Origin: Dillenia suffruticosa
Lineage: Eukaryota > Streptophyta > Magnoliopsida > Dilleniales > Dilleniaceae
DNA: 64,000 nucleotides
Direction of reading: 5' to 3'
Assembly (NCBI GenBank): GCA_033439265.1
Contig: JAVTVX010000019.1
Coordinates: 2,797,501-2,861,500 of the forward strand
The position numbers and the translations under genes are program-made. Below, piece after piece: positions 1-64,000 of the stretch. The notes under the pieces are model-generated. The model was not told where the DNA came from and did no database searches. It saw only the letters and a program-made list of their open reading frames with translations. Each line of letters starts with the position of its first letter. Within the stretch, counting starts at the first letter, position 1.

Positions 1-2095
1 TAATAAATTATTTATTTAATTATATTTTTGTTTTAATTATTTTATAATTCATTATAATATATTTTATTATTATAAAAATTATTATTTTATTATTTTATTA
101 TTTTTATAAAATAATTTATATTCGTATAAAAATTCTTATTTTTTATATTTATACATTTTTAAATTTTTAATAATGGATAATATATTATTTTGCTATTATT
201 TGATTTTATTGAAAAATGTGCTTTTGAAAGAATGCGAACTTAAATTTAAGGCTGAAAAATATTTTTCTCATTAACATGTTAATCTTAAGAATATATTTTT
301 TCTAATAAAAATTTGTAATTTTTACTATCAGTTGGCTTAACTTTTTATATATACAAGATAATAATTTTGTTAGTATTTATATTATAAAAATTACAGATGA
401 ACACGACTAAATCGAATTAAAGTTATATTTTAAAATAATTGATGCTACCTCCATAGATAATCCTTTCCCATCTCCATGGATAGCCTTTTCCCATCAGGAA
501 TGATGCTTCCCAATGAAAAAGACAAATTGGGAACTTCCTTTGATCCCATAAGAAAGTTCTGGTGGCCTTGACATCAAATTTCTCTCTACTTCGTTCTCTT
601 TCAAAGCTTTAACCATTTTTTTTCTTTATAATTGATATCTGAATTACTTAATTAATTCAGTTTAATCATTATGAGACCCAATTTAAGAACAGATTCTCTC
701 AACATCTATTTTTTCATTTTAAAAACTTGAATTCAAAACTTTAATACTAAAATACTTATTTTATTAACCCAAATTAAGATTATACCATCCAATTAAAAAA
801 ATAAAACAATAAAATATTTCATGTCTAAAATTAATTCATGTTGTTTTGTCCCCACACCAAAATTAACTTTATTATCAAAAAATAAAATGATTATAAATTT
901 GAATTCTCACAGATAAGTGATAGTAAAAATTTTTGATATCATTCAGATCAGTGATATTGATGATAGTAAAGAAAAATCAAAATTTACTTTGAAGACTAAG
1001 TTTATTTACATATTCATCAATCTAGTTTCCTATATTTTATATTCAAAATTTATTAGGAATATCAAATAGTCCAATTTACCCCTCCATACAATTTCTTGGT
1101 AGAGAAACATCACCCCTTAATTAGAAACATTTTTTCAAGTCCGAAAACTGGAAAAAATAATAATAAAAAAAAGACTAAATGGTAGGTTGCTCCACAACAA
1201 TAACGTCAGAATAAAATAATTTTCTTCTAGAAAATTATGCAATGGAAATAGAAAAATTAGGCATCAACATAATTTTATTATTTCCACGTCTAATGGAAAA
1301 GTTAAAAGGTTTCTATTTTGGGTTATATGTGTGTTATTGACCAGCACCACAGGCTAACTTTTTGTAGAATCAGAAGATGGGATCATTAAACGCTTGGCAT
1401 ATAAGGCAAGCTTTTGCAAATTGCCGGTCTAAAAATTAATTTAATAAATTAATCCAAATTTTAAATGGGTCCGGTTTGAAAATGAGAATTAAAATTATAT
1501 TTATTTTTTGAATTAAGTCATCACTATCTATCTAGTAATTATATTAATTTCGATTAAATTTGATTCGAATTGAATTGATCTATTAAAAAATAAAATTTTC
1601 TTAATATCCATTTGTTTATATATAAGACTATGAATCCGATGTTTATTTAATGAATATCAGTTTAGTTAAATAGGATAGAGTAAAAGAAGAAAGAGAAAGG
1701 CCGTGTGAGCCGTAGTGTGAGAACAGGGAAATTGGTGCGTCTCGTACGCGGATAGGGAGCACCCCAGGAATCTACCGACCAGCAGCTGCACAATAAGGCT
1801 TACATACGCCAACCTTACTACTTTGATTAGATTTAGATTAGATTAAATTAAAACTAGATACGTAGAGTATAATTTTAATTTTCATATGAAGAGATTTGAT
1901 TTATTTTTACGAAATTTTATATTCTTCCAAAATATTTTATTTTAATTAAAATTATTATTAATAAAATAGAAAATAGATTAGGTGAAATTAAAGACGAGCT
2001 GTCCGTAACTAATTTGGATAAAAAAGTCTGTGCCCGCCTGTGATTTATTCTACGGCGGCTTATTTTTCACACCGCAAGGGATGTGCACTTTCCTT
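1..2095. repeat. Unit 1 left flank: host segment repeated in units 2 and 3
   Basis: AT-rich intergenic DNA with no credible gene. From about 168 it matches the stretches starting near 20,690 and 46,467 through many shared blocks, for example the run of text beginning 'aataatggataatatatt' and the 'ctctgctacctccatagat...cccatctccatg' type block near 450-480. The first 170 bases match about 45,740-45,920, so the repeated unit continues left of the window. The segment ends near 2,095 where the shared text 'cttatttttcacac...gcactttcct' stops. A weak, old SINE-like remnant may lie at about 613-810. Nothing else of note was seen. Confidence 0.75.
613..810 (-). mobile_element. Possible very old SINE remnant (also near 21,130 and 46,950)
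   Basis: Read on the minus strand, this block ends in an A-rich tail next to sequence resembling the 3' domain of the clear SINEs in this window (an ATTAA..AA..CAGATATC-like string against ATTAGTCGAAAC..CCGGATACCGG). It has a worn box B-like string (GAATTCAAGTTTT). Target-site duplications were not recognised. The block is present in all three units, so any insertion preceded the duplications. This is a weak call from resemblance only. Confidence 0.3.
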
Positions 2096-2656
2096 AACGA
2101 CATTATTAACAATATAGATATAAGCGTGAAAAACCTCTTGCCACCTGGGTTTCGTCGTCCTCCAATTGATGCAGGGTGATTGCTCGTTGGTGAGGTGGAG
2201 CTGATGTGGCCCGTTGTTTTCTTTTTTTTTTTCCTCTCTTTTTTTTTTTCTTTTCATTTCATTTCAGAAATATTAACGTGTTTTTTTCTTTCTCTTTCTT
2301 TCTTTCTCTCTTGTCATTTCAGAAACATTAATGGACTAGATTTTGTGACTGATTTCACTGAAAACATATTTGGGGTGGTTGGGAGGACTTTGTCATGATT
2401 TACCTTTTCGTCCCTATTTATATTTCAGAATGGCTTTATTTTTTTGCTCTTGTGTGACGATTAGGGAATTTGGAGATTTTTGTAAAATTACCTTCTCTTT
2501 GTACTTTTGAAAAAAAAGAGATCAATGGAGGCCATCACTTGAGTACTCATTGCATTCTGCACAATTAGATGTTCTCATTTCTGATTGACGATTTAGATAG
2601 AGGGTAGTGTGCCATGATCTTAATGATTATGGTGTATGCAAGCCATTCCTCTGTGC

Positions 2657-2660
<4 letters not shown>

Positions 2661-2698
<38 letters not shown>
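2661..2698. repeat. CT/GA microsatellite
   Basis: An uninterrupted CT dinucleotide run of about 19 units. Shorter CT tracts follow near 2,730-2,755. Confidence 0.9.
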
Positions 2699-2700
<2 letters not shown>

Positions 2701-3249
2701 ATCTCTCTATAAAAGTTGGACACATGCGCTCGCTCTCTCTCTCTCTTACTCTCTGAGTAGGGCAAATGGAGACGTTTGGGTTCAGGTACTGATTATGAGA
2801 GTGATTCCTCTCTCTTGTGAAGGTTTGTCTTTATCTTTGCTTCTAAACATTTACTTTGTTCGACGGTTATTTTACTTGTTGTTCTTTGTATTTGTTTCTA
2901 ATTCAAAAATGTTGTTTTTTTAGTTTCTATTGAGAAGAGTGGTGTGCCTAATGGTGATGAGGTATGGAGGCAATTTTCTCTGTTCTTAGGGTTTGTATTT
3001 GTAAGGTTTTGTTTGGATTTGTGTTGTTTTACTACTCTTCATGTTTATTGTCGATTTTTTTCAGCTTCTGGAGAGTGGTGTATGAGGATTTACTATGAGA
3101 TTTTGATTTGCTTGCTTGGTTGGGTTCTGGTATTTCTTTGGTTTTGATTTTTATTATTTGTTTTTCGTTTGTTTTGTGATTTTTTTTTTTGCATTTGACT
3201 TCTGCTTCTACTTTTATTGGACTACAACTAACTATGTCTCGATTCTTTT

Positions 3250-3545
3250 GCACTTGATAGGTATTTCTGCATTTGGTAGTTCTGCAATAGCACTTTGGTG
3301 GTTTTGCTGATCGTTCTTTCCGCAATGGCTCAGTTCTGCGATAGCTCCGCTCCGTGGTTCTGTAATTGCACTTTGTTGTTCTGCAATAGCCCAGTTCTGT
3401 AGTTCTACTGGTGGTTCTTTCTGTATTAACACTTTAGTGATTCTGCAATAGTTCTGTAAAAACTCATTTCTGCAATAACTCTGCTTCGTAGTTCTGGGTT
3501 TAGGGTAGTTCTGCAATAGTTTCACTCGGTTGTTCTGCAATCGTG
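3250..3545 (+). repeat. Degenerate short repeat built on TTCTGCAATAG
   Basis: The word TTCTGCAATAG and close variants (TTCTGCGATAG, TTCTGTAATTG, TTCTGCAATCG) recur about ten times in 300 bases at irregular spacing, often followed by C or CAC and a GTTCTG restart. It does not resemble a coding repeat. Its neighbours are the T-rich block to the left and the Gypsy-like fossil to the right. Function unknown. Confidence 0.6.
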
Positions 3546-4009
3546 AGTCTTGGGTCTGCAGAACTCCATAGTTTGTTTGGTTGCTTTGTTAAAAACTTGT
3601 TTGGTTGCTCTTTGTATTATTTTTCTTTATATTGTTTTCTATATAGGCCACTGTTATCGTTTAGTTTTTACATATGTCGTGGATCTTTGTGTGTTATAAT
3701 ATATAAGTGGATTTACAATTGATGCTTCAAAGCTATTGATTTTGCAGAACAACTATAAGGAGTTGCAAAAGTACATTTTTTTTAATAATAGCGTCTAAAG
3801 TCTGTAATTTTTTATTGATGGATTTGGTTCTGCCTGGTGTAGAACGACATGATTCTGTGTCACACAAAACGACATGGTTCTACTAAAAAAAGTAGTTTTG
3901 CTAAAAAAAAAAAAAGATATTTAGTTAGGAATGTTCAAAAAAAATGTAGTTCTGCTACAAAAAAATATAGTTCCATAATGCCACTAAAAAAAATAGTTCT
4001 ACAAATTGT

Positions 4010-5943
4010 TCTCTATGCTCTGTTTTTGCTCTTCCCTCTATCTCTCTCTCTCTACTTCTTTCTGTCTCTGTAATTTTTTCTCCCCCTTCTTCTTCAATCC
4101 TTCTTGTAATCTTCACCCATTCACAGCACTTCCTTTAACACCAATTCATCCATTAACGTGTATAAACTTACATGTTCTCTTACTTTGTTTCTGGTTTCCA
4201 TCCTCTGTTTTTGTGTCTCCTGAGCAAGATCGTAAAGACAACTTATGTTCTCTTCACTCACAGCCGGTTTGTGACAAATTGGTATCAGAGTCTATATTCC
4301 TCGGTGAATCATGAGAAAATGACAGAGGAAACTGAGTATGAAGCCATCAAGATCAAAGAAGACTGTCTCCAATGGGAATAAAGAATGAAAGAATTAGACA
4401 GAAAAATAGAAAGATTTTTGGCAAGAATGGATGACAACTTCATTGCCATCATAAAGATGGTGTACAAAGACAAGTCCAAAGAATATAAAAAAATATATAA
4501 ATCTTCTATTCGATCCACCCCATTGAATTGGGACATGGAGGAAGCAATTTGCCTGCATTGCCCATGAAATCAAGTGTTGATGTTTCTTCTAGCAATATGT
4601 TTGTACCAAAAAGTGAACAAGATGCAACTACAATGTTTCCTCAACTATTCCTTCGAGCATTATAGATATTTCTTCTGGTAAATCTGAGGATGGTTCAATT
4701 TCCTTGGACGGGACCATGCCCATTTGTGATTTTATGAAGAGTTCAGAAGATAAGTATCTTGGAAATATTGGCAATGGAGAGAAGCCGGTAGAAATAGAAA
4801 CAGTTGATGATATTGTAAATATAGATGACAACTTCATAAACACACATTGTGCAACCATTGCTTGTGACATTTATAAGCATTTGCATGCATCTGAGGCAAA
4901 TGTGAGGCCTTTTGTTGATTTCATAGAGACGATTCAGAAAGATACCCATGCTGGCATGCGTGCGATAATAATGGATTGGTTTGTTGAGATAGCTGAAGAG
5001 TACGGGTTTGTGCCTAATTCACTATATTTGATTGTGGACTACAAGAAGAGGAAGAAGAAGAGAAGAAGAGAAATGTTCAATTCTGCTCTCTTCCTCTCTC
5101 TCTAAATCCCATTCTCTCTCTGTTCTTCCTCCTCTCTGTAACTCTTCCCCTCCCCTTCTCTCTCATTTCTCCCTCAATCTACAATCTTTGTAGAGTTCTC
5201 TTGTCATTCTACTGATTGCACAACTTTGGAAACTATGAAGATGGAGTCATCTTCATGCTCTGTTTCGCAATCCTCTATAACTCAACTCACCAACTTTCAG
5301 TTTTAGTTCTTGTCTCTCTAGACTGTGACAAAATTTGTTGCTCCCACACTCTGTTCTCAGACCTGCAATTGCTGTTCTTGTCATGGTAGCTGAGGAGGTT
5401 CACTCACCCGTCACCATAGTCCAGCTCAATTTTTATGTTTCTCCATCCTTGAGGGCAAGGATGTGCTTAAAGGGGAGAATATTGTAACAAGCAGCAGATG
5501 AGTTTTGAAAGTAACAGCTACTGACAGTTAACTTTGTTAATTCAGTTGTAACCATTTTCAGTTGTTGATTCAGTTGCTGAACAACTAATGTTAGTTAGGA
5601 ATGGAGAATTGTATAAAAAGGTGAACGTACAGAATGCAAACCAGAAAAATAAGAATGATTGTTGATTCCCTCTCCCTCTATGCTCTGTTTTTGCCCTTCC
5701 CTCTGTCTCTCTCTCTCTCTACTTCTTTCTCTCTCTGTAATTCTTTCTCCCCCTTCTTCTTCAATCCTTCTTGCAATCTTCACCCTTTCACAGCACTTCC
5801 TTTAACACCAATCCATCCATTAACGTGTATAAACTTACTTGTTCTCTTACTTTGTTTCTGATTTCCATGCTCTGTTTTTGTGTCTCCTGAGCAAGATCGT
5901 AAAGACAACTTATGTTCTCTTCACTCACAGCCGGTTTGTGACA
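4010..5943 (+). mobile_element. Short Gypsy-like LTR element (fossil) carrying a captured cyclin fragment
   Basis: Two direct repeats of about 260 bp (4,010-4,276 and 5,674-5,943) are the long terminal repeats; the right one is fuller, about 5,483-5,943, starting TGTAACAAG and ending GTGACA, while the left one is recognisable only in its 3' part. A tRNA-Met-type primer-binding string (TGGTATCAGAG) follows the left repeat at 4,280. A purine-rich tract (AAAGGGGAGAAT) precedes the right repeat, after text typical of the end of a Gypsy polyprotein. The 1.2-kb interior has only a short gag-like start and an A-type cyclin fragment, and no integrase or reverse transcriptase. It is therefore non-autonomous and broken in several places. 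It is probably old, since the left repeat is largely lost. Confidence 0.7.
4580..5063 (+). pseudogene. Captured A-type cyclin fragment inside the LTR fossil
   Basis: The translated stretch from about 4,638 to 5,040 resembles plant A1-type cyclins: a Ser/Asp-rich N-terminal part (around S-L-D-G-T-M) is followed by the start of the cyclin box, with ACDIYKHLHASEANVRP, then FVDFIETIQKD, then MRAIIMDWFVEIAEEYGFVPNSLYL. In real A cyclins these words bind the CDK and lead into the MRAIL helix. The match stops soon after the equivalent of the first cyclin-box helices, so most of the fold is absent. No introns are visible, which fits capture from a spliced transcript. It lies between the primer-binding site and the polypurine tract, so it travelled with the element. 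It cannot be a working cyclin. Family assignment is by memory of the motif. Confidence 0.7.
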
Positions 5944-7257
5944 AATTGGTGTGTCGCGTACGCGAATAGGGAGCACCCCTAAGAATCTACCGACCAAACT
6001 AATATGGCAGCTGCACAATACGGCTTACAAACACCGACCTTACTACTTTTATATTGGACAATTAAGATATAATTATTTTAAATATCGAGACCCAAAAGAT
6101 TTTTGTTTTTGAGATTAGATTAGACTAAATTAAAAGTAGATAAGTAGAATATAATTTTAATTTTCGTATGAAGAGATTTGATTTATTTTTACCGAATTTT
6201 ATATTCCTCCAAAAGATTTTATTTTAATTAAAATTATAAGTAAAATAGAAAATTGATTAGGAGAAATTAAGTCAAGTTCAGAAGATGAATCGTCCATAAC
6301 TAATTTGGATAAAAAAGTCGGCGCTTGTCCGTGATTTATTCTATGGCGGCTTATTTTTCACGCCACAAGTGATGCACTTTCCTAAATGACGTTATATAAA
6401 TATATGGATAATTTGGGCCGGTGACCAATCATTTTGATTTTTCTTTTCATGATTCTGGAATTATATTTCGATTAATTTAGTTTAAACATTTATGAAAGTT
6501 TTATTTAAGAGGTAATTTTTATAAAATAGTGTTTTTTTTAATTTTAAATTTTAAACCCAAAACTTAATTAATGATCTAATATTTTATTTTACTAAATTGA
6601 TTATCCGTTATTGCATGATCAATCTTAAAGCCACCTGCAAATTGAATTGAATGAATAGAGATTTCACCCCAAAATTCTTTGGTAGACTTCGCACTCTCTC
6701 CGGGCCTACAATTCAGCTTGTAAGGAGGAAGTCGAAGCCAAATAAATGCCGAAGAACAACTATTTGCCACTGTGATCTCGGTTGACTCCACCTGCACAAG
6801 TCGACCCTCAGTTTCGAAGGATGGCCCATCTATAAGGATACCGATGCTTAATTGGTTTAGTGATTAAATATTAATATCTCTTAATAAATTGTTAAATTTA
6901 AATTTTATGTATAATAAAAACAGATATCGAAAAAGTTCTATCATTTTAAAAGTTTAACCTAATTTGAAATCTAATAAGTTATAGACAATTTATTTTAAAA
7001 AAAATTAGCCATATGCGTTCAAGGCGATCTAGCCCAAAGGAGTTCTAAGAAAATATTGAAGATTTTAAAAATATTATTAAAATTCTTTAAAATATATTTG
7101 ATTTCCTAAAAATTAAAACCTTCACTTCTTATACCCAATATATTTTACTTCATCCCCTGATATAAATTTTTTACTTTCTCCGACTATAGCCCCCATAGAA
7201 TTAAATTTTGAATTTGAATTTAAAATCCGGTGTTTCTAAAGTTGCAACCAGGGTGAT
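5944..7257. repeat. Unit 1 host segment, second copy of its left junction
   Basis: Directly after the Gypsy-like LTR the host text resumes with 'aattggtgtgtcgcgtacgcg', which matches 1,732 onward. Thus about 360-440 bases (1,732-2,095) occur twice in unit 1. From about 6,390 the text matches 22,900 onward in unit 2 and 58,744 onward in unit 3. No gene was seen. A worn SINE-like block on the minus strand may occupy about 6,430-6,600 and is shared by all units. Confidence 0.7.
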
Positions 7258-7522
7258 TATTGGATGACGATCTCCAGTTAGCCTTAATTTCCTCTATCAT
7301 TTCTCTATCAAATATTTATATTATCTTTTAGTATCCTTGATTTAAGGATCTCTAGTTGGTCAACTATTTGTATCTCTAATCTAGCCTTAATTTTTTCTGT
7401 CAAATATTTATATTCTCTTTTAGTATTCTTGATTTAAGAATCTCTTTTGTATATAAATATATTTTGTATCATTAATAAGATATATAAAAGAAATTACAGC
7501 AACTCTCTTCTACCTTTTGTCA
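7258..7522 (+). repeat. Left LTR of the copia fossil
   Basis: It aligns end to end with 11,863-12,153 apart from one 24-bp tandem duplication present only in the right copy. It ends TTTTGTCA, directly before the primer-binding site. Confidence 0.93.
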
Positions 7523-7570
7523 TGGTATCAGAGCTGTTGAAATCTTAAAATATTTCTTCATCTTCTCAAC

Positions 7571-10500
7571 ATGACCGAAGAAAACCCTTTGGGTTCTAGT
7601 AGTCAAAAACTTAGCCAATTAGACATTACTCAAACCAATTTTGATGTCTCATCACCCTATGCTCTTCATGCATCTGACAATCCAGACACAACCTTAGTAA
7701 CATGCCTCCTCAAAGAAGAAAATTACCCCACATGGCGTCGTGCCATGGCAAACACACTTCAGGCCAAAAATAAATTTGGCTTTGTAGATGGGACTATCAA
7801 ACGTCCATCACCTGGTTCCACAGCAGAACCTACATGGATTAAATGCAACTCTATGGTAATCTCTTGGATCTTTAATTCTCTTCATCCTACCTTACATGAT
7901 AGTATTGCATACTTTGCTACAGCACAAGCGATGTGGAATGATCTTGAAGAAAGATTTTCTCAAGTCAACGCACCTCGCATTCATCAGTTGAAGATTGAGA
8001 TGGTGAATACCTAGCAACAAGGCATGTATATTTCAGCATATTACACAAAATTAAAGGGAATTTGGGATGAGCTTAGCACATACTTGCAAATTCCAATGTG
8101 TACTTGTGGGTCTGCACAGGCTCTTGCTGCAGAAAGGGAGAAATAAAAAGTGCATCAATTTTTAATGGGCCTGAATGACAAATATAATACGGTACGCTCT
8201 CAAATTTTGAACATTGAACCATTACCTTCATTGTCTCGTGTTTATGGACTTGTAGTACAAGAAGAGCGACAACAATTAGTGACAACATCACGATTACCTT
8301 CTGTTGAGGGAGCAGCATTTCATAGCAGCAATGGGAACAAAACCCATAACAATCGGAAATCTACAAACAATCGTGACTTATCCAAATTATTTTGTGAATA
8401 TTGCAAAAAGACAAGACACACTAAAGAGACTTGTTTTGAGCTCAACGGACATCCTGAATGGTGGGATAAAGGAAAGAAATCATCCAAGCCCAAAGCAGCT
8501 AATAACTCATAGTGTATGGAACCCGTTGAAGGTAACACTATGCCAATTAATGGGCTAACGGCAGAACAATATGCTCAACTCATCTCTATACCTAATCTTG
8601 AAAAGGCTCACAATCCTATAGCCAACTTTGTGGGTAAGGCAGCTCTGTCCAACTTTACAATTGAATGGATCTTGGATTCAAGTGCTTTTGATTATATGAC
8701 ATGTCATGCGAGTGTCATTGATTCCCCCAAAACTCTACCTCATTTTTCACCAATTACTATTCCAGATGGGTCAAGCATTCCAACAAAATCTTATGGAAAT
8801 ATTTTTCTTAATCCATCTCTTACTTTAAAATAATGTCCTTTATATACCCTCATTTAAGTGAAATCTTATATCCATCAGCAAATTAACCACAGCCTTGCAT
8901 TGCGTTGCTCATTTTTTTCCTTCCTTTTGTGCTTTACAGGACTTAGCCACGAGGAAGCTGATTGGAATGGGTGAATTGGGAGATGGGCTCTATTATTTTC
9001 GGGCAATCAAAATTCTCATTGCAGCAACCAGCATCACTCATGATTCTAAGCTCAATTTGTGGCATCAACGCCTTGGGCATTTATCCTTTGATAGACTATC
9101 TTTTATTCCAGATTTAGGTCAATTTTCTGTTAAGTCATTTCATGAGTGTTGTGACTCTTGTCATCGAGTGAAATAGTCTCGAATCCCTTTTCCAGTTAGT
9201 TCAATTAAAACTCATGAATCCTTTGAATTAATTCATTGTGATGTTTGGGGCCCATATCATACTACATCTTTGTCCGGCACCCATTATTTCTTAAGCATTG
9301 TGGATGATTATACTAGAGTTACTTGGGTTTATTTGCTTAGAACCAAATCTGAAGTTTTTCTTAGGTTGCTTTCCTTCTTGACCATGGTGACCAGACAATT
9401 TGGAAAGTTGGTTAAACAAATTCGTAGTGATAATAGCACCGAATTTACAAATCATAATTTTCAACTCTTTTGTCAACAAAATGAGATTTTGACTCAGTTT
9501 TCTTGCGTTTCCATTCCTCAACAAAATAGAGTAGTGGAACATAAGCATCGACACATACTTGACGTGGCTAGGGCCTTACGTTTTCAGGCCAATTTGCCTA
9601 TTAAGTTCTAGGGTGAGTGTATTTTAACAGCAACATATTTAATAAATTACATGTCCTCACCTTTTTTATCTGGTCAAAGCCCTTATGAAATATTATTTCC
9701 TAAAAGGCCCAATTATTCTCATTTTCGCGTTTTTGGGTGCCTTTGCTATGCTTCCGTCCTTCCTCGATCAAAGGATAAATTCCATGAATGTGCCACTGCT
9801 TGCATTTTCCTTGGATACCCTCATGGCCAAAAGGCATATAAGGTGTACAATTTAGCCACTCATAAAGTTTTTACCTCTCGAGATTTGACTTTCTATGACC
9901 ATATTTTTCCTTTTCACCAATCGTGTTCACCTTCTCCAGGACGTGATGCTCCTTTAATCACACCTGTCCTTTATCAGTTCCTGGCCTTGAACCTCCATCT
10001 TTTGAATCATCTACACCAACAATCATATCACCTTCTATCGATAACCTTGAATTGAATTCTTTCACAGATATTGATAGTTCTTCTCCATCTCTCACACCTG
10101 ATTCAAAACCAATACAGCCACAATCACTTCCCCCTCGATCAAGGAAATTCCCATCTCACTTCTGTGACTTCCATGTTGATTTGCCAAGATATTCTAGTTC
10201 TTCTCCCACCTCTTCCAACCATGCTTCCTCAGGTATGTCTTATCCTTTAACCTCTTTTCTCTCCTATTCCAAATTCAATACTTCACATACTCGTTTTCTT
10301 ATGGCCATCACCCAAGATGATGAGCCCAAATCTTATAAACAGGCCATTAAGGATACTCGCTGGCAAGATGCAATGAATCAGGAATTACAAGCACTTGAAC
10401 ACAATTGTATATGGACTTTAGTGCCACTTCCAGCTGGAAAGAAGGTCATTGGATCAAAATGGGTTTACAAGATCAAGTATCATTCTGATGGGACAATCGA

Positions 10501-11857
10501 GTGCTACAAGGCTCGTTTAGTTGCTAAGGGTTATACACAGATTGAAGGACTTGATTACACTGAAACCTTTGCCCCTGTAGCCAAACTTCCGACGGTTCAT
10601 ACACTATTAGCGATGGCAGCCGCAAAATCATGGGACTTGCACCAACTCGATGTTCACAACACCTTTTTGCATGATGATCTTTCTGAGGTAGTCTACATGA
10701 CACCGCCTCCTGGTTATTTATCACCAGGTGATAATCGAGTATGTCGGCTTCGGAAATCTCTTTATGGTTTAAAACAGGCATCGCGTCAATGGTATACTAA
10801 ATTCTCTGCTTCACTTCTTCGTTTTGGTTTCACTCAATCTAAGGCAGACACATCCCTTTTCTTATACCATAAGGGCACCTCCTTCACGGCTCTACTTGTG
10901 TATGTGGATGACGTTATTATCGCTAGCAATGATAATCATCATACTACTGCTCTCAAAGCATACCTGGATGCTTGTTTCCACATCAAAGACCTTGGTGTTC
11001 TCAAGTACTTTCTTGGTTTGGAAGTAGCTCGCTCTCCTGATGGCATCGTTTTGTCCCAACAGAAATATACATTGGATATTCTACAAGAATCTGGCATGAT
11101 TGGCTCCAAACTAGTTACGTTTCCTATGGAGCAACATCACACCTTGGGAACTGATAATAGTGATCTCCTTGATGATCCTAGTCCTTATCGTCGCTTGGTT
11201 GGTAGACTCATATACTTAACTATCACTAGACCAGAACTCTGCTATTCAGTCTATATTCTGTCTCAATTCATGCATCAGCCCCGCCATCGACATTGGCTAG
11301 CTGCTCTTCGCATCTTACGCGACCTCAAGTGTGCTCTGGGACAAGGTATTTTTCTTTCCTCCAAGTCTGATTTATGACTTAATGCATATTGTGACTCTGA
11401 TTGGGCTGGTTGTCCTCTTACACGGCGTTCTATTACTGGCTATCTTATTTTTCTTGGTCACTCTCCCATTACCTGGAGAACCAAGAAACAAACCACTGTT
11501 TCTCGTTCTTCCGCTAAAGCTGAATATCGCTTTATGGCTACCACTGCATGTGAACTTATCTGGCTTCGTACCTTACTTCATGATTTACAAATCCCTTAAT
11601 CTTTGCCCGCTCACCTTCATTGTGACAATCGTGGTGCCATTCATATTGATGCTAATTTTGTTTATCATAAACGCACCAAACATATTGAAATTGACTGTCA
11701 TTTTATTCGGGATTGCATTACATCTGGTTCCGTCATTACGTCCCATGTTCCATCTCACCTTCAGCTTGCTGATCTCTTTACTAAAGTTCTCGGTCATCAG
11801 CAATTTCATTTTCTTGTTGGCAAGTTGGGCATTCGAAATCTTCATGCTCCCATTTGA
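7571..11857 (+). pseudogene. Copia gag-pol region (fossil)
   Basis: Parts in order: gag of the plant UBN2/gag_3 type (about 7,571-8,510) with a zinc-knuckle-like Cys/His cluster near 8,390-8,465; an aspartic protease region with an LDSSA-type site near 8,670; the pre-integrase HxxLGH region near 9,055-9,175; the integrase core about 9,240-9,620; the RVT_2-type reverse transcriptase about 10,340-11,110, with the KARLVAKGYTQ region, the LYGLKQA region and the YVDD active site near 10,900; and RNase H about 11,370-11,857. It is broken in several places and treated as a fossil. The longest open stretch covers the reverse transcriptase. Confidence 0.9.
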
Positions 11858-11862
11858 GGGGG

Positions 11863-12153
11863 TGTATTGGATGATGATCTCTAGTTAGCCTTAATTTCCT
11901 CTATCATTTCTCTATCAAATATTTATATTATCTTTTAGTATTCTTGATTTAAGGATCTCTAGTTGGTCAACTATTTGGATCTCTAGTTAGTCAACTATTT
12001 GTATCTCTAATCTAGCCTTAATTTCTTCTGTCAAATATTTACATTCTCTTTTAGTATCCTTGATTTAAAGATCTCTTTTGTATATAAATATACTTTGTAT
12101 CATTAATAAGATATAGAAAAGAAATTACAACAACTCTTTTCTACCTTTTGTCA
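11863..12153 (+). repeat. Right LTR of the copia fossil
   Basis: 291 bp starting TGTATTGG and ending TTTTGTCA, followed by the GTGAT target duplication and then the host text that also continues at 23,776 in unit 2. It carries a 24-bp direct duplication ('ggatctctagttrgtcaact' plus four bases, twice in a row) that the left LTR lacks. Confidence 0.93.
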
Positions 12154-12249
12154 GTGATTAATAGGGAAAGAGCTTTTTGCAAGTTGGCCAAAATTAAAGA
12201 GGTTCTGGCATTTCTGGGTTTTACTGAAATTGTTGATAGAGAGAGAGAT

Positions 12250-12425
12250 CAACGCTTTATTGGTTTAGTAGGAATGACACTAACACCTCATATCAAGAAT
12301 CGGGGTTCGAGTTTTGATAGTGATAAAAATAGCGTTGGGAGAGCTCCCTCCCGATTTGGATCCGATAGTAACTCGATCGAGATTAATCGAAACAAAACTC
12401 TAGATATACGGCGGACAAAAAAAAA
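12250..12425 (+). mobile_element. tRNA-derived SINE, unit 1 only
   Basis: A 176-bp insertion with an A-rich tail, flanked by the direct repeat GAGAGAGAT (12,241-12,249 and 12,426-12,434). A box A-like string (TGGTTTAGTAGGAATGA) and a box B-like string (GGGTTCGAGTTTT) lie about 35-40 bases apart, as in an RNA polymerase III promoter. The 3' domain (ATTAATCGAAACAAAACTC..GATATACGG) is shared in outline with the SINEs at 13,296, 13,514 and 43,901. Unit 2 lacks it at the equivalent site near 23,822. The open frame covering it (12,148-12,465) is not a gene. Confidence 0.75.
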
Positions 12426-12434
12426 GAGAGAGAT

Positions 12435-13281
12435 GTGTAGGCCTTTCAGAGAGGATAAGTCTTAACCCATCGCACATCCCAAATTGTGGTCCATGTAAAA
12501 GCGTATAAAAGAAGACTCAACAGTTCTCCACCAATTTTTGTCAAACGTTGGTTTTTCCTCTGACCAAATGAATTGCCACAAACTCATCCTAAAACTAAAA
12601 ATGAAAATAATGTCGGCAATTGGGCATAATAAACCTTTGTAAAGCTTGAATGTCTATGGTCAATATTGAATTAGTTCATTAACTTAGAACAGACACAAAT
12701 TGGTCCACAGGCATCATCAGGCTGTTTGAAGGTAAAAAAATCAACCTTCAACTTTTACTGATTAGCCAATAATGTTAAAAAATATTATATATTAAAATCA
12801 AATCAAATATTAAAAAATATTATATATTAAAATAAATAAATAACCAATTTGATTTTCATAATTTTTTGACTTTATTCACTTACATATTATAACAATGATT
12901 TTTTTTTAATATAAAATCAACATACTATAATATTTTATTAAAACAATGAATTATTAAAATTTTATATTATTGTCATTGCTTCTCATTTTTAGCGATCAAA
13001 ACAAAACAAAGAACCCATAGGTTGGATGGGCATTTAAACGAGAGGGGATTGCCCTGATGAAGCCCTCATGAAGGAAAGAAAATATCAATCCTAGAACCAT
13101 TCCAAAGAATGGATGTAAGTCACGGTGCTGACACGAAACCAAATTAAGCTAACTTTTTTGGGTGGGAAACCAAACTCTTGTATAGAGCCGACAACTAACA
13201 AAACCCTTTGCACACTTTCATAGGCCTTTTCCAGACCCACTTTGATCTTCGTTGACTCTTTTTTCCATTTTTGCTTTCTCA
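12435..13281. repeat. Unit 1 host segment, promoter-distal flank
   Basis: AT-rich intergenic DNA that aligns with 23,835-24,677 in unit 2 and about 60,030-60,863 in unit 3, including the 'gttttagcgatcaaaacaaa'-type block near 12,990. No gene, RNA or clear regulatory element was recognised. Confidence 0.75.
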
Positions 13282-13295
13282 TTGAATTAACTATA

Positions 13296-13472
13296 ACTTT
13301 TTTTTTTTTATCGATAGATATTTGGGTTTCCTCCTATTAATCTAATCTGAATACTGTAAAACTCATTAAGAGATTAGTTCTCTCAAATCATTTTTTTCTA
13401 TTCTCAGCATTCGAACTCGAGACTTTTGATTAAGGGATAGAATACCTGATCACTCCACCCGAAATAGTTTAG
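13296..13472 (-). mobile_element. SINE shared by all three units (unit 1 copy)
   Basis: A 177-bp insertion with its poly-A tail at the left end, so it lies on the minus strand. A perfect 14-bp target duplication TTGAATTAACTATA flanks it (13,282-13,295 and 13,473-13,486). Read on the minus strand it has box A-like and box B-like strings (GAGTTCGAATGCT) and the shared 3' domain. The same insertion sits at 60,878-61,050 in unit 3. In unit 2 it lies on either side of the old copia fossil. It is therefore older than the unit duplications. Confidence 0.8.
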
Positions 13473-13513
13473 TTGAATTAACTATATCTTTAACCATAAC
13501 AATGTTATCTATA

Positions 13514-13696
13514 TTGACTCAACTCCTTTAAATCGAGTGGTCGGACACTCTATTTTTTAACCAGAGATCTCGAGTTCGAGTTCTGAGAATGACGAAAAAA
13601 AATTGGGAGGGCCCATAGTGCTCAAGCCGATTTAGTCGAGCAAAACCCGGATACTGGTAATAAAAAAATAAAAATAAAAATAAAAGAAAAAAAGAA
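13514..13696 (+). mobile_element. SINE shared by units 1 and 3 but absent from unit 2 (unit 1 copy)
   Basis: A 183-bp insertion with box A-like (GAGTGGTCGGACACTC) and box B-like (CGAGTTCGAGTTCTG) strings, the ATTTAGTCGAG..AACCCGGATACTGG 3' domain and an AATAAAAATAAAA tail. Target duplications of 16 bp (AACAATGTTATCTATA and AACAATGTTGTCTATA) lie at 13,498-13,513 and 13,697-13,712. Unit 2 has a single intact copy of the target near 35,899, the empty site. Confidence 0.85.
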
Positions 13697-13712
13697 AACA
13701 ATGTTGTCTATA

Positions 13713-14194
13713 CTTTGCCTACCTGGGACGAGGCTGCAGTGCGAGGAATCCAAGAGAGCTAGATATATATATATATATGTATATATATTTTAACAAAGGA
13801 GGGTATTGTTTTAGGGGAGGGAGATAAAAGCTCGAACTGGTCTCAGGTCATAAGAGAAGTTTTTGGTACCACTAGATTTAAAGGCTCTTGGCGGGATCTA
13901 TGGGTTTGGGAGCAAATACTTCATATGTAGGGTTTGGATATTGCATACAACTTAGCAAGCACTTTATAGACAACATTGCAAGGGCCAACAGGCTTGAATT
14001 AATGAACAGACTGACATCGAAGACTTGGGAATTAAGGTTATGAGTGTGGTGCCCAAGATTGACAGCTTCTTGAACAAATAACAGCAGCCTAGGACCCAAA
14101 TGTGCCAGAACTTCTAAAAAAACACGGGGGATCAGCCATCTGGGCCTGATGCCGAAAACAGCCTTTCTAAGGCTCCTGATCCGTTATTCTTGGG
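13713..14194. other. Proximal upstream region of gene 1
   Basis: Host DNA aligning with 35,912-36,372 in unit 2 and 61,289-61,739 in unit 3. It contains a short TA run near 13,763-13,778 and a GC-richer stretch at 13,720-13,760. No gene was recognised; the short minus-strand open frame (13,878-14,099) is not kept in recognisable form in unit 2. Confidence 0.6.
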
Positions 14195-14520
14195 CTTGAA
14201 ACAAAGGGAAAATTGCCAGAATTGGGCCCACACATTGGTCCAAAATTTTTTTGGGCCCAAGCAATCAAAGTCCTTGACAGGTTGGTTTTGTTTTTTTATC
14301 TCGAGGCTTGAAACAAAGGGAAAATTGCAAGAATTAGGCCCACACATTGGTCCAAATTTTTTGGGCCCAAGCAATCAAAGTCATTGACAGGTTGGTTTTG
14401 TTTTTTTATCTCGAGGCTTGAAACAAAGGGAAAATTGCAAGAATTAGGCCCACACATTGGTCCAAATTTTTTGGGCCCAAGAAATCAAAGTCATTGACAG
14501 GATGGTTTTGGTTTTTAGCT
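14195..14520 (+). repeat. Promoter tandem repeat, three units of about 110 bp
   Basis: Three consecutive, nearly identical units start at 14,195, 14,307 and 14,417. Each begins 'cttgaaacaaagggaaaatt' and contains two GGCCCA/GGGCCC strings ('ggcccacacattgg' and 'tttgggcccaagc'), which resemble plant site II (TGGGCC) elements. Gene 3 has two units (61,740-61,955). Gene 2 has one unit, cut by a 1.6-kb insertion. The array ends about 250 bp before the start codon of gene 1, so its copy number could affect expression. That role is inference. Confidence 0.85.
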
Positions 14521-14651
14521 TGAGTTTCTATTCTCTTAATTTGACTTTGTTCCATCGTTCCCTTCCTTTCACTCATTCAATTTTAAAACAGATTTTACGT
14601 GGTATCCAATATCTTCACATAAAAGTTATCATAGTAGATTTCAATTCAATT

Positions 14652-14729
14652 ATGGTTGCCTACAAAGTCGGCTTCAAAGTCCCTCAAGGACCTTCCTGGT
14701 TCTTACCTCACTATTTCTCTCTCTGTTGA
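14652..14729 (+). promoter_or_regulatory. Upstream ORF, 25 codons, before gene 1
   Basis: An ATG at 14,652 opens a 25-codon frame ending in TGA at 14,727-14,729, 37 bases before the main start and in a different frame. The equivalent frame before gene 3 (62,078-62,155) has the same length with four replacements. In gene 2 it stops after three codons. If transcribed, it would be a typical repressive uORF. Transcription is not shown. Confidence 0.5.
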
Positions 14730-14766
14730 GTTTCTGCCTGGAGCAGAAATAGCAGAACGAATTTCA

Positions 14767-17700
14767 ATGAAAGAAATGCAAGGAAAATCGTTGATTGGGT
14801 GGCTTAATGTTCTAGGATTTCTTATTACTCTATTTGTTTCTTCCTTGAAATTTTTGACAGGTGTGGACGACAACATAGTACCAGGAACATTTCTCAGTTC
14901 AAACCAGACTATGGTTTCAGGAGGTGGGACTTTTGCCTTGGGCTTCTTCAGAACTGAAAATTCTACTAAAAGCTATCTAGGAGTATGGTATAACGATATT
15001 TCTCCAAAGACGGTGATTTGGGTTGCAAATAGAGAATCTCCTCTAGCACAAAACTCTTCAAACACGTTCTTAATAGGCAATGATGGGAATTTTCTTATCT
15101 GGGACAGCGCAAGAAATGCTATATGGTCATCAAATGTAGCGATTTCTAAGTCCACTTCAAAGAATGCCTCTGGGATTTTATTGGATACAGGAAATCTTGT
15201 CCTGAAAGTTGGTGAAGATATTTTGTGGCAGAGCTTTGATTATCCTTCGGACATGTTTGTGCCAGGCATGAAAATGAGCTTCAATCGCAGAACCCACAAA
15301 GAAATTAGTCTCACTTCGTGGTTAGATGAAGAAGATCCACAAACCGGGCTGTTCACTCTTGGTCTAGACCCTAGATGTGTTCTGCAGGCCTTAATCTGGA
15401 AGTCGTCTTTTCCATATGCTCGGTCAGATGTTTGGGATCCCACAGAAGTAGTAGTTAATAGCAGTGGACAGTATATTGCATATTTGAAAAGGGGCTTCAA
15501 TGATGATGAATTCTATGTTACCCTTGGTATCTCAGATAATTCGATTCATTTGAGGTATCAGTTACTCCCTAGTGGGAAATTGCAGCTTCTTGAATGGCGC
15601 AACATTGGGTGGGTTGTTTTGAGGGAATTACCTAAAGATGAATGCGACTACTATGCTCGTTGTGGACCATACGGTAGCTGTGTTTGGAGCAGCCCCTCTT
15701 TGTTATGCAAGTGTTTGACGGGCTTCAAGCCCAAAAATCAGCAAGAGTGGGACATAGGGAACTGGACTGAAGGTTGTGCATACCTAAAGGAGATAAAATG
15801 CAATGAAGATGGATTTTTGAGGCTGGGAGGAATGAAATTACCGGATAATTCTATCTGGTTGGGTAATTTGAATTCGAGTGCATGTAAAGTTGAATGCCTC
15901 AAGAACTGTTCCTGTAGTGCTTATGCTTTTGCCAATTTAAGCATAGGGAATTCAACGAGGTGTTTGCATTGGTATGGCGAATTGATTGATCTGGTGCAGA
16001 ACATTACACCAGGACAGAATATTTATATACGCCTTGATAGCTTAGAGTTGGGTATGATTCTTTCTCGTATCCAGGACCATTGTTTAATTCACAACCATGT
16101 GTTTGTTATTTGCAGGTTCTCCCATTGCTCCCTTTTGCCAAGCAAAGAAGAAACTAAAAAAAAAAAAATGGTCATGTCAATTGTTATGCCAACCGAAACT
16201 CATTATGTTATGAAAATTGATGTGGCCTTGTTGGATATTGCAGCTGGAACTGGAAAGTCTGGTAGCTTAAAGGACAAAAACAAACATCAGAAAGCAATTG
16301 TAGCCGCTGCTGTTTGCATGGGATTGCTCTTTCTTGGTGTAGCTGGTTACTACTTGTGGAGAAAAAGAGTAGAGCACAAAGGTTGAAATCCGCACATGCA
16401 CATATACACGACGATGCTATGATAAGCACGTCTGCACATGAGCATAATTATCGGTAGTGCATGTATCTGCTTCTTGTTCATACTTATTCTTGATATATTC
16501 ATGTTGAAAGCAGGACAATTGAAGGGAGATATGCCTTTCAAGACTTTTGAAGCAGATGAAATTGAAAATATTGATTCTGAGCTCTTTACCTTCAACCCCA
16601 GAAGTATATTAGCTGCTACAAACAACTTTTCGGAGGCAAATAAACTTGGAGAGGGTGGTTTCGGCCCTGTTTACAAGGTAGTAACTATCCCATGTTCCCC
16701 TGCACTTGGTCTTGCTGGACTCGCAACAGAACATTTTTCTGGTTTTTGCACTATTGTAGTTGTGTGCCTAAATAGATGATACTTTCTCTACTTTTTATTT
16801 TTCTGTAAGGGACAATTGCCTGGAAACCAAGAAGTAGCAATAAAGAAGCTTTCCAAGAAATCACTGCAAGGACTTGAAGAGTTCATGAATGAGTTAAAAC
16901 TAATTGCCAAGCTCCAACACAGGAATCTTGTTAGGCTTTTAGGCTGCTGTGTTCATGGGGAGGAAAGGATGTTGATTTACGAGTACATGCCCAATCTAAG
17001 CTTGGACAAATTTCTATTTGGTACAACGACAATCTCTCTCCAATTTGAACTGTTTTTGATTTTTCCTAGTGATAAAAGGAAAACTATTGCCATTTGAGTG
17101 TGTATATAACATTTCTGATAGCATCTGCTTCCAGATCCATTGAAACAGGCAAATCTTGATTGGCACAAACGCCTTCAGATCATTGAAGGTATTGCTCAAG
17201 GACTTCTCTATCTCCACAAGCACTCTAGATTGAAAGTTATTCACAGGGACCTAAAAGCCGGTAATGTTTTATTGGATGGAGCAATGAATCCTAAAATTTC
17301 TGATTTTGGGATGGCAAGGATTTTTGGAGTAAACCAAACTGAGGCAATTACAAACCGGGTCATGGGAACATAGTAAGTGCAAACAGAAGCACATGTTTTT
17401 AAGTTCATGAAAAATATCTTTGATTACGTTGGTATCATCTTCTGCATTTCTGAAATTGCATTTGCTCTCTCCTGATGCAGTGGCTACATGCCACCAGAAT
17501 ATGCTTTAAATGGACAGTTCTCTGAAAAATCAGATGTTTTTAGCTTTGGAGTTCTATTGTTAGAAATTGTGAGTGGTAAGAGGAGCATTGGTTTCTATAA
17601 TCATGAAGGCCCTCATACCCTTCCAGGATTGGTGAGTACCAAATAGCATTTCTTGTTAATTAACAAAAGCAATAAGCTAGAATTTAAAAATCTTCTAATG

Positions 17701-18045
17701 ATTCACACTAAAACCATACGTACTATGGACTGTGGATGGGTCCAGGCATGGGAATTGTGGAGCAATGATAGAGCTGCGGAGCTGATCGACCAATCAATAA
17801 GACAAACATGTGACCATCAAGAAGTGGTAAAGTGTGTTCATTTGGGACTTCTGTGTGTTCAAGAGTCTCCATTGGGACGCCCAACAATGTCTTCAGTAGT
17901 TCTCATGCTGGGACATGAGACCACACTGCTTCCATCGCCCAGAGAACCAGCCTTTTCTCGTATTTTCAAGGCCTATGATTCCTCTCCAGGACATGGTTCC
18001 TGTTCAAATAACGAGTTGACTATAAGCAGTATAAGTGCTCGATAG
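14767..18045 (+). CDS. Gene 1: G-type lectin S-receptor-like Ser/Thr kinase, apparently intact
   Basis: Seven exons inferred from GT-AG sites: 14,767-16,051, 16,244-16,381, 16,514-16,677, 16,810-17,020, 17,135-17,372, 17,481-17,631 and 17,746-18,045, giving 828 codons plus stop, the usual family length. Order: signal peptide (about 1-32), bulb-type lectin (35-150), S-locus glycoprotein domain (200-315), Cys-rich EGF-like part (300-345), PAN domain (350-425), membrane segment (446-467), kinase (510-790). The kinase has the glycine loop [10 protein letters not shown] (520-529), the VAIK lysine, HRDLKAGN (RD type, 636-643), DFG (656-658), a PPEYA motif and a C-terminal ISSISAR tail. The protein should sit in the plasma membrane and phosphorylate partners after sensing an unknown outside ligand. 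The ATG at 14,767 puts the signal peptide first; the open frame further upstream lacks an ATG. Ortholog identity is not claimed. Confidence 0.93.
16052..16243 (+). other. Intron 1 of gene 1, readable in frame
   Basis: 192 nt with GT at 16,052 and AG at 16,242-16,243. The length is a multiple of three and there is no stop in the reading frame, so an unspliced message would add 64 residues between the PAN domain and the membrane segment. It contains a run of about 13 A (16,157-16,168). The matching introns are 190 nt in gene 2 and 196 nt in gene 3, so neither keeps frame. Confidence 0.8.
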
Positions 18046-19500
18046 ACTGGTACCTCAAAATTAAAGAAGTTTTTCTAGCATGATCATACACCCTTGTCGT
18101 TTAGATAAAAACAGTGTAGCGTCTGTGCATGCCTATGACTCTTGTAAGAAACAGCTACTAATTTTTCTGTCGATTCTCTTTAAGCCTCGAATCTTGAGAT
18201 TTCTGTGACTGTTTATTAGTACATGCCACTTTCAATTCTTGAAATTGATTGTCGCCTTTGTTGTACAATGATACTCTCTTGCATTTTTCATTACACCCTT
18301 TCAGAGGTGTAGATTCTTCTGTAGCACAGAACCTGCGTCCTGGAGCTTAGAAAAGGTAAACAGCTGCGGGAGTATGTAGGCATAAGTATGGAAGATGCTA
18401 CAAATGACAAAAGTCTCTATAAAATTGTGCCATATGATTTTGGACCTGTTTACAAGGTATAATGTACATTATTATTGCAGATTACTCCGGTGACTCCAAA
18501 GGGTAAGTCTTCAATAATTTGAGATTTTTTTAGGGGACTCGAAGATTTCTAGAAGCCAGCAGCCGACCCTTGCCAAAATAGGGTTTACACGGACCTCCTT
18601 ACAGGGCATCAATTGTGTGAAAGAAGGCTGCTTTAACTTGCACAGGCGACACCAGTGCCAGCTGTTTTACCTGGTGTTGATGTATATTACCAAGACCCAG
18701 CAACTTGCACCCGTAATTCAGCAGGAGAATAAGCAACAACTAGAGCTGTAGAATGCATATATTAAAATTATTTTTTTTCTCTATCTGGCATCAAGAATCA
18801 GATCAAATGTAACACAATTTGGAACAAAAACAAAAAGGAATTCCAACTTGTGCATTGGAAACAAATTTTCGCAGATCACTTGCAATCGCCACAGGCGAAA
18901 ATCTAGTTTCTCGAAAGAGTTTGGATGTGATCCAGCACCATGTACTTGCCCGATTCAGTCTGCAGGGTTAGAATTGAAGACATCTAAGGAGAGAATCAAT
19001 GACAAAACAAAAACCATAATAACAGTTACTCGCTTGATATACCAGGAGTCCTATTTCATAGTTAACCAATGGCGCATACAAATTGCAAATGATGAATGTG
19101 CTCGAGTCAGAAAAAGAAATAATTAAATTTTAGCTGACTATCAAGCTTTTAGGGTGCTCAGAGTCTCCTTATTACTAGAAAAGAGGCAAGCACAACTCTG
19201 TGCCCTGCGTGCAATGCAAGCGTGACAATACCACTAGTGTGCGTACATATAGGATAGGAGAAGGGCTAACAAGGCGGCGGTACTTGTGCTTGCAAAACTT
19301 TCCGAGCCCATATACAATGCGCGTACCCCAAAACTGGTGTGCGCACAGGGTACTCCCATGAAGTTGCGTTGATTTGAAAATTAGATCAGAATGACTGGTT
19401 GAACTAGTTTGAACCATTACAAACCCAGCCTATAATCCAAAGGAACCTTGAAAACCTAACCCTTTCAACTCCTTTACTTCAGTAGACTCGAGAACAAAAC
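18046..19500. other. Downstream flank of gene 1
   Basis: Aligns with 41,627-43,860 in unit 2, apart from insertions there. It holds the presumed 3' UTR and the kinase relic at 18,385-18,456. An open frame at 18,848-19,126 has no family features and is destroyed by a deletion in the unit 2 copy, so it is not called a gene. Confidence 0.6.
18385..18456 (+). pseudogene. Decayed kinase exon (glycine-loop exon) behind gene 1
   Basis: Twenty-four codons read S-M-E-D-A-T-N-D-K-S then end YDFGPVYK, directly followed by GTATAA, a possible splice donor. This parallels the end of exon 3 of the intact gene ([10 protein letters not shown] and GGFGPVYK followed by GTAGTAA). The first glycines of the loop are lost. 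A second copy lies at 41,967-42,039 and has an extra base inside. It looks like the remains of an older S-domain kinase duplicate. No other exon was recognised nearby. Confidence 0.55.
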
Positions 19501-20690
19501 TAGCTAATATTTCAAACCGATGTAAATCCAATGATCACACAAAATACAAATTAAAGAAACATGCTCAAATTCTCAAAACTAAGTAAATAAACAAATGCTG
19601 GAAGTATCAAAAGATCTCTCGCCCAGGTCCCATCTAAACCTTAACCCCAGACCATTCCCCACAAAGTTGTGCTGCTACCCCGTTTTCCACTTGAGGAAAA
19701 ACTTAGACCCAGATCATTCCATGCTCTCAAGTCCAAGCTGCATCAGCAAAAGTTGTGTAGACCCAGTGAAAATTTCTAGCCCAATAACGTAGAAACAGCC
19801 CATTTGATTCAATCTTAGCATGTGCCACGTGACCCTCATCCACGTGAGTTCCCCACGCAAGCATCCTAACCACGATAGAAGGAACAGTTCAAAATCAACT
19901 TTTCCATATCTCACTCTCCCAAACAGCGCGTTTAATACTTTCCATCGATCGGAACGCGTGTGAGTGAGAACCACGCACCAAAATTTAACGTCGTATCGAA
20001 TAACGTAAACCAAGGTATTTAATATCCTTATTTATTTTATTGCTCGTTAGAAGATCAAAAGACGACTCCGGGTTATTCTACACCGAAACGCGTCCACGAA
20101 AGAGATTTATATTTATCAGTTGGAACCCACTTGAGAGAAATTATTTTTTATTTTGAAATTTTAGCTATTAGTTTTATATCATACAAAATAATACTATTTT
20201 TTGTCAGTGAGATTTATTTTTCTTTGCATATTGAAAAAATCTTTTTGTCAATTAAGAGATTCCCATGTTTTTGTTAATTTTGTGGATTAATTATGAAGAC
20301 TTATTTAAGGATTTTTGTCTTAACTAAGGACAATTTTATTGTCTCTGCAACTTTTTTATATTTTTTTAAAAAAATCTTTTTTGCAATTAAAAGATTCTCC
20401 TTTTTTTGTTAATTTTTTTTATGATTTTCAGGTTTTTTAAGATTTGTTCAAGGTTTAGTTTTTGTTCCTGATTCTATAATTTTTCAAAGATTTTAATTGT
20501 AGTTCAAATTCTAATTAAAAAAAAATCAAGAATTAGATTTAAAGAAGTGGCCCAGCATTCTGATTCCAAAGCTTCGATTCGCTTCTGATTCTTTTTATTA
20601 AGTTTTATTTCGATTGTCTTATAATTTGATAACAAAACCTTAAACATAGCTAGACTAAGGGGTCATACTCACTTTTCTCATTTTGCTTTA
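19501..20690. other. Unit 1 distal flank up to the unit 2 boundary
   Basis: Intergenic DNA aligning with 43,860-46,466. Two CACGTG strings lie at 19,826-19,831 and 19,841-19,846, matching the start of the G-box-rich module seen complete at 44,426-44,960; the rest of that module is missing here. Beyond 20,140 the sequence is AT-rich with repeated 'aaaaatctttt..caattaaaagatt' text. The unit 2 boundary is set at about 20,690, where the text of position 168 restarts. Confidence 0.6.
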
Positions 20691-22219
20691 ATAATGGATA
20701 ATATATTCTTTTACTACTATTTGATTTTATTAAAAAAATGTGTTTTTGAAGGAATGCCAACTTAAATTTCAGGCTGAAAAATATTTTTCTCATTAACATG
20801 TTAATCTTAAGAATATATTTTTTCTAATAAAAATTTGTAATTTTTACTATCAGTTGGCTTAACTTTTTATATATACAAGATAATAATTTTGTTAGTATTT
20901 ATATTATAAAAATTACAGATGAACAGGACTAAATCGAATTAAAGTTATATTTTAAAATAATTGATGCTACCTCCATAGATTATCCTTTCCCATCTCCATG
21001 TATAACCTTTTCCCATCAGGAATGATGCTTCCCAATGAAAAAGACAAATTGGGAACTTTTTTTGATCCCACAAGAAAGTTCTGGTGGCCTTAACATCAAA
21101 TTTCTCTTTTACTTCGCTCTCTTTCAAAATTTTTAACATTTTTTCTTCATAATTGATATCTGAGTTATTTGATTAATTTAATTTAAATATTATAAAACTC
21201 AATTTAAAAATAAATTCTCTTAATATCTTTTTTTTTTAATTTTAAAAAACTCGAATTTATAATTTTGATATTAAAATACTTCTTATATTAACCTAAATTA
21301 AGATTACACCATCTAATTAAAAAATAAAACAATAAAATATTTCATGTCTAAAATTTAATTCAAGTTGTTTCGTGAACACACCAAAATTAACTTTAGAAAT
21401 AGAAAATAAAACGATTATAAGTTTGAATTCTCACCTATAAGTGATAATAAAAAGTTTCGATATCATTCAGATCTGTGACATTGACAGGTAGCAAAGGAAA
21501 TCAAAATTTGCTTTGATGGCTAAGTTTATTTACATATTCATCAATCTAGTTTCCTATATCTTATATTTAAAATTTGTTAGGAATATCAAATAGACCAATT
21601 TACCCCTCCATACAATTTCTTGGTAGAGGGTGTTTGGGTGTTGAACAGCGAGCTCTAGTTCTAAATAAACATACACCTTAATTAGAAACTTTCTTTCAAG
21701 TCTGAAAACTGGAAAAGGAAAAAAAAAAAAAAAAAGACTAAATGGTAGGTTGTTCCACAACAATAACATCAGAATAAAATAATTTTCTTCTAGAAAATTA
21801 AGCAATGGAAATAGAAAAATTAGGCATCAACATAATTTTGTTATTTCCACATCTAATGGAAAAGTTAAAAGGTTTCTATTTTGGGTTATACGTGTATTAT
21901 TGACTAACACCACAGGCTAACCTTATGTAGAACCAGAAGATGAGATCATTAAACGGTTGGCATATAAGGTAAGCCTTTGTAAATTGTTGTCTAATATATA
22001 TTGTCTGGAACAAGTTAATACAGACCAATAAAACTAAGCGAAACCCGATCTAAAAATTAATTTAATAAATTAAGCCGAATTTTAAATGGGTCTGGTTTAA
22101 AAATGAGATTTAAAATTATATTTATTTTTTGAAATATATTATAATCATGTTAATTTTAATTAAAACTGATTCAAAATGAATTGATCTCTTAAAAATAAAA
22201 CTCTCTTAATACATGTTTA

Positions 22220-22271
<52 letters not shown>

Positions 22272-24677
22272 ACTCAAATATCATACTTATCATATAGTTA
22301 TATATATATATATAAGACTCAAATATCATACTTATCAGTTTTATTTTATTTAAGTTAAACAGGATAGAGCCAAAGAAGTGATGTGAGCCGTAGCGTGAGA
22401 ACAAAGAAATTTTTTTTGGTTCTTATGAGAACAAAGAAATTGGTGTGTCTCCTACGCGGATAGGGAACACCCCCAAGAATCTACCGACCAAACTAATATC
22501 GCAGCGGGACAATAAGGCTTACATACGCCAACCTTACTACCTTTATATTGGACAATTAAGATATAATTATTTTAAATATTGAGACCCAAAAGATTTTTGT
22601 TTTTGAGATTAGATTAGATTAGATTAAATTAAAACTAGATAAGTAGAATATAATTTTAATTTTTGTACGAAGAGATTTGATTTTTTTTACTAAATTTTAT
22701 ATTCTTTCAAAAGATTTTATTTTAATTAAAATTATTATAAGTAAAATAGAAAATAGATTAAGAGAAATTAAGTCAAGTTCAGAAGATGAACTATCCATAA
22801 CTAATTTGGATAAAAAAAAGAGTCTATGCCCGTCCGTGATTTATTGTACGACGGCTTATTTTTCACACCACAAGTGATGTGTGCTTTCCTTAAGGCATTA
22901 TATAAAGATATGGACAATTTGGGGGTGGTGACCGATCTTTTTTATTATTTTTTAAGATTAGTATTTAAAATTATATTTTGAGTAATAATGATTTAAATAT
23001 TTATGAGAATTTTATTTAAGAAACGACTCTTATAGAATTAATTTTTTTATTTTTAAATTTTAAATTCAAAACTTAACTGGTCACCGGATCTTCAATTCTA
23101 CATGGTCGACTCTCTGTTAATGCTTGACCAATCTTAAAGCCACCTGCAAATCTAATTGAATGAACTGAGATTTCGCCCCAAAATTCTTTGGTAGACTAAG
23201 CACTCTCAGGGCCTACAATTCAGCTAGTAACGAGGAAGTCCAAGCCTAATAAATACCGAAACCTAAAAACTATTTGCCACTATGATCTCAGTTGACTCCA
23301 ACTGCTCTTGACTCCACCTGCACAAGCCGACCCACGGTTTCGAAGGATGGCCCATCTATACCGATTCCAATACCCGGTTGATCCAAAGATTATATATTTA
23401 TCTCTCTTAAATAAGTTTTTTAATTCAAATTTTTTATATAATAAAAATAAACGTAAAAGAAGTTCTATTCTTTTGAAAGTTTAACCCAAATCAAAACATA
23501 TTTAATTGAATCTTTAAATATTAATGATTTATTAAACAAAAATTATGGTCCATCGGTGTTAAAGGCGTTGTAACCCAATGGAGTTTTAAGAAAATATCAA
23601 AGATTTTAAAAAAATTATTAAAATCCTTTAAAATATATTTTATTTCCTAAAAATTAAAAGCTCCACTTCTTAAACCCAATATATTTTACTGTATTTCTGA
23701 CTTTCTCTGACTACAGTCTCATGTAATTAAATTTTGAATTTAAAATTTGACATTTATAAAGTTGGGCAACCACGGTGTGATCAACAGGGAAAGAGCTTTT
23801 TGCAAGTTGGTCAAAATTAAACAGGCAAGAGAGGATAAATCCTAACCCATCGCACATCCAAAATTGTGGTCCAGTGAAAGCATATAAAAGAAGACTCAAA
23901 AGTTCTCCACCAATTTTTGTCAAACGTTGGTTTTTCCTCTGACCAAATGAATTACCACAAACTCATCCTAAAACTAAAAATAAGAAAAAATGTAGCCAAT
24001 TGCGCATAATAAACCTTTGTAAAGCTTGAATGTCTATGGTCAATATTGAATTAGCTCATTAACTTTGAACGAAAACAAATTGGTCCACAGGCCTCATTAG
24101 GCTGTTTGAAGGTAAAAAATCAACCTTTAATTTTTATGGCACTGATTAACCATCCATCGACCGATTATATTAGAAAATATTATATATTAAAATTAAATCA
24201 ATTATTAAAAAATATTATATATTAAAATAAATAAATAATTAATTTGATTTTAAAAATTATTAATTTTATTCATTTACATATTATAAGAATGAGTGTTTTT
24301 TAGTATAAAATCATTGTATTATAGTATTTTATTAAAATAATAAATCATTATGATTTTATATTATTGTTATTGTTTCTGATTTTTAGCGATCAAAACAAAA
24401 CAAAGAACCGATAAGTTCATTGGGCATTTAAACGGAGAGGGGATTGCCCTGATGAAGCCCTCACGAAGGAAAGAAAATATCAATCGTTGAACCATTCCAA
24501 AGAATGGATGTAACTCACGGAGCTGACACGAAACCTAATTCAGCTAACTTATCTGGGCGGGAAACCTAACTCTTGTACGGAACTGACAACTAACAAATCC
24601 CTTTGCACACTTTCATAGGCCTTTTCCGGATCCACTTTGATGGTCGTTGAACCACTTTTCCATTTTTGCTTTCCCAT
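20690..24677. repeat. Unit 2 left host segment
   Basis: Aligns with 168-1,740 and then 5,944-7,257 plus 12,435-13,281 of unit 1, and with 46,467 onward in unit 3. Unlike units 1 and 3 it has no large insertion near 22,890, where the text runs straight through ('cttaaggcattatataaagatatgg'). It also has a single empty copia target near 23,776. It is thus the cleanest version of the ancestral segment. A TA microsatellite lies at 22,223-22,268. No gene was seen. Confidence 0.75.
22223..22268. repeat. TA microsatellite
   Basis: An AT/TA dinucleotide run, with a short second run near 22,300-22,312 inside a repeated 'aagactcaaatatcatacttatca' block. Confidence 0.9.
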
Positions 24678-24690
24678 TCAATTAATTATA

Positions 24691-24752
24691 ACTTTTTTAT
24701 TATCATTTAAATTTTATTTAATTAATTTGTTTTAAATATTATAAAATTTATT
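24691..24752 (-). mobile_element. SINE shared by all units (unit 2 copy, left piece)
   Basis: Its A-tail side and worn body follow a TCAATTAATTATA version of the target duplication (24,678-24,690). The body is then interrupted by the old copia fossil and resumes at 35,762. This proves that the copia element landed inside the SINE. Confidence 0.6.
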
Positions 24753-25371
24753 TATTAAATTATTAATCTAACATTAAACTTATATATTAAAATAATTATA
24801 TATTACATATTATCAAGTCCATAAGAGAAACCCATATAAAATGATCTGATAAATTTAAAAAACTTAATAATTTACATTTAAATATCTTAAAGAATATGAA
24901 AATAAATAAATATATAAATACTAATAGACACTTGCTATTTATAATAGGTTAACTAAGGAATATCTGAAGGTGACTTAAAAATAGTATGAAAGTTCCTTAA
25001 ATTCATATGAATTAAATAAGATAACTTGAATAAACTAAATAAACAAATTCCATTTATAAATTTGGAAGTAAAGTCACATCCTACAACTATAAATAAGGGT
25101 TATGAACTCATATTATTACTCTTCTCCCTAATACTCCTATTATATAGAAATATTTTGTGAGAATACATTTGACCTGGAAAGCCGTGATCGGGATTCTGCC
25201 TAGACGAAGGTAGAATCAAGTTTTTATTCTATTTAGTTTCCGACTATGGAGTCAGGTATAATTTCGATCCATTCTAAGTTTTAATTTTTGTTTATTAAGT
25301 TTTTTTTTTAATTCCAATGATTTAACACGATTTTGATATAGTTTTGCGTTATATAATTTTTTTTTCCAACA
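24753..25371 (+). repeat. Left LTR of the old copia fossil
   Basis: 619 bp aligning with the right LTR at 35,115-35,761 along its whole length, including the 'tataaataa' promoter-like text near 25,090 and the block 'gggattctgcctagacgaag' near 25,191. It ends CCAACA, two bases before the primer-binding site. Confidence 0.85.
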
Positions 25372-25500
25372 AATGGTATCAGAGTCTCTCATGTTTAAAT
25401 CATCAGGATTTTTCTGTATATTTTAAAATTTAATATGATTTTAGTATTTTATGAATTTTTTGTATGAAAAATCTTTATGGATATTTTGGTTTTCGGTAAA

Positions 25501-25541
<41 letters not shown>

Positions 25542-26749
25542 GGTTTTTTTCTTTTTGTGTGGATTTCAATAAAGGAAAATGCTATGGAAAATTTTTATTT
25601 AAAGTCGACCATAAGTTCTTATTAAAAGTCGACATCCGGTGTTTTCAAAAAAAAAAAATTTAGTTTATCACAAAGAAAAAGAGGACTTTCTTTTTTGTGC
25701 CAAACAAAATTAAAAAAAAAAGGAATAAATTGTAGCCCGAGAATGCAAGAACATGGCAAGTACTTTTGGCAAATATATATATATATATATTAAGGAAGTT
25801 AATTTTTCTTTTAAGAAAAGTTATCTTTTTGGTTTTTTTAATACAAGAATCTTTAATATCTATCACTTTCCTGGGCAAATATTTTTTTTTAAGAAAGTCG
25901 ACTTTTTTTTGGGTCCTATCAACTTAAAAAAAATTAAGAAAACTTTTGTTTTGGGAAATAAAAAAAAAAAATTTCAAATTTTAGTTTCTTTTTTTTTTTT
26001 TTAAGAATGAAATCTTAATTTCAGAATAAAACTTTCATATTCCAATAAAATGAAACTTTTCTTTTATTGCAAATCCATATCACAAAAAAAATGGGATATA
26101 GGCAATTTTGGGCTTAAACAGACTCAATTTTGGGTGTAAAAAAGTTTTGGAATTTATTGAACTCAATTGAACTCATTTTTATCCTTATCATTCTTTACTA
26201 TCTCTTTTATATTCAAAACTGGTTATTTTTTTAATATGCGATGGCATGACATATCTAGGAAAGTTCTATCAACAAAACAAGGGTAAATTTAAGGCTGGCT
26301 GGTTCTTAAGCAGCTCTAAATGAACTTACCACCTACTTGAGAACTTTCCTGGTGTCCTCTGTTACAGAATATGGATTGGCCAAGTTTTGAATCAATTGTC
26401 GACAAAAGATTAAAACTTTGGTTTTATGCCGACAACGAAGGTATAGGGATGGAAAAGAAAGATGATAGAGACAGATTTAATAAAATTATGTTTCCTTTTT
26501 CAAGCTTAATTTAAAGTTTATAACATTGGGCTTTAAATGACCCAATCCTCAAGATATTGAGTCCATCAGGATAAAATTGAAATTTTTTCTAATTACGGAT
26601 ATTATTCAAATATAAGTGTGGTTTTATATATATTTCGAGATACATTAATTGAAGCAACATGTCACCAAAGTGACTTCTCTTATAGAAATTAATTTATTTT
26701 TGGATATAAAAGGTTGTGTGTATGCAATTCACGTAGATACCGATCAGCC
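25372..26749. other. Leader of the old copia fossil
   Basis: AT- and T-rich DNA between the primer-binding site and the nested solo LTR, with a TA run at about 25,508-25,540 and another near 25,775-25,790, plus many A or T homopolymers. Short open frames here are low-complexity artefacts. No protein match was recognised. Confidence 0.6.
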
Positions 26750-26754
26750 CAAAG

Positions 26755-29700
26755 TGTCACGCCCCGAACCGGGGTCATGAGCAGCCGCTCGTTGCCCTGG
26801 ATACCGGCTCGGTTTTCTAGAAAATCGGACAGAATCTTTCTATATTTCTAAAATCTCTCATATACAAATCAACCTGTATATTGAATGATCATCCTGCCAC
26901 CTAAATAAACGGGTCAACCCGGCCTCACAACAAATCAACCACATTCGAATAATACTAATCAATCCACAGCGTAACAATCAGGACAACGCAAGGGTATCAT
27001 GAATACTAGCAGTTCTAGTCACAGATCTTTGCTGTCATGCCCAACTAGACCATGAGTAGCCGCCACATTGGACATGTCTAAAATTTTATGCTTGAGTACA
27101 ACAAATTCCCAAGTTAAGAAATTAAATACTTTCAAGTGCCTCAATGCAGGTGAAATGAGCCAATATGAGAGTTTCATAAATAAATGTCAATAATTTATAT
27201 AGTCATCCTATAAAATGTATATGTCCATCAACGGAACTTAATATCAAGATCTCACAGGGTCGATATACAACACGGATCTCATATTTCAAATGAAATTTAG
27301 ATTTCACCATAGTGAATACGTGATTCCACAATTACGCAACAATGACGTCTAGAGTCCGACGTGTCCTCTATCACAATAACCCTGTCTGAGAAAGGAAAGG
27401 AGATGGGTGAGTATCAGAGAGATATCCAGTGAGTGAGGGGATCAATATCAAGCATAAATAGTATGTGTGAGCCATTGGAGTATCAAACATAATTATTCGT
27501 AAACAATATTTCACATTTTGCAGTAAAACATGGTATGTTTTGTAAAATGAATTCATTTAATCCATCCCACGGTATCATACATATATGCATCCCTTTAAAG
27601 TCAAGTATTTTTAAAGCAAGCCAAATATGATCCTGGCAAAAGTCGATCGTGACCAATGACAAGCGTATCGGATATTTTATTATGCATAAATGTTCAAAAG
27701 TCGCTCTCTACCCCAACGTTGGCCATGAACTTCATCGAGACTAGCTCATACACAGATCAGATCACGTATAAAACCCCGCCTGGTGCTAGACAATGACGTC
27801 ACACATGTCCTCCCCTTGCGGGTTTAACCTGCCATGCCTATACCCATGCACCGAACATTTGCGGGTACCTCCACGCGAAGAGTACCCAGACGCATACTCG
27901 ATATCATAACAAACGTCCCTCGTAACTACGGTCATCCTCTCAGGACTCAATCAGATCATAACAGTCATACCACAACCACACGGCCCCAAATCAGTGACAT
28001 AAAAACCATAGTGCTCAATAAATGTGTTATATTAGGTCATATAAAAATAAACATGTGAAAATCATAAAATATGGTACCATTTCAGTCGAATCTACTTGTG
28101 GATACATATTCATAGAAAATATGAGTTCACAACACTCCAATAGTCACAAAACAAACTTGAAATCTAGTGGCACACGACGAGTCATACATATCAAAGTTTA
28201 TTTTGTTGAAAATATGTCAAAATCAAGTTACACTTTTCGTGTATGAGATTAGAGTCTCACTCACTATACATGGGAGGGTCAGTCACTCCCTAACAAGTAT
28301 CATAAGTGTCGAAAGTATTTCCTCTCGTTTGGTCACCACCTGTGTGCCTATAATAGCAACACAATACAGATATGGGAATTTGTGTCATGATTTAAACTTA
28401 TTATGTTAAGTTGTATTCTATCAATTTTTTCCTCTAAAATCAAGGTTAGGGTATCCTAGAGTATGCTCTATTCCCTTTTCCATCATTTTTATCATATAAT
28501 TTTTACATTTCATTCAATTAGTACACATTTTATCACCCAAACATAACACATGTGCTTATAGTTCATTATTCATGGTTTCTGCACATATGCACCTTTGCAC
28601 AGTCATAGGAAAATGGTCATAACTTCTACTACATAACTCCAAATCACATGTTTTGTATCTCATTTTAAAGCTAAGAGACAGCACTACAACTTTTATTTTA
28701 AACGTTTCTTCAGATTCTAATAGCAGAATTTCAGAAAAACTAATATTTGTCTCAGTTTTGTTCCAAACATCCATTCTGTCCTATCTTAGTAAAAATGCAA
28801 TAACGCCTTGCACACAACTCCAATTCAAATAAATTTTGGATATGTTATAGATGAGACATAAATCTACAACTTTCACATGAATGTTTTCTTAATTCATTCC
28901 AAAAAATGGTCGAAACAGGTCACAAAAAAGGTCGTTGATCTGGGATCGAAAACAGAGTGAAAATTTGCATAGTTTTAAGATGATTGTCATAACTTTTCAA
29001 ATTAAGGTGATTCTTATCTTGTTAGAAAGATAAGATTTAGAGCTACAAATGTCATAACTAGGGCTCAAGCTAATTTAGACCGGAAAGTATCTCAAAATCA
29101 AGCTAAAGTTCATAGCAGAACAAAACAAAATAGAATATGATTCTGCAAAATACCTAATTTTGAAAAATCATAATAAATCCAATTTAATTCAGAATGTGAC
29201 GAATCATGTCTTATTTTAAAGCTCTGAAGGTTTAGTTTCATATGTAAAAATTTCACTCAATTTTCCTTTGTGTATAAAATACCATAGCTAAAACACCACA
29301 ACCAAGTCAGAGTGTTCAGATTTCAGAATTTCTGTTTTACTCCTTGATTTCAAACTTCAGCCACCTAGTTCCCTAACCAAACCACCTCATTTTGGTCCCA
29401 AATTAAGATATGTTATACTATGGAGTATAGAGGGTCTCATACCTAAAGATGGACAGCTGGGCTTGAAACAAAACACAGAATTTTAATCTTGAACTCTCAG
29501 CTCCCTCCTTGGATTTCACCAAGCAATCCTTCTCATTTGGCCTTGATTTTTGGATATGTTGTAGTTGGATTTGTAGAGAAGTGATTTATGTAAAAAATTA
29601 GGGTAGTGTTAAAAAAAATATTGGGGTAGTGTTAAAGCTCACTTGTTTGGTTCTTGTTCTCTCACTACACTCTCTTTCTTAAGCTCCACAAATCAAGATT

Positions 29701-30383
29701 CATTAATTGCTTCATTAAAAACTTATCTCCCAAGCACTTAATCCAAAGGTCCACATTAATTCATCTTTCCTAAACTCATTTTCAACCCTTGGATTAACTC
29801 TTTAAAACCCAAAAAAACGATTAAATTTCCTCTCCCTCTCTTCTCTCTCACGTTTTCTCACTCATCTCATACTTTTCTTCCTTGCTTGTCACGGTTTTGG
29901 AGAGGAAGAACAATTGCCAAGTCATTTTTAATTTTTGTTAATTGAAAATAAACCCCATGACTTATAAAAATTATATTTTAACCCCAAAAATTTTTATAAT
30001 TCTAAATTAGACCCAAAATCTCGTATCGGGCCTAATTTAATTCATCTCATGTCAAAATATAGTCGTTTAGCCTTTTCGAGACACGTCCGACCCGGTTAGG
30101 GTCTTACTAGCAAATTTTTGAAAAATTTACGGTTTGGCTCTACAAAGCAAGATTCACTTAAATTTGATATGGTTATACACTATAGAGTCATTTTCATTAT
30201 ATTTGGACCATCTATGATCTTTTTGGAAATTTTTAATTTCTGACGATTTGTGCCGAAATTTTCCGATAGCAGTTTTAATGAAAAAAAAAATTCTTAGCGA
30301 ATTTTCAATATAGAATATGAGGAATATCGTATATAAAATGAAGGAAAGTACAATAGTAGATACATCAAGGTGTCGGTGTTACA
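26755..30383 (+). mobile_element. Solo LTR of about 3.6 kb, nested in the old copia fossil
   Basis: Starts TGTCACGCCCCG and ends GGTGTTACA, with a perfect 5-bp target duplication CAAAG at 26,750-26,754 and 30,384-30,388. No second copy of either end, no primer-binding site and no protein-coding part was found inside, so it is a single LTR left by recombination between the two LTRs of a large element, or less likely an unrecognised non-coding derivative. The length suggests a large Gypsy-type element, but the family is not established. Perfect target repeats make it younger than its host element. Confidence 0.8.
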
Positions 30384-30689
30384 CAAAGGAAGGTTCGTAT
30401 TTGACGGAATTGCATGTGTACATTGGGGTAATAAATGCATGACAATTTTTCGATTTTTTCATGTGATCAATTTATCGACCCAAATGAAAATAGTTGGTTG
30501 ACATGCTCTTATTGTCATGTTTGATTACTACATTAAGATACCATTTACAAGTTAATTATTTTGTTCAAAGATAAAATATTAATGAAATTATTGGTATCTT
30601 ATAATTGAAATTTTTCATATTTGAATTTATTTGGTTTTAAAGTTCTGTTTGAGCATATGCTGATCATCGTTCTCTGTTTTGACAGTTAA

Positions 30690-33600
30690 TACTATTTCCA
30701 CCAATATTAATGCCCGACTCAACTCTATTCCCATGTTGAATGGCTCAAACTTCAAATCATGACGAGAAAATCTTCTAATTGTTCTTAGGATTATGGATAT
30801 GGATTTTGCGTTAAGGACCGACTATTCTCCACTAAGTACAGATAAGAGTACCTCTGATGAAAAGAAGGAGTTTGAAAGGTAGGAGAGGTCGAACCGCATT
30901 AGTCTCATGATTATAAAGAAAGTCATCCCAGAAACTTTTAAGGGCACTATATCTGATGCTATTGCTACAGCCAATGACTTCCTTGCTGATATTGAGAAAA
31001 GGTTTGCCAAGAATGAAAAGTCAGAAATTGGTACACTTTTGGCAAATCTTGTATCAGTGAAGTATAAAGGTCAAGACAATATTAGGGAGTATATCATGGA
31101 GATGTCTCATATCGCTTCAAAGTTAAGAGCACTCAAGCTTGACCTCTCTGAGAACTTGCTTGTACATTTAGTTTTAATATCTCTTGCGGGATAATTTAAT
31201 CAGTTTAAAGTGAGCTATAATTGTCAAAAAGAGACTTTGTCTCTGAATAAGATTATCTCTCATTGTGTCCAAGAAGAGTAAAGGTTAAAGCGAGATCAGA
31301 CAAAAAGTGCTCATCTAGTCTCGACCAAAGACAAGAAAATGAAGCTCGCTAAGGATGCTGCAATTACAACACCTCAGAAGAAGCAACAAAAGGTACTAGG
31401 TGAACCGGAAAAGAAAAGATGTTTCTTTTGTGGTTCTGAGACACATAGAAAGAAGGAGTGTACCAATTATCACGCCTGGCGTGCAAAGAAAGGTATGCCT
31501 CTATCTTTGGTTTGTTCTGAGGTTAATTTAATTTCAGTACCAGGACATACTTGGTGGCTAGATTCCGCTGCAACCACTCATATCAGTGTCCATGCAGGGT
31601 TGCCTAAATTACCGATTGCCAAATGATGGTGAAAGATACATCTACATAGGCAACAACAATAAGGTTCCAGTTGAAACCATAAGACGGTTTATATTATTGT
31701 TAAGAATCGGATTCTTTTTGGATCTGTATAAAACATTTATTGTACTGTCTTTCAAACGGAATTTGATTTCTATTTCTGTATTGGACAAATTTAGTTTTAC
31801 TTGTTCTTTTGGAAATGATAAAGTTTGTTTCTTGATTCAAAATTAGTTGGTTCCGATTCTTTATTAGGATTCGATAATCTTTATTTACTTGATATTGTGG
31901 TTTGTTTTAATAAATCCCTGCATACTGGTAGTCGAAATGTAAGGCGTAAATTAATCAATGAGAATTCCTCCTCGTTGTGGCATAAAAGATTGGGTCATAT
32001 CTCCAGACGGAGAATAGAGAGAATTAGGTCAGAAGGAATTCTTAATTCCCTTGATTTCATATAATTTGATGTTTGTGTAAATTGTATAAAAGGAAAACAA
32101 ACTAATAAAAGGAATTATGAGGCCAAAAGGATTTCAGACGTTTTAGAACTGATTCATACGGATATCTGTGGATCATTCCCTTCAACTTCTTGGAATGGTC
32201 AACAATATTTTATCACATTTATAAACGATTATTCAAAATATGGATACATTTATCTCGTTACAAAAAAGTCTCAATCTCCGGATGTGTTCAGAATTTATAA
32301 AGCTAAAGTTGAAAACCAACTCGGCAAAAGAATTAAGTAAGTCAGATCTGACCGTGGTGGAGAATACTATGGTAGAAATAATGGATCAGGTGAACAACGT
32401 CCGGGACCGTTTGCTCACTTCCTAGAGGAATGCGGTATCGTCCCACAATATACCATACCTGGCTCACCTGGCATTAATGGTATTGCTGAAAGACGAAATA
32501 TGACTCTTCAAGATATGGTAAGAAATATGATTGCCTATTCTGCCTTACTTGAGTCACTCTGGGGAAAGACACTCAAGACTGCAGCATACCTCCTAAACAG
32601 GGTTCCTACTAAGTCAATTACTAAAATCACCTACGAACTTTGGACTGTCAGACGTCCTAGTCTGAAGCATCTATGCGTTTGAGGTTGTCTAGCTGAGACT
32701 AGGCCTTTTAGGTCCAATGAAAAGAAACTGGATGCTAAAACCGTTAGTTGATATTTTGTAGGATTCTTTGAAAGATCTAAGAGGTACAAATTTTATGATC
32801 CCACAAATAAGGTCATTTTTGAGTCTAGAAATGTCTAGTTCTTTGAGAATGTTGAGTTTGCGAGGGGAGATATGGTCAAAGACATTGTTTTTCAAGAGGA
32901 AAATATTGATATTTCCACAAGTTTTATTAGACTTGATCAGGTTTCTATCCCTAATTTTGTTCAAAACACAACAAAGTCAGACAATGTTGGAGAACCCTCC
33001 AATTCAGAAGAACAAACTTTACCACCTCAAGAACATATGCCATTAAGAAGATCCACCAGAGAAAAAAGAAATGTAATTCCGGATAATTATGTTGTATTTC
33101 TTCAGGAACATGATGTTGATATTGGAGTAATGGAAGATGATCCAATCAACTTCCGTCAAATCATGGAATGTTGTAACTCTCAAAAGTGGATCGATGTCAT
33201 GAATGAGGAGATGAAGTTCATGAAAGACAATGAAGTTTGGGATCTCGTCCCATTGCTTGAGGGTAAGAAACTCATTGGTTATAAATGAATATTTAAAATC
33301 AAAAGGGATTTAAAAGGCAATATAGAAAGATATAAAGCTCGTATTGTTGCAAAATGTTTCACACAGAAAAAAGGTATCGATTATAAAGAGACTTTCTTTC
33401 CGGTTTTTTCGAAAGACTCTTTTAGGATTATAATGGCATTAGTGGCACATTTTGATCTTAAGTTACACCAAATGGATGTAAAGACGGCATTTCTCAATGG
33501 TGACATTAATGAAACGATCTATATGTTGCAACCAGAAAACTTTGTATCGGGAGATCCAAAGAATATGGTTTACAAAGTTAAAAAATCCATCTATGAACTC

Positions 33601-34716
33601 AAGCAAGCATTTCAATAATAGTATTTTAAATTTCATCAAGTAATCATCTCCTTTGGTTTTGTGATGAATTTAGTTGAAAAATGTATATACCATAAGTTCT
33701 GTGGGAGTAAGTATATTTTTCTAGTTTTATATGTCAATAACATATTGTTTGCCAGTAACGATAAAGACCTATGAAACCAAGATATTTCTCACAAAGAAAT
33801 TTGAGATGAAAGATCTTGGGGAAAGTTCTTTTGTATTGGGCATTCAGATACACTGAGATCGTTCTCAGGGTATTCTGGAATTATCCCAAAAGGGATATAT
33901 TGAAAAGATTTTAACGAGATATGGCATGCAAAATTGTAAACCAGGTGATACCCATGTATCTAAGGGAGACAAATTTAGTATCAAATAGTGTCCCCAAAAT
34001 GATATTAAGAAACGAAAAATACATAAGATTCCTTATGCATAGTAGTAGGATGTCTGATGTATGCTCAAGTATGTATGCGTCCGAATATTGCGTACATTAC
34101 AGGAATGCTGGGCAGATACTTAAGCAATCCTGGAATAGACCATTGGAAAGCTGTCAAACGGGTCTTGCGGTATCGACAGAGAACAAAGGAATACATGCTT
34201 ATGTATCGGAGGTCGGAACGGCTTGAGATCACTAGGTATACTGACTTTGACTTTATGGGATGCCAAGATAGCATAAAGTCTACAACATGCAATATCTACA
34301 TGCTAGCGGGAGGAGCCATTTATTGGAAGAGTGCTAAACAGTCTCTTATAACATCTTCCACAATGGCAGCAGAATTCATAGCGTGTCATGAGAAATCTAA
34401 TCATGGAATATGGCTGCGAAATTTTGTCACGGGACTATGGATAATGAATAGTATTGACAAATCACTCAAATTATTTTGTGACAATAAATCGGCAGTCCTT
34501 TATTTCAATAACAACAGGAGTTCGACAAAATCCAAACACATAGACATCAAGTTTCTGATTGTTAAAAAAAGAGTACAAAGTGGTCATATATCTATAGAAC
34601 GTATAGGAACAAACTCAATGATTGCGGATCCGCTTACAAAGGGTTTTCCACCCAAAGTATTCCTTGAGTATGTTGCTCGTATGGGCGTAATGCCACTTAA
34701 GGATATACAGTTTTAG
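30690..34716 (+). pseudogene. Gag-pol region of the old copia fossil
   Basis: Parts in order: gag of the UBN2 type (about 30,690-31,290) with a complete CX2CX4HX4C zinc knuckle near 31,420-31,461, a protease region with a WWLDSAATTH string near 31,550, the LWHKRLGH pre-integrase region near 31,975, the integrase about 32,140-32,700, a reverse transcriptase about 33,180-33,900 and RNase H about 34,230-34,700. The order and motifs are Ty1/copia, of the TNT1/Tork-like style. It is heavily broken and treated as a fossil. After the RNase H end, about 400 bases of 3' untranslated text lead to the right LTR. Confidence 0.85.
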
Positions 34717-35114
34717 TGGGAATTTGTAAATTATGAATGTTCTATTGATATAAACATTAAGTTACTACAGTTAAATTTTGCAAAAATAAAGATTCAGTTT
34801 TTTATTCACTCTGATTTGGTATGATCTTATTAAAGAGGATCAATTAGAAATAGACATGTTAAAGATCACATTGCATGACATTTTCATGCTACGCATCTAT
34901 ATCATGATCCATATTATTCGGTTATATCAATTTATGTGACTATTGAAGGTTGAATTGTGAAAATGCAACAAAAGCTGCCTTGATCCTAAGTTGATATGAT
35001 TGATGGACGAGATTGGTTGTAGATACATTTCAGTATTAACAGAGAAGTTGAGATCATTCAATTATTTAGCAATTACATAATTATAAAGTCTCACGTATAG
35101 CCCAATTAGGAGAT

Positions 35115-35761
35115 TGTTGGATCATTAATCCAATATTGGACTTATATGTTAAAATAATTATGTATTGCATACTGTCAAGCTCATAAGATAAGCCCATATG
35201 AAAATGATCTGATAAATTTGAAAAATTCAGTAATTTTGGTTTGAATATCTCAAAGGATATAAAAATAAATAAATATGTAGTTACCAATAGATACTTGTTA
35301 TTTATGATGGGTTAAATAGATAATGTTTGAAAGTGACTTAAGAATAGTATGAAAGTGACTTAAAAATAGTATGAAAGTTACCTAAATTCATATGAATTAG
35401 GTAAGGTAACTTGAATAAGTTAAATATACAAATTCCATTTATGAATTTGGAAGTAAAGTCACCCCCTACAACTATAAATAAGAGTTATGGTCTATGGGTC
35501 ATATTATTACTCTTCTCTCTAATACTCCCATCATACAGAGAAATTTTGTGATAATACATTTGACTTGGAAGGCCATGGCCGGGATTCTGCCCAAACGAAG
35601 GTCGAATCAAGTTTTTATTCTATTCAGTTTCCGACTATGGAATCAGGTATAATTTCGATCCGTTCTAAGTTTTAATTTCAGTTTATTAAGTTTTTTTTTT
35701 AATTCCAATGATTTAACACTATTTTGATATGATTTTGCATTAAGTAATTTTTTTTCTAACA
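35115..35761 (+). repeat. Right LTR of the old copia fossil
   Basis: 647 bp starting TGTTGGATC and ending CTAACA, preceded by a short purine stretch (TTAGGAGAT). It contains a small internal duplication ('gtatgaaagtgacttaa') near 35,335-35,370 not present in the left LTR. Confidence 0.87.
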
Positions 35762-35871
35762 CTATTAAGAGATTGGCTCTTTTAAATCAATTTTCTTTAT
35801 TCTAATATTCGAATCCGAAATCTTTATTTAAGAGGGTAGATTGTCTGATCATTCTACTTAAAAGAGTTTGG
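35762..35871 (-). mobile_element. SINE shared by all units (unit 2 copy, right piece)
   Basis: The continuation of the SINE cut by the copia fossil. It aligns with 13,361-13,472 and ends at the target copy TTGAATTAACCA (from 35,872). Confidence 0.65.
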
Positions 35872-36431
35872 TTGAATTAACCATTTCTTGAACCATCACA
35901 ATGTTGTCTCTACTTTGTCTACCCGGGACGAGGCTGCAATGCGAGGAATCTGAGAGAGAGAATGTTTTTTTTTTTTTTTAAGCAAAGGAGGGTCTTGTTT
36001 TAGGGGAGGGAGATAAAAGCTCGAACAGGTCTCAGGTCATAAGAGAAGTTTTTGGTACCACTAGATTTAAAGGCTCTTGGGGGGATCTATGGGTTTGGGA
36101 ACAAATACTTCATATGATTGCATACAACTTTAACAAGCACTTTATAGACAACATTGCAAAGGCCAGTAGGCTTGAATTGGTGAACAACTGACATCGAAGA
36201 CTTCAGAATTAAGGTTATGAGTGTCTTGCCCAAGATTGTGAACTTCTTGAACAAATAACAACAGCCTAGGACCCAAATATGCCAGAACTTCTAAAATTTA
36301 GAAAACAGCCTTTCTAACTTCTTTTAGACATGCCAGTGGAGATGAGAAGGCTCCTGATCCGCTATTCTTGGGCTTGAAACAAAGGGAAAATTGCAAGAAT
36401 TATGCCCACACATTGGTCCAAATTTTTTGGG
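35872..36431. other. Upstream flank of gene 2 with an empty SINE site
   Basis: Aligns with 13,473-14,255 of unit 1 minus the second SINE. The target 'cacaatgttgtctctac' occurs once, near 35,898. One copy of the 110-bp promoter repeat starts at 36,373 and is interrupted at about 36,432. Confidence 0.7.
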
Positions 36432-37468
36432 TGATGAGTTTCAATACAATCACAAATAAAAATATCTATTTTATAAAAAATGAGTTTAGAGTAAGTAGAA
36501 TCATCTCTTCAAGGAAGCGATAAATTTATCTCTTTTAAAGAGAATATGAAAGGTTTGAGAAATTATATATAACTAACAAAAATAAATAAATCAATAAAAT
36601 TAACTAAAATAAGAAAATTTAAATAATACAAATTAAATAAGAAAAATGTCATTAAAAATAAAATCTAGGCAAAGAAATTATATCCACATTGTTTTCAAAA
36701 TATTGATTATTGATCTACCTAAACATTTCAACAATTATAGATAAATTGATTATAGTCGTTCAATAAATGACGAATAACCAATCTCTCCTTATTTTATCGA
36801 TAATTAAGAGAAACTTTTTAATTATTTCTCTAACCGAAAGACAAATTTAGAGAAGGTTTTAGGATTTAAAATTTCAATAGCTTGAAAATCGATAGAGACC
36901 CAATTGTAAATGACAAATACACAACGAGTTTATTTAGATTATATTATTCAATTCCATGACATAGATGTCATTTATCACTAAATTAAAACAAATAAACAAT
37001 AACGGATTTATCATTTTAATTGGTTGTAATTTATTTTAGAACTATTAAATATTAGTCACTATTCAATAAACTTCTAAAAAAAATCATGATCCGTGAATTA
37101 TATGAATTAAATAAATATCTATAATATGTTAAATTAATACGCTTAATTAAATCTTATAATTATTAAAAATTAACGTTTCAATAACATTTCAATTAAAAAA
37201 GAATTTAAAATGAATTTATGAATAAATAAAATTCGCAATTGATTTTATTGATGTTCAAAAGTTCGTGCTGAACTACAAGAAAAAATGATGTGCCGCCGGA
37301 TGCTGCTTTTCTCCATGATATGTGCCTCTTTCGAGTCCAAAAGGTAACAAAAAATCTCTATCCCCAAAGCTGCCGACTGTGAGTGGTTGCTGCCCCCTTT
37401 GGGGCTGCCTTCTCTCTCCAAAAACCCAATATAATATGCCTATATATATATATATATATATAAATATA

Positions 37469-37552
<84 letters not shown>

Positions 37553-38057
37553 TATATATATGAATGGTAACTCTGAAAAAAAAGGTGGAATCCCTTTCTT
37601 TTTCCTCACTTAACAAGTTGAAAATTTGCCAAAGGATAATACCCTAAGAAATTTCAAATAAAAGAAATTCTTAAAATATAAAATGAATTTTTTAAATTTT
37701 TTATCCTTAAATATTAAGAATGGAATAAAATTTTCAAAATCTTAAATATCTCCAAATTAGACTCAAACTTTCTTGAATTTTAATGCAAACAAGGAGGGAA
37801 TATTATTGACTTGGCATCTAGAAAATTCTGTAGTAGTTGTCATGATCCGCGTATCCACGTACTAATGAAAGAGTATTACTGTCTAATTTTTCATTATTTG
37901 TACAATTATTCCTATTTAACTTATTTTTCTTCACTTCCCTTAATAAATCATCTCCATCAATTCTAACATATCAACACAAAACATAAATATTAATATAATA
38001 TTTATTTAAAAATAAAATAAAATTAATTACAAATATTATACTCATTTAAATCCTTTC
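36432..38057. mobile_element. Unclassified 1.6-kb AT-rich insertion in the promoter of gene 2
   Basis: The promoter repeat reads 'ccaaattttttggg', breaks off, and resumes at about 38,058 with 'gccaagcaatcaaagtca'. Units 1 and 3 have no insertion here. The inserted DNA is AT-rich, has no coding capacity and contains a TA/TAAATA microsatellite (37,437-37,560). I could not find convincing terminal repeats, target duplication or tail, so the class is unknown. It moves the distal promoter about 1.6 kb away from gene 2. Confidence 0.6.
37437..37560. repeat. TA microsatellite with TAAATA interruptions
   Basis: About 120 bases of alternating TA with regularly placed 'aaa' interruptions. Confidence 0.9.
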
Positions 38058-38348
38058 ATGCCAAGCAATCAAAGTCATAGAAAGGTTGGTTTTGTTTTTT
38101 AGCCCGACTTTTCTCTTAACATGACTTTGTTCAATCGTTCCCTTCCTTTCCCTCATTGAATTTTTACACAGATTTTACGTGGTATCCAATATCTTCACAT
38201 AAAAGTAATCATAGTAGATTTCAATTCAATTATGGTTGCCTAGAAAGACAACTTCAAAGTCCTCCGAGGACCTTCCTGATTATTACCTCTCTATTTCTCT
38301 CTCTCTGTTGAGTTTCACCCTGGAGCAGAAATAGCAGAACGAATTACA

Positions 38349-41300
38349 ATGGAAGAGATGCAAGGAAAATCGTTGATTGGGTGGCTCAATGTTCTAGGAT
38401 TTCTTATTACTTTCTTTGTTTCTTCTTTGAAAATTTTGACAGGTGTGGACGACAACATAATACCAGGAACATTTCTCAGTTCAAACCAGACTATGGTTTC
38501 AGCAGGTGGGACTTTTGCCTTGGGCGTCTTCAGTCCTGAAAATTCTACTAAAAGCTATCTAGGAATATGGTATAACGATATTGCTCAAAAGACGGTGATT
38601 TGGGTTGCAAATAGAGAATCTCCTCTAGCACAAAACTCTTCAAACACTTTCTTAATAGGCAATGGCGGGAATTTTCTTATCTGGGACAGCGGAAGAAATG
38701 CTATATGGTCATCAAATGTATCGATTTCTAACTCCACATCAAAGAATACCTCTGGGATTTTAATGGATACAGGAAATCTTGTCCTGAAACTTGGTGAAGA
38801 TATTTTGTGGCAGAGCTTTGATTATCCTTCGGACATGATTGTGCCAGGCATGAAAATAAGCTTAAATCACAGAACCCACAAAGAAATTAGTCTCACTTCG
38901 TGGTTAGATGAAGAAGATCCACAAACCGGGCTGTTCACTTATGGTATAGACCCTAGAGGTGTTCTGCAGGCCTTAATCTGGAAGTCATCTTTTCCATATT
39001 ATCGGACAGATGTTTGGGATGGCGGTCCCACAGATGTAGCACTTAATAGCAGTGGAAAGTATTTAGCATATATCACAAAGGGCTTCAATGATGATGAAAT
39101 CTATTTTACCCTTAGTATCTCAGATAATTCGATTCATTTGAGGTCTCAGTTACTCCCTAGTGGGAAAATACAGCTTCTTGAATGGCGTAACACTGGGTGG
39201 GTTGTTTTGGCGGCAGCACCTGAAGATGAATGCGATTACTATGCTCGTTGTGGACCATACGGTAGCTGTGTTTGGAGCAGCTCCTCTTTGTTATGCAAGT
39301 GTTTGACGGGCTTCAAGCCCAAAAATCAGCAAGAGTGGGACACAGGGAACTGGACTGAAGGTTGTGCATACCAAAAGGAGATAAAATGCAATGAAGATGG
39401 ATTTTTGAGGCTGGGAGGAATGAAATTACCGGATAATTCTATCTGGTTGGGTAATTTGAATTTGAGTGCATGTTAAGTTGAATGCCTCAAGAACTGTTCA
39501 TGTAGTGCTTATGCTTATGCCAATTTAAGCATAGGGAATTCAACAAGGTGTTTGCATTGGTATGGCGAATTGATTGATCTTGTGCAGAACAAGACACCAG
39601 GACAGGATATTCATATACGCCTTGATAGCTCAGAGTTGGGTATGATTCTTTCTCGTATCCAGACCATTGTTTAATGCACAACAATGTGTTTATTATTTGC
39701 AGGTTGCCCCATTCGTCCCTTTTGCCAAGCAAAGAAGAAATTAAAAAAAAAAAAAAAAAAGTCATGTCAGTTGTAATGCCAAATGAAACTCATTATTTAT
39801 GAACATTGATATGGCCTTGTATAATGCAGTTGGAACTGGAAATTCTGGTAGCTTAAAGGACAAAAACAAACGTCAGAAAGCAATTGTGGCTGCTGCTGTT
39901 TGCATGGGATTGCTCTTTCTTGGTGTAGCTGGTTACTACTTGTGGAGAAAAGGAGTGGAGCACCAAGGTTGAAATCCGCACATACACATATGCACGATGA
40001 TACTACAATATGCGTGCCAGCACTTGAGCATAATTATTGATAGTGCATGTATCTTCTTCTTGTTCATACTTATTCTGGATATATTTATGTTGAAAGCAGG
40101 ACAATTGAATGGAGATATGCCTTTTAGGACTTTTGAAGCCGATGAAATTGAAAATATTGATTCTGAGCTCTTTACCTTTACCCCGAGAAGTATATTAGCT
40201 GCTACAAACAACTTTTCGGAGGCAAATAAACTTGGAGAGGGTGGTTTCGGCCCTGTTTACAAGGTAGTAACTATTCCATGTTCCCTTGCACTTGGTCTTG
40301 CTGGACTCGCAACAGAACATTTTTCTATTTTTTGCACTACGGTACTTTTGTGCTTAAATAGATGATACTTTCTCTACTTTTTATTTTTCTGTAAGGGACT
40401 ATTGCCCGGAAACCAAGAAGTAGCAATAAAGAGGCTTTCCAAGAAATCACAGCAAGGACTTGAAGAGTTCATGAATGAGTTAAAACTAATTGCCAAGCTC
40501 CAACACAGGAATCTTGTTAGGCTTTTAGGCTGCTGTGTTCATGGGGAGGAAAGGATGTTGATTTATGAGTACATGCCCAATCAAAGCTTGGACAAATTTC
40601 TATTCGGTACAACTACAATCTCTCTCCAATTTGAAGTTTTTGATTTTTCCTTGTGATAAAAGATAAACTATTGCAATTTGAGTGTGTATATAACATTTCT
40701 GACAGCATCTGCTTCCAGATCCATTGAAACAGGCAAATCTTGATTGGCACAAACGCCTTCAGATCATTGAAGGTATTGCTCAAGGACTTCTTTATCTCCA
40801 CAAGTACTCTAGATTGAAAGTTATTCACAGGGACCTAAAAGCCGGTAATGTTTTATTGGATGGAGCAATGAATCCTAAAATTTCTGATTTTGGGATGGCA
40901 AGGATTTTTGGAGTAAACCAAACTGAGGCAATTACAACCCGGGCAAACAAAAGCGCTTGTTTTTAAGTTCATGAAAAATATCTTTGATCACGTTGGTATC
41001 ATCTACTGCATTCTGTATCCATTTTTATTTCTGAAATTGCATTTGCTCTCTCCCGATGCAGTGGCTACATGCCACCAGAATATGCTTTAAATGGACAGTT
41101 CTCTGAAAAATCAGATGTTTTTAGCTTTGGAGTTCTATTGTTAGAGATTGTGAGTGGTAAGAGGAGCACTGGTTTCCATCAACATGAAGGCCCTCATACC
41201 CTTCTAGGATTGGTGAGTACCAAATAAGATTTCTTGTTAATTAACAAAAGCCATAAACTAGAATCTAAAAATCTTCTAATGATTCACACTAAAACCATCC

Positions 41301-41626
41301 GTATTATGGATTGTGGATGGGTCCAGGCATGGGAATTCTGGAGCAGTGATAGAGCTGCGGAGCTGATTGACACATCAATAAGACAAACATGTGACCTTCA
41401 AGAAGTGGTAAAGTGTGTTCATTTGGGACTTCTGTGTGTTCAAGAGTCTCCATTGGGACGCCCAACAATGTCTTCAGTTGTTCTCATGCTGGGAAATGAG
41501 ACCACTTTGCTTCCATCGCCCAGAGAACCAGCCTTTTCTCGTATTTTCAAGGCCTATGAGTCCTCTCCAGGACTTGGTTCCTGTTCAAATAATGAGTTGA
41601 CTATGAGCAGTATAAGTGCTCGATAG
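38349..41626 (+). pseudogene. Gene 2: G-type lectin S-receptor-like kinase pseudogene
   Basis: Same seven-exon layout as gene 1: 38,349-39,639, 39,830-39,967, 40,100-40,263, 40,396-40,606, 40,719 to about 40,943, 41,062-41,212 and 41,327-41,626. The start MEEMQGK, signal peptide, lectin, S-locus and PAN regions, membrane segment, glycine loop, VAIK, HRDLK and DFG are recognisable. Two lesions break it. Codon 376 is TAA (39,474-39,476) where genes 1 and 3 have AAA, in the PAN domain. In exon 5, about 20 bases after 40,943 are missing relative to gene 1, removing the VMGTY codons and the splice donor. A message could at best give a secreted lectin/S-locus fragment of 375 residues. Exons are otherwise very similar to gene 1, so the loss is recent. 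Confidence 0.9.
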
Positions 41627-42875
41627 ATTGGTACCTCAAAATTAAAGAAGTTTTTCTAACATGATCATACTCCCTTGTCATTTAGATAAAAACAGTGTAG
41701 TGTCTGTGCATGCCTATGACTCTCGTAAGAAACAGCAACTACTTTTTCTGTCGATTTTCTTTAAGCCTCGAATCTTGCGATTTCTGTGACTGTTTATTAG
41801 TACATGCCACTTTCAATTCTTGAAATTGATTGTCGCCTTTATTGTACAATGGTACTCTCTTGCATTTTTCATTACGCTCTTTCAGAGGTGCAAATTCTTC
41901 TGTAGCACAGAACCTGCGACTTGCAGCTTAGTAAGGGTAAACAGCTGCGGAATTATGTAGGCATTAAGTATGGAAGATGCTACAAATGACTAAAAGTCTC
42001 TATAAACTTGTGCCATATGATTTTGGACCTGTTTACAAGGTATAATGTACATTATTATTGCAGATTACTGTGGTGACTCCAAAGGGTAAGTTCAATAATT
42101 TGAGATTTTTTGAGAAGACTCCAAGATTTCTAGAAGCCAGCAGCCGACCCTTGCCAAAATAGGGTTTACACGGACCTGCTTACAGGGCATCAATTGTGTG
42201 ACGGAAGGCTGCTTTAACATGCACAGGCGACACCAGTGCCAGCAATTTTACCTGGTATTCATGTATATTACCAAGAGATCATAAATCTCACTAGTACTAT
42301 GGTTGGTGTGGTTAATGAATATGGGGTGAAAAAAAAATACCCAACAACTTGCAAACAATTGTCAGGAAATTCATGACCTGGAATCAAACAACTTGCACCC
42401 GTAATTCAGCAGGAGAATAAGCAACAAGAAGAGCTGTAAAACGCATATACTAAAATTATTATTTTTTTCTCCATCTGGCATCAAGAATCAGATCAAATGT
42501 AACACAATTTGGAACAAAAACAAAAAGGAATTCCAACTTGTGCATTGGAAACAAATTTTCGCAGATCACTTGCAATCGCCACAGGGAAATGAAGACATCT
42601 AAGGAGAGAATCAATGACAAAACAAAAACCATAATAACAGTTACTCGTTTGATATTCCACGATTCCTATTTCATAGTTAACCAATGACGCATACGAATTG
42701 CAAATGATTAATGTGCTCGAGTCAGAAAAAGAAACAATTAAATTTTAGCTGACTATCAAGCTTTTAGGGTGCTCAGAGTCTCCTTATTACTGGAAAAGAG
42801 GCAAGCACAACTCTGTGCCCTGCGTGCAATGCATGCGTGACAATACCACTAGTGTGCGTGCATATAGGATAGGAG
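41627..42875. other. Downstream flank of gene 2
   Basis: Aligns with 18,046-19,250. It includes the second kinase relic. It also has about 110 extra bases near 42,275-42,385, and lacks about 70 bases present at 18,897-18,968. No gene was seen. Confidence 0.6.
41967..42039 (+). pseudogene. Decayed kinase exon behind gene 2
   Basis: The duplicate of the relic at 18,385-18,456, ending in the same YDFGPVYK codons followed by GTATAA. It has one extra T (after 'aatgac'), so the frame is broken. Confidence 0.5.
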
Positions 42876-43077
42876 ACCCGAGTTCCACTCGGCACTGGTT
42901 GACGTAGTTGGGTAAGGACAATTTCGCCCCTTAATCATGCCCGAGTTCGACTCGGTATGGAAACAGAAAAAACAATGTTGAGAAATCCGTCCCATAAAGT
43001 GGGCCCGCAACGGTCGGTCCAGATTTATTCAAACCGAAATCCCGAATAATGGGCGGCGGCTAAGTCTAGGTACAAAA

Positions 43078-43133
<56 letters not shown>
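42876..43133 (+). mobile_element. SINE with two box B-like strings, unit 2 only
   Basis: A 258-bp insertion flanked by GATAGGAG (42,868-42,875 and 43,134-43,141); unit 1 has one copy near 19,250. A box A-like string (GACGTAGTTGGGTAAGG) and box B (CCCGAGTTCGACTCGG, about 42,941-42,956) form the promoter. A second, imperfect box B-like string (CCCGAGTTCCACTCGG) opens the element, suggesting a piece of a second tRNA-like head. The tail is A-rich followed by a TA run (43,087-43,131). Its 3' half does not obviously match the other SINEs here. Confidence 0.75.
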
Positions 43134-43134
<1 letters not shown>

Positions 43135-43141
43135 ATAGGAG

Positions 43142-43884
43142 AAGGGTTGCTAACAAGGCGGTGGTGCTTGTACTTGCAAAACTTTCCGAGCCCATATACA
43201 ATGCATACTCCGACTAATCTAGTTCAAAACTTACATGGCTCATTTAAGGGGACTATCTTTCCAACGTAGTCTGCTCCATATCTAAATTTCGAGTCAAACT
43301 CATGATTTTAGTTAAGGGATCTACATCACATTTCATTAAGTTAACTGACTGTTAATATTATCAAAAAAGTAATAATTGTTTTAGGTGTATGCACTCGTGT
43401 ATATATATATATTAGAGAATGAGTTATAAATTAATTGATATCATATTCCGAAATCAAGTATAAATATATATATTTGTAATTAATAAAAATTGTTATTTTT
43501 TATTTTCTCTTTACCCATGATGCTTTGGCCTTCGTTGCTTAACAAGTTGGATGAACCCCGATGATGTTATCAATATTTGTCGGTATAGGTGGAATAGGTA
43601 TCTTTGTCTTTTAATAAATTAATCGGGATGAAATTTTAAATATCAGGTGATGATCAAACTATAATTAAAAAAAAACTAGTGTGCACACTAAGCAAAGGGT
43701 ACTCGCACGAAGTTGCGTTGTTTTGAAAATTAGATCAGACATCAGAATGAGTGGTTGAACCAGTTTGAACCATTACCAACCCAGCCTAAAATCCAAAGCA
43801 ACCTTGAAAACCTAACCCTTTCAACTCCTCTACTTCGGTAGACTCAGAACAAAACTGGCTAAAATTTCAAACCGATGTAAATCC
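43142..43884. other. Unit 2 flank with an unclassified 0.46-kb insertion
   Basis: Near 43,206 the text leaves the unit 1 sequence ('catatacaatgc') and rejoins it near 43,675 ('ggtgtgc/agtgtgcacac'). The extra 460 bases are AT-rich with short TA runs (43,399-43,411) and no recognised ends or coding capacity. Confidence 0.45.
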
Positions 43885-43900
43885 AATGATCACACAAAAT

Positions 43901-44084
43901 TTTTTTTGGTTCAACTCCGGTATCCGGAGTTTCGTTTCGACTAATTTAGGTCGATCTGACTGTTAAACCTCCTATAGAGGGGGAGATCTCCCAAAATAGT
44001 ATTTTTCATTCTCAAGAAGGCTCGAATCTGAACACTTTGTTAAGGGACGCAGAATCCTTCCCACTACGTCAACTGATTTTTGGT
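43901..44084 (-). mobile_element. Young SINE with 16-bp perfect target duplication, unit 2 only
   Basis: A 184-bp insertion with its poly-A tail at the left, flanked by perfect AATGATCACACAAAAT copies (43,885-43,900 and 44,085-44,100). Unit 1 has one copy near 19,531. On the minus strand it has box A-like TTGACGTAGTGGGAAGG, box B-like CAGATTCGAGCCT and the 3' domain ATTAGTCGAAACGAAACTCC followed by GGATACCGG. The intact target copies and clear 3' domain suggest a recent insertion. Confidence 0.88.
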
Positions 44085-44100
44085 AATGATCACACAAAAT

Positions 44101-46466
44101 ACAAATTAAAGAAACATGCTCAATTCTCAAAACTAAGTAAATAAACAAATGCTGGGAGTATTAAAAGATCTCTCGCCCAGGTCCCACCTAAACCTTAACA
44201 CCAGATCATTCCCTACAAAGTTGTGCTGCTACCCCGTTTTCCACTTGAGGTAACACTTAGACCCAGATCATTCCATGTTCTTGAGTCCAAGCTGCATCAA
44301 CAAAAGTTGTGTAGACCCAGTGAAACATTCTAGCCCAATAACGTCGAAACGGGCCATGTGATTCAAACTCACATTTTTAAGAACCAGCCCAGCCCGAGCC
44401 CGAGCCCATAAATCTCAGCGTGTGCCACGTGACCCGCATCCACGTTAGTTCGCCACGCAAGCATTCCAACCACAATTGAAGGAACAATTCAAAATCAACT
44501 TTTCCATATCTCAATCTCCCAAACAGCGCGTTTAATTCTTGCCATCGCTGGAATGCGTATGATTGAGAACCACGCACCAAAATTTAACGTCGTGTTGAAC
44601 AACGTAAACCAAGGTATTTAATATCCGTATTTATTTTATTGCTCGTTAGAAGATCAAAAGACGACTTCGAATTACACCGAAACGCGTCCACGAAAGAGAT
44701 TTATATATATCAGTTGGGACCCACTGGGCATGCCACGTCATTAGAGACACGCAGGTGCCGTTCACGTGGACCATCCAGGCCCACGTGGAAGCGAATCAGA
44801 ATCTTCCAGCACGGAGAATTGTGAACCCACGTGGACTAAATATAACCCGCAGAAAATCAAAAATCAAAATATCATAGCACGAACCAAGGGAACCAAAGTA
44901 CCCGGTTCACCCTGTTCCCTTTCTAGCCGACACCTGTCATCTCCTCGCGAAACCCTAGCCCGAAACCGAATTTCCCATTTTACCCCTTAACCTCTTTCAT
45001 GATACGTTAAATTTACTTAAACACCTCATATTTTACCGACAATTATACATAATCTTGTATTATAATTTTAGTTGTAATTTTAAAAATCTTTTGTTTTTAC
45101 CTATAAAAATTCTTAGAGTATCGAACGGACCAATTGAATCAATGATGAAAATAGATCAAAATCTATATAAGCGATAAAAATTACTAAAAAATATTTAATA
45201 AAAATATAGTAATATAGTCTATTATGTAAAATTAATTTAATCAGTGCAGATTTAAAAATTTCAAGTGCACTGAAAGTCTTATAGATATTATTAAAATTCT
45301 CCAAAATGTGGCAATATCTTCGAAATGTTTTTTATATTTAAAAAATTATAATATATGCCTCTTCCGGGGCTCCCTACATGCATCTCTTAATAAAAGTTTA
45401 TGATTTTGCCCCCTACAAATAACATATTCAAATTTCAGCTATTAATGTTACATCATACAAAATAATACTATTTTTTGTCAGTGAGATTTATTTTTCTTTG
45501 CATATAGAAAAAATCTTTTTTTCAATTAAAAGATTCCCATGTTTTTGTCAATTTTGTGGAATAAATTATGAAGACATATTTAAGGATTTTTGTCTTAATT
45601 AAAAGCAATTTTATTGTCTTTGCAACTTGTTTATATTTTTTAAAAAAATCTTTTTCACAATTAAAAGATTATCCTTTTTTCATTAATTATTTTTAATGAT
45701 GTGGGAGAAATTACAAACTATTTTTAAAACAGTTAAACACGTTAAAATAATTAATATTTATTATATATTTTTATATTTAATTATATATTTTTATTTTAAT
45801 TATTTTATAATTAATTATTATACATTTTATTATTATAAATTTTTATTATAAAAAATAATTATTTTTTATTTTTATAAAATAATTAATATTTATATAAAAA
45901 TTCTTATTTTTTATATTTTTATGTTTTTCCATTTTTATTTCATGTATTCTTACAAAAGTGTTTTTTTTATTATCATCTCATATCCATTTTTATTTTTCTA
46001 TTTTCGTTTTTACACAACCTAAATTTACTTTGCTATACTCCAACTATTTACTCTCTCTCTCTCTCTCTCTCTCTCTCGTTCAGTTGAGTCTTTCTTAACA
46101 ATGGACTCAATAGGCATGCCTTTGCTCGAGATTTCCAATCGAATTAGATAATTTTTCATTTTGTAAAATAAAAAACAAAATTAGTTTCGATATTATGATA
46201 ATTTCAATGTTAATTTTAAAATTGAAGGGGTTCTTATTCTAAAATGATTATAATTCAGTTCCATGTTCATTTTATTCGAATTCTCATTTAAAAAAAAAAA
46301 CCATCAAGAATTAGAATTAAAGGAGTGGCCCAACATTTTGATTCAAAAGTTTCGATTTACTTCTTATTCTTTTTATTAAGTTTTATTTCGATTGTCTTAT
46401 AATTTGATAACAAAACCTTAAACATAGCTAGACTGAGGTTTCATTCTCACTTTTCTCATTTTGCTT
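44101..46466. other. Unit 2 distal flank with a promoter-like module
   Basis: Aligns with 19,531-20,690, plus about 680 bases (about 44,735-45,420) missing from unit 1 and a further AT-rich part (45,700-46,300) that matches the first bases of the window. It contains the G-box module and a CT microsatellite (46,050-46,078). No gene was seen downstream of the module. Confidence 0.6.
44426..44960 (+). promoter_or_regulatory. G-box-rich promoter-like module without a gene
   Basis: Perfect CACGTG palindromes at 44,426, 44,763, 44,782 and 44,828, three of them within 71 bases and in CACGTGG context. A TATA-like string (CTAAATATAAC, about 44,836) lies just after the last one, and a telo-box-like AAACCCTAG (44,950-44,958) follows about 110 bases on. 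This looks like a core promoter and 5' leader of an ordinary plant gene facing right, but only AT-rich intergenic DNA follows. It may be a promoter left behind at a duplication breakpoint. Confidence 0.45.
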
Positions 46467-48083
46467 TAATAATGGATAATATATTCTTTTACTACTATTT
46501 GATTTTATTAAAAAATGTGTTTTTGAAAGAATGCCAACTTAAATATCAGGCTGAAAAATATTTTTCTCATTAACATGTTAATCTTAAAAATATATATATT
46601 TTTTTAATAAAAATTTGTAATTTTTACGGTCTATTCACTTACCTTTTTATATATACAAGATAATAATTTTGTTAGTATTTAAATTATAAAAATTACAGAT
46701 GAACAAGACTAAATCGAATTAAAGTTTAGTATTGAACCAAAATTTCTTTTTATACGTAATATTTTAAAATGATTGATGCTACCTCCATAGATAATCCTTT
46801 CCCATGTCCATAGATAACCTTTTCCCATCAGGAATGATGCTTCCCAATGAAAAAGACAAATTGGGAACTTTCTTTGATACCATGAGAAAGTTCTGGTGGC
46901 CTTAACATCAAATTTCTCTTCTACTTCGCTCTCTTTCAAAGTTTTTAACCTTTTTTTTCTTCATAATTGATATATAAATTATCCGATTAATTCAGTTCAA
47001 ACATTATGAGACTCAATTTAAAAATAAGTTATCTCAACATCTGTTTTTTTTATTTTAAAAACTCGAATTTAAAATTTTAATACTAAAATGCTTATTATAT
47101 TAGACCCAATTAAGGTTATACCATCCAATTAAAAATTAAAATAATAAAATAGTTCATGTCTAAAATTTAATTCTAGTTGTTTTGTCAACACACCAAAATT
47201 AACTTTTGTATCAGAAAATAAAACGATTATAAGTTTTAATTCTCACCGATGAGTGATAATAAAAAATTTTGATATCATTAAGATCAGCGACATTGACAGG
47301 TAGTAAACAAAAATCAAAATTTACTTTCAAGGCTAAGTTTATTTACATATTCATCAATCTAGTTTCCTATATTTTATATTTAAAATTTATTAGGAATATC
47401 ACATAGACCAATTTACCCCTCCATACAATTTCTTGGTAGGGGATGTTTGGGTGTTGAACAGCGAGCTCTAGGTCTAAACAAACATTACACCTTAATTAGA
47501 AACTTTCTTTCAAGTCCCAAAACTGGAAAAGGAAAAAATAAAAAAAAAAAAAGACTAAATGGTAGGTTGTTCCACAACAATAACGCTAGAATAAAATAAT
47601 TTTCTTCTAAAAAATTAAGCAATGGAAAAGTTAAAAGGTTTCTATTTTGGGCTACATGTGTATTATTGACTAACACCACAGGCTAACTTTATGTAGAACC
47701 AGAAGATGAGATCATTAAACGCTTGGCATATAAGGTAAGCCTTTGCAAATTGGTTTGAAATAAGATTTAAAATTATATTTATTTTTTGAAATAAGTCATC
47801 ACAATCTAGGAATTATGTTAATTCTGATTAAATTCGAATCGAATCGAATTGACCTCTTAAAATACAAAACTCTTTCGATATCTATTTACTCATATATAAG
47901 ACTCGAATCCGATGCTTATTTAATAGGTATCAATTTTATTTTATTTAAGTTAAATAGGATAGAGCAAAAGAAGAGAGAGAGGCTGTGTGAGCCGCAGTGT
48001 GAGAAAGAGGAAATTGGTGTCTCGTACACGGGTAGGGAACACCCCAGGAATCTACCGACCAAACTAATATGGCAGCTGCACAA
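46467..48083. repeat. Unit 3 left host segment
   Basis: Aligns with 168-1,785 and 20,690-22,510. Intergenic and AT-rich, with no gene. It ends at the hAT insertion, inside the text 'ggcagctgcacaa|taaggcttac'. Confidence 0.75.
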
Positions 48084-49152
48084 TAGCCTTGTTATGACAC
48101 ACGGGTCGAGCTCGAGTATCACAATACCCGAGCTCGGCTTGAGTCAAATATAGGTGAGCTCGAGCTCATCAAGCCCGTAATTCTAGAGCTCGAGCCTAAC
48201 TCGGAGTGTCATCGAGGAGCTCGAGCTCGAGTGTCCTGAGCCTGGCGAGACATGATTGAGCCCGAGCCCAAGCTTGACATGATACCCAAGCTTGAGCCTG
48301 AGATGACACCAAAGCTCGAACCCAAACTCAAACCCGGGATCATACTTAGCAAGAAACAGATGGAACTAGAATTTAAAACCTAGATTAAGTATTTTCGGCC
48401 TAAAGTTCTCACACACACTGACATCAAAGATTTAGCAAACACAAAGCATGATGAGAGAGAGAGAGAGCGAGAGTTTACCTTCAACTAAAAGAAATGATCT
48501 TGCAGTGGCAACGACGACATCAATGAATCACAGTCGCACTTCGCAGATCTCTATCGAAGACTTGAAAGTTAGGTCAAGGTGAGAGAAAAACAAATCATCA
48601 AAGAAAACATCAAAACTCTAAGGGAGAAGCAAAAAAACGCAAAAGCCCTAATCTTGCAGAAACCCTAGACATAAAGAGAGAGAGAGAGATTTTACCTTTC
48701 AATCGATCTCTGAGTCGTGAAATTGGAGCAGCGACGACACAAGAACAAGATCTTTGCCGCACAGCACACACAGAGCTTGATCTTTGCCGTGGGACACGAG
48801 AGCTGCTCTGCTAGGTCACCGCGAGAGGAGAGAGCAATTCGATTCGAGAGATTCAGAAGAATGAGAAACAAAACGACGAAAAAGAAAGGAAAAATGAAAA
48901 CCAAATTACCTTTCCATCCTTCAAAATTTTAAAAGTCAAGAATAATAAGTAGGGGCATATATATAATTTCATAAATGTCGGGTAGCCTGACGAGCCTTTG
49001 AGCCAACACAATTTGAGCTTGAACTCGAGCTCGAGACACAAATAGCTGGGCTCGAGCTCGATCCGAGCTCAAGTTGACCGAGTTCGAGCTGAGTCTTGAC
49101 CGGATAGTGTTACGGGTACCCGTAACACTACCCGAGTATCATAACAACTCTA
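48084..49152. mobile_element. Non-autonomous hAT element with GAGCTCGAG-rich ends
   Basis: Terminal inverted repeats of about 23 bp: TAGCCTTGTTATGACACACG on the left against TAGAGTTGTTATGATACTCG read inward from the right, each continuing GGT. The 8-bp target copies are CTGCACAA (48,076-48,083) and CTGCATAA (49,153-49,160); the other units have one copy. The TAG start and 8-bp target fit the hAT superfamily. Both ends hold many CTCGGGT/ACCCGAG and GAGCTCGAGCTC strings, which would serve as transposase-binding repeats. The 1,069-bp interior has no transposase. It includes GA runs near 48,454-48,470 and 48,676-48,690 beside leader-like 'aaaccctag' text at 48,661, possibly captured gene leader DNA. 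Confidence 0.8.
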
Positions 49153-49160
49153 CTGCATAA

Positions 49161-49530
49161 TAAGGCTTACATACACCGACCTTACTATTTTTATATTGGA
49201 CAATTTAGATATAATTATTTTAAATATTGAGACCCAATGTTTTTGAGATTAGATTATACTAAATTAAAAGTAGATAAGTAGAATACAATTTTAATTTTCG
49301 TATGAAGAGATTTGATTTATTGTTACGAAATTTTATATTCCTCCAAAAGATTTTATTTTGACTAAAATTATAAGTAAAATAGAAAATTGATTAGGAGAAA
49401 TTAAGTCAAGTTTAGAAGATGAACTGTCCATAACTAATTTGGTTTAAAAAGTCTATGTTTGTCCGTGATTTATTCTACGGCAGCTTATTTTTCACACCAC
49501 AAGTGATGTGCACTTTCCTGAACGACATTA
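49161..49530. repeat. Unit 3 host segment between the hAT and Helitron-like insertions
   Basis: Aligns with 6,020-6,390, 22,508-22,895 and 1,795-2,095. It ends at 'aacgacatta', where the other units read on to 'tataaatatatgg'. Confidence 0.75.
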
Positions 49531-49538
49531 GTATTAAC

Positions 49539-49540
<2 letters not shown>

Positions 49541-49574
<34 letters not shown>

Positions 49575-49580
49575 GTATGT
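49541..49580. repeat. TA run followed by ATGT repeats
   Basis: A TA dinucleotide tract runs into about five ATGT tetranucleotides at the left end of the Helitron-like block. Confidence 0.85.
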
Positions 49581-49605
49581 GTGATGAGGGGAATCCCACG
49601 TGGAT

Positions 49606-50223
49606 TTCGTCATCCTCCACGTGGGAAAGACGTGGGTGGCTGTCCTCCACATGGGAAAGGTGCTGCCTTCATGGACAAATGTGCCTTTCTCCCCATCTTC
49701 CTCTCCCTCAATCCCTCCTTTCTCTCTCTCTTTCTCTCTCTGCATTTATTAGTCTCCCTCTCTCTCCATTTATTGCATGCATGCATGAAATGCATTACAT
49801 TCTCTCTCTCTCTCCGTCTCTCTGTCTCTCTGTCTCCACCTCCAACCTACCTCGTCTCTCTCTTCATTTTTAAATATTACACAAATATTAATATTATATA
49901 CATATTTTTATCGTTTTAATTTCATATATTTAATATTAAAAAAATATTTAAATTAAATGTGTAAACATTTTTATTTTTATAAAATTTTAAATCAAATAAT
50001 AATATTTATAATTTTAGATTTCATCGTCTTTCACGTGATAAAGACATGGGTAGCTGTCCTCCACGTGGGAAAGGCACTACCTTCGTGCACAAACGTGCCT
50101 TTCTCCCCATCTCCCTCTCCCTCAATCCCTCTCTCTCTCTCTCTTTCTCTCTCTGCATTTATTAGTCTCCCTCTCTCTCCATTTATTGCATGCATGCATG
50201 AAATGCATTACATTCTCTCTCTC
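49606..50223. repeat. Direct duplication of about 200-250 bp, 412 bp apart
   Basis: The block at 49,606-49,825 ('cctccacgtgggaaagacg' through 'gcatgcatgcatgaaatgcattacat' and a CT tract) recurs at 50,018-50,223 with scattered differences. The second copy stops within its CT tract, where the LINE tail begins. Between them lies AT-rich DNA. Open frames on both strands here come from CT/GA runs and are not genes. Confidence 0.8.
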
Positions 50224-53200
50224 TTTTTTTTTGGTTACTGAGAATAAAGCCCAAACAGGCCCAAAGCAAAACCAAAATAGCAAACTACAGGCCAGGGCCA
50301 CTCCTAAGACAAGGAGAGCCCATACAATCATCATGGAGAAGCTGGAGGATGCTGGCGGGAGGGACTGTGAAGGTATGCAGACCTGGAGGCTCAAGTGACC
50401 AATTGTAGCCAGGTGGTCCACACATTTGTTCCTTTCTCTAACTACATGGACGATTAAGGAGTACTCAGCACACTTCCTGAACATGTTGCAATCTTGGATG
50501 AGTGGGTGAATTGTGGGAAGGTCTTTGTTGAAGAGGGCTACCTAAGAAGCTGAATCAGACTCAATGATCTGGTGGCTAATATTCATTTGCCTAGCAAGTT
50601 TGAGGCCCTCTTTTATGCCCCAAAGGTCAGCGTTAAAACTATCAGTTATGCCCACATTTATGGAGTATCCGAGGATCCATCTTCCAAAGGAGTCTTTGAT
50701 GATGCCACCTACATTGGCTCTACTAGGGATGCCTTTAGTAGAACCATCTGAATTGAGTTTGAAGAAACCTTGGGGGGAGGGGTCCAGCAGACTTATCTTG
50801 ATAGCCTTTGGGGTCTAAGAAGACCTGTAAGGCGAGAAGGAATGGAGGCTTTTGCTAAGTTCATGGCTTGCCAAGCAGTAGCCTTGCTGTTGATAGGAGA
50901 GTTGTCGAAGATAAACCTACACCTGGCCTTCCAGATGTGCCAAACTGTAGTTGGGAAGATAGAGCTCCAGAGGGTAGGAAGAGGGAACTTTGTTGGTGCA
51001 GTTAATCTTTAACCAGGAGAGAATGCTTCTAACATTGAATTGGGGGATTTGAGTTATCATTGGGCAAACATTCAACCAAACTTCTCTAGCCCAAAAATAG
51101 TCTCTAAGCACATGGAGAGTTGATTCTTCAGTCTTCTTGCAAATAAGGCAAAGAGGGTCACTTGAAAATCTTCTTCTAACTCTTTCTAAATTTGTGAGGA
51201 CCTTCCCGATGCCTACAAGCCAAATCAAGAGTCTCACTCTTTCCGTACTTGAGATTTTCGAAACCCAACTCCAGGAGAGCTCGTTGCTACTGTTGTTATG
51301 GGAGAGCCAGTGTGCTGACATGACAGAGAAGTCTCCATCAGAATAGGGATTCCAACAGACTGAGTCATTGACTTCCCTATTTGAGAGAATCATAACGGCT
51401 CTGATTTCTTCTAACATTTGCATAGGGAGCCACTTCTTGAGCTCTTCCAAATTCCAATCGCGGCTCTCTGCTCTCTGCGATGAAGGCAGATACTTTACTT
51501 TCTGAGAGAGTTTGATCAATGGGGCTTAAAGCATGTCTCAAGAGCTCTTCTTTGCCCATCCAGATGTCATGCCAGAATCTTGTGGAGTTACCATTTCCAA
51601 TTTTCATTTTAATACCTTTCGAGAGGAGCTCTCGACTCCATGCCATAAAGGAAACAGGCTTGGATTTTTGCTCAAGGAGGCCATCTTTATGCAAGTATTT
51701 ACTTCTAAGGACTTGACACCAGAGAGAGTTTTCATTGGTCAGCAATTTCCAAGCAAGTTTGGCTAGGAGAGCAAGATTATTTTCCCTGGAGTTCCTCAAA
51801 CCCAGGCCTCCGTTCTTCCTATTTCTGCAAACAATCTCCCAGCTCACAGGATGGAATTTCCTTTTGTTTGGGAGGTCACCCCAAAGGAAATCTTTACTGA
51901 ACTTATCTAGCTTTTTGCAGGTACTTTCTGGGATCCAAGAAGTCTGCATGGTGTATACTGGGATGGCTGAAAGGACAGCTTTGATTAAAGTTGCTCTTCT
52001 AGCAGTAGATAAAAGATTCATCTTCCAGCTAGAGAGCTTAGTCTGGACTTTCTCTTCTAGAGTGTTGTACGTATTCTTCCCCATCTTACCAAGGATAATA
52101 GGAACACCAAGGTAAGTCCCCAAATCAGAAGAAAGTCTAAACTTACTAACAGCTACTAGGGAGGTTTTGAGGGAGCTAGGGGCTTTAAGGGAAACCCATA
52201 GCTTAGATTTTATTGGATTTATCTTGAGCCCACTTTCTTCACTGAAATCCTTGAGACAACTAAGGATGCAGTTCAAGTTTTGGATGTTAGCTTCAGCAAA
52301 TAACATAATGTCATCAGCAAAGAAGATGGGAGAGATGGGAGGCCCTCTTCTAGCAGGCCTAGTGGGTCATCAATCCTTTGATCTGACCCTGTCTTTGATT
52401 ATGTAGGAGAGTTTTTCCATTGTTAGGATAAAGAGGTAATGAGAAAGAGGATCTCCTTGTCTTAGGCCTTGCCTAAGTTTGAAGTAGGGGAGGGCACCAC
52501 CATTCCAAAGGATTGAGGTTTCACTGCTAGTTACAGCATACATGATCAGTTTTATTAATTGGGTAGGCAGATTGAAGTCTATTAGAGCCTTTCCAAGGAA
52601 CCTCCAATTCAGACTGTCAAAGGCTTTCTTAAGATCAATCTTGATCACCATTTTGTGCTTCTTGCTCCTAGATGTTGATATGGAATGGATTGTCTCTTGA
52701 GTGATAAGCACATTGTCCATGGTGCCTCTTTTAAGGAGGAAGTTGCTTTGATGGTTTCCTATGATGTTTTGAAGGTAGGGTCTCAATCTTTCCGTAATAA
52801 CTTTAGCTAAGATCTTGTAAGAAGTGTTGAGAAGACTGATGGGTCTGAAGTCACCAGCACTCTCAGGATTTTTTATTTTAGGAATTAGGACAATGTGAGC
52901 TCTGGAATGGTCCGGTTCGAAGTAGCCATTTTTGAAAGCTCTGGCCATAAAGTTGTAGGTAGCTTTTTTGACAGTATTCCATCTTTGCTGGAAGAAGATT
53001 GGCTGGATCCCATCAGGGCCAGGAGCTTTCAGACCCTTCATGGAAGAGACAGTGGACTTCACTTCAGCTTCTGAAACTTCAGCAGTTAGGTGAGCATGGT
53101 CTTCATAGGGATAGTTCTCTGGTATTTGCTATAATCTGAGCAAGTCAAGGAAATATCTTGGCTGCTGAAAAGAGTAGTGAAGTAATTCATCACATGGTCT

Positions 53201-55020
53201 TGGAGCACTTATTGATCTTAGCACCAAACACTATTGATTTTAAGAGAAACAATTTTATTTACATTCCTCCTTATCTTGGTGGCAGCATGGTAGAATTTAG
53301 TATTTTTATCCCCTTCGCGGTACCATTGGATTCTGGACTTCTAAAACCAGAGCATTTATTCTTGAGATAGGACATTGTGATATTCATTCAATAGATCCTG
53401 TTCCAGACATTGAAGATAAGTAGAATGACCATAATGAATTCAGTTATGAATACCTTTAATTCTTGCCTCAAGGATCGTTTTGTTCTTAAAGATATTTCCA
53501 AAGACCTCTTTGTTCCAAATTCTCATTCCTGCTGCAGTATTTTTGGAGGCCTGAAGCAGATCATTGGAGGGATACCAAGCTGCATCAAAAGCATCTTTGA
53601 ACTTAGGATGGGAAAGCCACGCCGCCTGAAATCTAAAAGATCATTGGAGCTTGAATCTCGTGAGATTCATCAGCTTTATTTCAGGGAAGAAGAGAAGGGC
53701 TTGGTGATTTGCTAGAGCTCTGTCAATCCTTTCTTGAAGCACAATGTGACTTGCTTGTCTTCTTCCCCAAGTGAACTTAGGCCCTACGGCTTTCAAGTCA
53801 AGAAGGTTACATCAATTCCACTGGTTTCTGAAATTTTGGCCCCTTTTAATAGACCTGCTAGAACACTTAGAAGTTTCATCTTCATAAGCAATGTCATTGA
53901 AATCTCCCATGCATATCCATGACAAATTAATATTCCTTGCATAATCCTCCATGTCATTCCAGAACTCCTTTTTACATGTGCAGTAAGGTTGAACATAGGC
54001 CATAGATAGGAGCCATGACTTGCAGTCTTCATGCACTTTTGTATGGATGACTTGGTTGGAATGGGCAGCTACTTTGAGGTGTACTTTGTTAGAATTCCAA
54101 TATAACTAGAGACCTCCTTTCAACCCAGAGGTTGGGATGATGAAATCCTTATCCAAGCCCATAGACTTGATGAAGTTTGGAAAGGAATTCTTTTGAGCTC
54201 TTGTTTCTAGGAGGCATAGGATGTCGGGCTGATGAATTCTCATTAGCTCCTTGCAGGCTCTTCTAAAGTTGCTGTTGCCTATACCACAACAATTCCAAGC
54301 TAAAATTCTAGTATTCATGGGGAGAATTTATGGGGAGGGGAGAGAGGAGAGATCAAACTTCCTCCACCATTACTTCCACTATGTCCTTCTCTGCTTCAGA
54401 CGTGGCTTGGGCCATGTCTTTTTCCTCATCCTCACAGTCTTCTTCAGTATCTGTCATGGGTTGGACATCCTCACGACTGCCCATTTCATCATCACTTGAT
54501 AAGGTACCTTCCTTTCTGTTGTAAGGCTCTTTCTCTCCTGGGTCCAAGTTCTACATCTCCTCATCAGAGTGATTGGAACAACTTGGGCCGGGGTCAAGGG
54601 TTGGGTGCATAGTGGGCATGTTTGAAGACCTAGGACTGATTTTAAATGGGCCTCTTATGAAATGCTCAGCCCGGTGAGGAAGGCCTCCTAATGGAAGGGG
54701 TGGTAGAGTTGGATGGGGAACTTTGCAGGCTCTTGTGTCAGTCCCACTGACAACTCTTGGGGGAAGCTCTTTTTCAATGAAACTTCTTTCAATCTCTGGA
54801 GCAGCAGATTGATTTACCATGGCTCTTTTTCCCTTCCCTTCCTTTTTGAGCTTTCTCCCTTCATTTTGATCTCTGTTATTTCCCCTAGGCTCATTAAGCC
54901 TTATTTGCAGGTCCTCTTAGCCCTTGCTGCAGTCTGAGGTTCAGTGATCTCCCCTCCCGAGGTGTATGGGTCAACTAAGAGGCTTCCAAATTTGTTAGGC
55001 TGGATTAGGGACTTTCCTTT
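50224..55020 (-). mobile_element. L1-type LINE, antisense, 5'-truncated, nested in the Helitron-like block
   Basis: The 3' end is a T run at 50,224-50,232 (a 9-bp poly-A on the minus strand). Moving upstream on the minus strand come RNase H, a zinc-binding finger, reverse transcriptase and endonuclease, and then about 650 bases of the region upstream of the endonuclease. ORF1 proper is not recognised, so the copy is 5'-truncated; the left limit near 55,020 is set by the change to AT-rich repeats. No target duplication was found, possibly because the CT-rich target obscures it. The element is dead: the ORF2 frame is open only in pieces. Confidence 0.85.
50380..54318 (-). pseudogene. LINE ORF2 (endonuclease, reverse transcriptase, RNase H), broken
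   Basis: From the minus-strand start (M at 54,316-54,318): an APE-type endonuclease with WNCCGIGN near the start, the catalytic-type LLETR and a GDFND string near 53,905; then the reverse transcriptase with KAPGPDG (near 53,020), DFRPISL, KIDLKKAFD, GLRQGDPLS and the active-site FADD (near 52,315); a zinc-finger region with CLICKKTEESTLH (near 51,125); and RNase H with NSDGS and ESDS (50,540-50,790), the usual catalytic glutamate being replaced by aspartate (ADLW). Open pieces are 54,318-54,106, 54,036-53,812, 53,062-52,370, 52,306-51,377 and 51,519-50,917, so several frameshifts and stops separate them. It would copy LINE RNA at nicked DNA if whole. The order matches plant L1 elements. Confidence 0.87.
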
Positions 55021-56235
55021 TTTCCCATTTCTATTAAAAAATTTTATGATTATATTAAAAATATAAAAAATATTTAAAATAAATGATGTTTAGAGAAAAT
55101 ATTATAATATTATAATACAATAAAAATTATAATAATAAAAATATTAAGTAAAACATATTTGAAAATATTTTTCTATTAAAAAATTAATATTCGAAATAAT
55201 TTTACAATTACATAAAAAATACTAAATATATTTTAATGCATATATAAAAATACTTTGATTTAATGTAATGATGATAGAAAAATTATAATTTTAAAAATAC
55301 TAAGTAAAAAATATTTTACAAATATTTTTAGATTAAAAAAATATTTAAAAGTATCATATTATAATATTACATAATATAAATAATTATTTTAAAAAAATAC
55401 AAAGTATAATGTAATGTATGTAAATGATAATTTTACTATAAAATTTTACAATTAAACTAAAAATACTGAAAATATTTGAAATATTTAAATATCTAAATTA
55501 TTTTTTATATGTTTTATATTTTACAAACTTTAAATTAAATATTATTATTTATGAGTTTTTATACTTAAATTATTAAATATTATAATTTCAAATTAGTATT
55601 TATATATTTTAAAATTTATACAGATATTAATATTATACAGATATTTTTTTCATTTTAATTTAGAATATTTAATGTTAAATAAATATTTAAATAATGTGTA
55701 TAGTAGAAATACAATCCCCAAAAATTATAATTATAAAAATGTTAAGTTAAAAAAATATTTGAAAATATTTTTATATTAAAAGAATTGTTTACAAATATTT
55801 TGTATTGAGTCATGTGTTATTAATATAATCACAATTTTATTATAAAATTTCACAATTATAAAAAATACTAAGAATATATATTAGATGGACGATTTTATTA
55901 TATGTAAACTATTTTTGCATATAGAAAAATACTATAATATTATAATACTATTAAATTTATAATTATAAAAATATTAAGTAAAAATATTTTACAAATATTT
56001 TTAGAATAAAAAAATATTTAAATATATCAAATTATAATATTATATAATACAGATAATTATTTTAAAAAAATATTAAGTATATGTAAATGATAATTTTATT
56101 ATTAAATTTTACAATTATAATTATACTAACCATAATTTTATAATTTTATAATTATTTTAAAAATTTTAAAAATATTTTTTATTAAAAAAATGTAACCCTC
56201 AACGAAGGGGTGGACCTTCATTGACTAAATGCACT

Positions 56236-56272
<37 letters not shown>

Positions 56273-58700
56273 CCTCTCTCCTTCTGCGTCATTCTCTCCT
56301 TTTGTTTATTACAAATATATATTTTTTATTTTTTTAATATTATAATGTTTTAATATTTTTATTTTTATTCAAAAAATAATTTTCATGATTAAATTTTATA
56401 AATATTTTATATTTTTAATACAATCATAAAATTTTTTAATCAAATTATTATTTATTTTGTATAGTATTATAATATGGTGCTCTTAATTTTTTTAATCAAA
56501 AATATTTTCAATTTTTGTTAGTTAATATGTCTATAATTTTAAAATTTATAGTATTATAATATTATATAATATTATAGTATTTATACTATATATCATTATT
56601 TCAAATCTTTTTTTATATTTTTAGATTAAAAAATTTTATGATTATATTAAAAATATCTAAAATATTTGAAATAAATGATGTTTAGAGAAATTATTAAAAT
56701 ATTATAATACTATTAAAATTATAATAATAAAAATATTAAGTAAAAAATATTTGAAAATATTTTTTTATTAAAAAATTAATATTCAAAATAATTTCAAAGT
56801 AAAAATAAAAATTATATGCAAAATTTTTGTGCATATATAAAAATACTTTAATTCAATATTATGATACTAAAAAAATTGTAGGTTTAAAAATACTAGGTAA
56901 AAAATATTTAATAAATATTTTTAGATAAAAAAATATTTAAAAGTATCGCGTTATAATGCTGTATAATACAAATAATTATTTTAAAAAATATTAAGCGTAA
57001 TGTGTATAAATAATAATTTTATTATAAAATTTTACAATTATACTAATAATACTAAAAATGATGTTAAAAATATTATTATTTTATTATATGTGAAATATTT
57101 GTGTATATATAAAATACTTAAATATTAATATTATGATACTAGAAAAATTATAATTTTAAAAATACTAAGTAAAAAGATATTTGACAAACATTTTTATATT
57201 AAAAAATATTTAAAAACATCATATGATAATATTATATAATACAGATAATTCTTTTATACATACTATTAAAATATTTTTAAAAATGCTAAATATTTGTAAA
57301 ATAAATAATAATTTTTTTAAAAAAATTTATGATTATACTAAAAATATCAAAAATATTTGAATTAAATAATATGTATAATAAAAATACTATATTATTATAA
57401 TATTGTAAAAATTATGATTATAAAAATATTTGAAAATATTTTTATGTTAAAAAATTACCATTATAATGATAATTTATTATAAAATTTTACAATGCCTTCA
57501 TTGACGAAGGAACCAACATTCGTAAAACCTTTGTCAACAAATATTCACCGCTCTTAGTTTTAAAAAATCAACTTTCAACCTACTATTAAAAAATGCATAT
57601 AACTAAAAGAATAAAAATAAAATAGTATGATCTAAGAAGCCTACCTTTGAATCTAAGTTGCACACCCCATGAAGTTGGAATTTTTGTCTCAACAATGTTG
57701 TTTATTTATTTTTTATTTTTAGATTTCACAAGTTCAAAGTAAAAGAATGGCACGTGGAAAAGTAATGGGTGTGGATCCCACCGCCAAGCCCATCAACCAT
57801 ATCCCGTAAGTGAACCTAGTTTTGGAAATGCGACCCACACACATGTAATAAACTTTCAAGGAGTGTAAAACTTTAGAGTATGTGCCGGTTCTTTCTTCAT
57901 TTCTATTATATTCTTTTTCTTTTTTTTTTATAATTAATAATAAAAATAAATTTATTTATTTATATAATTAAAAAATAATTTTATAAAACCAAGATAATTA
58001 AAAAGTATATCACACAATTGTATGACATACATAATGTATTCTTTTTAATGATTGATGAACATGTGTACGAGTAAAATATTTGTGCATATATATAAATACT
58101 TGAATGTTAAAATATTACAAAAAAATTAAATTTTATTTATGAAAATACTAAATAAAAGAAATATTTTACAAATATTTTTAGATTAGGGTCAAATCGAGGG
58201 CTCCTTGGTCCACTCCGTGTTTTTCTTCTAATAATTTTATCATTTTATAGTAATAATACTACGGTATCATAGTGGAAAAATATTATAATATTATAATATG
58301 ATAATTTTTTATATTGTTATACTATGAAAATATTTTAAAAATACTAAATAAATAATAATCTATGTAAAATAAATGTTAATTTTATTACAAAATTTTATGA
58401 TTCTAAAAAAATATTAAAAATATAATACATGTGTTTATTATTTGATGAAAAGTCTTTCCTTAGTTTTTTCAAGTTATAATTTTGAAATATTGAAATATTT
58501 TTAATTTTCGATTATCGCTAACCAAATAAATTAATATTTTTTCTGTACATAATTTTTACTTAATTATAAATTAAAGTATTTGAACAATATAACAATATTT
58601 AAACTTTTATAATTATTTTTATAAACAATTATTTATAAATTTAAATATAAACTAACGTCTCAATATATATAAAATATATATAATATATATATATTTTATA
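55021..58700. repeat. Degenerate AT-rich repeat array inside the Helitron-like block
   Basis: A module containing 'ttataattttaaaaatactaagtaaaaa(t)atttt' and then 'atattataatattatataatacagataattattttaaaaaaata' recurs near 55,290, 55,940, 56,880 and 57,150, with a partial copy near 58,130. On a larger scale, 55,037-55,480 repeats at 56,626-57,060, about 1.59 kb apart. Two short GC-richer islands, 'gaaggggtggaccttcattgac' (56,202) and 'ccttcattgacgaagg' (57,494), and a CT tract (56,241-56,270) interrupt it. No gene was seen. Confidence 0.75.
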
Positions 58701-58743
58701 AATGGGCACATCACCGTGCATTCGTGCGGTGTGCCCTTCCTAG

Positions 58744-59024
58744 TATAAATATATGGATAATTTGGGGTGATGAACAATTTCTTTTTTTTTTTTTCATGAT
58801 TCTGAATTTATATTTCGATTAATTTAGTTTAAGTATATGCGGGGTCTTATTTAAGAGACAATTTTACAAAATAGTTTTTTTTTTAAGTTTTAAACCTAAA
58901 ATTTAATTAATAATCTAACATTTCATTTCATTATATTGATTATTCGGTATTGCATGACCAATCTTAAAGCCACCTGCAAATTGAATTGAATGAACAGAGA
59001 TTTCACCCCAAAATTCTTTGGTAG
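58744..59024. repeat. Unit 3 host segment after the Helitron-like block
   Basis: The text resumes as 'tataaatatatggataatttgggg', matching 6,388 and 22,900. Intergenic, no gene. A worn SINE-like block may be present at about 58,780-58,930, as at 6,430. Confidence 0.7.
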
Positions 59025-59255
59025 TGTGAGCGGCTACCCCCCTCGGGCGAGTACCTTCACTCAAGGTATTGTCTCTGTAGGCCGGCCATTCGACCCTTCG
59101 CATCCCTGCAGGGCCTTGGCGTCGAACCCGCAACATACTCCTTTACATCCCCTCAGGAGGTCGCCTCTCACCAATTGAGCTGCAGCTTGAGTGAAGGAAA
59201 TGGGTTTGGATCAAAACCACATGGGCGACCCGACCCGGTACCCCCATAACTTACA
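59025..59255 (-). mobile_element. tRNA-derived SINE, GC-rich, unit 3 only
   Basis: A 231-bp insertion in the text 'ttctttggtag|acttagc', flanked by GGTAG copies (59,020-59,024 and 59,256-59,260). On the minus strand it has an excellent box A (AGCTGCAGCTCAATTGGTGAG) and box B (GCGGGTTCGACGCC), close to a true tRNA. It differs from the other SINEs in GC content and lacks a long A tail, so it is a separate family. The body ends GTAGCCGCTCACA on the minus strand. Confidence 0.78.
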
Positions 59256-59260
59256 GGTAG

Positions 59261-60863
59261 ACTTAGCACTCTCTCATGGCCTACAATTCAGCTTGTAAGG
59301 AGGAAGCGAAGCCAAATAAATGCCGAATAACAACTATTTGCCACTGTGATATCAGTTGACTCCACCTGCACAAGCCGACCCTCGGTTTCGAAGGATGGCA
59401 CATCTATAACAATACCTATGTCGATTAAATATTAATATCTCTTAAATAAGTTTTTAAATTTAAATTTTATGTATAATAAAATTAAATATTAAAAGAGTTC
59501 TATCATTTTGAAAGTTCAATCTAGTTTGAAACGTATTTAATTGAATCTAATAAGTTATCGATGATTTATTTTTTAAAAAAATAGCCCATCTGTGTTCAAG
59601 GTGCTCTGGCCCAAAGGAGTTCTAAGAAAATATTGAAGATTTTTAAAAGTATTATTAAAATTCTTTAAAATGTATTTTATTTCCTAAAAATTAAAACCTT
59701 CACTTCTTATACCCAATATATTTCACTTCATCCCTGGGTATAAATTTTTGACTTTCTCTTACCAAAGCCACACAGAATCAAAGTCAAACAAGCTTATTAT
59801 TAATATGATGCGATTTATCCTCTTTGAGAGAGGATAAATCCTAACCTAGAGAGGTGTAGGCTTTTCTGGCGTTGTGTGTATAGAACGTTTCTCGTTAAAA
59901 AATTTATCCTGTAAAAAAAGTCACGGTAACGATCTTAGGGCAAAACCCTAAATATCAAATAGTATCTAAAACACAGTAAAAAAAACAAAAGAGAGAAAGA
60001 GAGAGAGAGAAAGGGTTGTAGGCCTTTCAGAGAGGATAAATCCTAACCCATCTCACATCCCAAATTGGGGTCCATGTAAAAGCATATAAAAGAAGACTCA
60101 ACAGTTCTCCACCAAATTTTGTCAAACGCAGGTTTTTCCTCTAACCGAATGAATTGCCACAAACTCATCCTAAAACTAAAATTGAAAAAAATGTTTGCAA
60201 TTGCGCATAATAAACCTTTGTAAAGTTTGAATGTCTATGGTCAATATTGAATTAGTTCATTGACTTAGAACAAAAACAAATTGGTCCACAGGCATCATCA
60301 GGCGGTTTGAAGGTAAAAAATCAACCTTCAACACTGATTAGCCGCCCATCGACCATGTTAAAAAATATTATATATTAAAATCAAATCAAGTATTAAAAAA
60401 TATTATATATTAAAATAAATAAATGACCAATTTGATTTTCAAAATTTTTAACTTTATTCACTTACATATTATAACAATGAGTTTTTTTTAATATAAAATT
60501 AACATATTATAATATATTATTAAAACAATGAATTATTAGAATTTTAAATTATTGTCATTGCTTCTCATTTTTAGCGATCAAAACAAAACAAAGAACCCAT
60601 AGGTTGGATGGGCATTTAAACGAGAGGGGATTGCCCTGATGAAGCCCTCATGAAGGAAAGAAAATATCAATCCTAGAACCATTCCAAAGAATGGATGTAA
60701 GTCACGGTGCTGACACGAAACCTAATTAAGCTAACTTTTTTGGGTGGGAAACCAAACTCTTGTATGGAGCTGACAACTAACAAAACCCTTTGCACACTTC
60801 CATAGGGCTTTTCCAGACCCACTTTGATCATCGTTGACTCTTTTTTCCATTTTTCCTTTCTCA
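59261..60863. repeat. Unit 3 host segment
   Basis: Aligns with 6,685-7,250 and 12,435-13,281. Near 59,780-60,020 it has about 240 bases that differ from units 1 and 2, including two 'gagaggataaatcctaacc' copies and a GA tract (59,990-60,012). No gene was seen. Confidence 0.65.
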
Positions 60864-60877
60864 TTTAATTAACTATA

Positions 60878-61050
60878 ACTTTTTTTTTATGGATACATTT
60901 GTGTTTCCTCTTATTAATCTAATCTGAACACTTTAAAACTCATTAAGAAATTAACTCTCTCAAATTATTTTTTTCTATTCTCAGTATTCAAACTTGAAAT
61001 TTTTGATTAAGGTGATAGAATACTCGATCACTCTCTCCAAAAGAATTTGA
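60878..61050 (-). mobile_element. SINE shared by all units (unit 3 copy)
   Basis: Same insertion as 13,296-13,472, with the target copies TTTAATTAACTATA (60,864-60,877) and TTGAATTAACTATA (61,051-61,064). Confidence 0.78.
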
Positions 61051-61088
61051 TTGAATTAACTATATCTTGAACCATAATATTGTCTATA

Positions 61089-61272
61089 TTTAACTCAACT
61101 CTTTTAAATTGAGTGGTTGGACACTCTACCCTCTTAATCAGAAATCTCAAATTCGAGTTCTGGGAATGATGAAAAAGGATTTGGGAGGACTCATAGTATT
61201 CGAACCGAATTAATCGAGTAAAATCCGGATACCGGTGGTAACAAAATAAAAATAAAAATAAAAGAAAAAGAA
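61089..61272 (+). mobile_element. SINE shared with unit 1, absent from unit 2 (unit 3 copy)
   Basis: Same insertion as 13,514-13,696: box A-like GAGTGGTTGGACACTC, box B-like CAAATTCGAGTTCTG, 3' domain and AATAAAAATAAAA tail. The right target copy AACAATGTTGTCTATA is at 61,273-61,288. The left copy is slightly worn. Confidence 0.82.
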
Positions 61273-61288
61273 AACAATGTTGTCTATA

Positions 61289-61739
61289 CTCTGCCTACCC
61301 GGGACGAGGCTGCAGTGCGAGGAATCCAAGAGAGCTTGATATATATATATGTATATATTTTTTAACAAAGGAGGGTATTGTTTTAGGGGAGGGAGATAAA
61401 AGCTCGAACTGGTCTCAGTTTGGTACCACTAGATTTAAAGGCTCTTGGCGAGATCTGTGGGTTTGGGTGCAAATACTTCATATGATTGCATACAACTTTA
61501 GCAAACACTTTATAGACAACATTGCAAAGGCCAACAGGCTTGAATTGATGAACAGACTGACATCGAAGACATAGGAATTAAGGTTATGAGTGTGGTGCCC
61601 AAGATTGACAGCTTCTTGAACAAATAACAGCAGCCTAAGACCCAAATATGCCAGAACTTCTAAAAAACACGGGGGAACAGCCATCTGGGCCTGATGCCGA
61701 GAACAGCCTTTCTAAGGCTCCTGATCAGTTATTCTTGGG
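61289..61739. other. Upstream region of gene 3
   Basis: Aligns with 13,713-14,194 with small indels. A short TA run lies near 61,339-61,350. No gene was recognised. Confidence 0.6.
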
Positions 61740-61955
61740 CTTGAAACAAAGGGAAAATTGCAAGAATTCGGCCACACATTGGTCCAAATTTTTTGGGCCC
61801 AAGCATTCAAAGTCATTGACAGGTTGGTTTTGTTTTTTAGCTCGAGGCTTGAAACGAAGGGAAAATTGCTAGAATTAGGCCCACACATTGGTCCAAATTT
61901 TTTGGGCCCAAGCAATCAAAGTCATTGACAGGATGGTTTTGTTTTTTAGCTTGAG
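61740..61955 (+). repeat. Promoter tandem repeat of gene 3, two units
   Basis: Units start at 61,740 and 61,848 and match the three-unit array of gene 1, with the same GGCCCA and GGGCCC strings. Confidence 0.83.
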
Positions 61956-62056
61956 TTTTCCATTAATATGACTTTGTTCCATCGTTCCCTTCCTTTCACT
62001 CATTGAATTTTTACACAGATTTTACTGGTATCCAATATCTTCACATAAAAGTTATC

Positions 62057-62155
62057 ATGGTAGATTTCAATTCAATTATGGTTGCCTACAAAGTCGGCTT
62101 CAAAGTCCTCCGAGGACCTTCCTGGTCGTTACCTCACTATTTCTCTCTCTGTTGA
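62057..62155 (+). promoter_or_regulatory. Upstream ORF before gene 3
   Basis: An ATG at 62,057, with a second in-frame ATG at 62,078, opens a frame ending in TGA at 62,153-62,155. From the second ATG it matches the 25-codon uORF of gene 1 at 21 positions. The first ATG replaces an ATA in gene 1. Confidence 0.45.
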
Positions 62156-62201
62156 GTTTCTGCCTGGAGCAGAAATAGCAGAACGAATTTCAATCAAAGA
62201 G

Positions 62202-64000
62202 ATGCAAGGAAAATCGTTGATTGGGTGGCTTAATGTTCTAGGATTTCTTATTTCTCTATTTGTTTCTTCCTTGAAATATTTGACATGTGTGGACAACAAC
62301 ATAGTACCAGGAACATTTCTCAGTTCAAACCAGACTATAGTTTCAGCAGGTGGGACTTTTGCCTTGGGCTTCTTCGGTCCTGAAAATTCTACTAAAAGCT
62401 ATCTAGGAATATGGTATAACGATATTGCTCAAAAGACGGTGATTTGGGTTGCAAATAGACAATCTCCTTTAGCACAAAACTCTTCAAACACTTTCTTAAT
62501 AGGCAATGATGGGAATTTTCTTATCTGGGACAGCGCAAGAAATGCTATATGGTCATCAAATGTATCGCTTTCTAACTCCACTTCAAAGAATAGCTCTGGG
62601 ATTTTAATGGATACAGGAAATCTTGTCCTGAAACTTGGTGAAGGTATTTTGTGGCAGAGCTTTGATTATCCTTCGGACATGTTTGTGCCGGGCATGAAAA
62701 TAAGCTTAAATCACAGAACCCACAAAGAAATTAGTCTCACTTCGTGGTTAGATGAAGAAGATCCACAAACGGGGCTGTTTACTTATGGTATAGACCCTAG
62801 AGGTGTTCTGCAGTCCTTAATCAGGAAGTCGTCTTTTCCATATCTTCGGACAGATGTTTGGGATGGTAGTCCCACATATGTAGCACTTAATAGCAGTGGA
62901 AAGTATTTTGCATATATCACAATGGGCATCAATGATGATGAAACCTATTTTACCCTTAGTATCTCAGATAACTCTATTCATTTGAGGTATCAGTTACTCC
63001 CTAGTGGGAAATTGCAGCTTCTTGAATGGCGCAACACTGGGTGGGTTGTTTTGGCGGCAGCACCTGAAGATAAATGCGATTACTATGCTCGTTGTGGACC
63101 ATACGGTAGCTGTGTTTGGAGCAGCCCCTCTTTGTTATGCAAGTGTTTGACGGGCTTCAAGCCCAAAAATCAGCAAGAGTGGGACACAGGGAACTGGACT
63201 GAAGGTTGTGCATACCTAAAGGAGATAAAATGCAATGAAGATGGATTTTTGAGGCTGGGAGGAATGAAATTACCGGATAATTCTATCTGGTTGGGTAATT
63301 TGAATTCGAGTGCATGTAAAGTTGAATGCCTCGTGAACTGTTCATGTAGTGCTTATGCTTTTGCCAATTTAAGCATAGGGAATTCAACAAGGTGTTTGCA
63401 TTGGTATGGCGAATTGATTGATCTGGTGCAGAACATTACACCAGGACAGGATATTTATATACGCCTTGATAGCTTAGAGTTGGGTATGATTCTTTCTCGT
63501 ATCCAGGACCATTGTTTAATTCACAACCATGCGTTTGTTATTTGCAGGTTCTCCCATTCCTCCCTTTTGCCAAGCAAAGAAGAAATTAAAAAAAAAAAAA
63601 AAAAGGGTCATGTCAATTGTTATGCCAACCGAAACTCATTATGTTATGAAAATTGATGTGGCCTTGTTGGATATTGCAGTTGGAACTGGAAAGTCTGGTA
63701 GCTTAAAGGACGAAAACAAACATCAGAAAGCAATTGTAGCCGCTGCTGTTTGCATGGGATTGCTCTTTCTTGGTGTAGCTGGTTACTACTTGTGGAGAAA
63801 AAGAGTAGAGCACAAAGGTTGAAATCCGCACATGCACATATACACGACGATGCTATGATATGCACGTCAGCACTTGAGCATAATTATCAGTAGTGCATGT
63901 ATCTTCTTCTTGTTCATACTTATTCTTGATATATTCATGTTGAAAGCAGGACAATTGAAGGGAGATATGCCTTTCAGGACTTTTGAAGCAGATGAAATTG
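62202..64000 (+). CDS. Gene 3: G-type lectin S-receptor-like Ser/Thr kinase, cut by the window end
   Basis: Exon 1 is 62,202-63,483, exon 2 63,680-63,817, and exon 3 starts at 63,950 and continues past the window. Signal peptide, bulb lectin, S-locus, Cys-rich, PAN and membrane parts are all present and the frame is open. The start codon used by gene 1 is ATC here, so translation should begin at the next ATG, three codons downstream, giving MQGKSLIGW; the signal peptide is kept. The kinase domain lies outside, so function cannot be judged. Intron 1 (196 nt) has a longer A run than in gene 1 and does not keep frame. Lectin and S-locus parts look like gene 2, while the N terminus, PAN and membrane parts look like gene 1. 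Confidence 0.88.

Follow-up and report, generated by a model that had tools for sequence, protein, structure and literature searches.

S-domain receptor kinase genes in tandem

G-type lectin S-domain receptor-like kinases (SD-RLKs) are defined by an ectodomain in which B_lectin, S_locus_glycop and PAN domains are joined. Genes made of seven exons are usual in the family, as are tandem clusters that include dead copies. The S-locus receptor kinase (SRK), the self-incompatibility determinant, is distinguished by allelic polymorphism and by linkage to a gene encoding the pollen ligand.

The window, i.e. the whole 64-kb stretch of DNA analysed here, represents one haplotype and, judging by its genes, appears to be of plant origin. 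It carries, in tandem, three genes for S-domain (G-type lectin) receptor kinases. The third gene continues past the right edge of the window. Coordinates of the genes, and of the segments discussed below, are as follows.

14767..18045, + strand: gene 1, intact 7-exon receptor kinase; exon boundaries set by eye
14767-16051, 16244-16381, 16514-16677, 16810-17020, 17135-17372, 17481-17631, 17746-18045, + strand: gene 1 exons
14920..15648, + strand: gene 1 block with replacement excess; lacks 6 bp present in genes 2 and 3
38349..41626, + strand: gene 2, pseudogene
60004..61947, + strand: gene 3 upstream flank, 90.5% like 12425-14406 of gene 1, less like the gene 2 pieces 23828-24698 and 35898-36431
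62202..63483, + strand: gene 3 exon 1; signal peptide (by eye) and B_lectin, S_locus_glycop, PAN_2 ectodomain; open frame
62346..63080, + strand: gene 3 central block, codons 49-293; replacement states match gene 2
63680..63817, + strand: gene 3 exon 2, identified by its similarity to exon 2 of gene 1; transmembrane (by eye)
about 63950 to beyond the window, + strand: gene 3 exon 3

Gene 1 splices to an unbroken translation of 828 aa, each of its 6 introns being delimited by GT and AG, and features B_lectin, S_locus_glycop, PAN_2 and kinase domains in Pfam (kinase PF07714, 2.9e-52). Exon 1 of gene 3 matches B_lectin (7.8e-30), S_locus_glycop (4e-19) and PAN_2 (8e-17), and its splice donor, read from the sequence, is GTATGA. 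The ectodomain typical of G-type lectin SD-RLKs is accordingly complete in genes 1 and 3, and gene 1 has in addition the transmembrane segment (hydrophobicity of exon 2 judged by eye) and the Ser/Thr kinase; the kinase part of gene 3 falls past the window edge. Two lesions mark gene 2 as a pseudogene: a stop codon at 39474-39476 interrupts exon 1, and the final 14 bases of exon 5 are missing together with the splice donor (near 40942). A PAN_2 match is absent from gene 2 upstream of the stop.

The flanks identify genes 1 and 3 as sister copies. In two far-upstream stretches the columns in which gene 1, gene 2 or gene 3 alone differs are 21:62:22 of 853 and 7:59:8 of 512, respectively, adding up to 28:121:30 of 1365. 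Genes 1 and 2 differ at 5% of exon 1 synonymous sites (pS 0.05), and at 10% of sites just upstream. The region immediately upstream of gene 1 (14184-14516) hosts a tandem duplication, the units of which are about 112 bp apart and 95% alike. Approximately 9.7 kb of DNA inserted upstream of gene 2 are bracketed by a pair of direct repeats (24759-25371 and 35121-35761; 83.5% alike), a pair that suggests the LTRs of an ancient retrotransposon. Positions 166-1423 match 20687-21986, downstream of gene 1, and partly also 46465-47439, downstream of gene 2, so the array may extend leftward, past the window edge, by one or more further copies.

Replacement and silent differences in exon 1

The sequence-only reading described exon 1 of gene 3 as a mosaic, similar to gene 1 at both ends and to gene 2 in the lectin/S-locus part, and attributed this either to gene conversion or to fast change of gene 1. 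The patchiness is borne out, and the motifs quoted in its favour are all found where expected in a protein alignment of the three genes. LFVSS, NIVPG, VWSSPS and CAYLKEI are common to genes 1 and 3, as is the stretch [16 protein letters not shown]; the corresponding gene 2 DNA, located downstream of the gene 2 stop, has H and S at codons 419 and 425. Genes 2 and 3 have in common [45 protein letters not shown] and VLAAAPED. When whole units are aligned, the gene that stands apart is mostly gene 2 in the flanks and at the exon 1 ends, and mostly gene 1 in the segment corresponding to about 62346-63080.

Differences confined to one gene were sorted into replacement and synonymous sites, leaving out triallelic sites and the single 6-bp gene 1 gap. 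The gene-1-only, gene-2-only and gene-3-only replacement sites are 37:7:11 in the block and 2:11:7 in the rest of exon 1; the synonymous sites are 2:5:6 and 2:5:0, respectively. The clustering of gene-1-only versus gene-2-only sites was assessed by permutation (20,000 each). Clustering is marked when all sites of the 2100-column alignment are considered (P=5e-5, the floor of the test, none of the 20,000 permutations being as clustered), and is found in exon 1 both with all sites (P=0.0017) and with replacement sites (P=0.001). No clustering was detected among non-coding plus synonymous sites (P=0.74, or 0.72 if exons 2-3 are added), nor among exon 1 synonymous sites taken alone (P=0.17), which are just 4 versus 10. 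What makes gene 3 look like a mosaic is its replacement sites rather than its silent ones. While the pattern stands, its description as a gene 3 mosaic is probably wrong: the odd one out is probably gene 1. A mosaic seen at the protein level can mimic gene conversion, and silent sites alone distinguish the two.

Silent sites in the block have peculiarities of their own. All the private synonymous changes of gene 3 in exon 1, six in number, fall within 62346-63080. The 13 silent differences of the block fit the tree drawn from the flanks poorly, as gene-3-only sites are in excess (6/13, P=0.01) and gene-2-only sites too few (5/13, P=0.04). The log-likelihood of the block is -1356.2 with a conversion tract between genes 1 and 2, -1355.7 with a star tree and -1358.4 with the flank tree, values which all rest on 13 synonymous changes. 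Either small-number noise or an exchange involving some unsampled copy might underlie the misfit.

Probable accelerated change of the gene 1 ectodomain

In the block, gene-1-only differences are 37 replacement to 2 silent, versus 18 to 11 for genes 2 and 3 pooled (Fisher P=0.001); over the whole exon 1 the figures are 39:4 and 36:16 (P=0.012). A custom-written three-branch codon maximum-likelihood model, from which 4 of 427 codons were dropped because of gaps or the gene 2 stop, estimates dN/dS on the gene 1 branch as 5.7 within the block (p=0.004, tested against 1) and as 2.9 over the whole exon 1 (p=0.026). Multi-base changes are described as a known source of false positives in PMC10336034. 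When double hits are allowed, the estimates become 4.9 (p=0.012) and 2.3 (p=0.086), respectively. The neutral length of the gene 1 branch is similar in the block (0.013), at the exon 1 ends (0.016) and far upstream (28/1365 columns), and the gene-1-only share of the silent differences of the block (2/13) does not differ from that of the flanks (P=1.0). A comparison of genes 1 and 2 gives pN/pS ratios of 1.19 for exon 1 and 0.46 for the kinase exons (Fisher p=0.036). Gene 1 is not the sole odd branch, as at the exon 1 ends gene 3 has 7 replacement and 0 silent changes (p=0.036 in a model with gene 3 free).

The changes in gene 1 show some clumping: 17 of the gaps between them do not exceed 6 bp, versus 10.7 expected (P=0.007); at cut-offs of 1, 3 and 10 bp the P values are 0.14, 0.09 and 0.14. 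If replacement changes found within 3, 6 or 10 bp of each other are merged, 28, 20 or 18 events are left to be set against the 2 silent ones, and P becomes 0.03, 0.13 or 0.17. The limits of the block, moreover, were drawn after the pattern had been seen. Support for fast change of gene 1 is moderate because of the post hoc block, the clumping, the paucity of silent sites in the block (13) and the lack of a near outgroup. Positive selection on the gene 1 branch is thus moderately, not firmly, indicated, and it is the flank tree that gives the direction of change. Of the two options offered by the sequence-only reading, fast change of gene 1 is the one favoured, by a dN/dS estimate above 1 on its branch.

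On balance, it is rather probable that the ectodomain block of gene 1 changed fast, likely under diversifying selection, after the split from gene 3. Most of the 37 replacement differences of the block would have arisen in gene 1 once it had separated from gene 3, which would account for 28 codons uniquely different and for codons at which all three genes differ. Gene 1 would also have undergone a 2-residue deletion in the lectin/S-locus-glycoprotein block, with almost no silent change. The older residues would for the most part have persisted in genes 2 and 3. The ligand-facing half of the protein was likely under diversifying selection, plausibly linked to a change of recognition, and the cysteine-rich/PAN part and the kinase of gene 1 would have been held more constant. 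Multi-base mutations, or micro-conversions from unsampled paralogs, possibly contributed.

That micro-conversion alone could explain the data seems rather unlikely. According to this hypothesis, gene 1 (or gene 3) took short patches from unsampled paralogs of the array, and clusters of replacements arrived together. Clumps such as the five changes found in 8 bases at gene 3 63054-63061 fit this notion, as do the excess of private silent changes of gene 3 in the block and the possible extension of the array to the left. However, a donor under ordinary constraint would carry silent differences too, and the gene 1 block has 2; furthermore, three words specific to gene 1 were found in gene 1 only when both strands of the window were searched. 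In a more doubtful scheme the two processes are combined: short patches, array-templated or multi-base, would have rewritten the ligand-facing half of gene 1 and selection would have kept them, the array serving as a store of cassettes for new specificities beside the dead gene 2.

Relaxed constraint, with gene 1 drifting free of selection, is improbable. For exon 1 as a whole, the fit allowing double hits is compatible with a dN/dS of 1, as noted above, but gene 1 is intact, its kinase is conserved, and the estimates for the block exceed 1.

Least probable of all is that gene conversion shifted the lectin/S-locus block between genes 2 and 3, although replacement states and the 6-bp indel both put gene 2 with gene 3 in the block. 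Silent sites of the block do not join the two genes, since 11 silent differences between them persist in about 155 synonymous sites (0.212, from the codon model, x 735 bases), and the signal sits in replacement sites, as the Fisher comparison above indicates. With flank rates and number of synonymous sites worked out by hand, conversion predicts 12.9, 9.6 or 6.4 gene-1-only silent differences at 100, 75 or 50% of the flank rate, against the 2 seen (P=0.0002, 0.004 and 0.045, respectively). The half-rate case is not remote, given the pS of 0.05 between genes 1 and 2 in exon 1 versus the 0.10 difference just upstream. In codon models with branch lengths set by hand from flank counts, conversion between genes 2 and 3 is 3.6 units worse than the flank tree (lnL -1362.0 versus -1358.4). 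A conversion tract should be supported by silent and replacement sites alike; here, clustering is found in exon 1 replacement sites (P=0.001), not in non-coding plus synonymous sites (P=0.74) or in exon 1 synonymous sites alone (P=0.17). By these sequence comparisons, conversion between genes 2 and 3 is unsupported and is not the likely explanation.

Comparison with Brassica SRK and other S-domain receptors

Gene 1 alone differs in amino acid at 30 codons ranging from 49 to 417, 28 of which lie within 49-289; all three genes differ at 8 additional codons. The ectodomain is homologous over most of its length to those of Brassica SRK8 (PDB 6kyw, E 2.8e-74) and SRK9 (PDB 5gyy, E 3.8e-70). The changed codons 286 and 289 of gene 1 align with Ser293 and Asn296 of SRK8, two residues contacting the ligand according to PMC7530648. 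Thirteen SRK positions were hand-picked as contacts from the same source, which mentions one of them (273) as mutated and not explicitly as a contact. Nothing seen in the window points to self-incompatibility. Relative to these 13 positions, gene 1 differs from Brassica SRK in that its changes are not significantly enriched near SP11-contact residues: 6 of 37 mapped changed codons fall within 2 residues of a contact, versus 3.6 expected (P=0.14), and 5 of 34 if the block only is considered (P=0.30).

SRK8 and SRK9 were also used as outgroups, excluding the 11 positions that, according to PMC7530648, are engineered in 6kyw. The gene 1 state is closer to SRK8 at 8 of 27 positions and to SRK9 at 9 of 29, the gene 2/3 state at 14 and 13, respectively, and the rest are ties; total identities are nearly equal among the genes. 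The two Brassica proteins are too distant for the changes to be polarised. A search for relatives in collections of viral, bacterial and archaeal contigs found none, a result of little weight given the nature of those collections.

Gene 1 is the copy in the window most likely altered in what it binds, and is therefore the one to test for recognition. In a survey of potato tandem duplicates, the S-locus glycoprotein domain is listed among those enriched in neo-functionalised pairs (PMC9131075). Fast replacement in the ectodomain of tandem S-domain receptor kinase copies is to be expected, and is fairly ordinary for recognition receptors. The array described here features the same B_lectin, S_locus_glycop, PAN_2 and kinase domains as tandem SD-RLK clusters, with 7 exons in gene 1, and no architectural difference from SD-RLKs has been seen; what is unusual is the confinement of replacement change to one block of one copy.
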